Of a DNA stretch of 38,686 nt, positions 1-38,686 are shown one piece after another. The position numbers and the translations under genes were made by a program. Under the pieces are notes generated by a model. It did not search any database. It was not told the origin of the DNA and was given only the letters and a program-made list of their open reading frames with translations. Source of the stretch: a virus; IMG/VR virus record IMGVR_UViG_3300048837_001082, positions 1-38,686 of that record; one strand, written 5' to 3'. Positions within the stretch are counted from its first letter, which is position 1. Each line of letters starts with the position of its first letter.

Positions 1-5
1 GGAGC

Positions 6-84
6 GTCCTTAGTCCTTAGTCCTTAGTCCTTAGTCCTTAGGCTTTAGGCTTTAGGTGAGAGGTGAGAGGTGAGAGGTGAGAGG
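6..84. repeat. Degenerate heptanucleotide tandem repeats
   Basis: A run of 7-bp units: TTAGTCC several times, then CTTTAGG twice, then TGAGAGG about five times. The unit changes along the array while the 7-bp period is kept. Arrays of this kind are chromosomal intergenic features, as I recall most often from planctomycetes, and do not look like phage coding DNA. Confidence 0.85.
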
Positions 85-137
85 TTTCCATTTGCAGCGA
101 GGTCCCTATGCACTTGTCGGCCAATTTAAGCTCCGGC

Positions 138-217
138 TTCGCCTCTCGCTTCTCGCCACTCGCTTCTCGCCACTCGCTTCTCGCTTCTCGCCACTCGCCA
201 CTCGCCTCTCACTTCTC
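138..217. repeat. Second heptanucleotide array (CTTCTCG / CCACTCG units)
   Basis: Alternating 7-bp units CTTCTCG and CCACTCG, ending in CCTCTCA. Its complement is close to the TGAGAGG units of the first array, so the two arrays form a loose inverted pair. The period and complexity are too short for a CRISPR array. Confidence 0.8.
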
Positions 218-226
218 TATCTAGCG

Positions 227-264
227 AAAAAACCCTCGTCAGTCCCCTTGCTGACCGGCGAGGG
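227..264 (-). terminator. Leftward rho-independent terminator
   Basis: CCCTCG at 233-238 pairs with CGAGGG at 259-264, extended by TCAG/CTGA inside. Six A's at 227-232 become a T-run on the minus strand, so the structure terminates leftward transcription. It could end a transcript from the leftward genes at 640-1152, or belong to the chromosome. Confidence 0.6.
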
Positions 265-293
265 AATTGCCTATAACTAGCATGTCTTTGCCC

Positions 294-378
294 GGGCTTG
301 TGGCGGAATTGGCAGACGCGCTAGATTCAGGTTCTAGTGTCCTTAACGGACGTGGAGGTTCGACTCCTCTCAGGCCCA
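294..378 (+). tRNA. tRNA-Leu (anticodon CAG)
   Basis: The acceptor stem GGGCTTG pairs with CAGGCCC (two G-U-type pairs). The D-arm region GGCGGAATTGGCAGACGC is typical of tRNA-Leu. The anticodon stem CTAGA/TCTAG encloses loop TTCAGGT with anticodon CAG. A class II long variable arm (TGTCCTTAACGGACG) and a T-loop TTCGACT follow. Length is 85 nt with discriminator A at 378, and CCA is not encoded. It lies exactly between repeat-rich chromosome-like DNA and phage-like genes, so it is a candidate attachment site. Confidence 0.95.
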
Positions 379-454
379 CTCGCGGAGGGAGATTTGGATC
401 ACCTTCCTTCATCGTTTGGAATCTCACTTTTGGAACTCCCGGGTGGAGGTAAAT

Positions 455-643
455 GTGGCTACTTACAACGTGAAAGTGGAAGGCTGTCCGTACGTCAGTA
501 TTGAAGGCCATCGATTAGAAGCGAAGCCAAATACGACCATCATCTACGATGACCACGACAACGTCGTCGCCGTGATACCGAACGACGGGCTGCAGCTAAT
601 CGCCAATGCCGAAGCCATGGGGAAAAAGCAGCCAAAAGCTTAA
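455..643 (+). CDS. Small hypothetical protein (62 aa)
   Basis: GTG start at 455 (reads MATYNVKVEG...) with GGAGGT at 445-450 just upstream. The nearby ATG at 453 is out of frame, which is why the GTG was chosen. Soluble, mixed beta-rich protein with a Lys-rich tail and no recognised domain. It is the first gene after the tRNA, and its stop codon overlaps the stop of the convergent leftward gene in a shared TTAA. Confidence 0.6.
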   Translation: MATYNVKVEGCPYVSIEGHRLEAKPNTTIIYDDHDNVVAVIPNDGLQLIANAEAMGKKQPKA

Positions 644-879
644 GCCGCCCGGTGGACGGTCAATTTCGGAAATGCACGGTCAATCGCATTAAGCAACGGT
701 TGCCGGTCCTGTAGGTCGATCTTCAGCTGGATAACGTCGCCGAGATCAAGCGTCACGATCGCGTGATACTCGTCAGTCGATACGGCGAGAACACTGTGCA
801 GATTGATAAGGCAGCTATGACCGCGAAAGAGGATCGGCTCGGGATTGCCAAAAGGCGGTTCGGATGATTTGCAGAACAT
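640..879 (-). CDS. Small hypothetical protein (79 aa), leftward
   Basis: On the minus strand AAGGAG lies 6 nt before the ATG at 879. The protein contains FRGHSCLINLHSVLAV and a hydrophobic beta-like middle, ending in a short amphipathic helix. No confident family match. With the gene at 925-1152 it forms a short leftward unit in an otherwise rightward region, so it may be a lysogeny or accessory gene expressed separately. Confidence 0.6.
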   Translation of the reverse strand: MFCKSSEPPFGNPEPILFRGHSCLINLHSVLAVSTDEYHAIVTLDLGDVIQLKIDLQDRQPLLNAIDRAFPKLTVHRAA

Positions 880-924
880 TGGAAACTCCTTGTTTGAGGA
901 ATAAAGAGACTGATTTGAAACGGC

Positions 925-1152
925 TCATTGGCCTCCGCGACTGAGAAGTTCACGAATGTCATCGCCGTTGAGGATGGGATTCGGATGACCACATTGCTTG
1001 CGACGCTCCCACTCCTGGAGGATCAGCGGCCACGCGTCCTCGGTCATTTGAAATTCGTCGTCCGCGTAGCCACAGACGATTTGCTGGGCCAGCTCGACGT
1101 GGTTTTCCGGCAAGTCGCAAGACGGCAACTCGAAATCGAATTCATCACACAT
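925..1152 (-). CDS. Small acidic hypothetical protein (75 aa), leftward
   Basis: The ATG at 1152 is preceded by AGGAGT with 6-nt spacing. A longer start at 1191 has no ribosome site. Acidic protein beginning MCDEFDFELPSCDLPEN, with a helical WPLILQEWERR segment. No recognised domain. It is transcribed away from the gene at 1225, so the 72-bp gap between them should contain divergent promoters. Confidence 0.6.
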   Translation of the reverse strand: MCDEFDFELPSCDLPENHVELAQQIVCGYADDEFQMTEDAWPLILQEWERRKQCGHPNPILNGDDIRELLSRGGQ

Positions 1153-1224
1153 TGAACACTCCTGTCGAGGTGTATGAGCGTGTCTATCCACGCCAGAAAC
1201 AAGATCAAAAAAGGAAAGTGAATT

Positions 1225-1461
1225 ATGGTGTTGCGATTACCGTTTCATGGCGGACGACTCGATGGAATGGTTCTGGAGGTTCCCGATGGCGACGAGCCAT
1301 TTAGAATCGCCTGCGATTCAATCGACTTCATTTTTCGCGACGAGAAAGGACCGTTGGTCAACTCTCCTCAGTCGTACTATCAGCTGATCGAAAGGGAGCT
1401 TCCAAACGGTTCATCAAAGTCGGTTGGTTATCAGCACTACTACGAATCCGAAAGCGAGTAA
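1225..1461 (+). CDS. Small hypothetical protein with GGRLDGMVLEVP motif (78 aa)
   Basis: The ATG follows AAAGGAAAG with good spacing. It begins MVLRLPFHGGRLDGMVLEVP and ends in an acidic tyrosine-rich tail. The GG-x-x-DG start resembles the GGPRDGG start of the protein at 3167, a pattern I recall from small phage proteins of unknown function. Predicted compact beta-rich soluble protein. Confidence 0.65.
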   Translation: MVLRLPFHGGRLDGMVLEVPDGDEPFRIACDSIDFIFRDEKGPLVNSPQSYYQLIERELPNGSSKSVGYQHYYESESE

Positions 1462-1545
1462 ACAGCCGCGGCTGGTATTGACGGGACACCTTCAACCTGA
1501 ATTGTGCGGGTGGCGGTCACCGTAAGGCCCGCGATTGACACGCCA

Positions 1546-1559
1546 GTGTTAGTTGACAC
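1546..1559. promoter_or_regulatory. Candidate operator, GTGT-N6-ACAC dyad (upstream copy)
   Basis: The 14-mer GTGTTAGTTGACAC is itself a dyad, and its exact reverse complement recurs at 1851-1864 on the other side of the helix-turn-helix gene. It sits about 30 bp upstream of the proposed promoter. Binding by the regulator at 1611 is an inference. Confidence 0.5.
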
Positions 1560-1575
1560 ACCCGCACTTTTCTTG

Positions 1576-1603
1576 TTGACAGCGTTACAGGTAACTGTAC
1601 ATT
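1576..1603 (+). promoter_or_regulatory. Candidate sigma70-type promoter
   Basis: TTGACA at 1576-1581 and TACATT at 1598-1603 with a 16-bp spacer. The inverted repeat TACAG-gtaa-CTGTA (1586-1599) covers the spacer and -10, as an operator would. Transcription would start near 1610, so the HTH mRNA would be almost leaderless. Confidence 0.5.
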
Positions 1604-1610
1604 GGGGGGT

Positions 1611-1808
1611 ATGAGCATGTCAATTGTTGAAATCCCGAAGGGTAGGTACTACGGCGTAAAAGACGCTGCCGAAGAAATAGGCATTACGGTCGGTCGAATT
1701 CGGCAGATGATCCGGTGGGGCCAACTGTCAGCGATTCGAATCAGCGACAGAGTTTGGCTGATTTCCGAGCGAGAAGTGCAGAAACACAAAAAAAGCCGCT
1801 CGGAATGA
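1611..1808 (+). CDS. Helix-turn-helix DNA-binding protein, excisionase/MerR-like
   Basis: A 65-residue protein (63 if ATG 1617 is used; the G-run at 1604-1610 is better placed for 1617). Residues about 12-55 read as an HTH_17/excisionase-type winged helix: YGVKDAAEEIGITVGRIRQ, then RWGQLSAIRISDRVWLI, followed by a basic tail. Such proteins act as recombination directionality factors or small transcription switches. It has its own promoter and terminator and is flanked by matching 14-bp dyads, so it may be a self-regulated switch gene. No integrase is adjacent, so an Xis role is unproven. Confidence 0.8.
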   Translation: MSMSIVEIPKGRYYGVKDAAEEIGITVGRIRQMIRWGQLSAIRISDRVWLISEREVQKHKKSRSE

Positions 1809-1846
1809 TTTTGTCTATTGACAATTAATTACAATTATCGATAATC

Positions 1847-1877
1847 GCCGGTGTCAACTAACACCGGCTTTCTTTTT
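1847..1877 (+). terminator. Rho-independent terminator after the HTH gene
   Basis: GCCGGTGT (1847-1854), 6-nt loop, ACACCGGC (1861-1868), then TTTCTTTTT. The hairpin contains the second GTGT-N6-ACAC dyad (1851-1864). Confidence 0.85.
1851..1864. promoter_or_regulatory. Candidate operator, GTGT-N6-ACAC dyad (downstream copy)
   Basis: GTGTCAACTAACAC, the exact reverse complement of the 14-mer at 1546-1559, embedded in the terminator hairpin of the HTH gene. DNA binding, RNA hairpin or both are possible. Confidence 0.45.
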
Positions 1878-1879
1878 GG

Positions 1880-2023
1880 CATTCTGCCAACTTGACGGCC
1901 AAGGAATTGGAACTACCAGGAAACAGCTGGCCGCTGTAGTGCGTTTGAGCGCGCACATACGGAATCATGCCCCCACAGGGAATCGACCAGCGGCCAGCGG
2001 TCAAGCCCTGCTGGGGGTTTTTT
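1880..2023 (+). ncRNA. Candidate leader RNA or small RNA ending in a terminator
   Basis: A 140-nt non-coding gap with hairpin GTGCG/CGCAC (about 1939-1955). It ends in a strong stem, CCCCCA+CAGGG (1970-1980) with CCCTG-c-TGGGGG (2006-2017), followed by T6. The stem encloses a smaller GACC/GGTC hairpin. The next ribosome site (AAAGGAG) starts only about 10 nt later, so this may be an attenuator for the gene at 2046 or a free-standing small RNA. Confidence 0.5.
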
Positions 2024-2045
2024 ATTTGCTGAAAGGAGCAATTCA

Positions 2046-2573
2046 ATGAGTGAAGCGATGTCACAACGGCGAGAGGAGTGGAAAAAGGAGTTGGTTGGCT
2101 GCCCGAGTGAGCTATCTGAGGTTGTTCTGGGGGCGTCGATGCTTCTTGGATCAGCATCCATCTATAGGGCACTTCCGCTAAAACAGCGGTCCGACCTGGC
2201 GTCCAGCATCAAGCAAGCTGCGGAGCCGTTCATGGAGGCGTTGGACGACGCGAATAGGGCGCTGCTGCGATGCATGTTGGGCAAAAAGCTGAAAGAAAAA
2301 GCAGCTGATAACGAGTGTGACGACCTTCGCGACGAAGATGAGGACTGCGACGAGGCTTCGTTTGAGCCGTTGGCGAATTCGCCAGATGCAAAGAGCGCGT
2401 TACTGATTGACGAGATCGTGCGGCGGCTGAACGAATGCATGGACCATCTTCCTGAGCCAGCATTCCGCACGTCCGCAGACCGCGATCAATGGTTCAGCTG
2501 GAAGAGGCATGTCCGTACGTCGATGGCCAACGTCGCACGTCGCTGCGAGGAACTTGGCATCACGCAGTTCTAA
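2046..2573 (+). CDS. Hypothetical protein with acidic central segment (175 aa)
   Basis: The ATG follows AAAGGAG (8-nt spacing). Predominantly alpha-helical. Residues about 85-110 are highly acidic (DDLRDEDEDCDEASF), separating two helical regions. No signal peptide, membrane segment or recognised motif. It is the first gene of the long rightward early operon and lies directly behind a terminator-like structure, so its expression may be attenuated. Confidence 0.75.
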   Translation: MSEAMSQRREEWKKELVGCPSELSEVVLGASMLLGSASIYRALPLKQRSDLASSIKQAAEPFMEALDDANRALLRCMLGKKLKEKAADNECDDLRDEDEDCDEASFEPLANSPDAKSALLIDEIVRRLNECMDHLPEPAFRTSADRDQWFSWKRHVRTSMANVARRCEELGITQF

Positions 2574-2615
2574 GCATCGGATGATCTTTTGTCGGTGTTT
2601 TGGGAGGGCAGTTCG

Positions 2616-2816
2616 ATGAAAATCCTGGACCTATCGTGGGTGGCCCTGACGATCGTGTGGGCTGGAATGTCGGTAGCGATCGCCAACGGTTGGGCGGAGG
2701 GCGACCTTCGTTACACGTTGATCTGGATGGTGCTGTCGCTGACCAACATCCGTGTTGATCTTGTCCGAGCATCTAGGAGGCTGTCATGGGCAAGTCCAAG
2801 AAGTTCTACGGCGTGA
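2616..2816 (+). CDS. Small membrane protein (66 aa)
   Basis: The ATG at 2616 has GGGAGG 8 nt upstream. Two hydrophobic stretches (about residues 6-26 and 36-50) suggest two membrane helices with a basic C-terminus. Its end overlaps the next gene by 31 bp. Function unknown. Confidence 0.6.
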   Translation: MKILDLSWVALTIVWAGMSVAIANGWAEGDLRYTLIWMVLSLTNIRVDLVRASRRLSWASPRSSTA

Positions 2817-3028
2817 TGTACATCCGCGGGACGCGATCAGAAAAGTGCACGAGCTGCGGTGGTCCGACGACTCGGCTTATCGGCATCGGTCAGATGCGTG
2901 TCTGCACTGGCTGCGCTGTCCAGGTGATGTCGCAGATCAACGAAGCTGTCGATCGCCATGCGGATGAAGCACGGGCGGACTTTGCGAAGCGGGAGGTGCG
3001 TGATGCAAGCGTGGCAAGTGATCTGTGA
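2786..3028 (+). CDS. Small zinc-ribbon protein (80 aa)
   Basis: A strong AGGAGG site precedes the ATG. CTSC (about residues 21-24) and CTGC (about 41-44) form a classical two-knuckle zinc ribbon, followed by a charged helix. It may bind nucleic acid or protein; the partner is unknown. It overlaps both neighbours, suggesting translational coupling. Confidence 0.7.
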   Translation: MGKSKKFYGVMYIRGTRSEKCTSCGGPTTRLIGIGQMRVCTGCAVQVMSQINEAVDRHADEARADFAKREVRDASVASDL

Positions 3029-3164
3029 ATGGTGGGAGACCGTGTTGGTCGCGCTCGTCTTGTGCTTGGCCGGATTGGCTGTGCTGATTCTGGGAGCGTC
3101 GACACATCACCGTGATGAGGACGAGCTCGACCACGAGGAGAACCAGCGCCGCCTGGGAAAGTAG
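3003..3164 (+). CDS. Small single-pass membrane protein (53 aa)
   Basis: The ATG at 3003 follows GGGAGG. Residues about 8-29 form one strongly hydrophobic helix (WWETVLVALVLCLAGLAVLI), followed by an acidic/basic cytoplasmic-type tail (HRDEDELDHEEN). Starts inside the previous gene and ends 2 nt before the next. Function unknown. Confidence 0.65.
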   Translation: MQAWQVICEWWETVLVALVLCLAGLAVLILGASTHHRDEDELDHEENQRRLGK

Positions 3165-3166
3165 CG

Positions 3167-3385
3167 ATGAACGTGCAATTCCAGTACGAGCTGATCGGCG
3201 GACCGCGGGATGGGGGTGCGGTGAATTGTGAGTACCTCTTGTCCGTCGGTCATTCGTTCTGGATTGCACGCGATGACCGGCTGATGGATTTGTACAAGTC
3301 GTGGTGGAACTGTCGGACACAGCGAGTGGTGCTGGTGTTTGAGCGGACGGAGTTGATTCCGGACTGCGAATGCAATGGATTTTAG
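3167..3385 (+). CDS. Small GGPRDGG-type hypothetical protein (72 aa)
   Basis: Begins MNVQFQYELIGGPRDGGAV. This start resembles a group of small conserved phage proteins with predicted beta-strand structure and unknown role, and the protein at 1225 looks like a distant relative. It closes the first block of small early genes. Confidence 0.7.
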   Translation: MNVQFQYELIGGPRDGGAVNCEYLLSVGHSFWIARDDRLMDLYKSWWNCRTQRVVLVFERTELIPDCECNGF

Positions 3386-3387
3386 GA

Positions 3388-3480
3388 CGTCCCAGCACGG
3401 AGCTGGGCGAGGGAGCCATCAACGGTTGGTGGCGTAGATAGGACAGGCCTGGCTGGGCACGAGGCTTGGCCAGGACTTTC
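3388..3480 (+). ncRNA. Candidate structured RNA: three hairpins before the AP2/HNH gene
   Basis: Within a 106-nt gap there are three consecutive hairpins: CCCAGC/GCTGGG (3391-3407), GCCATCAA/TTGGTGGC (3415-3433, one G-U pair), and CCTGGC/GCCAGG (3448-3474). ACTTTC follows. The T-run is too short for a strong terminator, so a structured leader is an alternative. Confidence 0.45.
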
Positions 3481-3491
3481 ACGGTGATGAG

Positions 3492-4262
3492 ATGAGCATA
3501 ACGCTTATTGAGTATGAACGCCAAGTCAGGTCAATAAGTGACTGGGCAAGGATCAAGGGCATGAAGCCAGCCACGTTGAATCGTCGGATAACGCAGGTTC
3601 GCGCAGGGCGATTGACCTTGAAGCAAGCAATGGAGTCGCCTCTCGCTGCGCCGTGCATTAAACAGTGTGCCGTCTGCGGATCTGCGTTTCAGGCCCCGCC
3701 AAGTGGCAAGGTGACGTGCTCTGCACAATGTGCGGCCAAACAACTATCGCGAAGAGTGAGAACGCACGGCGAGTCCAGGACCAGACTCTATAGCATCTGG
3801 TGCGGTATGAAGTCGCGATCGAAAGGCACTGCTGGCTCACTTGCCCGCAAGTATTACAAGGGTGTCAAGCTGCATAAAGACTGGGAAGTCTTCGAGAATT
3901 TCAAGAAGTGGGCGATCGAGAGCGGCTACCGGGATGATCTTGAGATAGATCGCATCGACACCCGCAAGGGATACTCTCCCGCAAACTGTCGCTGGTCAAC
4001 TCGCAGCCAGCAAATGCAAAACACGCTCAATTTACATCGCGAGTCAACGTCACGGTATCGCGGCGTATCCTGGTGCGAGAACGCCCGCAAGTGGCGCGCA
4101 CAGATTCAATACAAGGGTGAGCACTATCATCTCGGGGTGTTCACGAAGGAGAAAGACGCTGCATTGGCCTATGCCAAGATGGCGGCTGCGTTATTCGGTG
4201 AGTTTGCAAGTTCATTAGTCAAGGAGGAATTCAATGCTGTGTTTGTCGCGAAAGAAAAATGA
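3492..4262 (+). CDS. AP2-domain protein with HNH-like region (putative homing endonuclease)
   Basis: 256 aa. An N-terminal HTH-like segment (residues 14-33) precedes a zinc knuckle (C59, C62, C76, C80). A central region (about 98-175) has the RLYSIWCGMKSR start, the IDRID motif (152-156) and NCRW (165-168), as in phage HNH-type AP2 proteins. A C-terminal AP2 DNA-binding domain follows (about 187-238: YRGVSW, KWRAQI, LGVF, LAYAKMAAALFGEFA). Such proteins are usually selfish, DNA-cleaving insertions. The Shine-Dalgarno site is weak. The last 29 bp overlap csrA, so csrA's ribosome site lies inside this gene. Confidence 0.8.
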   Translation: MSITLIEYERQVRSISDWARIKGMKPATLNRRITQVRAGRLTLKQAMESPLAAPCIKQCAVCGSAFQAPPSGKVTCSAQCAAKQLSRRVRTHGESRTRLYSIWCGMKSRSKGTAGSLARKYYKGVKLHKDWEVFENFKKWAIESGYRDDLEIDRIDTRKGYSPANCRWSTRSQQMQNTLNLHRESTSRYRGVSWCENARKWRAQIQYKGEHYHLGVFTKEKDAALAYAKMAAALFGEFASSLVKEEFNAVFVAKEK

Positions 4263-4431
4263 AACGATTTTCATCGGTGATTTGGTGCGGATCACCGTGA
4301 TTGAGATTCGCGGTGACAAGGTGCGACTGGGCATCGAAGCACCAAAAGAAATACCTGTTCACCGCAAAGAAATTCACGACGCCATCAAAAGAGAGAACGG
4401 AGGCGAAAGTGGCACGCAAGACGCAGCCTAA
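4234..4431 (+). CDS. csrA: CsrA-family translational regulator
   Basis: 65 aa, the usual CsrA length. AAGGAGG precedes the ATG. The fold is read directly: L4 and R6 (MLCLSR), IGD, IRGDKVRLGIEAPKEI, and the RNA-binding V42-H43-R44 with E46. All key RNA-contact residues known for the family are present. CsrA dimers bind GGA-containing hairpin loops in mRNA leaders and block or stabilise translation. Inside a phage operon it may reprogramme host mRNAs or time phage translation. It overlaps the genes on both sides. Confidence 0.93.
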   Translation: MLCLSRKKNETIFIGDLVRITVIEIRGDKVRLGIEAPKEIPVHRKEIHDAIKRENGGESGTQDAA

Positions 4432-5350
4432 AGCCGCGCCCAAACGTACTGCCCGAAAGACATCTCCTCGCGCTGACTGCCCTCGGCGCTTGGAGGTGTC
4501 CTCGGCGGAGTATCACCAGCTGCCGTATCTGAGTAATTCTCGACTTGAGTTATTTGACGAGGATCCGGAGCACTACGCAGCTGTGTATGTGCACGGTACC
4601 AAGTTGCCTCCGATGCCGAGTAAGCCTAAGCGAATTGGCTCCGACATTGAGAACTGGTTGTTTCGTGGCGAGCTTCCAAATATCGCTCTACTTCCGCCCG
4701 AGTTTGAAGGGCCAGATGGTCGCAAGTCGGATGCGTTTCGGAAGTGGAAGATGAAGCAGATTCCTAAGAAGATTATGTCACTGGAGGAGGTTTCGAAGGA
4801 TGAAAAGCTGTCCCCCTATCTGGAGATGGCTTCCAACATCGAGCAGCACGAGCTCGCAAACCATTTGATCTACGAGTCGGGTGCGATCGTACATGACGTC
4901 ATCCAGTGGCGGGATCCGCAATACGGCGTCGACCGCATGTGCCAACTTGACTTGTTCCGAGAGAACGAGTGGATCACCGACTTAAAATCTTCAAAGTCGA
5001 CAAACAAGGCTGAGTGGGAACGCGATGCCTACGAGTATCGATACCACTGGCAAGCTGCCACGTACATAGACGCAGTGTACGAGCTCTATGGCATCGACGT
5101 CCCGTTCTACTGGATCGTGATCAAGAACAGTCCTGGCTACGGCGTGGAAGTCTTCCGGGCCAGCGAGGAGCAAATCGAAACGGGTCGTGCGGAGTACCGT
5201 GCTGCCCTGAAGCGTTGGGTCGCGTGCCGAGATTCGGGCAACTGGCGATCGCCAACGTTCGGACTGGCCACCGAGGTTGGCGTGCCATTCTACGTGTCGG
5301 CGCGCGGCGTCGAAGTAATCCACAAGGGCATGAAGTTTTACGTGAGGTAG
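4409..5350 (+). CDS. RecE/exonuclease VIII-type PDDEXK nuclease
   Basis: 313 aa. GTG start at 4409 with GGAGG upstream; a start at 4301 would overlap csrA heavily. The Lys/Arg-rich N-terminus is followed by a helical region. The nuclease core shows D181 (QLDLF), D191-x-K193 (TDLKSS) and Q215-x3-Y219 (QAATY), the PDDEXK plus QxxxY signature of RecB/RecE-type exonucleases. It would resect double-strand ends to give single strands for annealing. The next two genes fit a recombination module, although no recognisable annealing protein follows. Confidence 0.8.
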   Translation: MARKTQPKAAPKRTARKTSPRADCPRRLEVSSAEYHQLPYLSNSRLELFDEDPEHYAAVYVHGTKLPPMPSKPKRIGSDIENWLFRGELPNIALLPPEFEGPDGRKSDAFRKWKMKQIPKKIMSLEEVSKDEKLSPYLEMASNIEQHELANHLIYESGAIVHDVIQWRDPQYGVDRMCQLDLFRENEWITDLKSSKSTNKAEWERDAYEYRYHWQAATYIDAVYELYGIDVPFYWIVIKNSPGYGVEVFRASEEQIETGRAEYRAALKRWVACRDSGNWRSPTFGLATEVGVPFYVSARGVEVIHKGMKFYVR

Positions 5351-5352
5351 GC

Positions 5353-5853
5353 ATGAAGGCATCAGATTTTTACGGCAGTTCGTGGTTGAAGAGCGAAGAC
5401 TTGGAGTTGGAGCAAACGTACGATGTCACGATTACAGATGTGTTCTCGCACACATTCGACGACGAGTCTTCATCGAAGAGCAAAGGCAAGCAGGAGAAAC
5501 GCAAAAGTCGCCCACAGCTTGCGATCGAGTTCGAGGAGTTCGACAAGCCACTGTCCCTGAATAAGGTGAATGCCAACACGATCATTTCTTTGTACGGCAA
5601 CGAAACGGACGATTGGATCGGAGCTCGGATAACGATTTACGTCAAGGAGGATGTCGAGTACGCGGGTGAAGTGATGTGCGGAATTCGCGTTAAGCCGCGC
5701 GCTCCCAAGAAGCCGGAACGGAAACAACGTCGCACAGCTCGCGAAGATGACCCACGTGAGAGTCGTCGTTCTGACTCCCGCAGCGCAAAACGAACATCGA
5801 AGCGCACGACCAGGCGGCGACGGCAGGACGATGATCAGGACGACGAGGAGTAA
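5353..5853 (+). CDS. Conserved phage recombination-module protein with LNKVNANTI motif
   Basis: 166 aa, ATG 3 nt after the previous stop. Residues about 20-115 form a beta-rich domain with the string LSLNKVNANTI, then LYGNETDDWIGARITIY and GIRVK. I recall this pattern from a common but unnamed phage family found near recombination genes, which may be a DNA-binding OB-like fold (inference). The last 50 residues are a highly charged Arg/Asp tail (KRTSKRTTRRRRQDDD), plausible for nucleic-acid contact. Tight spacing places it with the nuclease and resolvase. Confidence 0.7.
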   Translation: MKASDFYGSSWLKSEDLELEQTYDVTITDVFSHTFDDESSSKSKGKQEKRKSRPQLAIEFEEFDKPLSLNKVNANTIISLYGNETDDWIGARITIYVKEDVEYAGEVMCGIRVKPRAPKKPERKQRRTAREDDPRESRRSDSRSAKRTSKRTTRRRRQDDDQDDEE

Positions 5854-5859
5854 TCGGCT

Positions 5860-6324
5860 GTGAACATCCTCGCACTCGACCAGGCATCGAAGACAGGCTG
5901 GGCCTTGTATCAAGACGGCGAGATTTCCAGCGGCGTGATACCGCTCGTGATCGTACCGAAGTCAAAGGGTCCCGGGCATCGACTCGTTTGGTTCCAGCGA
6001 GAGATCGACGAGATGTTCGGCAGCTTCTCGCGCGGGCAACTGGCGGTCTATCACGAGCAACCGTTTACCACCGACCGGATCGCTGCGGACGTGATTGTCT
6101 GCGGTCTGTCCATGCACATCGATTCGTGGTGCGAGGCGAAGGGGTACCGCTCGCGCGTCGTCCATAACCAGACTGTCAAGAAGCACGCCACCGGTTCGGG
6201 ACGGGCGACGAAGGAACAGATGCTGCGGAATGCCAGGATCAAATGGCCGAATCAAGCGATCATCGACCACAACCAGGCTGACGCGCTGTGGATCCTGGAC
6301 TACGTGATTTATGGAGAGAAGTGA
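5860..6324 (+). CDS. RuvC-like Holliday junction resolvase
   Basis: 154 aa, GTG start at 5860. RNase H-fold signature: D7 in LALDQASKTGWA, E66 in VYHEQPF, and D141 in DHNQADALWI, matching the acidic triad of RuvC-type resolvases. It probably cleaves four-way junctions or branched DNA during recombination or before packaging. It overlaps the methyltransferase start by ATGA. Confidence 0.85.
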   Translation: MNILALDQASKTGWALYQDGEISSGVIPLVIVPKSKGPGHRLVWFQREIDEMFGSFSRGQLAVYHEQPFTTDRIAADVIVCGLSMHIDSWCEAKGYRSRVVHNQTVKKHATGSGRATKEQMLRNARIKWPNQAIIDHNQADALWILDYVIYGEK

Positions 6325-7313
6325 TGGATTGGTATGGAGACATCGACACCATGGCGTGCGCATGGGTGCACGCTCTGATAGCAGCAGAGTTGATACCGAT
6401 CGGCGATGTCGACAGTCGATCGATTCAAGAGGTGACGGGTGATGAATTACGAGGCTATCGACGATGCCACTTCTTCGCAGGAATCGCAGGCTGGGCGGAG
6501 GCGCTACGCCTTGCCGAATGGCCAGCAGCTGTTCCCGTTTGGACAGGTTCGTGCCCGTGTCAACCATTTAGTGTTGCCGGCAAGGGTAAAGGAACGGCAG
6601 ACGAGCGGCACGTCTGGCCAGAGTTTCGCAGGCTCATTGACCAGTGCCGACCTCCAATCGTCTTTGGAGAGCAGGTTGCGAGCAAACTTGGCCGAGAGTG
6701 GCTCGCCGGTGTACGCACTGACTTGGAAGCATTGGGATATGCTGTCGGGGCCGCCGATCTGTGCGCTGCGAGCGTCGGTGCGCCGCACATCAGGCAGCGA
6801 CTCTACTGGGTGGCCTACGGCAACGGTGAACGATTCTCGAGGAGGAAGGAACCGAACTGCCAATCGGAGCAACCAGCACAGCAAGCATCACGACGGGCTG
6901 ACTCTTTGCGATGCAGTGGAGTTAGCGGGATGGCGAACCCCCGAAGCATCCAACGGCGAACAGGGCGCGAAGGAACCGACCGGCATCAATCCGCGAGTGA
7001 CGTTGACGGATCAGGTCACCGGATGGTCGACTCCGGCAGCGCGAGACTGGAAAAGCGAATCAGCGCCGGACGAGTGTCAGAATCACAGGTGGAAGCCATT
7101 GCGAGCGAAGCCGTTGAGCTGGCAAGCAACCATTGGGACGGAACCGAATGGATCGCCTGCGCCGACGGAAAAACGCGGCCAGTTAAACCCGGCATTCAGT
7201 TGCTGGCTCATGGGATTCAGGGACGTGTGGCTCAGTTGCGTGGATTGGGAAACGCCATCGTCCCGCAAGTCGCAGCGGTGTTCGTGAAATCATTCTTGGA
7301 GGTGGTGTCATGA
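6324..7313 (+). CDS. C5 cytosine DNA methyltransferase
   Basis: 329 aa, ATG at 6324 overlapping the previous stop. Motif I HFFAGIAGWAEAL (about 49-61), motif IV GSCPCQPFS with catalytic C79, motif VI-like FGEQV (114-118), motif VIII IRQRLYWVA (156-164) and motif X RGLGNAIVPQ near 306-315 are all present. The enzyme should transfer a methyl group from AdoMet to cytosine C5. The target-recognition part (about 165-300) is low in known motifs and contains short repeats of the ANPRSIQRR / VDSGSARLEK kind. No restriction enzyme is adjacent, so it is probably an orphan that protects phage DNA. Most of it is overlapped by a second open frame. Confidence 0.9.
   Translation: MDWYGDIDTMACAWVHALIAAELIPIGDVDSRSIQEVTGDELRGYRRCHFFAGIAGWAEALRLAEWPAAVPVWTGSCPCQPFSVAGKGKGTADERHVWPEFRRLIDQCRPPIVFGEQVASKLGREWLAGVRTDLEALGYAVGAADLCAASVGAPHIRQRLYWVAYGNGERFSRRKEPNCQSEQPAQQASRRADSLRCSGVSGMANPRSIQRRTGREGTDRHQSASDVDGSGHRMVDSGSARLEKRISAGRVSESQVEAIASEAVELASNHWDGTEWIACADGKTRPVKPGIQLLAHGIQGRVAQLRGLGNAIVPQVAAVFVKSFLEVVS
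6442..7287 (+). CDS. Possible overlapping protein in a second frame of the methyltransferase gene
   Basis: 281 codons open in a different frame on the same strand. The ATG at 6442 (GTG at 6439) has GAGGTG about 7 nt upstream. It is not random-looking. It has TWKHWDMLSGPPICALRAS, three spaced GW-x-T-(P/A) segments (GWPTATVND, GWRTPEASN, GWSTPAARD) and GQLNPAFSCWLMGF near its end. From memory these strings match proteins often deposited beside phage C5 methyltransferases. It could be a real overlapping gene or an echo of the conserved methyltransferase codons. Confidence 0.4.
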   Translation: MNYEAIDDATSSQESQAGRRRYALPNGQQLFPFGQVRARVNHLVLPARVKERQTSGTSGQSFAGSLTSADLQSSLESRLRANLAESGSPVYALTWKHWDMLSGPPICALRASVRRTSGSDSTGWPTATVNDSRGGRNRTANRSNQHSKHHDGLTLCDAVELAGWRTPEASNGEQGAKEPTGINPRVTLTDQVTGWSTPAARDWKSESAPDECQNHRWKPLRAKPLSWQATIGTEPNGSPAPTEKRGQLNPAFSCWLMGFRDVWLSCVDWETPSSRKSQRCS

Positions 7314-8053
7314 TGCGGACCTGCGTCGAGTGTGGCTTTCCCACGACTGGCACGAGTCGCTGCTCAGTATGCCACTGTGAGAAGTTCAAGTTTCGGAGAT
7401 GTAACCGCTGTAACGCGGAGTTGTTAAGCGTGGGCATCTGCAGCTGCGGTTGCCCGGAATTTCGTTTGGAGGAGTCGATTGTGAGTGCAACAGCAACTGC
7501 GCCAAAGCGCGCAAGACGGCCGAGGAAGCTTGGCGACGTGGCCCAAGAACGGGTCGAGGAGCTGGATGACGATGCTGAGGTCGTGGAGGAGAAGCCCAAG
7601 CGGAAACGCAAGGCAGCCCGCGACAAGGGTCCCAGCGAGAAAGTGCTCAAGGCGAAAGCGTTGGGGGATGCGAATACATTCCCCTGCCAATTCGGTGGCG
7701 TCTCCATCGGCGACATGACGGGGCGTATCTCACTCAAGATTGCCAAGGACCGGATTAACGTCGGCACCGCGGAGAAGCTGTTCTGCGGTCGGCGAGTGAA
7801 CTGCAGGTTGGTAGCTCGTCCCGTTGACGAGGATCCGGATCAGCAGCACCTGCCGGACATGGACACGAAAACGACGATGGAGGCTGTGGTCGACGTGAAG
7901 CGATTCGCCAGCGATCCCCACAACATCTCGATCGGGGTGACGTGCAGCCTGCAAGAAGTGGACGTGACAGAGCTGTCGCTGTTTGCGAAGAAGTTCGGCA
8001 GCATCACCGTGTTGGATACCCAGTCGCTGGACGAGCTGGGCGACGGCGAATAA
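7310..8053 (+). CDS. Zinc-ribbon protein with charged linker and conserved C-terminal domain
   Basis: 247 aa. The ATG at 7310 overlaps the methyltransferase stop, with TTGGAGG upstream. The N-terminus has three to four Cys knuckles (CVEC, CSVC, CNRC, CSCGC) within about 50 residues. A Lys/Arg/Glu-rich linker (about 65-110) and a beta-rich C-terminal domain (about 120-240) follow. Probably a nucleic-acid-associated phage protein of the modification/recombination block; the specific function is not recognised. Confidence 0.7.
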   Translation: MMRTCVECGFPTTGTSRCSVCHCEKFKFRRCNRCNAELLSVGICSCGCPEFRLEESIVSATATAPKRARRPRKLGDVAQERVEELDDDAEVVEEKPKRKRKAARDKGPSEKVLKAKALGDANTFPCQFGGVSIGDMTGRISLKIAKDRINVGTAEKLFCGRRVNCRLVARPVDEDPDQQHLPDMDTKTTMEAVVDVKRFASDPHNISIGVTCSLQEVDVTELSLFAKKFGSITVLDTQSLDELGDGE

Positions 8054-8069
8054 CGATGTTCCTTGTGTG

Positions 8070-8115
8070 CCAAGCCCGTGCCGTACTCATCGATCCGGTA
8101 CGGTGCGGTGCTTGG
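8070..8115 (+). other. Long inverted repeat in the gap before the Nmad1-type gene
   Basis: Arms 8070-8086 and 8098-8115 pair along 17 positions with two G-U pairs and one bulge, around an 11-nt loop. The sequence after it (TTCCTTTG) is only partly T-rich, so it could be a weak terminator, a processing site or an attenuator. A 22-codon frame starting at 8056 runs through it but has no ribosome site. Confidence 0.5.
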
Positions 8116-8132
8116 TTCCTTTGAGGTGATAG

Positions 8133-8684
8133 ATGATTGCAAAACTGTTTAAGTTCTATTGTCCGCCATGCTCACTTTACTGGGATTCTCCGGCAGTGGC
8201 TGACGTTTGCGACAACTGCGATAAGCCTGCCGAAGTCTATTGTGCTGCTTGCCGCGAGTTTCGTCCGGTGGAGAGTTTTGACTTTACCCTACACGAATGT
8301 CGGCGACATCAGGGCAGCGTGACCAGGATTCCTGACGAGTTGACGCTAATCGCCAGGACATTGAATGGAGTTAACGGTTCCGATCAACAGCGAATCGCAG
8401 AAGTCGGCATTGACTGGATCCAGACCCTCCTCGCCAAGAACAAAGACTACGGTGGCTCGGCATGGGAGACTCCCTGCCTAGCACCGCACATCGATGTTCG
8501 TGACGCGTTGTTCTGCCGCATGTCCGACAAAGTAAAGCGGATTGCTGCGCTGAGTTCGGGCGCAACACCTAAGGTCAACGAGTCGCTCGAGGATACGGTT
8601 AAAGACCTCGGAGCGTATTGTCTGCTATGGCTGGCGAGGCCAGTCGATTCATCAACAGGAGCAACCGATGCAACAGAACATTGA
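8133..8684 (+). CDS. Zinc-ribbon plus nucleotide-modification-associated domain 1 (DUF1599-like) protein
   Basis: 183 aa. GAGGTGAT precedes the ATG. Residues 10-40 carry C10, C13, C26, C29, C37 and C40 (two zinc knuckles). Residues about 92-168 resemble the Nmad1/DUF1599 domain: LLAKNKDYGGSAW, CRMSDKVKRIAAL, then NESLEDTVKDLGAYCLLWL. This domain is predicted from gene context to take part in modified-nucleotide metabolism of phages; its chemistry is not established here. Near the methyltransferase it hints at DNA modification or nucleotide handling. Confidence 0.7.
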   Translation: MIAKLFKFYCPPCSLYWDSPAVADVCDNCDKPAEVYCAACREFRPVESFDFTLHECRRHQGSVTRIPDELTLIARTLNGVNGSDQQRIAEVGIDWIQTLLAKNKDYGGSAWETPCLAPHIDVRDALFCRMSDKVKRIAALSSGATPKVNESLEDTVKDLGAYCLLWLARPVDSSTGATDATEH

Positions 8685-8847
8685 ATCAGCCATCCCGGTG
8701 GCTGAACGTGGGCCGGACACGATCATCCTGCAGAAGATCGATCGAGAAATCAAACAAGCGGAGCAGTGGCACGCGTGGACGGCACTGCGATTGAAATCAC
8801 TGCGGAACCTACGCGAGCGATTCGCGGATCCGCAAGAGCGAAAGTAG
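8668..8847 (+). CDS. Small charged helical protein (59 aa)
   Basis: The ATG at 8668 lies inside the end of the previous gene, with AGGAG 5-6 nt upstream; the stop TAG is at 8845. It reads MQQNIESAIPVAERGPD, then a continuous amphipathic helix rich in Arg/Lys/Glu (KIDREIKQAEQWHAWTALR). No recognised family. Ribosome site and overlap make it a credible gene. Confidence 0.6.
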   Translation: MQQNIESAIPVAERGPDTIILQKIDREIKQAEQWHAWTALRLKSLRNLRERFADPQERK

Positions 8848-8852
8848 TAGGA

Positions 8853-8965
8853 CCGCCCTGGCTGGATCCTGCTCGTCGCGGGTGAAGGTGCCAAATGCTA
8901 ATGGCCTTGCAGGCGGCAACAGGGCGGGCCTGGTTATACAGGTCGCCCCACCGTAGGGGTTTTTT
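8853..8965 (+). ncRNA. Candidate multi-stem structured RNA ending in a terminator
   Basis: CCGCCCTG (8853-8860) pairs with CAGGGCGG (8920-8927), enclosing about 60 nt. A CCTG/CAGG hairpin (8929-8942) follows, then CCCC-accgta-GGGG (8946-8959) and T6. The gap between genes is about 207 nt with no coding sequence. The layout (aptamer-like closed domain, then terminator) is that of an attenuator or riboswitch, but no known class is recognised. Confidence 0.45.
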
Positions 8966-9054
8966 GTGAGGGGCGCCGGATCCCTGTTGGCCAGCATTGG
9001 GCTGGAGAAGTCCGGCAAGACACTTTTTATCAATCGGTAAACGAAAGGAATTTT

Positions 9055-9303
9055 ATGCGCGCAGAAAATGCACCCTCCTCAGCCATCGACCAGACAAAGG
9101 TCGTGAGCCTACATCCATCAATCACGCACGTGCTGGAGTACTTCAAGTACCTGCATCTACCGCAGCACCTGCAGGACGTCTCCATGCCGTTCAGCGAGTT
9201 GGCGTACAAGGTCGCATGGCGAGCACCCAATAATCCTGAAACGACAGTTGCATTGCGGAAGCTGCTGGAAGCGAAGGACGCTGCGGTACGCGCGGCGCTG
9301 TGA
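9055..9303 (+). CDS. Conserved small phage protein (82 aa)
   Basis: The ATG follows AAAGGAATTTT. It carries YFKYLHLPQHLQDVS and TVALRKLLEAKDAAVRAAL. I recall this pattern (HLPxxLQxVSxxF ... LRKLLExKDxAVRA) from a widespread unnamed phage family. All-helical and soluble. It stands alone between two structured non-coding gaps, so it may be independently regulated. Confidence 0.75.
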   Translation: MRAENAPSSAIDQTKVVSLHPSITHVLEYFKYLHLPQHLQDVSMPFSELAYKVAWRAPNNPETTVALRKLLEAKDAAVRAAL

Positions 9304-9343
9304 CACTCGATAGGCCCGTCAGTGCGTTACTGGCGGGGAGTAG

Positions 9344-9396
9344 CCTGGTCCGGCGCGCGTGAACAGCGATCTGCGTGCTGCCGGGCCAGGATTTTT
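9344..9396 (+). terminator. Strong hairpin terminator just before a gene
   Basis: CCTGGTCCGGC (9344-9354) pairs with GCCGGGCCAGG (9380-9390) over 11 bp with one G-U pair, followed by ATTTTT. The next start codon is only 14 nt later, so read-through or antitermination would be needed to express it from upstream. Confidence 0.7.
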
Positions 9397-9409
9397 CTGA
9401 AGGGACGTT

Positions 9410-9592
9410 ATGAGCAACCTCATCGACCTAGTCCGTCTCGTCGAAGACATGCGAACGTGGCAGCGGGAGTACTTCAAGACGCGGTCCTCGGTGGCACTGG
9501 AGACGTCCAAGGAGTGCGAGCGGAAGGTTGACGCGTGGATTAGGCAGTTTCGGAATCCGCAGGCGAGTTTGTTTGAGAAGGGTAGGGAGTGA
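9410..9592 (+). CDS. Conserved small phage protein (60 aa)
   Basis: The ATG follows GAAGGGAC. Its sequence (LVRLVEDMRTWQREYFKTRS, then ERKVDAWIRQF) is an alpha-helical pattern I recall from small phage proteins of unknown role. Its TGA overlaps the next ATG. Confidence 0.7.
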   Translation: MSNLIDLVRLVEDMRTWQREYFKTRSSVALETSKECERKVDAWIRQFRNPQASLFEKGRE

Positions 9593-9990
9593 TGGGCGTT
9601 CGTAAATCCGGTCAGTGTAAGTGGTTCAATGGCATTCAGAACAAGGTCTGCAAAGCTGGCGTCAGTTACGACAGCTTGCCGCGCAACGAACGCGGCGTGA
9701 TAGTGCTGCCATGTATCCAGCCGGAGTGCCAATCGAACTGCGACAAGTACGAGGAACCGACGGCAGAAGAGATTGCGGCGGATGAGGAATGGATGCGCCA
9801 GCGGATGGAGATGCACAGGAAGGTTGGAGAAGTAATCATACCGATCCGCAAGGAATACAAAGGGCGAAGCGGCAACGGGACTATCACATGCCCATGTTGC
9901 GGCGGAAATCTTCATTGGTCGATCAGCGGCTACAACGGGCACATGCACGGCCGGTGCGAAACGGCAGGTTGTGTGTCATGGATGGAATGA
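9592..9990 (+). CDS. Cys-rich conserved phage protein (132 aa)
   Basis: ATG at 9592 (GTG at 9589 also possible). The N-terminus CKWFNGIQNKVCKAGV plus two further Cys suggests one metal site. The C-terminus ITCPCCGGNLHWSISGYNGHMHGRC-type segment makes a second zinc ribbon. The middle is a charged helix (PTAEEIAADEEWM). It resembles a common unnamed phage zinc-finger family. Confidence 0.75.
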   Translation: MGVRKSGQCKWFNGIQNKVCKAGVSYDSLPRNERGVIVLPCIQPECQSNCDKYEEPTAEEIAADEEWMRQRMEMHRKVGEVIIPIRKEYKGRSGNGTITCPCCGGNLHWSISGYNGHMHGRCETAGCVSWME

Positions 9991-10003
9991 AGCGAGGTGC
10001 GTA

Positions 10004-10678
10004 ATGGCCGATAAACCAATTCTATTCAGCGGCGAGATGGTGCGGGCGATCCTGGCTGACGAAAAGGGCTGCACGCGGCGTCTCTACAAGCTACCCAAGG
10101 GCATGGTCTGGTACGACGCGCTGGGCGGCGAGCAGGAAGGCTGGTACAGCAGCGAGGACCACGCGAACAACGGCTGGTGGCACGTTGAGGAGGAGCGTGC
10201 GTCGGTGGCTGTGGGGGACACGCTCTGGGTAAAAGAGACGTTTGCCGCGTTTTGTCACGACGATTACGACCCAGAGAACACTGCGTTGTACTGTGCGGAA
10301 AAAATCGTCACCGAAGGGATCATCCGGCATCGAGGCAAACAGATTGGCGAGGCTACTAAGAGACATCCTCTCCTGTGCTACTACCAGGCGACGTGCACTC
10401 AGCCACACCCAAATCACAAGAAGTGGCATCCGTCCATCCACATGCCCCGCTGGGCCAGTCGCATCACGCTCAACGTAACGGGTGTCCGCATCGAGAAGCT
10501 CCAGGACATGAACCGCGGTGACGCGATGGCCGAGGGGTGCCCGTTTCCCAATATGGCCAAGGGACCGAATCCGCTCGACTGGTTTCGGGAGCTGTGGGAC
10601 GGAATCAACGGGGCTGGATCATGGGACGCAAACCCGTGGGTGTGGGTGTACGAGTTTGAGCGGGTGGAGCAATCATGA
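10004..10678 (+). CDS. ASCH/PUA-like domain protein
   Basis: 224 aa from ATG 10004, with GCGAGGTG upstream. It shows KPILFSGEMVRAIL, a CTRR motif, GDTLWVKETF, then HPSIHMPRWASRITLNVTG and IEKLQDMNRGDAMAEG. This is the pattern of phage ASCH-domain (PUA superfamily) proteins, thought to bind RNA or modified nucleotides. It overlaps the next gene by ATGA. Its substrate cannot be read from sequence. Confidence 0.75.
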   Translation: MADKPILFSGEMVRAILADEKGCTRRLYKLPKGMVWYDALGGEQEGWYSSEDHANNGWWHVEEERASVAVGDTLWVKETFAAFCHDDYDPENTALYCAEKIVTEGIIRHRGKQIGEATKRHPLLCYYQATCTQPHPNHKKWHPSIHMPRWASRITLNVTGVRIEKLQDMNRGDAMAEGCPFPNMAKGPNPLDWFRELWDGINGAGSWDANPWVWVYEFERVEQS

Positions 10679-10878
10679 GCTACACGAAGCAAACCGCCTG
10701 GGAGTTCGCGTGCGGCTGGTACACCGAGCAGTCGGTCCGCATAGGTCTCACTCACAGTCCCAAGCCAGCTAGGGATGTTGACTCCGAGTTTGTGAAATGG
10801 CTGACCGAGCAAATGCGGCTAGCGATGGCCAAAGGGATCGACATCGGTCGGCGATGGGATGAGGAGAACGGTGCGTGA
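10675..10878 (+). CDS. Small hypothetical protein (67 aa)
   Basis: ATGA overlap with the ASCH gene and a GTG overlap with the next. It reads MSYTKQTAWEFACGWYTEQS and ends MAKGIDIGRRWDEENGA. Helical, no motif. Tight coupling on both sides supports expression. Confidence 0.6.
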   Translation: MSYTKQTAWEFACGWYTEQSVRIGLTHSPKPARDVDSEFVKWLTEQMRLAMAKGIDIGRRWDEENGA

Positions 10879-11357
10879 GAGACAACAACAACGTGCCCAC
10901 CGACCTGCGGAAGTTCGTGGAGTTTGGCGGGATGGCATGTCCGGTGAGTAATCAGGAAAGGAGCAATCAGGTGTGGATTCAAATTGACAATTGGGAACAG
11001 TACGAGCGATGGATCGACAGCAAGGCGATCGCGACAGTACAGAGGCGGAACTGTGACATTATCGTCGTGGGCACAAATCAGAAGTTGGCGGAAATCAATT
11101 GTGACACGCCGGACGCAGCGAAGGAGAAGATGGCAGCGATCATGAAGATCATCGCGCTGGCACCTGACGGCTATTTCTCCGAGATGGGATCGCTCACGCT
11201 GACTCCTGATCAGGAGGAGAAGCTACGGATCGCGGACTTTGCAATCGAGATGTCTGAAGGTTGGTCCTTCACGAAGTTCTGGAGCGAACATCCCAAACTG
11301 TTTCAGATGGTTAAAAACTACATCGATCGCAGGGATAAGGACGCTGCCACATCATGA
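10875..11357 (+). CDS. Hypothetical protein, alternative internal start
   Basis: The open frame starts at GTG 10875, but GTG 10971 has a much better AAAGGAG site (7-nt spacing) and would give a 128-aa protein beginning VWIQIDNWEQYERWIDSKAI. The N-terminal half looks like a small beta domain (IATVQRRNCDIIVVGTNQK), the C-terminal half helical. No family recognised. The next gene overlaps by ATGA. Confidence 0.6.
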   Translation: MRDNNNVPTDLRKFVEFGGMACPVSNQERSNQVWIQIDNWEQYERWIDSKAIATVQRRNCDIIVVGTNQKLAEINCDTPDAAKEKMAAIMKIIALAPDGYFSEMGSLTLTPDQEEKLRIADFAIEMSEGWSFTKFWSEHPKLFQMVKNYIDRRDKDAATS

Positions 11358-11683
11358 AAGAGCGTGGACTGATGAACCAATTCCTACACGACTTCGGCAT
11401 TCGCATCCTGCGTGCCAGGCGGGCTGCTGGGATAAGCCAGGAGAAGCTCGGGCAGATGGTAGACGGTGTCTCCCGACATTGCGTGTGGCACTGGGAGGCG
11501 GGGTTCAATGGCTGTTCGCTGGAGCGCGCGGCAAAGCTCGCAAAGGCGCTGAACGTAAGTGTGGGTTACCTGTTTGGAGAGGTGGAGCATGAAGTATTGG
11601 ATCGGAGGGCTCGTCGGAGTAGCGGGGACCCTACTGCTGCTACTACTGCTGACGCGGTGGACAAACTGGAAGGCATTCATTGA
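11354..11683 (+). CDS. XRE-family helix-turn-helix regulator
   Basis: 109 aa. Residues about 12-78 form a Cro/CI-type HTH (IRILRARRAAGISQEKLGQ, then LERAAKLAKALNVSVGYLFG). It probably binds operator DNA as a transcription regulator. The last 30 residues are low-complexity and overlap the next small gene. ATG 11372 is an alternative start. Its place inside the early operon, rather than divergent from it, argues against a classical CI repressor. Confidence 0.85.
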   Translation: MKERGLMNQFLHDFGIRILRARRAAGISQEKLGQMVDGVSRHCVWHWEAGFNGCSLERAAKLAKALNVSVGYLFGEVEHEVLDRRARRSSGDPTAATTADAVDKLEGIH

Positions 11684-11705
11684 CTGGTTGGGGAGGCACC
11701 TATGA
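11589..11705 (+). CDS. Tiny single-pass membrane protein (38 aa)
   Basis: ATG 11589 with GAGAGGTGGAG upstream, nested in the end of the XRE gene in another frame. It begins MKYWIGGLVGVAGTLL followed by a leucine run, a textbook membrane helix, then a short basic tail. Its TGA overlaps the next ATG (ATGA). Function unknown. Confidence 0.65.
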   Translation: MKYWIGGLVGVAGTLLLLLLLTRWTNWKAFIDWLGRHL

Positions 11706-12079
11706 GCGAGCGGCCACCAACGGCGGAAGAGCTGTTGACTCTTTTCATTCAATGGGAGCGGTTTGGCGATTGGGCTGCGCACCACAAGTTCATCGAAGGA
11801 CTCCCGAAGTGGATGGACGCCCAAGGCCCAGTGACGCGAGAGTGGTTCCAAGAGCGATTCGGTGGGCTTGATTGCGTCGTCGCTCGTCACGGTGATCCTA
11901 GGAAGGACTGCTGGGGGATCCTCCTCTACTACGATTGTTTCCTAGGCTTTCCGATCGTGCGGCTCACGTATCAGACAAAGTCTGCCACCGAATATGGGAT
12001 TGAATGGGCTTTACGAAGGGCGACGCGCAATCAACTCGAAGCCATGGTTCAGCTGCTTGGTCGAAAGGACGGTGACTGA
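11702..12079 (+). CDS. Hypothetical protein (125 aa)
   Basis: ATGA overlap with the preceding membrane protein. Mixed alpha/beta with aromatic-rich LFIQWERFGDWAAHH and a later LLYYDCFLGFPIVRLTY segment. No catalytic motif recognised. Its stop overlaps the next start. Confidence 0.65.
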   Translation: MSERPPTAEELLTLFIQWERFGDWAAHHKFIEGLPKWMDAQGPVTREWFQERFGGLDCVVARHGDPRKDCWGILLYYDCFLGFPIVRLTYQTKSATEYGIEWALRRATRNQLEAMVQLLGRKDGD

Positions 12080-12312
12080 TGGTCTGGGACCTGGACACGA
12101 TGAAGCGGCTGAATGCGGTTGAAGATTTCAAACACAACCGCGGCACCCGAAACAATTGGAGTGAATGCCAGGAGTTAATACGTGCCATCGAACGCGGTGG
12201 CTTCGATTTATCGCAGTGCATGCGGTGTGGTGAGCTCGTTGTCTGCATCCCAGACGGGCAGCCGATGTGTGAGGGGTGCGCGGGAGATGATGATGCAGAA
12301 TACAAAGTTTGA
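12079..12312 (+). CDS. Small zinc-knuckle protein (77 aa)
   Basis: Starts on the previous stop (TGATG). The N-terminal half is helical; residues about 47-68 carry CMRC and CEGC, a two-knuckle zinc site, and the protein ends in a short acidic tail. Probably a small nucleic-acid- or protein-binding factor; no family assigned. Confidence 0.65.
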   Translation: MVWDLDTMKRLNAVEDFKHNRGTRNNWSECQELIRAIERGGFDLSQCMRCGELVVCIPDGQPMCEGCAGDDDAEYKV

Positions 12313-12667
12313 TACGTGGGCGATCCTGGACATGATGGGGCACCAACGACTCGCTGGTCGCGTGACCGAGGAGACGATCGGTGGTGTGTCGTTACTGCGA
12401 GTTGACATACCCGAGCTGAACAACATTCCTGCGTGGACCACGTACATCACCGCGAACTCGCTGTACCAGATGACTCCAGTGACGGAAGAGCTGGCTCGGT
12501 CCATGGCTGCGAAGATCGGAAAGATGCCAATCACGTTCTATGACCTGCCACAGCAATGGCGGGAGAAGATCCAGAGCTCACCTGCTGGATTGCCAGCGCC
12601 GGACGATGACGATGAGTCGTACGGTTGCGACGAAGATGAGGACGAAGAAGAGGAGTTCGATATCTAG
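12287..12667 (+). CDS. Conserved phage hypothetical protein with acidic tail (126 aa)
   Basis: Three consecutive ATGs (12287, 12290, 12293) follow a G-rich site, so the exact start is uncertain by two codons. It contains ILDMMGHQRLAGRVTEET, LLRVDIPE, TYITANSLYQMTPVTEELA, a pattern I recall from a common unnamed phage family. It ends in a long Asp/Glu run. Directly precedes the replication initiator. Confidence 0.7.
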   Translation: MMMQNTKFDTWAILDMMGHQRLAGRVTEETIGGVSLLRVDIPELNNIPAWTTYITANSLYQMTPVTEELARSMAAKIGKMPITFYDLPQQWREKIQSSPAGLPAPDDDDESYGCDEDEDEEEEFDI

Positions 12668-12669
12668 CG

Positions 12670-13617
12670 ATGATCCACACAGCACGTCAAACAGCGAAGT
12701 TCATCAAGCTCGTCCGAATGATTCGGCAGGCGTTTCCTGGGCTCCCAATTGACCCGGACACCGTCGCTGTCGGCATTCTCGAAAAGCTCTGGCACTTCGC
12801 GATCAACAGCGCCAAAAGGGGCGACGTTGGACGTCATTCCGACGACGTTCTTGCCGAGGCAGTTGGGTGGTATGGGGAACCTGCGGAGCTTGTGGAGCTT
12901 CTGGTGGTGACGGGCTGGCTCGACATCGACCCCCACCACAGGCTGGTTGTCCACGACTGGGACCAGCACGCTCCGGGCTTTATTAAGCGGAATATAGCTA
13001 AGTCGGGGGGGTGGGCCAAGTCATCACTTAATGATGCTTCGGTGCAGTCAAGTGACGACTTAGACGACGGAAGTGAGGACTTAGATATACCTGACACCCC
13101 GTTAAGTGAGGACTTGGAGCACGGAAGTGGCCACTTAACTGCTCAAAAACCCCTCCAAGTGCCCACACCTAACCTAACCAAACCAAACCTAACCCAACCC
13201 AACCCAACCGGCGAGCTCCGCTCGTGGGATGGGGTGGAGCTTTTGCTGGTCGAGGTCGGAATCGGTCGCCGCGAGAAGGTCATGGCCCACCTCCGCTCGT
13301 GCGGGTCGGAGCCGTTCAAGGTCGACCAGATCGTGGGGGTCTGGCGGTCGCACAAGGGGCGTTTCTCGAATCCGCACGGGGCCCTCGTTGAGCGGCTGAT
13401 GAACGAGCACCCTGGCATGGCGGCGGACACGGGCTGGGTCGTACCGCTGCAGCGAGACACCGGCCAGCGGAAGCCACGGGACCGGACGCTCGACTTCGAG
13501 ATGCAGCGCACGCACCTGGTCAAGCAGCTGCGAAGCGAGGGCAAGGACGAAGAGCAAATCGAGGCTGCTGTCGCGAAGTTGGCAGCGCGGTTGAAGGAGA
13601 AGGCAAATGCAACGTGA
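12670..13617 (+). CDS. Phage replication initiator-like protein (lambda O / DnaD-type organisation)
   Basis: 315 aa. Residues 1-115 resemble the winged-helix N-terminus of phage replication organisers (GILEKLWHFAI, LVVTGWLDIDPHHRLVVHDW). Residues about 116-178 are a low-complexity acidic then TPNLTKPNLTQPNPT linker. The C-terminal helical part (about 180-315) would contact helicase or loader. The linker DNA contains six phased iterons and a C/A tract, so the protein probably binds an origin inside its own gene, as lambda O does. No phage helicase, loader or polymerase was recognised, so host machinery is probably recruited. Confidence 0.75.
   Translation: MIHTARQTAKFIKLVRMIRQAFPGLPIDPDTVAVGILEKLWHFAINSAKRGDVGRHSDDVLAEAVGWYGEPAELVELLVVTGWLDIDPHHRLVVHDWDQHAPGFIKRNIAKSGGWAKSSLNDASVQSSDDLDDGSEDLDIPDTPLSEDLEHGSGHLTAQKPLQVPTPNLTKPNLTQPNPTGELRSWDGVELLLVEVGIGRREKVMAHLRSCGSEPFKVDQIVGVWRSHKGRFSNPHGALVERLMNEHPGMAADTGWVVPLQRDTGQRKPRDRTLDFEMQRTHLVKQLRSEGKDEEQIEAAVAKLAARLKEKANAT
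13018..13207 (+). other. Candidate replication origin (iterons plus C/A pentamer tract)
   Basis: 13-bp dyad iterons: AAGTCATCACTTA (13018), AAGTGACGACTTA (13050), AAGTGAGGACTTA (13071), AAGTGAGGACTTG (13104), AAGTGGCCACTTA (13125) and a degenerate AAGTGCCCACACC (13157). Start-to-start distances are 32, 21, 33, 21 and 32 bp, near three and two helical turns. Eight perfect pentamers (CCTAA, CCAAA or CCCAA) follow at 13168-13207, without a single G on this strand. Iterons plus a strand-asymmetric tract inside the initiator gene is the lambda ori plan. Confidence 0.75.
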
Positions 13618-13978
13618 AGCGATCGACCTGGAGAGCATGCGCGAAGTGATGCGACAGTTCCCGCGAGATGCCATCGAACGCGTCGTCCTAGTGGCCACCA
13701 CGCGGCGACTGACGCAACTGCGAGTCCATTGCGACTTCTGCAACGGGACTGCGATGCGGTGGGGCGTGTCATGCCCGAAGTGCTACGAGACGCGAGCGAA
13801 TGGCGTGGGGTTGCTCACTGCGTTAGACGGGATCAGCTACTTCGAGTGTAAGACGGACGTCGACGTGTTGGCCAAGGCGACCGATTTGCGGCGGCGAAGT
13901 ACTGCGAAGGTGTTCATGGCACTTGACTGCCACAACGTCGTGGTGGAAGTTCCGGATTGGTTGGTCAGGTTGATGTGA
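13607..13978 (+). CDS. Zinc-knuckle hypothetical protein after the initiator (123 aa)
   Basis: AAGGAGAAGG precedes the ATG, which lies 11 bp inside the initiator gene. CDFC and CPKC (about residues 42-60) form a zinc site. Flanking regions are alpha/beta with a long hydrophobic stretch near the end (KVFMALDCHNVVVEVPDW). Position suggests a replication accessory role, but no helicase-loader motif (no Walker A) is present. Confidence 0.7.
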   Translation: MQREAIDLESMREVMRQFPRDAIERVVLVATTRRLTQLRVHCDFCNGTAMRWGVSCPKCYETRANGVGLLTALDGISYFECKTDVDVLAKATDLRRRSTAKVFMALDCHNVVVEVPDWLVRLM

Positions 13979-13995
13979 CAACGGGAAGAAAGCAC

Positions 13996-14184
13996 ATGCA
14001 AACGCATATCGAGGAACTTAAAGAGCAGCTTGGCAAGGTGAAGGCGATGGAGACTGCGATGCGAATCAACCTCGAGCTGATATCGCTGAAGATGCGGGAC
14101 CTGAGCTTGGCACACACGAGGATGCAGATAGCGATTCAGAAGTTGGAGGGCGTGGCCTGTGATAGCACCGATCAGCGACGATGA
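13996..14184 (+). CDS. Small coiled-coil protein (62 aa)
   Basis: The ATG at 13996 gives MQTHIEELKEQLGKVKAMET with heptad-like Leu/Met spacing through residue 50, a predicted coiled coil. The ribosome site is weak. Its end overlaps the next start by 26 bp. Function unknown. Confidence 0.55.
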   Translation: MQTHIEELKEQLGKVKAMETAMRINLELISLKMRDLSLAHTRMQIAIQKLEGVACDSTDQRR

Positions 14185-14410
14185 CGACGATGTGGTATTT
14201 CTTGATCCGTTTGAGCCCGAGATTAACCTGTCGATCGAGGAGCAGAACGACGCTATGGACATCGCGATGCGTCGGCTCAACGCGGAGTGCGAGTGGACGT
14301 GGACGAACGAGGAAGCCCAGGCGATGGCTGAGTACGTGCTATGGGCCGGCATTCGCATCGCAGCCATCGAGCAGCTCGTTTGCGGAAAACTTTTTCACCA
14401 GCGGGATTGA
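14159..14410 (+). CDS. Small acidic hypothetical protein (83 aa)
   Basis: GTG start at 14159 with GGAGGG upstream. The N-terminus is a run of Asp (SDDDDDVVFLDPFEPE), then helical with aromatic residues (CEWTWTNEEAQAMAEYVLWAG). Last gene before a strong terminator, so it closes the early/replication operon. Confidence 0.6.
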   Translation: MIAPISDDDDDVVFLDPFEPEINLSIEEQNDAMDIAMRRLNAECEWTWTNEEAQAMAEYVLWAGIRIAAIEQLVCGKLFHQRD

Positions 14411-14446
14411 CGCGCACCCGGAAATGTGCCAAGAATCTAAGCACAC

Positions 14447-14508
14447 AAGGCACAAAGGCGTCAGTCACTCGGGGTTTTCCGACTGATTGGCGTCTTCGTG
14501 CCTTTTTT
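14447..14508 (+). terminator. Rho-independent terminator closing the early operon
   Basis: AAGGCAC (14447-14453) pairs with GTGCCTT (14498-14504) and T6 follows. An internal hairpin TCAGTC/GACTGA (14461-14486) lies inside. It separates replication genes from the secreted/lysis genes. Confidence 0.8.
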
Positions 14509-14537
14509 GTTGCACGCCGCTTTTCCGGAGAAAACCG

Positions 14538-15245
14538 ATGTTCGAGGCCCCAGCGATCGCCAAATACGGTGTTTGCCTGCTTCTCGCTGCCTACTCTTTC
14601 GTGCCGTTTGCACGCTCGCGAACTTGCACTGGACCGAATTGCCAAAACGGCCAATGCACGCGGCAAGCCACGGTGATTCTTGGGGGAATTCCGGTTACCG
14701 AGTCGCCGGAAATCTACACCGACGTGGTTGGCGATCGCTGGGTTCTCGTCGAAGAGCCGGTTGCGGAAGGTGAGCCCGAGGACTTCGTTTCGCCCATCGC
14801 GGAGGAAGCCAGCGACGTCAAAGCGGAGGTCGAAGCCGATGCGACCAGCGAAGACGCGGACGACAAAGCAAATCCAGAGCCGGAAGCGACTGTCGCGAAG
14901 ACGGCAGACTCAAAACCGGCTAAGGCTGCAGCGAAGACGCGGCAAGTTTGGATGCGTGCGAGCGATGCTGCACAGGCAGGGCTGAGGCCGGTGGCCACGC
15001 AAACTAGAGCGGCCAGCTACGGTTCGAGCGGCTCGGGCTATGGCTACAGCTTCCAGCAAACCACGCCGGTCACGTACACAACCAGCTACGGTTGCACTGG
15101 CAGCGGGATGGTCGCGTACTACGGCCAATCGCAACCAGCTTGCAACGCGTGCACCAGCGCGTACTACCACGCGTCGTCGCCAACGTACCGAACGCGGCGA
15201 GTGCTGTTCCCCAATCTGTTTCCGAGACTGCGAGGGTTGCGATGA
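14538..15245 (+). CDS. Secreted Cys/Tyr-rich protein
   Basis: 235 aa, CCGGAG upstream of ATG 14538. The first 27 residues (KYGVCLLLAAYSFVPFARS core) are a signal peptide. The mature start has closely spaced Cys (CTGPNCQNGQC). The middle (about 75-140) is acidic/Ala-rich. The C-terminal part is Ser/Gly/Tyr-rich with more Cys (SYGSSGSGYGYS, CNACTSAYYHAS) and ends basic. It looks like an exported envelope-associated protein and may be a lysogenic-conversion factor or part of exit from the host. No known domain. Confidence 0.75.
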   Translation: MFEAPAIAKYGVCLLLAAYSFVPFARSRTCTGPNCQNGQCTRQATVILGGIPVTESPEIYTDVVGDRWVLVEEPVAEGEPEDFVSPIAEEASDVKAEVEADATSEDADDKANPEPEATVAKTADSKPAKAAAKTRQVWMRASDAAQAGLRPVATQTRAASYGSSGSGYGYSFQQTTPVTYTTSYGCTGSGMVAYYGQSQPACNACTSAYYHASSPTYRTRRVLFPNLFPRLRGLR

Positions 15246-15496
15246 ACCAGCTGCTGTTGCCTGCTGTGATCCGAACCGCGGTGCCAGCGATTGTTGGAGC
15301 AGTCACCGCAATGCTCGCGTCTCGGTTCAACATCGTGATCTCTGATCAGACGTCGGTGGACATGACTGCAGCGTTCACTACGCTCGTCACGATCGGCTAC
15401 TACGTGGCAATCCGTCTTGGGGCGAAGCAATTCCCATGGCTTGAGAAGCTGCTCGGCGACACAAGTGTGCCGTTGTACTCAACTCGCAAGAGGTAA
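15242..15496 (+). CDS. Putative holin-like membrane protein (84 aa)
   Basis: ATGA overlap with the secreted protein. Two hydrophobic segments (about residues 5-27 and 43-60), separated by a polar turn, and a basic C-terminus (STRKR): size and topology fit a two-helix holin. It begins the probable lysis region. Holins are too diverse to confirm by sequence, so a structural membrane role is possible. Confidence 0.55.
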   Translation: MNQLLLPAVIRTAVPAIVGAVTAMLASRFNIVISDQTSVDMTAAFTTLVTIGYYVAIRLGAKQFPWLEKLLGDTSVPLYSTRKR

Positions 15497-15498
15497 CC

Positions 15499-16134
15499 AT
15501 GTCGGACACGCCCGTTGTCACTCCCCCGACCATACCTGCGCCTGCTCCCAAGCCGAAGCTGGGAATTGGTTGGGTTATCGCGATCGCGTTTTTGAGCTAC
15601 TTCCTCGGCCAGGGCAAGAATCCGCTCGACATCCTCCAACCGCAGCCCCCCGCGGTGGTCGAGCCCAGCGAGCCGGAACCGGTTACGCCGGCACCAACAC
15701 CAGCTGAGCCGATCGGTCCCATTGTGCCGGATACGCCACCTGTCGTGGAACCGGAACCCACACCGCCCCCCAAGCCGATGGACGAGACGGCTGCGATCGC
15801 ACGGTACGCTGCAGAAATCCTTCCGGAGCAGTGTCGCCAAGACTTTGGCAAGATGGCCGAAGCAGCTGCTGGTTGCGCTGATCGCATCGACGCGGGGCAC
15901 ATCCGCGACCAAGATGAAGCCAGTGGTTGGTTGACGGTCGAGAACCGAAAAGCAGCGACTGAATACGACTTGTGGGTGCCATTCTTCCGCGCAATGCAAA
16001 GTCGTTTCAAGGACCTGCGAGCTGCTGGCAAGATGGAGACGCTCACCGACTGGTCGCGTGAATTCCGCTCGATGGGCGACGGACTCGCAGCGGCTGCTGT
16101 GCTGCATCCAATTGCAGGAGAACCGAGTAAATGA
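15499..16134 (+). CDS. Membrane-anchored Pro-rich protein (211 aa)
   Basis: A short Pro-rich start, then one membrane helix (about residues 22-38, IGWVIAIAFLSYFLG), a long Pro/Glu spacer (50-95) and a helical C-terminal domain (about 97-211). A rigid spacer after a single membrane anchor is typical of proteins spanning the periplasm, so an inner-membrane spanin-like or envelope role is plausible. Overlaps the next gene by ATGA. Confidence 0.65.
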   Translation: MSDTPVVTPPTIPAPAPKPKLGIGWVIAIAFLSYFLGQGKNPLDILQPQPPAVVEPSEPEPVTPAPTPAEPIGPIVPDTPPVVEPEPTPPPKPMDETAAIARYAAEILPEQCRQDFGKMAEAAAGCADRIDAGHIRDQDEASGWLTVENRKAATEYDLWVPFFRAMQSRFKDLRAAGKMETLTDWSREFRSMGDGLAAAAVLHPIAGEPSK

Positions 16135-16418
16135 CCATCGCTGTTGGCGACGAAGTGTGGGTGGTGAGTGTCTACGGTCCCTATCGCGCGAAGGTCGTCG
16201 CGCTAGGCGAAAAGCCACATGTTTGTGTCTGTAGCGAGAAAAAGCTCGAAGTCGTGGACTTGGCCAAGGTCTATAAGAACGGGGCGGACTGCCATGAAGC
16301 GATGGCACACGAGTGCTTTCAAGTAGCGTCAGAAAAGATGGCTGCTGGAATGAAGTGGCAGGAGCAAGCCGCAAAGTTGCGTGAGAAGCCTCCAGTAACG
16401 GAACTACCGAACCAATGA
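16131..16418 (+). CDS. Hypothetical protein (95 aa)
   Basis: ATGA overlaps on both sides. The N-terminal half looks like a small SH3-like beta barrel (VGDEVWVVSVYGPYRAKVV), the C-terminal half is helical. No recognised function. It sits directly before the protease. Confidence 0.65.
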   Translation: MTIAVGDEVWVVSVYGPYRAKVVALGEKPHVCVCSEKKLEVVDLAKVYKNGADCHEAMAHECFQVASEKMAAGMKWQEQAAKLREKPPVTELPNQ

Positions 16419-17350
16419 ACGACGAACAGATCTGGCGACTACCACCCGTCCGCATCGACTCTGACGCGATGACCCTCGCTGGCGACGAACGTATCGACTG
16501 GGGTCTGCAGATGAACGCGATTCCAGACGAGTGGGCCAAGTCGCAAGGCGAAGGAATCCTGGTCGCAGTGCTGGACACTGGCGCATCCGACCACATGGAC
16601 TTGCCAGAGCCAGCGTTCGCTCACAACTTCACGACGTCGCGTTGGGCCAGCGATCGCAATGGCCACTCGACGCACTGCGCTGGCATCTTCGGTGCACGCG
16701 CGAACGAAACGGGCATCGTAGGTGTTGCGCCGAAGTGTTCCATCGGTTATTGCAAAGTGCTGGGAGACGACGGCTCGGGCTCGACCACTTGGATCGCCCG
16801 TGGCATTCGTGCTGCGATCAAGGAGGGTGCCAACGTTATTACGATGTCGATTGGTGGAGGCTACTCCGACGACGTTGCACGCGCATGCCAAGAAGCGGTG
16901 GAAGCAGGAATCATGGTCCTGGCAGCGGCAGGCAACAGCGGCTTTCGCGGCAGGAACTCGATCGACTATCCAGGCAAACTGCCGACGACGATCTGTGTCG
17001 CAGCGTACCGCAAAGACGGACGTATCAGCGACTTCTCCAGCGGCGGCGAACAAGTCGACATCGCTTGCCCAGGCGAGCAGATCTTGTCGTGCTATCCTGG
17101 CAATCAGTATCGGATGATGTCTGGCACGTCAATGGCGACTCCATTCGCTGCAGGACTGGTTGCGTTGATGCTGGAAGATGGCATGGGGCCGAAGTCGCTG
17201 GTCCAGCTTCGCGACACACTTAAGGCTAATTGCGAAGACAAAGGCCCGACAGGATTCGACGTGCGTTATGGGTTTGGCAATCCGATCCCTCGCCAGCTGG
17301 TACCGGACGACGCTCCTCCAAAGGCTGACGATGACCTCTACTTCTTCTAA
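16415..17350 (+). CDS. Subtilisin-family (S8) serine protease
   Basis: 311 aa. Catalytic D54 (VAVLDTGASDH), H84 (NGHSTHCAGI), oxyanion N174 (AAAGNSG) and S239 (SGTSMATPFAAG) are all present, so it should be active. There is no signal peptide and no long prodomain: the catalytic domain begins about 30 residues in, like intracellular subtilisins. It lies where phages usually encode the endolysin, between a holin-like protein and a lipoprotein. A role in breaking a protein-rich host envelope at lysis is an inference; virion or host-protein processing are alternatives. Confidence 0.92.
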   Translation: MNDEQIWRLPPVRIDSDAMTLAGDERIDWGLQMNAIPDEWAKSQGEGILVAVLDTGASDHMDLPEPAFAHNFTTSRWASDRNGHSTHCAGIFGARANETGIVGVAPKCSIGYCKVLGDDGSGSTTWIARGIRAAIKEGANVITMSIGGGYSDDVARACQEAVEAGIMVLAAAGNSGFRGRNSIDYPGKLPTTICVAAYRKDGRISDFSSGGEQVDIACPGEQILSCYPGNQYRMMSGTSMATPFAAGLVALMLEDGMGPKSLVQLRDTLKANCEDKGPTGFDVRYGFGNPIPRQLVPDDAPPKADDDLYFF

Positions 17351-17705
17351 GGCGTTAGTTCATGTGCTACTCGGAATTGCCCTCGGATTGGCGGGGTGTG
17401 TCCCAGCGTCATCCCTCGATCGAAATCGTGACACCACAGGTCGCCGAGTTCATCGAAGCGAAGGCAGGAGCGGTACGAATAGTAGCGAGCCAGTTATCGA
17501 TGCCAACGGAGCTGTTGGTCGGAATGCCACAGGGGTCGTTTACATCCCGAAGCACCGCTGTGCCGGCGACGGACGCTGGCCAGTCGGGGCGTGCTTCGTA
17601 GAGGACGGCAGTAACAAACCATACTGGTATCACGCTGACGGCACGTGGCAACCAGTCAAACCGAAGACCGTCACCGAAGACATTGCAGAGCCACCCACCA
17701 AGTAA
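17331..17705 (+). CDS. Lipoprotein (124 aa), possible outer-membrane lysis protein
   Basis: ATG 17331 lies inside the end of the protease gene. Residues 1-23 form a lipoprotein signal peptide with lipobox L-A-G-C (Cys23). The mature part is short and polar (HRSEGRSGTNSSEPV, then CAGDGRWPVGACFVEDG with two Cys). A small lipoprotein right after a lysis-type enzyme resembles an o-spanin, but its length and Cys pair are not typical. Outer-membrane localisation is inferred. Confidence 0.7.
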   Translation: MTSTSSKALVHVLLGIALGLAGCVPASSLDRNRDTTGRRVHRSEGRSGTNSSEPVIDANGAVGRNATGVVYIPKHRCAGDGRWPVGACFVEDGSNKPYWYHADGTWQPVKPKTVTEDIAEPPTK

Positions 17706-17715
17706 GGAGCAGACT

Positions 17716-18069
17716 ATGGTAGCGATTCGCAGACCAATCAACCGTTTCATGGACAACCGGATGGATCGCGTATTGCGACGAGCGATCCGAGAGCTCAAGG
17801 AAGACGGACAAGACACGACGCTGCTGGAAGCGGTGATGGACGACGACGAAGGTGCAGCAATGCTTCGTGACGAGAGCACCGTCGCCTACGCTGCTGCCCA
17901 GGGCATTGAAGTGCAAGCGTTCGGTGACAACAGACCGCTGCTCGACTTCATTAGCAAACTCATCGAAGCTGGTGCGTTCCGCAAGGCAGCCGAGTGGTTG
18001 TACGAGAACCGTGAAAAACTACTCGAGATTGCGAAGACGATCGCCGCAATCATCGGGATCTTTGCGTAG
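17716..18069 (+). CDS. Hypothetical protein with hydrophobic C-terminus (117 aa)
   Basis: AAGGAG precedes ATG 17716. Basic N-terminus (MVAIRRPINRFMDNRMDRVLRR), acidic middle, and an amphipathic-to-hydrophobic end (LLEIAKTIAAIIGIFA) that could associate with membrane. Function unknown; part of the lysis-region operon. Confidence 0.65.
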   Translation: MVAIRRPINRFMDNRMDRVLRRAIRELKEDGQDTTLLEAVMDDDEGAAMLRDESTVAYAAAQGIEVQAFGDNRPLLDFISKLIEAGAFRKAAEWLYENREKLLEIAKTIAAIIGIFA

Positions 18070-18101
18070 GGCGATCGCACTCGGATTAAGGGCAGAGAGT
18101 G

Positions 18102-18452
18102 ATGGGGTTGCTAGCGCAGGTGACGGGATGGGAACAGCACGGATTAGCTGGCCTGGTGATCGCTGCATTGATCGCAGCGTTCGCCTACTTCTATCGGGAC
18201 AACGCAGCACGCTACCGGGAGATTGACAACAGGCACACGTCCGAACGGGCGGGTTGGCTGGCTGAGTGCCGAGCCGAGCGTGCCGAACTGATGGCCATTC
18301 ACTCCAAGGCGTGGGAAGAGTCACGCGCTGACACGCGGACGTATCTTGCTGAGTCAACGGCAGCCACTCGCTCACTCGACAAGGCAGTGCGCGACCTACA
18401 CATCGAGATCAGAACCAAACGCTTCACCGATTCCAACGACAATACTGCGTGA
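18102..18452 (+). CDS. Membrane/coiled-coil protein, i-spanin-like (116 aa)
   Basis: ATG 18102 (GTG 18099 possible). One membrane helix at residues about 15-32 (GLVIAALIAAFAYFY), then a long charged helix (RHTSERAGWLAECRAERAEL and beyond) predicted as coiled coil to the end. The N-anchored, coiled-coil layout matches inner-membrane spanins, and a lipoprotein is encoded nearby. A holin-type role is an alternative. Confidence 0.6.
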   Translation: MGLLAQVTGWEQHGLAGLVIAALIAAFAYFYRDNAARYREIDNRHTSERAGWLAECRAERAELMAIHSKAWEESRADTRTYLAESTAATRSLDKAVRDLHIEIRTKRFTDSNDNTA

Positions 18453-18649
18453 CCGACCTACGTCACCGCGGCGGAGGGGTGTAGCGAAATGATACTGCCA
18501 AAATGGCAGTGTACGATTATGCAGCACCCACCCCCCGCTTTGGGTCCTTGAAATAAAACGCCGCGCCCAGTCCTTTGGACCCGCTTCGAACGCTGTTTGT
18601 GCACGAAAAAATGTGTTTTTCGGTTTTGATTTTTAGCCCATGGTGAGCG
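18453..18649 (+). other. Non-coding gap before the terminase genes, candidate cos region
   Basis: 197 bp without a credible gene. It contains a perfect dyad ACTGCCA-aaa-TGGCAGT (18494-18510), GGGTCC/GGACCC (18542-18582) and CGAAAAA/TTTTTCG (18604-18622). In lambda-like phages with GpA-type terminase, the packaging site lies just upstream of the small subunit. That placement, not a recognised cos sequence, is the basis for the suggestion. A late promoter could also lie here. Confidence 0.35.
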
Positions 18650-19243
18650 ATGGAGAGCGACGAGGAAAAGGCGATCGCCGCGCTGAAGAAAATCAGGGCC
18701 AAGGAGAAACCAACGCGAGACGAGGCACAGGCGCTCGCGAGGATTCAAAAGAAACAGCGGGAGGAGCTGTGGACGACTGGGCTCAAGGCAATACCGCTCC
18801 GAGTGTTCTGTGCACTGGCTGGGAGAAAACCAAATCAAGTCAGACAGCAGGCGCAACGCTACGGAATGCCGATCTCTGGTGACACGGTCGATCTGTATCA
18901 GTTCCTCGCGTGGGTGTACGACGACATCGCCAAGAACGCCAGGTCACCCGGTGGTGATGAGAGCAGCGAAGAGTCTCAGCTCGACAAGAATCGACAGATC
19001 GACTACCAGCGCAAGTTGCTGAGACTGCAACAGGAATCAGAGCAATTGATCCCTCGCGTCGTAGTGCACGAGGGGTTCTCGAAGTTGGCCTCGCATCTGA
19101 AACGCTTCTTCGAGTCGTTGCAACGTGAGTGTGGGGTGGAGTACTACGACCAGGGGATGGAGGTCTTAGACGACTGCCGGCGAGAGATCTACGGGATCGT
19201 AGGCCAGGCAGAGTCCGCGAAAGATGATAGCAACGGCACTTGA
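18650..19243 (+). CDS. Terminase small subunit-like protein
   Basis: 197 aa. The N-terminal half is charged-helical; residues about 48-85 (LKAIPLRVFCALAGRKPNQVRQQAQRYG region) look like a small helix-turn-helix, as in Nu1-type subunits that recognise the packaging site. The C-terminal half (about 115-185) is a long helix for oligomerisation or large-subunit contact. The call rests mainly on position immediately before, and a 20-bp overlap with, the large terminase. Confidence 0.7.
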   Translation: MESDEEKAIAALKKIRAKEKPTRDEAQALARIQKKQREELWTTGLKAIPLRVFCALAGRKPNQVRQQAQRYGMPISGDTVDLYQFLAWVYDDIAKNARSPGGDESSEESQLDKNRQIDYQRKLLRLQQESEQLIPRVVVHEGFSKLASHLKRFFESLQRECGVEYYDQGMEVLDDCRREIYGIVGQAESAKDDSNGT

Positions 19244-21281
19244 TTTCAATTCGCATAGTCTGCATGCGGCGCGCACTGAATTCGATTTTCTGTTCACGCA
19301 CGCGCGCGGCCATCGCATTCGCTCCATGCTGCAGTTCGCGCAGGATGAGGTGATCATTCCCGAAGGGAAGCACAACGGGAAGCGCTGGCGCCGTCACCGT
19401 CAGCCGTATGGAGGCCTGTTGCTCGAAGCGTTCGACTCGGGGAAGTGGACGCGACACGCAATACTCGGGTGCGTGCAATCGGGAAAGTCGCTGCACGCGT
19501 TTGTGATTCCGACGCTCTACCATCTGTTCGAGCTGCAGGAGCGCGTGATCTTCGCCGCTCCCACTGAGGAGATGTGCCGGGTTAAGTGGCAGACAGAGAT
19601 CATGCCGTTCCTGCGGCGGTCTCGCTACTACGAGTTGTTCCCGCGGCGCGGGGCTGGCAGCAAGGACGGGTGGGCGGAGCGGATTGAGTTCGGCAACGGT
19701 GCCGATGTGATCTTCATGGCGGGGCGTGGTGGTGACGAATCACGGTCCGGTGTGACGTCGCGCGTGGCGGTGATCACCGAAGCGGACAAGATGGACAAAG
19801 CCAGTTCGACGAGCCGTGAGTCCGCCCCTGTCAAGCAGATTGAAGCCCGCCTCGAGAGCAACGATCTGTTCGAGCGACGACTCTACATGGAATGCACTGT
19901 CTCGATTCCGACCGGTGCCATCTGGACCGAGTACACCAAAGGCACCGAAAGTCGCATCGCCGTACAGTGCCCGCATTGTCTGGTCTACACGACACCCGAA
20001 CGCGAGCATGTCGTCGGTTGGGAGGAAGCGGAGACCGAAAAGCAAGCGATCGCGATGGCGAAGATGTTCTGTTCTGCGTGTGGAGAGATGTGGAACGACA
20101 CGCATCGTCGCGACATGAACCGCTCGGCCGTGCTTGCACATCGCGGTCAAACGGTCGAATCCGATGGGACTGTGGTGGGGCCCGAGCCGGAATCGCTCAC
20201 GCTGGGGTTCCGGTGGAATGGATTCAACAACATGTTTTGGTCCGTCGGACGCCTCGGCCTGGCTGAGTGGACTGCACAGCGTGCTGAAGACCAGGATGAG
20301 GCTGAGCGGTATCAGAAGCAATTCGTGTGGGCCGTGCCCGTGGAGGTGGAAGACGTCGAGGTCGTGCGGCTTGATCGAGAGATTGTGGCCAAGCGTGTGA
20401 CGAGTCACCACCGCGGTGTGGTCCCGGCCGACTATCCTTGGCTGACCATGGGCATTGACGTGGGCCAAAAGTTTTGCCATTGGGTGCTCGTCGCGTGGAA
20501 GGACGATGCCACGGGCCTGATCGTGGACTACGGTTACTTCGCGGTGGACACCGAGACGATGGAGGTCGACGCGGCCATCGAATCGGCGCTCGTGGGATTC
20601 CTGCGGCGGACCGATGACATCGGATTCCCATCGACCGATGGTAAGACGTTTCGCACGCAACTCGTCTGGATCGATGCGGGCCACCATCCCAAGAGTGTGC
20701 TGTCTGCGGTGCGACAGATCGATCGCGATCGCGTGTACCCGTGCCTCGGCCGAGGCTATGGCCAGCACCACGTCAAGGCGTACAACGAACCAACGCGGTC
20801 TGGGAACATCGTCAAGCACATCGGCGAGCGGTATCACTTCAAGTGGCTCAAGATTGAGCAGCAGTTCGAGGTGGAAATTGATGCAGACCACTGGAAGAGC
20901 TGGGCTGTGCGACGGCTGAACTCGCCGCTGGGCAGTCCGGGATCGGTGGAACTCTTCGCTGCGGAACCGCACGTCCATAACACGTTCGTGCGACACCTGA
21001 CGGCCGAAGAGGAGTCGACCGAGTTCGACAAGAAGCGAAACAAGGAGGTCACCAAGTGGACGCGTATCCGAAGGGCCAACCACTATTTCGATGCCTACTA
21101 CTTGGCGTGTGGGGCTGGTCACTTCTGCGGTGTGCGGGTGCTCAAGGGAGAGCAGCAGGAAATCAGTGAAGAGCGAGAGTCAAAAGCAGTTGCTGACGCG
21201 GCCCAAGCTGCTGCCAAAGAAAAGAAGGTCGTACCATTGAACTGGGGCGGAGTGCCCTATTTTGCAAGTGATAGGAGCTGA
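19224..21281 (+). CDS. Terminase large subunit, GpA type
   Basis: 685 aa, like lambda gpA (about 640). ATPase: Walker A-like GCVQSGKSL (82-90), DEAD-like Walker B VAVITEADK with E186. A zinc knuckle C249/C252 and C283/C286 is typical of GpA terminases. The nuclease domain begins near TMGIDVGQKFCHWVL with D412. It pumps DNA into proheads and cuts at the packaging site. The C-terminus is Lys/Ala/Glu-rich (KAVADAAQAAAKEKK). GpA-type enzymes usually make cos ends. Confidence 0.92.
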   Translation: MIATALDFNSHSLHAARTEFDFLFTHARGHRIRSMLQFAQDEVIIPEGKHNGKRWRRHRQPYGGLLLEAFDSGKWTRHAILGCVQSGKSLHAFVIPTLYHLFELQERVIFAAPTEEMCRVKWQTEIMPFLRRSRYYELFPRRGAGSKDGWAERIEFGNGADVIFMAGRGGDESRSGVTSRVAVITEADKMDKASSTSRESAPVKQIEARLESNDLFERRLYMECTVSIPTGAIWTEYTKGTESRIAVQCPHCLVYTTPEREHVVGWEEAETEKQAIAMAKMFCSACGEMWNDTHRRDMNRSAVLAHRGQTVESDGTVVGPEPESLTLGFRWNGFNNMFWSVGRLGLAEWTAQRAEDQDEAERYQKQFVWAVPVEVEDVEVVRLDREIVAKRVTSHHRGVVPADYPWLTMGIDVGQKFCHWVLVAWKDDATGLIVDYGYFAVDTETMEVDAAIESALVGFLRRTDDIGFPSTDGKTFRTQLVWIDAGHHPKSVLSAVRQIDRDRVYPCLGRGYGQHHVKAYNEPTRSGNIVKHIGERYHFKWLKIEQQFEVEIDADHWKSWAVRRLNSPLGSPGSVELFAAEPHVHNTFVRHLTAEEESTEFDKKRNKEVTKWTRIRRANHYFDAYYLACGAGHFCGVRVLKGEQQEISEERESKAVADAAQAAAKEKKVVPLNWGGVPYFASDRS

Positions 21282-21733
21282 TGATGTCGAAGATTAAACG
21301 TCCACAAAGGCAAGGAAACACGGCACCGAATCCGCGAGTCGCTGAGACGATCCAGCAGGAAACTGAAACGATCGAGCAACAAGATGCCGAAACCACGGAA
21401 GTGGTTGCGAACGACGAAGTTGATTCACAAGACGACGGCCAGGTCGTATCCGATTCGGTGGACGTCAAGGAGCAACTCTACGAACTGCTCAAGATTCGTG
21501 AGCTTGCGATTACCATACCTGCCCAAGATGGTCGCGAAGGTGATGCACGACAGACACACGTCGACGTCCAGCGATTATCTCCCCTGCAGGAACGCGGCAT
21601 GTCGCTGTTGTTTTACGGTCTCGTCCACGCGCGAGAGACGTTTGGCCCCGCAAATCGATTGGTGGACAGCAAGGCCGATGCGGTCCGCTGGTTGTTCGAG
21701 CGCATCGCAATGGCAGACCAGCTGAACAAATAA
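21281..21733 (+). CDS. Hypothetical protein between terminase and connector (150 aa)
   Basis: ATG 21281 or 21284 after AGGAGC, overlapping the terminase stop. The first 65 residues are Gln/Glu/Thr-rich and probably disordered; the rest is helical (QERGMSLLFYGLVHARETFG). No family recognised. Packaging or head-completion role by position only. Confidence 0.6.
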   Translation: MMSKIKRPQRQGNTAPNPRVAETIQQETETIEQQDAETTEVVANDEVDSQDDGQVVSDSVDVKEQLYELLKIRELAITIPAQDGREGDARQTHVDVQRLSPLQERGMSLLFYGLVHARETFGPANRLVDSKADAVRWLFERIAMADQLNK

Positions 21734-21812
21734 ACGAAGTAAACGACGAGATCTGTGACGTACGTTCCGGAACTCCCTTCGTGTGTCGTGCCGTACTAGC
21801 GATTATTACGGC

Positions 21813-22082
21813 ATGGCAGTTGATCCAGTCCAAATCCGAGATGACTATGTTGACAACGCAGACTACGCGCAAGCGGGTAGTCTGACGAAAGCACAGGCGT
21901 TTGAGACTGCATGTAGGCAGATGTTTGTGTGTCCGCAGGAGATGACCAAGGATGGTGAAACCATCCGGTTTCCTGACGCGCGCGTGATCGAGAAACAGCT
22001 CGCGAACGTGGAGGCCTGGATCGCCGCGAACGGCACTACTGGTGGAGTCAAGCACCTCGACTTTTCGGGGTACCGTGACTGA
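21813..22082 (+). CDS. gpW-position small head protein (89 aa)
   Basis: ATG 21813 chosen over GTG 21783, though no good ribosome site is seen. A hairpin GCCGTA/TACGGC just upstream may hide the start. It reads DDYVDNADYAQAGSLTKAQAF with helices and ends GGVKHLDFSGYRD. The size and place between large terminase and portal fit the lambda gpW head-completion protein, but sequence similarity is not obvious. Confidence 0.6.
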   Translation: MAVDPVQIRDDYVDNADYAQAGSLTKAQAFETACRQMFVCPQEMTKDGETIRFPDARVIEKQLANVEAWIAANGTTGGVKHLDFSGYRD

Positions 22083-23755
22083 TGCGTAGGCGTGCGGGTG
22101 ACGTAGCGACGGTTGGCGACCAATTCACTGAGCGGAAGCTCGAGCTGAAGGCTGGCTACCGTGCCGGCGAAACTTCGCGTCTTCGTCCTCGAATCAGGGA
22201 TGTGGCTCCCAGCGGGTCCAATGCGGACTATCACTACCGCAATGCCAACAAGTTCTATTACATGATGGAACTGGCGAGGCACCTCGATCGCCAAGACCCG
22301 ATATTCGGCGCGCTGATCAGTCGCTGGCTCACGATCGTGCTCAACGGTGGCCTTAACCTCCAGATGGAGACGGGCATCGACGAGATCGACGATTACCTGG
22401 AAGAGCGATTCGAGAAGGATTGCGACAAGCCAGATCGCATCCATTCGGAGCGTGAGCACAATTTTCGGACGATCGAGAAGTCGGTACTGCGGTCTGTGGG
22501 TGTGGATGGCGATCAGGTCATCGTGCCACGCAGCAACCGACGTATCCAACTGTTCGAGGCGCATCGCCTCCGCTCGTCCACTGGTACGCAGCGGGATGTT
22601 GTGCACGGTGTCGAACAGAACGAAGAGGGTGAGCGGACGTTTTACTGGCTCACGCGAAACGATCTCGGGTTCGAGCCAACCATCAAGTACACGGATATTA
22701 GTCGAGTCGCTGCTCGCGATCAGTACGATCAACGCCAAGTCTGGCATATCTATCACCCGAAGCGACTCAGTCAGCGTCGTGGCGTCACACTCGCAGCTCC
22801 GATCTCCGATCCATTGGGCATCCTCGACGATGTACAGTTCGCCAAGCTGATCCAGCAACAGGCAGCGTCTGCGGTTGCTCTCGTGCACCAATTCGCGAAG
22901 GATACCACTCCCAAGCCACCATCGATTCACGGCGAACAGCTAATCGAATCGACGGCCGGTGGGTACCGCAAAGTACTCGAGGGCCTGGGGGTCGGTCTGG
23001 AGATCTGGGGGCAACCAGGCGAGACCATCCAGGGGTTCAGCCCGAACATCCCGAACCCTGAGTACTTCATGCACGTGACGATGATTCTCACGATCATCAG
23101 CATGAATGTCGGGATTCCGCTGCAGGTCCTACTGATGGACCCAACGAAAACCAATTTCAGCGGCTGGCGTGGTGCCCTGGACATGGCACGCGAATCTGCC
23201 GAGGATTGGCAGACGTGGTACTCCGGCGCATTCCACAAACCGTGGTGGTCGTGGAATATCCGATCTCGTTTAGCAACCGACGACAAGTTGCGGGAGATGT
23301 TTCGGAAGAACGATTTCGACTTCGCCAATCCCTATTCGGAAGCGAATGAACGGTTCTTCGAGCATTGCTGGCGGGCCAAGCCGTGGCGGTACATCCAGCC
23401 GAAAGAGGATATCAGCACGCGGCTGATGGAGGTGGAACGCAATGTTGTCCCGCCTCGCGTGGATGCCTCGAAACGCGGCGAGGATTTCTACCAGAACACC
23501 GAGTGGATCGTGCAGGATCGCATGTTTGCCTACGAGCAAGCGATCGACGCGGCGGTGAAGCTCAATCAGAAAATCAAGAAGTTGGGCGAGGATGGCGAGT
23601 CGTTGTCACCGTTCGACTGGCGAGACTTCTATGTGGTCAACCCACCTGCGAGCATTTCGCAGAATCAGAACGTTGACCGATCGCAAGAGCAGCAATCCAG
23701 CGACTCGGAGGACGACACCGAGACCGCCACCGAACCCACGGAGTCTCAGCGATGA
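22082..23755 (+). CDS. Portal protein (lambda gpB-like)
   Basis: 557 aa, close to lambda gpB (533). It shows the lambda-portal pattern: SGSNADYHYRNANKFYYMM near the N-terminus, HIYHPKRLSQRRGVTLAAP, LIQQQAASAVALVHQF and MNVGIPLQVLLMDPTKTNFSGWRGALDMARE. The dodecameric portal forms the DNA entry vertex and binds terminase. The C-terminus is an acidic Glu/Asp/Thr tail. It overlaps the protease by ATGA. Confidence 0.92.
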   Translation: MRRRAGDVATVGDQFTERKLELKAGYRAGETSRLRPRIRDVAPSGSNADYHYRNANKFYYMMELARHLDRQDPIFGALISRWLTIVLNGGLNLQMETGIDEIDDYLEERFEKDCDKPDRIHSEREHNFRTIEKSVLRSVGVDGDQVIVPRSNRRIQLFEAHRLRSSTGTQRDVVHGVEQNEEGERTFYWLTRNDLGFEPTIKYTDISRVAARDQYDQRQVWHIYHPKRLSQRRGVTLAAPISDPLGILDDVQFAKLIQQQAASAVALVHQFAKDTTPKPPSIHGEQLIESTAGGYRKVLEGLGVGLEIWGQPGETIQGFSPNIPNPEYFMHVTMILTIISMNVGIPLQVLLMDPTKTNFSGWRGALDMARESAEDWQTWYSGAFHKPWWSWNIRSRLATDDKLREMFRKNDFDFANPYSEANERFFEHCWRAKPWRYIQPKEDISTRLMEVERNVVPPRVDASKRGEDFYQNTEWIVQDRMFAYEQAIDAAVKLNQKIKKLGEDGESLSPFDWRDFYVVNPPASISQNQNVDRSQEQQSSDSEDDTETATEPTESQR

Positions 23756-25077
23756 GCATCATTGCCAATCAGTTTCGCGCGTCAGTCCCCTCGATCGAGG
23801 ACTATTTCGGATTGTGGGCGATTCACGAGCCCGTGCTCCGGGCCGGCGTGGAGCGGTTCAACCAGATGGACTTGCATCTGCATGTCCAGGCCAACGAAGG
23901 TTCGGACGCGATCGAAGCACTCAACAAGGATCGCGAGTACGAAATGCTCGACGGCGGTGTGGCCGTGATCGGCATCAGCGGCATGATGCGGAAGCGTGCG
24001 AGCAGTATGAGCTCGAGCACATCCACGATCGCCACCAGGCGGCAGCTGCGCGCCGCAGCGAAAGACGCCGCGGTAAGTTCGATCTTGCTGCACATCGAAT
24101 CGCCGGGCGGTTTGGTCGCTGGGACCAAGGAGCTGGCGGATGATGTCGCGGCCGCTGCGAAGCAAAAGCAGGTGATCGCGTTCATTGAAGACCTCGGGGC
24201 CTCCGCAGCGTACTACGTTGCGAGCCAAGCCTCCAAGATTTACGCCAACGAACCGGCACTCGTGGGATCGATCGGTACTTACGCCGTGATCCAAGACACG
24301 AGCGAGATGGCCGAGAAGCTGGGGGTCAAGGTTCACGTAATCAATGCGGGTGCGTTCAAGGGGACTGGAGAGCCAGGCACCCCGGTCACCGATGAGCAGC
24401 TGGCCTACCTCCAGCAGATGATCGAGCAACAGAACGAACTCTTTTTGTCGGCGGTGGGAGCCGGACGTCGCATGTCTCGCGACAAGGTAGCCCAACTCGC
24501 GGACGGACGTGTGCACATGGCCTCGGCGGCTGTGTCGCTGGGTCTGGTCGATGCAGTGCGGACGCTGGATGCCGTGCTCGCGGAAATGTCTCAATCCAGC
24601 AAGAAAGGACAGTCTCGTATGTCGGACAACACAACGACAACTATCGAAACGAAACTTGCCGCCGAGCCACTGCGACCCGCACCGGCAACGCTCAACGAAT
24701 TGAAGGAGGCGTTTCCGAAGGCGTCGAACGATTTCATCGTCGCACAGCTCGGAGCGGGCAGCACGATGGAGCAAGCCGCGAAGGCCTACTCGCGTCAACT
24801 CGAGGAGGAGCTCGCCGTCACGCGTCAGCAGGCGCAAGACCTCCGCGACGCGAAGAGCGTGGAGAAGACCGTGCAGAAGGTGGACGGCCTGAAAGCTGAT
24901 GGCAGCTCGAGCTCTGGTGGCGTAAGCGATTCCACGGGGGACGCGTTCAAGGCGTTGGTCGACAAACACGTGAAGGCTGGTTTGCCACGGCACAAGGCGC
25001 TGTCCAAAGCGGTGCAGGAAGACCCGGCAGGTCACGCTGCATTCCTCGAGGAGCACAACGCCAGAAACGGCCGCTAG
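23752..25077 (+). CDS. Prohead protease/scaffold fusion (S49, lambda gpC-like)
   Basis: 441 aa, the length of lambda gpC. An SppA/S49 serine protease core with nucleophile S151 (DLGASAAYYVAS) and general-base K203 (GAFKGTGEPGTPVTDEQ). It also has SPGGLVAGTKELADDV. From about residue 290 it changes to a Lys/Ala/Gln-rich helical scaffold-like region. It should mature the prohead by proteolysis. An internal in-frame start at 24619 probably yields free scaffold. Confidence 0.9.
   Translation: MSIIANQFRASVPSIEDYFGLWAIHEPVLRAGVERFNQMDLHLHVQANEGSDAIEALNKDREYEMLDGGVAVIGISGMMRKRASSMSSSTSTIATRRQLRAAAKDAAVSSILLHIESPGGLVAGTKELADDVAAAAKQKQVIAFIEDLGASAAYYVASQASKIYANEPALVGSIGTYAVIQDTSEMAEKLGVKVHVINAGAFKGTGEPGTPVTDEQLAYLQQMIEQQNELFLSAVGAGRRMSRDKVAQLADGRVHMASAAVSLGLVDAVRTLDAVLAEMSQSSKKGQSRMSDNTTTTIETKLAAEPLRPAPATLNELKEAFPKASNDFIVAQLGAGSTMEQAAKAYSRQLEEELAVTRQQAQDLRDAKSVEKTVQKVDGLKADGSSSSGGVSDSTGDAFKALVDKHVKAGLPRHKALSKAVQEDPAGHAAFLEEHNARNGR
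24619..25077 (+). CDS. Nested scaffold protein from internal start (Nu3-like)
   Basis: ATG 24619 is in frame with the protease and preceded by AAAGGA (24603-24608). It would give 152 residues (MSDNTTTTIETKL...) covering only the helical, protease-free part. Lambda makes its scaffold Nu3 in the same way from within gene C. It is inferred from the ribosome site and the domain boundary. Confidence 0.55.
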   Translation: MSDNTTTTIETKLAAEPLRPAPATLNELKEAFPKASNDFIVAQLGAGSTMEQAAKAYSRQLEEELAVTRQQAQDLRDAKSVEKTVQKVDGLKADGSSSSGGVSDSTGDAFKALVDKHVKAGLPRHKALSKAVQEDPAGHAAFLEEHNARNGR

Positions 25078-25141
25078 ATAGCAGCCCGATCGGCGAGTCG
25101 CGTTTACCGAATCAATCAGTTTCTATTTTGGAGTCTCAACA

Positions 25142-25519
25142 ATGGCTAATTCTCCAGTGCCCGTGGACGGGCCTACCAGAACCTTTACGGCCGGCGCGGC
25201 TCTCGCGCGTGGAACGATTTGCAAGCTGTCCAGCGGCAAGCTGGCGGCAGCAACCAGTGACAACGACCTCGCGATCGCTGTACTGGAGCAAGCGAGCTTC
25301 GCGGACGGTGATCTGATCGCTGCTCGTTTGCTCAACTCAGGGGGAACGTTCCTGGGGCTGGCATCCGAAGCGATCGTGGTCGGCAACCGTCTGGCGGTCA
25401 CCACGGGTGGTGCTTTGGCGGTGGCTGCCGCAGGCAAGTTGCTCGCGTTGAGTGCAGGCGGTACCGGCGCATTCATCGAGTTCATCATTCTGCCGGTAAT
25501 CCCTGACGACGCGATCTAG
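25142..25519 (+). CDS. Head decoration / capsid cement protein (DUF2190-like)
   Basis: 125 aa, TTGGAG upstream. Ala/Gly-rich beta protein with FTAGAALARGTICKLSSGK and GNRLAVTTGGALAVAAAGKLLALSAGG, typical of small cement proteins encoded just before the major capsid gene. It would bind the outside of the expanded head. Confidence 0.8.
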   Translation: MANSPVPVDGPTRTFTAGAALARGTICKLSSGKLAAATSDNDLAIAVLEQASFADGDLIAARLLNSGGTFLGLASEAIVVGNRLAVTTGGALAVAAAGKLLALSAGGTGAFIEFIILPVIPDDAI

Positions 25520-25611
25520 CCAACCGCTCGTTTCACTGTTTCGTTTTTCATTCAATCAATCAGGACAGCACCGAGGGATGGTCGGGGCACCCAATCAGGA
25601 GTCAGTAGAAA

Positions 25612-26568
25612 ATGGGTACCACACCAAGTGCGGCGGTCGAACAATATCGCCCGGACATCGGCCTCGGTTTCAGTGAGTTCGACGTGGAGGCCAATCAGCG
25701 CGGCTACGTCGGTCTGGCTATCGCTCCCGTGATGGAGGTGGACGTCGTGGCCGACGTTTACTCGATCATCCCGAAAGAAGAGCTGATGAAATCCTATAGC
25801 ACCGATCGGGCTGCCGACGGTACGTATGGGAAGGTCAACGGCAAGTTCGAGACCGATTCATACAACTGCACGGAAAACGGGATCGAGGAACGTGTTGATC
25901 GACGGGACGCGCGTCGGTTCGGCAACTACATCGACGCCGAAATGATCGCGGCAATGCGGACGCGAGACATCGTGCTAAAGAACCACAACTCGCGTGTGAT
26001 TACTTTGGCCTTGGCAGTGGCGAACACCAACGCGGCGGGCACGGTATGGTCCACGGTGGCAACGGCATCGCCGATCGCCAATGTCCGTGCGGCCAAGATC
26101 GCGATTCGCAATCGCTGCGGGAAAGTGCCTAATGCGATGTGCTGCGACTGGGAAGCATGGGAGTACTTGCGCGACTGTGCGGAAGTCGTCGAACGGCTCA
26201 AGTACAGCGGAATCGACGATCCCAAGAAAGCAAACCTCAACGCCGTCGCTGCGGTTCTGGGGTTGGAAGAGATCATCGTTTCTGGTGCCGTCACGGACGG
26301 AGCGATCGCACCCCTGGCGGCATCGGTGGCCTCGATGTGGGATCGCACGAAGGCGCTCGTCTTCTGCAAGTCCACTACCCAAGACACAAAGGTGCCGCAC
26401 TTCATGCGGACTTTCCACTGGGGTGCGGATGGATCGCAGATCGGAGCTGCGTTCGAGTCGTACTACGACCCGACACGACGATCGGACATCATCAGACACC
26501 GCATGGACACTGATGAGAAAGTGCTCTATTCGGACGTCGCGCAGGTGATCACCGGGGTGCTCGCTTAA
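25612..26568 (+). CDS. Major capsid protein
   Basis: 318 aa (lambda gpE is 341). AGGAG precedes the ATG. Contents include VGLAIAPVMEVDVVADVYSI, RRFGNYIDAEMIAAMRTRD and FHWGADGSQIGAAFESYYDP. Position after protease, scaffold and decoration genes, and a following terminator that would favour high expression, support the call. HK97 fold expected but not shown by sequence. Confidence 0.85.
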   Translation: MGTTPSAAVEQYRPDIGLGFSEFDVEANQRGYVGLAIAPVMEVDVVADVYSIIPKEELMKSYSTDRAADGTYGKVNGKFETDSYNCTENGIEERVDRRDARRFGNYIDAEMIAAMRTRDIVLKNHNSRVITLALAVANTNAAGTVWSTVATASPIANVRAAKIAIRNRCGKVPNAMCCDWEAWEYLRDCAEVVERLKYSGIDDPKKANLNAVAAVLGLEEIIVSGAVTDGAIAPLAASVASMWDRTKALVFCKSTTQDTKVPHFMRTFHWGADGSQIGAAFESYYDPTRRSDIIRHRMDTDEKVLYSDVAQVITGVLA

Positions 26569-26604
26569 TCGAAATAGACTCGGACCATCCCTCCGGGTCT
26601 CCAA

Positions 26605-26643
26605 CGGTTCGCCGTGCTTGGCAGCGCGGCGGGCCGTATTTTC
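26605..26643 (+). terminator. Strong terminator after the capsid gene
   Basis: CGGTTC+GCCGTGC (26605-26617) pairs with GCGCGGC+GGGCCG (26624-26636) over 13 bp with G-U pairs, 6-nt loop, then TATTTTC. It would reduce tail-gene mRNA relative to capsid mRNA. Confidence 0.7.
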
Positions 26644-26663
26644 AAATCATTATGTGGTGAGTC

Positions 26664-27029
26664 ATGGGAAGTGTATTCGACAGCCTGTTCACCGAGGGTG
26701 CTCCCCTGCTGGACGAGACGTTTGGCGAGGCGGCAACTGTCGTGTATACGTCGCCTGCCGGTGTGTCATCGGGGGCTATCACGGCGATCCTCGGAGCGGT
26801 GCGTCAACAACGTATCACCAACGAAACCGGCTCACTTCTCGAGCAGACACGCACGATCAAAATTCGTCGTTCGCTGCTCGCGACCGTGCAAGCTCGCGGC
26901 AAGATCACGCTCGGCGGTGCGGACTGGGGAATCGTCTCCGAACCGATCCGGACGGCCACGTACTGGGAGCTCGAGATCGCCACGGCCGATTGGCTCGAGT
27001 TCCGCTCCGACAATTCAAGGCAACTGTAA
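26664..27029 (+). CDS. Head-tail connector protein (121 aa)
   Basis: ATG 26664 with weak GGTGAG upstream. Beta-rich: LFTEGAPLLDETFGEAATVVY, ILGAVRQQRITNE, LGGADWGIVSEPIRTATYWEL. Size and position after the capsid gene match lambda FII-like connectors; the sequence itself is not diagnostic. Confidence 0.6.
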   Translation: MGSVFDSLFTEGAPLLDETFGEAATVVYTSPAGVSSGAITAILGAVRQQRITNETGSLLEQTRTIKIRRSLLATVQARGKITLGGADWGIVSEPIRTATYWELEIATADWLEFRSDNSRQL

Positions 27030-27031
27030 CG

Positions 27032-27583
27032 ATGGCACTGCAAGCTGCGACCAACTGCTGGACCGAACAAGAGGACCGACTGATCGAGTCCCTCGCTCAG
27101 TCTGCGCAGTTCCGCACGTGGGTCGGTGCCGCCAATGCCACGGAAGCGAAGGCGCACATACACGTCGAGTTCCTCCCACCGCCTGCCGACAAGGATCATT
27201 ACACGCCGGAAGAGATGGACGATCTGCTCCCACACGCCCTGATCATGGACGCGGGAGACGGAGCGATCACGTTCGATCGTGCGTGTCAGGATGTGGGGCA
27301 ATTCTATTTCACGTCCGGTCGCAAGTTGGTCATGTTCTGCGCGCGTGTCAATCTAGAAACCGACACGTATCCCGAAGCTGTCCGCAAGCTGAAGAACGTG
27401 GTGGGCAAGATCATTCTCGACATGAACGATCTGGCAGGAAATGAGGACACCGCGGACTACGTCCAGGCATCACTCGCAGAGCCGGTGAGCATGGCCAAGG
27501 ATCAACACCGCCACCAACTCAAGGAAGCGATTCAGGCGACATGGGAGTTCGTGTTTGATGAGGGAGGAGGCACAAGTGAATGA
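27032..27583 (+). CDS. Head-tail joining or tail-completion protein (183 aa)
   Basis: ATG 27032, 2 nt after the previous stop. Mixed alpha/beta with an acidic middle (YTPEEMDDLLPHALIMDAGDG) and a later helix (PEAVRKLKNVVGKIILDMNDL). No motif recognised. Assigned by order between connector and tail proteins. Overlaps the next gene by ATGA. Confidence 0.55.
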   Translation: MALQAATNCWTEQEDRLIESLAQSAQFRTWVGAANATEAKAHIHVEFLPPPADKDHYTPEEMDDLLPHALIMDAGDGAITFDRACQDVGQFYFTSGRKLVMFCARVNLETDTYPEAVRKLKNVVGKIILDMNDLAGNEDTADYVQASLAEPVSMAKDQHRHQLKEAIQATWEFVFDEGGGTSE

Positions 27584-28083
27584 GCCGCTACCGCATCAAT
27601 CGGACGATCTCCGGAGCTGCTGCCGCCACCGACAAGGACAAGTCCAAGATGCGTGTCCAGGTCATGCGCTGGTTCGTCGAGGACTGGCACGAGAATCTGC
27701 GGCCGCTCCACTTCACCAGCGACGGCGCGCGGCGGTATGGCTACGGCCGACGCCACACGAAGGAGGTTCGCACCGGGCAGGTCAAACGCGACAAGAAGGG
27801 GCGACCGCTCGCTCCCAGCGGGCGACCTCTGGTGTGGAGCGGAACGTCCGAACAGTTGGCGAAAATCGCCAATTTTACGGCCAAGGAAACGAGCTCCAAA
27901 GTCACGATGCCGGTCAGGGCGTTCAACTGGAAACCTCCCGGCAATCCCACGCTCAACATGCGGTGGGAGTTTACGCAGGTGCCCAAGACGGAGCTCGGGG
28001 CGCAGGAAAAGCAGGCATCGATTCGGCTCGAGCGGTTGGTGCGTCGATTCAACAGGTCTATCACTCGCCGGATCACCGGCTAG
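27580..28083 (+). CDS. Basic minor tail/connector protein (167 aa)
   Basis: Very basic protein (RRYGYGRRHTKEVRTGQVKR, and SIRLERLVRRFNRSITRRITG at the end). Size and place resemble lambda gpZ-type or HK97 gp10-type tail-completion proteins. Not recognised by sequence alone. Confidence 0.6.
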   Translation: MSRYRINRTISGAAAATDKDKSKMRVQVMRWFVEDWHENLRPLHFTSDGARRYGYGRRHTKEVRTGQVKRDKKGRPLAPSGRPLVWSGTSEQLAKIANFTAKETSSKVTMPVRAFNWKPPGNPTLNMRWEFTQVPKTELGAQEKQASIRLERLVRRFNRSITRRITG

Positions 28084-28093
28084 GAGCTTAACT

Positions 28094-29020
28094 ATGTCCG
28101 TGTCCGCAGTCTGGGTAAAACACTCGCTTGTCCTCCAGCCCGTGGCCCTTGCGAGTCCCGTGGTGCTCGGTGCTCTGACGCGTCTGTCGATGCCGACCGG
28201 AACCACGCTAGAAACCGATCAAACTGATCCGACACTGTTTCCAGACTTCATCTCGATCGGGAAGCGAAAGCCCACGATGGCGTGGGGCACGACGGCGATC
28301 GCTCGCTACTTAACGAATCTCGGGCTCGGAGCGACGTGCATCAATTCGGACGTCTCGCATCCGGGTTTGGCAGCCTACTTTCAGAAGCGATTGTGTAACG
28401 GCCCCGCGTCTGGCAGTGTCCACGAGTCGTTCACCTACGGTTCGGGACTGGTCGTGCCGGCGCAGTTGAGCGTCTCGCATCGATCACCGGCGCAGCTGAG
28501 CTACTCGTTTATGTCGCAATACCGATCGACAGCTGCTGCTGTGATTAGAACGAGTGGCGTGGCTCTTCCATCATTACCTGTCGCTGCTGCGGAGAAGTAC
28601 GACCTCTATGAGTTCGCTGTCGGTGGTTCAGCGTTTGGCCAGAGGACGAGCGTGTCAATCGATTTCAACCCGCGATTGTACGAGCTCGGGGCTGATGGAG
28701 AGATCGAGGATTCGTTCATCGCTCTCGAGTCGTTTTATCCTCGCATTACGGCGAGAGGGTTCTCGTTGCCGTCTTTCGGATCGTTCGATCTGGACGGTCA
28801 GGTCTGTGCTCATGGAGACTCGCACGTGATTTTGCGTAAGCGTGGAGTGGCCCTCACCACTGCCGAGCACGTCAAGATCACGTTCCAGGGGTTGGCTACG
28901 GTGGACATGATCCACGAGGCGGACAAGCACTCGCCGTCGGAAGACACGATCATGGTCGATTGCGGCCAGGATGCATCGAACGGAGCGTTTGTGTTCGACG
29001 AGACTTACGCGATTGAATAG
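28094..29020 (+). CDS. Putative major tail (tube) protein
   Basis: 308 aa, TAGGAG upstream of ATG 28094. Beta-rich with alternating polar/hydrophobic stretches, no membrane segment. It lies between completion proteins and the frameshifted chaperone, exactly where the tube protein is expected. It is longer than lambda gpV (246), possibly with an extra surface domain. Confidence 0.65.
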   Translation: MSVSAVWVKHSLVLQPVALASPVVLGALTRLSMPTGTTLETDQTDPTLFPDFISIGKRKPTMAWGTTAIARYLTNLGLGATCINSDVSHPGLAAYFQKRLCNGPASGSVHESFTYGSGLVVPAQLSVSHRSPAQLSYSFMSQYRSTAAAVIRTSGVALPSLPVAAAEKYDLYEFAVGGSAFGQRTSVSIDFNPRLYELGADGEIEDSFIALESFYPRITARGFSLPSFGSFDLDGQVCAHGDSHVILRKRGVALTTAEHVKITFQGLATVDMIHEADKHSPSEDTIMVDCGQDASNGAFVFDETYAIE

Positions 29021-29031
29021 GAGGTGCCCAA

Positions 29032-29277
29032 GTGGCAAAGGACGACGAGAAAAAAGAACCGAAGCCGGAACCCCGCACGTTCCGGTTTGCGTGTAACGTG
29101 GTGGGCGTGCCGGCAGTGCTGGCAAACCAGTATCAGCAGCTGATCGGGACCGACACCGCAAACGCGATCGTGGCACTGCTTGATCAGCCCGACCGCTATC
29201 TGCGGATTCGCGAAACGTTGTTCGCGGCGATCGATGAGGCGACTAAGGCCGCAGTGGAACCGGACGGACAGGAGTAG
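29032..29277 (+). CDS. Small tail protein (81 aa)
   Basis: GTG start at 29032 with AGGAGG upstream. A charged N-terminus (AKDDEKKEPKPEPRTF) precedes a helical part (LANQYQQLIGTDTANAIVALL). Sits between tube and chaperone genes; likely a small assembly factor. Function not recognised. Confidence 0.65.
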   Translation: MAKDDEKKEPKPEPRTFRFACNVVGVPAVLANQYQQLIGTDTANAIVALLDQPDRYLRIRETLFAAIDEATKAAVEPDGQE

Positions 29278-29285
29278 CGACGACT

Positions 29286-29996
29286 GTGTTTGTGTACTAC
29301 GTGCCAGGAATGACGGGGCGGATCAACGAAATCGACGCGTGGAAGTCGCGGGTCGATGGATCAAAGAAGGGCGATCTCGCCTCCGGTCCCGATGGCGGGA
29401 AGGGGACGATCATTGGCGACAAGTCGCTGCCGTCGTCGGACTTTGGCTATTTCCCGGATCGCCAGACATGGCGACAGGAGGGGCAGTTGTGGGTCGGTAT
29501 GTTTACCGATCGGGTGCCAGATCCGAGCCTGCTTCAGCGACAGACGATGCTCGAGGGCCACGCGGTGACGCTGGTGGACGGCCAGCAGTGGACGGTTCCG
29601 CTGGTGTATGCGTCTCCGAGTTATGCCGAGTGGGAGATCAATCTGCCGCGATTGTTCGACGTGGACGACAAGGGCCAGTGGTGTTACGGCGAAGTGCGAC
29701 CGGAGTTTGCCAAGTTATTCGACGGTGCGACACGTTTTTACAACGCATGGATGCAACACGTTATCTCGCAAGCGGAGCTTCTGCAGGGCAACGACGGTGC
29801 TGCCGAAGTCGAGTTCAATCTGAGTTTGCTCGATGAGCTCGAGATCGTGTCTCTCGCGATGGGGACGAACTATCGTGTTTCGAGTGTTGAACTTGCCATG
29901 CTGCGTTTGCTCGATAAGCACTGCGTGACGAGCATCTTGCTGGCAATGATCGATTGGCCCAAGGTGGAGGACCGGATGAATAAAAAAAAACGGTAG
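29286..29996 (+). CDS. Tail assembly chaperone (lambda G-like), zero-frame product
   Basis: 236 aa, GTG start at 29286. Soluble alpha/beta protein; the second half is helical (LLDELEIVSLAMGTNYRVSS). It ends in MNKKKR immediately after a run of nine A's (29982-29990). A -1 slip there adds 32 residues. Encoded right before the tape-measure gene, as is the G/GT chaperone of many long-tailed phages, which coats the tape measure during tail assembly. The N-terminal sequence is not similar to lambda G by eye. Confidence 0.7.
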   Translation: MFVYYVPGMTGRINEIDAWKSRVDGSKKGDLASGPDGGKGTIIGDKSLPSSDFGYFPDRQTWRQEGQLWVGMFTDRVPDPSLLQRQTMLEGHAVTLVDGQQWTVPLVYASPSYAEWEINLPRLFDVDDKGQWCYGEVRPEFAKLFDGATRFYNAWMQHVISQAELLQGNDGAAEVEFNLSLLDELEIVSLAMGTNYRVSSVELAMLRLLDKHCVTSILLAMIDWPKVEDRMNKKKR

Positions 29997-30088
29997 CCCT
30001 CGCACGCTATGAGGCGTGGGCTCGCGGGCGGCTACCGAACTACCGCCCGACCATTGGCGATCTCCACCTGCTGAGCTTGGAACGATAA
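29984..30088 (+). other. -1 ribosomal frameshift site and extension frame
   Basis: Slippery heptamer A-AAA-AAA at 29984-29990 read as two Lys codons in the zero frame. After a -1 slip the frame continues TVALARYEAWARGRLPNYRP and 12 more residues to TAA at 30086-30088, only 2 nt before the tape-measure ATG. The -1 frame has a stop at 29981, so it is reachable only by slipping in this A-run. This would give a GT-like fusion. Confidence 0.75.
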
Positions 30089-30090
30089 CG

Positions 30091-31791
30091 ATGCCTGTCC
30101 ACACGAAGTACACCGCCGACAACTCCCAGCAGCTGGCCGCAGAGGCACGGCTCGCTGATAGTGCGTCGAAGCTGAGCCAAAAGTACAAGGACACGGCGAA
30201 GTCAGCAAACGAAATGGAGCGGGCCGCTAAGAAGGCGTTTACGGAGTCGTTGACGCCACTCCAACGTTATCAGCAGCAGATGGCGTCGCTCGATGCCCTG
30301 CTCAAGAAAGGCCGGATCACGCAAGAGCAGTACGCGGCGGCGGTGACCAAGGTTTCCAATAAGCTCGAAGAGCAGCAACGGCGATCCACCTTGGCGAGTC
30401 GTGTGATGAACAGCAACACCGCACGCCAGATCGCACAATGGGGCAGCATCGCTACCGCCATTGGACTTGCGAATAAAGAACTGATGGACCACGCCATGCT
30501 GCAAGAGAAAGCCGTGGCGTTGACCAATTCTGTTGCGGCGGCACAAGAGGGGTTGCTGGCGAATTTCGGTCTCAAGGTAAGTAGTGAACGACGCGAGTCC
30601 GCCCTGAAAGACGTCTCGCAGATGTCGCGAGACATGGGGTTCAACGAAGCGCAGTTCACCACGCAGTTCGGCAAGACGTTTTCGGCGACGTCTGGCTCGT
30701 TCGAAGATCGCTATAAGCTCGTGCGGGAAGTGCTGGAAGCGGCTGCGCCACTGCATCGCGGCAACCAGGAAGCGCTGGGTGATTTCTCGGGTACGGTGAT
30801 CGACACCATGAAGTCGATGCCGGGTGCGTCCGCCAAGGAAGCCGTAGCGTTTCTGCTCAGTTTGCAGGAGCAAGCACGCATTACGAGCACCGACAAGCTC
30901 AAGGAGTTCGTCCCAGCGCTCGCGGCCGTGGACGTGACTAGCGGCGGTGCGGGCGTCGATAAGCTGGCCAACGCGAAAGCGGCTGGTGCGTTGTTCGCGG
31001 CGGCTGGTGGTCGATTGGGTGATCCCGAGGGTGCCGAGACCAAGACACTACTCGCTAATTTGGCGGCGGTGCTACGAGAGATGGTGCCGGACGACGACGG
31101 AAAGCCCGATAGCTTCGAGGAGCGGATCCGCAAGGTGGTTGCCAGTAAGGCACTGCAAGAGCAGGTTATCCCGGAGCTTCGTGGTCGCGGCGCAACAAAA
31201 CCTGTCGTGGAGGAGCTGCTGCGTGGTGGGCGTGTGTTCGCGGACTGGGAGGCATCGCTAGATAACTTTTCGACATCGGTCAACGATACCAATCGACTGA
31301 TCGAGGACGCGCGCGGAATCACGCCAGAGCTAGAGCAATCCACCAAATCAAAAGAGGTTGGCTCCACGCTGGCCCAGCGTCTCAAGGAGCGGTGGGGAGA
31401 GGCTGGAACGGTCAGTCAATTGCTGTTCTCTGGTGGTGTCGATTCTCAAGGTGGAGCATTTCCAGGCTTGTTTGAGATGCAGGGGCGCGGGTTGTTTGGC
31501 TCCCAGAAGTGGCTAGAGCAAACGTGGTTTAATGAGCGCGTGGCCATGGGTGCCGATCCAATCGAGCAAGGCATCAAAGCACTCGAATCGATGAAGGCTC
31601 ATCAAATCCCGATCGGTGTGCATCCATTTAGACGCGACGAGTATCTCGAGCAGAACCCGGTCGCGAGAGCAAACATTGATCGCGCCGACGAAATGATCGA
31701 GGAACTCAAGGGGCTGCGCAAAGACGCGCGGGACAATCAAAAGAACCAACGTATGCAGCGGAAATCCAAAGCAGTCACACCGCAACCGTAG
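30091..31791 (+). CDS. Tail tape-measure protein
   Basis: 566 aa. Long helical protein: charged coiled-coil N-terminus (KLSQKYKDTAKSANEMERAA), a more hydrophobic Ala-rich part (LAAVDVTSGGAGVDKLANAK, ALFAAAGGR), charged C-terminus. It follows the frameshifted chaperone. At about 1.5 A per residue, the known rule of thumb, it predicts a tail near 85 nm, a short siphovirus tail. Confidence 0.8.
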   Translation: MPVHTKYTADNSQQLAAEARLADSASKLSQKYKDTAKSANEMERAAKKAFTESLTPLQRYQQQMASLDALLKKGRITQEQYAAAVTKVSNKLEEQQRRSTLASRVMNSNTARQIAQWGSIATAIGLANKELMDHAMLQEKAVALTNSVAAAQEGLLANFGLKVSSERRESALKDVSQMSRDMGFNEAQFTTQFGKTFSATSGSFEDRYKLVREVLEAAAPLHRGNQEALGDFSGTVIDTMKSMPGASAKEAVAFLLSLQEQARITSTDKLKEFVPALAAVDVTSGGAGVDKLANAKAAGALFAAAGGRLGDPEGAETKTLLANLAAVLREMVPDDDGKPDSFEERIRKVVASKALQEQVIPELRGRGATKPVVEELLRGGRVFADWEASLDNFSTSVNDTNRLIEDARGITPELEQSTKSKEVGSTLAQRLKERWGEAGTVSQLLFSGGVDSQGGAFPGLFEMQGRGLFGSQKWLEQTWFNERVAMGADPIEQGIKALESMKAHQIPIGVHPFRRDEYLEQNPVARANIDRADEMIEELKGLRKDARDNQKNQRMQRKSKAVTPQP

Positions 31792-31797
31792 GATACC

Positions 31798-32196
31798 ATG
31801 GCAAACCGCATCGGCAGCGAATACTTCAAGGTGCTGCGGGGTGATCCAACCCCGAAGCAAGAGCACATTGACCCGATCGTGCGGGATGGTGTCGATCTCG
31901 CTGCGTTTCGGCTGCTGGGACTCCGTGGGCCGCAGTTCACGCTAGAGTCGATGGTCGATCTCGCAAACGAAGCCGCCGCCGCATCGAAGCTCGGGGCATA
32001 CGCCACGATGAAAGCGTCGGGCAAGCTCGCTTTGGAAGTGGATGGGATCAATTACGGCTCCGCATCGTGCGTGGTGCTACACGTGGTACCGATACCACCC
32101 ATTAAGACGGTGGCGTGCATTAAGGGCGGGATCAATGTCGCGGACGGTTTACCCGGTGTGATTCTCAGGGCTCAGTGGACTTTACAGTTGGTGTAA
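31798..32196 (+). CDS. Small tail-tip protein (132 aa)
   Basis: Starts 7 nt after the tape-measure stop. Mixed alpha/beta; contains DLANEAAAASKLGAYATMKASG and ends IKGGINVADGLPGVILRAQW. Not recognised. The order suggests a distal tail or baseplate component. Confidence 0.6.
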   Translation: MANRIGSEYFKVLRGDPTPKQEHIDPIVRDGVDLAAFRLLGLRGPQFTLESMVDLANEAAAASKLGAYATMKASGKLALEVDGINYGSASCVVLHVVPIPPIKTVACIKGGINVADGLPGVILRAQWTLQLV

Positions 32197-32197
32197 T

Positions 32198-34414
32198 ATG
32201 CCGTTTGGCGTGGGACTATTAGCGGGACCGAATGTCGGCCTTGCCGGGGCACCGGATCAAGGTCTCGGCATCAAGTTCGCCACCACGCCCGGCAACGCGG
32301 AGATCCGCAACGAGCATCCCGTCGCGACCGTATCCACGCGCGCGAGCTGGGCGGACGAGTGGACCGAACAGCCTGATCTCTATGTGCGAACGTGCCGGTT
32401 CACCGATGGCTCGCAGATCGGACAGGCGACGCTGCTGTATGAGTACGGCCAGATTATGCGGCAGGCGGCTACCACGTTCTCGCAGGAGGATCCCAAGAAT
32501 CTCAACGGCCATTGGGTCAAGATCGAGTTCACACCGCAGACGGGCGACGATGTGATCTGGCTAGGCGTGGTCACGCAAGATCAACGCAAGCGATTTGGAT
32601 CACCCGAGGGCAAGCACGCCGGAGATCAGGTGCTATCGTGCTCGTCCGTGGAGTGGCTGCTCAGTAAGTATCAAGTGACGACCTCACGTGTGGGAGAAGA
32701 CGACGAGGCCTATCTAATCAACCGCGGACTCACGTTCAATGAGCCGTTCGCCAGCAAGAACGGTTTCGGCAATCGATCCGAAGTGGCCAAGGATTTTCTG
32801 GACGCGGACGATCAGGGCTACTATACGTTTGCCAACACGCCGATGGGCCAGAAGTGGGACGCGGCGCAGATCGTAATCTATCTGCTGCGAGAGTACGAGA
32901 TGTTTGACGAGGACGGTCCCACGATCAAGGCACCGCCCAAGCTGCAAAACACGTTGCAATGGTACATTCCGAAGAACGTAGAGACGCACGGCCGCACGCT
33001 CTACGAGATCCTGCGTCAAATGATTTCCGAGCGGTTCGGGCTCGCATGGAGTCTCGTATATGACGGGACGAATATCGAGTTCAAGGCGTGGTCGTACAAT
33101 TCGGCCAACATCACGTTGCCCTCCGGTGTGGCGTTCCCCAAGAATGCCCACCCGCTCGACATTGACTTCGACGATGCGATCGACGTGGAGGATGCGCTGG
33201 AAATTCGGGACATCGCGAATCAATACACGCAGGTCAAAGTGCAAGGCGCGCGACGTGGTTCGGTCGTCACGCTCTCGCTCGAGGACGGCTCGCTAGAGAA
33301 GGGCTGGACTGACGAGGAGCAAACGGAGTACTTCGAGGCGGCTGCGGGCACACCGGGGTTCGAGCTGATCCCGTTCGACGACCAGATCACAGCACACGAT
33401 CGATTCCGCGCAGGACATCGCATGCGACACGTGTGGACGTCTTTTCAGATTCCAGACGACTGGGACGGGATGCTGTCGAACATCCCTGGCAATGGTGGCT
33501 CTACTGAAGTCCCCGCGTTTCCGTCGCTTGACGCGAGCGGCGATCCAACCACGTCACCTGAGAACATCGTCAACCATCTGCTGCGTATTGATCCAGACCT
33601 GGCACTCCGGCAGTTCTACGATTACTCGGGGGTGCCGTCTGCTGCGGAGCTTGAGCCTGGACGCACATCGTCGCCGGGTTATCTGCGGACGTTTGCGATG
33701 TGGCGGATGGACACCACGAACGACAAATGGGCCGACGTGTCACGGCTCAGCGATTTCGGGAAAGCAAATGGCATCGACATCCTCGGCCGGAAGCGATCAG
33801 GGCTGAACTTTGACGCGTCGCTCGATCTGTGGTCACACGCTCCTGGCCTCTCGATCGTGCCCAACACGGCTGCGCACATCCAAGCGGGCGAGACGTGGAA
33901 CGATGACAACCCGTCGCCATCGTGGACGCAGGCGGAAGTGGACTATCAAGACTATGCGATCACGTGCTACATCCAGCAAGACTCTCGCGTGGAGGAGGTG
34001 TGGCCAGACTCGCCACTTGCGGCCATGGCGAACCAGCAATCGGTGCTGCTGATCGAATTAGGCGACGAGTTTCGCCTCGACTGGCTCTGTCAGGGCACGA
34101 TCATCGGCATGCAGAAAACCGGGGAGGCGATCCGATCGTTCGCCGGGTTCGTGCGTGACGATCGCCCGATCATGAAAGACATCGCCCGGATCCTCGGGTT
34201 GTGGCACTTGATTCCGCGCGTGTCGTTCCGCGTGGCGTTCAAGCAGATCACTGGGCTCTTCTCGGTGGGTATGCTGGTCCAGCAGGTGGGAAGCCGCGAC
34301 ACGCTAACCACGGTCAATTCACTGATTACCGCCGTCGATTACGACTTCGAGGCGGGCACCACGCAGATCACCACGTCATTCACCGAAACGCTCGACGCGT
34401 TGGAGCTTGTCTGA
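32198..34414 (+). CDS. Large tail-tip/baseplate protein
   Basis: 738 aa, starting 2 nt after the previous gene. Beta-rich: ATVSTRASWADEWTEQPDLY, WVKIEFTPQTGDDVIWLGVV, VKVQGARRGSVVTLSLEDG, and a C-terminal VDYDFEAGTTQITTSFTE. Position and size fit the tail hub or a distal-tail fusion that anchors the tape measure and fibres. Lambda tip genes K/L/I/J are not recognised. Its TGA overlaps the next ATG. Confidence 0.65.
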   Translation: MPFGVGLLAGPNVGLAGAPDQGLGIKFATTPGNAEIRNEHPVATVSTRASWADEWTEQPDLYVRTCRFTDGSQIGQATLLYEYGQIMRQAATTFSQEDPKNLNGHWVKIEFTPQTGDDVIWLGVVTQDQRKRFGSPEGKHAGDQVLSCSSVEWLLSKYQVTTSRVGEDDEAYLINRGLTFNEPFASKNGFGNRSEVAKDFLDADDQGYYTFANTPMGQKWDAAQIVIYLLREYEMFDEDGPTIKAPPKLQNTLQWYIPKNVETHGRTLYEILRQMISERFGLAWSLVYDGTNIEFKAWSYNSANITLPSGVAFPKNAHPLDIDFDDAIDVEDALEIRDIANQYTQVKVQGARRGSVVTLSLEDGSLEKGWTDEEQTEYFEAAAGTPGFELIPFDDQITAHDRFRAGHRMRHVWTSFQIPDDWDGMLSNIPGNGGSTEVPAFPSLDASGDPTTSPENIVNHLLRIDPDLALRQFYDYSGVPSAAELEPGRTSSPGYLRTFAMWRMDTTNDKWADVSRLSDFGKANGIDILGRKRSGLNFDASLDLWSHAPGLSIVPNTAAHIQAGETWNDDNPSPSWTQAEVDYQDYAITCYIQQDSRVEEVWPDSPLAAMANQQSVLLIELGDEFRLDWLCQGTIIGMQKTGEAIRSFAGFVRDDRPIMKDIARILGLWHLIPRVSFRVAFKQITGLFSVGMLVQQVGSRDTLTTVNSLITAVDYDFEAGTTQITTSFTETLDALELV

Positions 34415-35013
34415 TGGCAATCAATCCTGCTCACTCCGAACGGCTGCTGTCCCTCGAGCGAGAGGTGGCACAGCTGCGTGCCGTGGTGCAATCGCGCACG
34501 CCATCGACCACGGGAAATCGCCGTCCAATCGTGCGGTGGGGGCGGACGATCGATGTCGGCGGCGGTGTGCCCTACCCGACGGCTGCGGGCGTGTGGCCGT
34601 TCGTGTTTACGCAACACAATTTCGATGAGGACACGGGCGACCTCACGTCGGTCGTGCTGGGAGACGAAGACGATCCGCAACATGCGTTCTATAGCCCGTC
34701 GGATTATCCGGCCGACTCCGAGGTGCTGATCGCCGAGGTGGACGGGCAGTGGTGGGCCATTGCGCAAAACCTCGGCAAGCATAATTGCATCGTGACGGCC
34801 ACGATCACGGCGGCGGTGCGCGTGGGCATGGACGTCACGTATGGCGTGGGGAGCGTGACGCTGCTCGATGAGATGGGGCAATCGACGGGCGCGGTCCAGC
34901 AGGTCTACAACCCGTTCACCTCGAGCGTTGCGGTCGGCAAGATCGCGAAGACATCCCAGAACATACCGGGCGGTCGATACTTTCTCGACGCGGTGGATTG
35001 CGGGGGTGCGTGA
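34414..35013 (+). CDS. Tail-tip associated protein with N-terminal coiled coil (199 aa)
   Basis: ATG 34414 overlaps the previous stop. Residues about 8-30 are a short coiled coil (ERLLSLEREVAQLRAVV), then a beta-rich body (GGVPYPTAAGVWPFVFTQ, EVDGQWWAIAQNLGKHN). This looks like a trimerising minor tail protein. Overlaps the next gene by TGATG. Confidence 0.6.
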   Translation: MAINPAHSERLLSLEREVAQLRAVVQSRTPSTTGNRRPIVRWGRTIDVGGGVPYPTAAGVWPFVFTQHNFDEDTGDLTSVVLGDEDDPQHAFYSPSDYPADSEVLIAEVDGQWWAIAQNLGKHNCIVTATITAAVRVGMDVTYGVGSVTLLDEMGQSTGAVQQVYNPFTSSVAVGKIAKTSQNIPGGRYFLDAVDCGGA

Positions 35014-35879
35014 TGGGGTGGAGCGTGTTCGATGTCGGTTGCTGCTGCGGCGGTGTGGCGGATCCTTGCGGGGACGTTTACGGCGACACGCACTCCTACG
35101 ACTGGCAATTCTTCGAGGACTTTGATGCAGACCCGCCAGAGTTTACGGTGTACGAAGAAGTCAACCGGCTGGGACCGCTCTCCATGTTCGACTATGGCAT
35201 CGCGGCGAGCGATCTGTTTGTGGAGGCCACGTGGGACGGGACATCGATGGGAGGCACAAGTCGAAGGATCGGTGTGAACGTCTCGGCCAAGAAACCACTT
35301 GCGGCTTATTTCGCGATCACGCCCTACCCTCGCTGCCAGTGGATCACGCATGAGATCGAGTTCACGTTCGACACGCTGGGAGACGAGGTGCGAACGTTGT
35401 TCCTCGGGTCGGAATCGAACAAGGGCGGCGTCAACAGCCTGGACATGACCGCTCGCTATGTGACGCGCGATATCTTCGCGGACGACCAATCGCCCACCGT
35501 GCAGCTCCACTTCAACAGCGGCTACTGGTACTTGCCAGCACCGTTATTGAACGCTGGACGCTTTCGCTTGGAGATCCTGCTAGATGTGGCCAATCCCGCA
35601 CCGAACGGCAAGTACGATTACGTGGTGACGCTGCTCAACGCGGGCGGTGGCGTGGAGTGGCAAGAAGGCAACCTCATGCAACCGTGGCTGAACGGTGTGG
35701 TGTTCGGGAACCCGCTAAACACGTTGTTCCAGCTGGATGGGGCGCAAGTCCACGGGTGCCGCATGTTGGTCTACGCGGTGACGCAAATCGAGTTGCTTAC
35801 CGATGTGCAAGGTATCGCTCGCACGTACCGGAATGAACACGACGACTACTCGGTGAACTGGTCCAGCATGACAGCATGA
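35013..35879 (+). CDS. Minor tail protein with Cys-rich N-terminus (288 aa)
   Basis: ATG 35013. The first 30 residues contain a cluster of Cys (DVGCCCGGVADPCGD). The rest is beta-rich with jelly-roll-like segments (ITHEIEFTFDTLGDEVRTLFL, LHFNSGYWYLPAPLLNAGRF), suggesting a carbohydrate-binding or lectin-like tail component (inference). Confidence 0.6.
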   Translation: MGWSVFDVGCCCGGVADPCGDVYGDTHSYDWQFFEDFDADPPEFTVYEEVNRLGPLSMFDYGIAASDLFVEATWDGTSMGGTSRRIGVNVSAKKPLAAYFAITPYPRCQWITHEIEFTFDTLGDEVRTLFLGSESNKGGVNSLDMTARYVTRDIFADDQSPTVQLHFNSGYWYLPAPLLNAGRFRLEILLDVANPAPNGKYDYVVTLLNAGGGVEWQEGNLMQPWLNGVVFGNPLNTLFQLDGAQVHGCRMLVYAVTQIELLTDVQGIARTYRNEHDDYSVNWSSMTA

Positions 35880-36118
35880 CACCACTGGGAGAAGCACTAG
35901 AGAAGCGACTAACGATTTACGGGTTGAAATCCTGTCCAGAATGGAAAGCAACATTGCAAACGCTCACGTCGGATCACAACGAATTGGCACTGTTCAACAG
36001 TCTGCCAGGATACACGATCGAGATCAGCCGCGTGGTGCCGATCCGACTGCGGCGACGATGGTTCGCAAGGCAAGTGATAATCGCAGCTCGGCAGTGCCGA
36101 TCGCAAGAGAAGGAATGA
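35876..36118 (+). CDS. Small basic protein (80 aa)
   Basis: ATGA overlap with the previous gene. Helical N-terminus (EALEKRLTIYGLKSCPEWKATLQ), basic C-terminus (RLRRRWFARQVIIAARQCRS). No family recognised; between tip and fibre genes, so possibly a fibre assembly factor. Confidence 0.55.
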   Translation: MTPLGEALEKRLTIYGLKSCPEWKATLQTLTSDHNELALFNSLPGYTIEISRVVPIRLRRRWFARQVIIAARQCRSQEKE

Positions 36119-36122
36119 ACAA

Positions 36123-38438
36123 GTGCCAAGCCAAGAAACTGTAACACAATTTGACACGCTCGATCTCTTCAGCACCAAGACGACGTTCGCTGATGAGGAC
36201 AACGTCTTTCTCTACGTCTACGACACCAACGAAGCGGCCGAAGCCAACAAGCCGGGGAAGATCGCACTCAGTGCTCTAGAGGCGTTGATCGGTGGAGGTG
36301 GAGGCGGAGGCGGTGGTGATCTGCTCGCGGCGAACAACCTGAGCGATGTGGACAACGCAGCGACTGCTCGCGGCAATCTCGGGCTCACGATCGGCACGCA
36401 CGTGCAAGCGTACAGCGCCCACCTCGACGCGCTCGCTGCGGCCGCGAAAACGGCTGGCAATTTCTTGGTCGGCGACGGCTTAACGTGGGTTGTGGCGTCT
36501 GGTGGGACGGCTCGCTCGCTGTTGGGAGTGGATGGGACGGGGATCGCGTCGCTGCTTGATTCGGAGTTGTCGAATACGCGATGGCGTCAAGGATTCATCA
36601 ACGAAACGGGAGCGATCGAGAACAAGACCACGGGACAAATCTACATTCCAGTTGCTAATACTGACGCTGCCCGTGGTACAGCCCTGACTACAGCACTCGG
36701 TGCCGTGGACAATAATCAAACCATTGCTCTTGGCTCGGGCTTCACGTATGTCCCGGCTGCGAAGCTCACGGTCGAGAAAAACATTCGGCTGCGAGGCAAC
36801 GGCTCGTGCATCAAACGCGGAGCAGCTCAAACCGATTGGGTCTTGTGCATTGACGCGCAGGCGGGCGGCACGGCGTTCGTGAACGACCTGGAGGTCCATG
36901 GAAACTATGGGATCGTGGAGCTAGTGTCGGGATCGGAAAGTCGCGGGGAAGGCATCCGTCTATCGGGTGCGGGAAAGATTATCGCCACCAACGTCTATTC
37001 CCATGACTCGCCAATCAAGGCTGCTGCGCAAGCCGCATCGGTGGACGATGCGGCGGTCAATTTCTTCGTGCTGGGATCGGGCCATAAGAAGCTGGTGAAC
37101 TGCGTCGCCGACAATCCAAGCTACGCGAACTATCGCATCCAGGCGACGACGTGCGAGTTCCTTGGCTGTGATTCGTTCGTCACGACGTTCACCGGAAACT
37201 ACGGCCGGTTTTATGTGATGGACGGCGCAGCGATCAAGAGCTGCACGATCAACGGCGGTACGTGGCAGACGGCCGCGGAGATGAAGATCAACGCCAATTT
37301 CGATCCAAGCACCGATGGCTCGCTGTGGTGTGAGCGGCTCACAGTCAGCAACATCGTGATGGACTTTGGCACGGGACACACGATGCCCGACGGCGATAGC
37401 TTTATTAAGTTCGACAACTGCCGCTATGTGCTCGTCAGCAACATCATTCAGACGCACTCGGTGCCGTTCGCACCGCATCCTACGTTGCCACTCAGCGAAC
37501 CAGGCACGGGCTTTAAGTGGTGGCTACCCACGCGAGGCGTGCGCGAGTCGTTGTTCACGGTCGGCTCATGCAATGAAGTCCACTTTGAGAACATTGTGGC
37601 TGATGGCTACGTGAAACTATCGGGCTCCACGGGTGGGCCGTACATGGCCAAGGTCTCAATGAAGAACTGCGTTTGGGGAGCGAACGCGCACATTCCGTTC
37701 GGCATCGAGAACTGCAATCACGCGCGGCACATCATCATCGAGGACTGCTCGTTCTTCCATATCACGGGATCGGGTGGGACCGTCAAGATTTTCGACAACA
37801 CGCACACGATCGCTCCCAGCCCCGTGTCCACGCAGGAGCAAAAGATCGAGATCAGAGGGAAGTGCTACATTGCCACGGTGTGGACATCGAACCACGGGTT
37901 CCTTTTCTCGGACTGCAAGAAGATCGGCGACGTATCACTGGACGACATCGATCTGATCGACATGAACACGGACGACCACGTGGCACAAGAATCGGCGAAC
38001 TACTGGATGGAGAGCGATGCAGACGACGACGTGGCCTATGCCGCTCCCACGCCTGCGTCCGGTCCGACCGATGGACATCACACGTTCGTCCTCGCATCGC
38101 CGCAGCTGCGGCTGATGGCCACACCACGGCCAGCTGATCCCTACACCGCACTACTCGGCCGCAACGTGTTCCGCACTTGGGACTACACTGACGAGAAGTT
38201 CGTGAACGGTGAGCTGTGTACGCTCGCCGACTCGGGCACGTATGCGAACACTCACCGCACGCCGACCGACCCCGGCGTGGAAACGGGCGACTGGTTCAGC
38301 TCAGTGACGGCTGAGCCAGGAGCACGCATTGTCAACCTCGGCGGCGGTGCGGGCGGTAACGGCTACGCGAACTTCTGGCTAGCGAACGCGGCCGGTGATC
38401 TGATCGAAGACCCCTCTATTCGGAGCGATAGCGCCTGA
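36123..38438 (+). CDS. Tail fibre/spike protein, beta-helix-like
   Basis: 771 aa, GTG start at 36123 with AAGGAA upstream. The N-terminal part is virion-attachment-like, then a nine-Gly run (about residues 57-65). The classical fibre motif NNLSDVDNAATARGNLGL follows. The central 200-600 region has repeated short strands typical of right-handed beta-helix spikes (IRLRGNG, IIATNVYSHDS, NCVADNPSYANY, ENIVADGYVKL). It probably binds or degrades host surface polysaccharide. The C-terminal part is a separate domain (DYTDEKFVNGELCTLADSG). Confidence 0.85.
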   Translation: MPSQETVTQFDTLDLFSTKTTFADEDNVFLYVYDTNEAAEANKPGKIALSALEALIGGGGGGGGGDLLAANNLSDVDNAATARGNLGLTIGTHVQAYSAHLDALAAAAKTAGNFLVGDGLTWVVASGGTARSLLGVDGTGIASLLDSELSNTRWRQGFINETGAIENKTTGQIYIPVANTDAARGTALTTALGAVDNNQTIALGSGFTYVPAAKLTVEKNIRLRGNGSCIKRGAAQTDWVLCIDAQAGGTAFVNDLEVHGNYGIVELVSGSESRGEGIRLSGAGKIIATNVYSHDSPIKAAAQAASVDDAAVNFFVLGSGHKKLVNCVADNPSYANYRIQATTCEFLGCDSFVTTFTGNYGRFYVMDGAAIKSCTINGGTWQTAAEMKINANFDPSTDGSLWCERLTVSNIVMDFGTGHTMPDGDSFIKFDNCRYVLVSNIIQTHSVPFAPHPTLPLSEPGTGFKWWLPTRGVRESLFTVGSCNEVHFENIVADGYVKLSGSTGGPYMAKVSMKNCVWGANAHIPFGIENCNHARHIIIEDCSFFHITGSGGTVKIFDNTHTIAPSPVSTQEQKIEIRGKCYIATVWTSNHGFLFSDCKKIGDVSLDDIDLIDMNTDDHVAQESANYWMESDADDDVAYAAPTPASGPTDGHHTFVLASPQLRLMATPRPADPYTALLGRNVFRTWDYTDEKFVNGELCTLADSGTYANTHRTPTDPGVETGDWFSSVTAEPGARIVNLGGGAGGNGYANFWLANAAGDLIEDPSIRSDSA

Positions 38439-38686
38439 TGCCCAAACTATCCGACCAACATGCAAAGATCTGGCAGATGTCTCGCGACAGTGGATCCAGC
38501 ACGCTCAACACGGGACTGCTCGCGTCGTGGCCCATGCTCGAGATCGGGGAAGTGGATCGCAAGGACTACGGAGCGAACGAGTTTGATTTCGCGAACACCG
38601 GAGGCTCCAATGCGACGGGCGGCGGTACGCGCTTCGAGTGGTACGACGACGATTACATGGCGATTGCTTACGGTGACGCTGGTGCG
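38438..38686 (+). CDS. Truncated gene at window end (83 codons seen)
   Basis: ATG 38438 overlaps the fibre stop (TGATG) and the frame is open to the window edge. It reads MPKLSDQHAKIWQMSRDSGS and later FANTGGSNATGGGTRFEWYD. Probably another fibre-associated structural protein; too short to assign. Confidence 0.7.
   Translation, partial: MPKLSDQHAKIWQMSRDSGSSTLNTGLLASWPMLEIGEVDRKDYGANEFDFANTGGSNATGGGTRFEWYDDDYMAIAYGDAGA

Follow-up and report, generated by a model that had tools for sequence, protein, structure and literature searches.

Origins of replication inside initiator genes are textbook knowledge for phage lambda. Lambda O, which has a flexible linker between its domains, binds iterons as dimers, and the adjacent 39–40 bp are opened (PMC5043065, PMC6022878, PMC7466680). 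Annotated iterons or an annotated origin are found inside both O of lambda and gene 18 of P22, and reading the two sequences reveals iterons, an A-rich strand-asymmetric tract, and a palindrome, in this order. Which property other than A+T-richness makes an origin open, and what the reason is for the marked strand asymmetry of the lambda region, has been posed as an open question (PMC5043065). The phage locus analyzed here resembles ori-lambda/O and P22 gene 18 in the placement of the putative origin, which lies where the initiator gene codes for the linker joining a putative N-terminal DNA-binding domain to a C-terminal domain proposed to recruit the helicase, and in the succession of phased dyad iterons and strand-asymmetric tract, possibly with a palindrome after them (PMC6022878, PMC5043065). 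SPP1 oriL, in the gene 38 of the replisome organizer gp38, provides another example of a direct-repeat origin within an initiator gene (PMC6316719); compared by description, SPP1 differs by its A+T-rich opening element, by a second origin (oriR) elsewhere, and by its dedicated loader gp39 and its helicase gp40.

The window, i.e., the whole stretch of DNA analyzed, is an IMG/VR virus record of 38,686 bases that carries phage genes, including the one for the terminase large subunit (19224–21281). At its left end (1–210), tandem repeats of 7 bp form three blocks, with units GTCCTTA, AGGTGAG, and of the CTCGC type, and a tRNA-Leu(CAG) comes just after them (294–379); this end may derive from the host or be a place of integration. 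The initiator gene codes for 315 aa on the forward strand (12670–13617), downstream of genes for exonuclease VIII-like and RuvC-like proteins. It matches phrog_9474, "replication initiation protein" (E = 1.6e-13, residues 25–107), and phrog_13246, "replisome organizer" (E = 0.0011), and the homology of the N-terminal domain to phrog_9474 is clear when this domain is searched by itself (E = 2.2e-14). All 44 aligned relatives (44/44) match phrog_9474 and form one family with the window protein; PHROG supplies a name only, and neither an origin nor a mechanism for PHROG 9474 was found in the literature searched. Pfam searches with the protein and the domain gave no family at threshold.

The AlphaFold2 model, built from an alignment of 55 family members, agrees with the earlier note on this DNA, which had described a low-complexity linker joining two domains. 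The N-terminal domain (residues 1–112, 12670–13005) is predicted with a pLDDT of about 94–98 over residues 11–110, and consists of helices followed by a two-strand wing, or β hairpin. We propose this winged-helix-type domain as the iteron binder. No PDB fold matched at E < 0.001 when the full model and the N-terminal domain were searched separately; the matches of the domain are weak and generic (E > 0.3), and some are to winged-helix proteins (MarR, MntR, Zbeta). The linker (residues 113–185, 13006–13224) has a pLDDT of about 45–66, and this predicted disordered segment is the exact location of the origin signals. In the C-terminal domain (residues 186–315, 13225–13614), helices are predicted with high confidence at 272–314 and with low confidence at 186–250. 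By analogy with lambda O and P, it would recruit the helicase or the helicase loader. Lambda has the P loader, whereas no P-like loader, and no helicase, was recognized among the window ORFs scanned (3492–21281). Unlike the window, Firmicutes relatives carry a DnaC-like gene beside the initiator.

An AAGT-N4-ACTT dyad, AAGTNNNNACTT, occurs exactly at 13018, 13050, 13071, 13104, and 13125, with no further exact copy elsewhere in the 38,686 bp. The five copies are AAGTCATCACTT (13018–13029), AAGTGACGACTT (13050–13061), AAGTGAGGACTT (13071–13082 and again 13104–13115), and the fully palindromic AAGTGGCCACTT (13125–13136); an imperfect sixth, AAGTGCCCACAC (13157–13168), overlaps the tract that follows. 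Start-to-start spacings are 32, 21, 33, and 21 bp, and then 32 bp to the degenerate copy. The positions, the spacings, and the degeneracy of the last copy had all been correctly given in the earlier note, but the unit is of 12 bp and not of 13 bp as stated there. The iterons of lambda, in contrast, have 18–19 bp. When the linker was recoded with synonymous codons, the protein being held fixed, 20,000 recodings following the codon usage of the ORF gave at most three copies of one dyad, and uniform codon usage gave at most two, versus the five observed.

Such dyads resemble operator half-sites and lie within the gene itself, as one would expect if they were operators for autoregulation by the initiator instead of parts of an origin; in plasmid initiators, iteron binding and autoregulation coexist. 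Yet the sites are about 350–490 bp inside the coding sequence, and autoregulation leaves unexplained the adjacent tract, found again at this position in relatives and also in initiators of other families. We therefore regard operators as a very unlikely reading of the repeats, and consider them as iterons in the following.

The adjacent strand-asymmetric C/A tract (13162–13209, forward strand), which we propose as a strand-opening or single-strand capture element, is free of G over 48 nt on the forward strand, and no other G-free run in the window exceeds 19 nt. Eight perfect C/A-rich pentamers had been reported after the iterons, and they are indeed found, as CCHAA units, at 13168–13207, with one imperfect unit (CCACA) preceding them at 13163. 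Matches to linked pentamer units number 7, versus 0.01 expected from shuffles, and the period-5 score is 30.5, versus a codon-null mean of 5.5. Because the pentamers traverse all three codon frames and the dyads occupy more than one, the pattern belongs to the DNA and not to the peptide. With 52% GC, the tract is GC-balanced and its duplex moderately weak; here lambda has an A+T-rich tract of 39–40 bp, whereas the window has a 5-nt C/A repeat that is not A+T-rich. The tract is not the least stable DNA in its surroundings, as 40 bp within the iteron array form a weaker duplex; opening through a weak duplex is unsupported as the main feature of the tract. The GC skew, which had been suggested as a check of the origin, shows no turn at 13 kb and is uninformative.

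The strand complementary to the tract, with its GGTTA-type repeats, could form a G-quadruplex, and this could be the functional element, as a signal for replication or transcription. The G4Hunter score of the tract, −1.40, ranks in the most extreme 0.04% of positions in the window, and CC every 5–6 nt recurs across the family, both of which are in line with such a structure. However, the tracts of several relatives or analogues (L003, L006, and L364) are of A/G or CACAA type and nearly or entirely devoid of CC/GG, which excludes a quadruplex as the mechanism common to all. We consider it improbable that a quadruplex is the functional element, while it may contribute in the window tract. Directly 3′ of the tract there is a tentative candidate hairpin, CGAGC-TCC-GCTCG (13212–13224, forward strand). 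Across the family, a hairpin 3′ of the tract gave a Kolmogorov–Smirnov (KS) p of 0.10 under the codon null and of 0.002 under the positional null. A hairpin at this place can be seen in P22 and in many relatives, but the statistics for it as a universal feature are only suggestive. In P22 (L207, 3835–4000), a AATACCCCC...GGGGG hairpin directly follows the tract, and the same motif is 3′ of the tract in four relatives of the window initiator (L009, L062, L070, and L074).

Relatives of the initiator were obtained by a profile scan of viral contigs; a scan of genome contigs with the single protein sequence returned none. The best 80 of 165 relatives, together with annotated phages, gave 61 non-redundant lineages, window included. 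Cultured relatives include Synechococcus phage Sc-Yong805-2 and Paenibacillus phage Harrison. Repeats exceed the synonymous-codon null (p ≤ 0.05) in 43 of the 61, the tract does so in 47/61, and neither is significant in 7/61, versus 16.7% for repeats and 2.7% for the tract among 150 neighboring control ORFs under the same tests; the family rates are frequencies and not exact probabilities, because the relatives are non-independent, and because the p-values are bounded by 200 shuffles. Under the same tests, lambda and P22 have significant repeats and lack the 5/6-nt tract, and TP901-1 rep, also used as a yardstick, has neither significant repeats nor a significant tract.

The plan of the linker is common to the relatives, but its letters differ: lineage-specific iterons or dyads come first (e.g., CTAAGGA every 12 bp, GTCCGGACAC every 11, or GTGCGCAC every 10), followed by the tract, in which CC recurs at intervals of 5 or 6 nt (CCTAA, CCAAG, CCAGAG, CCTGTG, CCCCG). 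In some Firmicutes phages AGAGTAGACC-like units take the place of the CC-type tract. Among 51 relatives, 76% of the repeat spacings fall within 9–12, 20–24, or 30–36 bp, versus 42% expected, and the repeats are phased on the helix (Rayleigh R of 0.51 at 10.5 bp). The prediction that phased repeats and an adjacent asymmetric tract would persist in distant relatives while the peptide of the linker drifts was borne out, the peptide changing completely. Iteron similarity rises with the identity of the N-terminal domain (Mantel r = 0.15, p = 0.0005), as expected if this domain reads the iterons. Column-by-column covariation with the iterons was not concentrated in the predicted recognition helix, and no set of residues stood out. 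In two relatives (L034, downstream of 1916, and L060, downstream of 3276), an extra domain with a motif like YFIRGTVNGLIKVG, which looks GIY-YIG/T5orf172-like, lies between the N-terminal domain and the tract, displacing the latter downstream.

The repeats might also arise from selection on, or slippage in, a proline-rich flexible peptide linker. The linkers are of low complexity, PE and PNLT repeats are present among them, and CCAGAG repeats are present in other proteins too. Yet the synonymous nulls reject this explanation in the window and in most of the relatives, and the window pentamers are in three frames. Spacings such as 10, 11, 20, 22, and 32 bp are not whole codons. Furthermore, the encoded peptides are unlike one another (PNLTKPNLT, PEPEPE, TETETE, and, from the opposite strand, ALALAL): 6-nt tracts encode PE in most relatives and TE, from another frame, in L035. 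In L082, the CCAGAG tract is on the strand opposite to the gene, about 110–135 nt past the N-terminal domain, where it encodes ALALAL, and the iterons, TGTCGAGACA, are still upstream of it. As tracts encode unlike peptides in different frames and strands, what is kept is the DNA, and it is extremely unlikely that the repeats arose through the peptide.

A blind scan from the DNA side, with CCWAACCWAACCWAACCWAACC (a CCWAA tract) against all viral contigs, gave 114 stretches in total, most of them outside substantial ORFs. The matches outside long ORFs (loci L092–L205) may be repeats of other kinds, origins in non-coding DNA, or contigs that are not from phages. Mid-ORF matches, i.e., those well inside an ORF of at least 230 aa and on the C-rich strand, correspond to 18 non-redundant genes, and all 18 code for replication initiators, of five families: 14 are in the family of the window initiator and 4 in others, namely DUF1376 primosomal (L130), DnaT-like/phrog_1408 (L135), DUF6291 (L155), and phrog_2149 (L189). 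Each of these four has significant repeats in the codon-null test. The scrambled control, (CACAW)x4, gave only two mid-ORF genes, one of them lambda-O-like with iterons of its own; because both are initiators, of other families, the order of the unit is not key and CACAW is not a clean negative control. A lambda-O-like initiator at L364 (3793–4623) has an (ACACA)n tract, not A/G-rich, after ACAGAAATA-type iterons, and could link the lambda type with the pentamer type. The CCAGAG repeat is non-specific, since 6 of 17 non-redundant mid-ORF matches are in the family of the window initiator, and was discarded as a stand-alone marker of origins.

These results raise the idea, which we advance tentatively and with more doubt than conviction, that the C/A tract with a 5/6-nt period is a portable phage origin element, common to at least five initiator families (phrog_9474, DUF1376 primosomal, DUF6291, phrog_1408/2149, and DnaT-like, with a CACAA form in a lambda-O-like protein), and read as a specific single strand instead of being opened through A+T-richness. 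Such a role would be similar to the service of the DnaA-trio in bacterial origins. The DnaA-trio (cited in PMC5043065) is also a short-period strand-specific repeat beside initiator sites; it has period 3 and is bound by DnaA, whereas the tract has period 5/6 and an unrelated initiator.

In conclusion, the window element is very probably the replication origin of the phage, lying where the initiator gene codes for the linker, and working like ori-lambda. Repeated candidate sites in the initiator gene, helical phasing, and an adjacent strand-asymmetric tract are all present. The lambda-like origin proposed in the earlier note is supported by the phased repeats and tract kept in relatives, by the match to a "replication initiation protein", and by the order of parts seen in lambda and P22, within the limits set by the GC content of the tract and by the lack of detectable homology to lambda O (hhalign probability of 0.06 percent over 7 columns, a comparison of limited power with O as a single sequence); as judged by sequence, the protein falls outside the lambda O family. 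By analogy with lambda, binding, melting, and the start of replication would all take place at this element. The N-terminal domain, as dimers, would occupy the AAGT-N4-ACTT dyads, which through their phasing share one side of the double helix, and would thereby bend the DNA or wrap it. The resulting strain on the adjacent 48-bp C/A tract would open it, with one strand held single, and the C-terminal domain would then recruit a host DnaB-type helicase, directly or via an unrecognized loader. We propose that this tract, a G-free repeat of 5 nt with balanced GC content, takes the place of the A+T-rich region at which ori-lambda opens. As the asymmetry and the 5–6-nt period are kept, while the tract has 52% GC and is not the weakest duplex, this suggests that one strand is captured, and not that the duplex melts easily.

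The class of embedded origins is known; the plan common to the family, a pentamer tract with balanced GC content, and its sharing among initiators of different families were not found in the open-licence library searched, from which most subscription papers are absent. Here the layout is seen across a large uncharacterized family, in which each phage carries an initiator beside its likely target, and which thus supplies dozens of ready-made protein-site pairs. In these relatives the asymmetry and the 5–6-nt period are kept and A+T-richness is not, which bears on the question of how origins are opened. The rule of phased repeats followed by a short-period tract in the linker of the initiator could locate the origins of many uncultivated phages.
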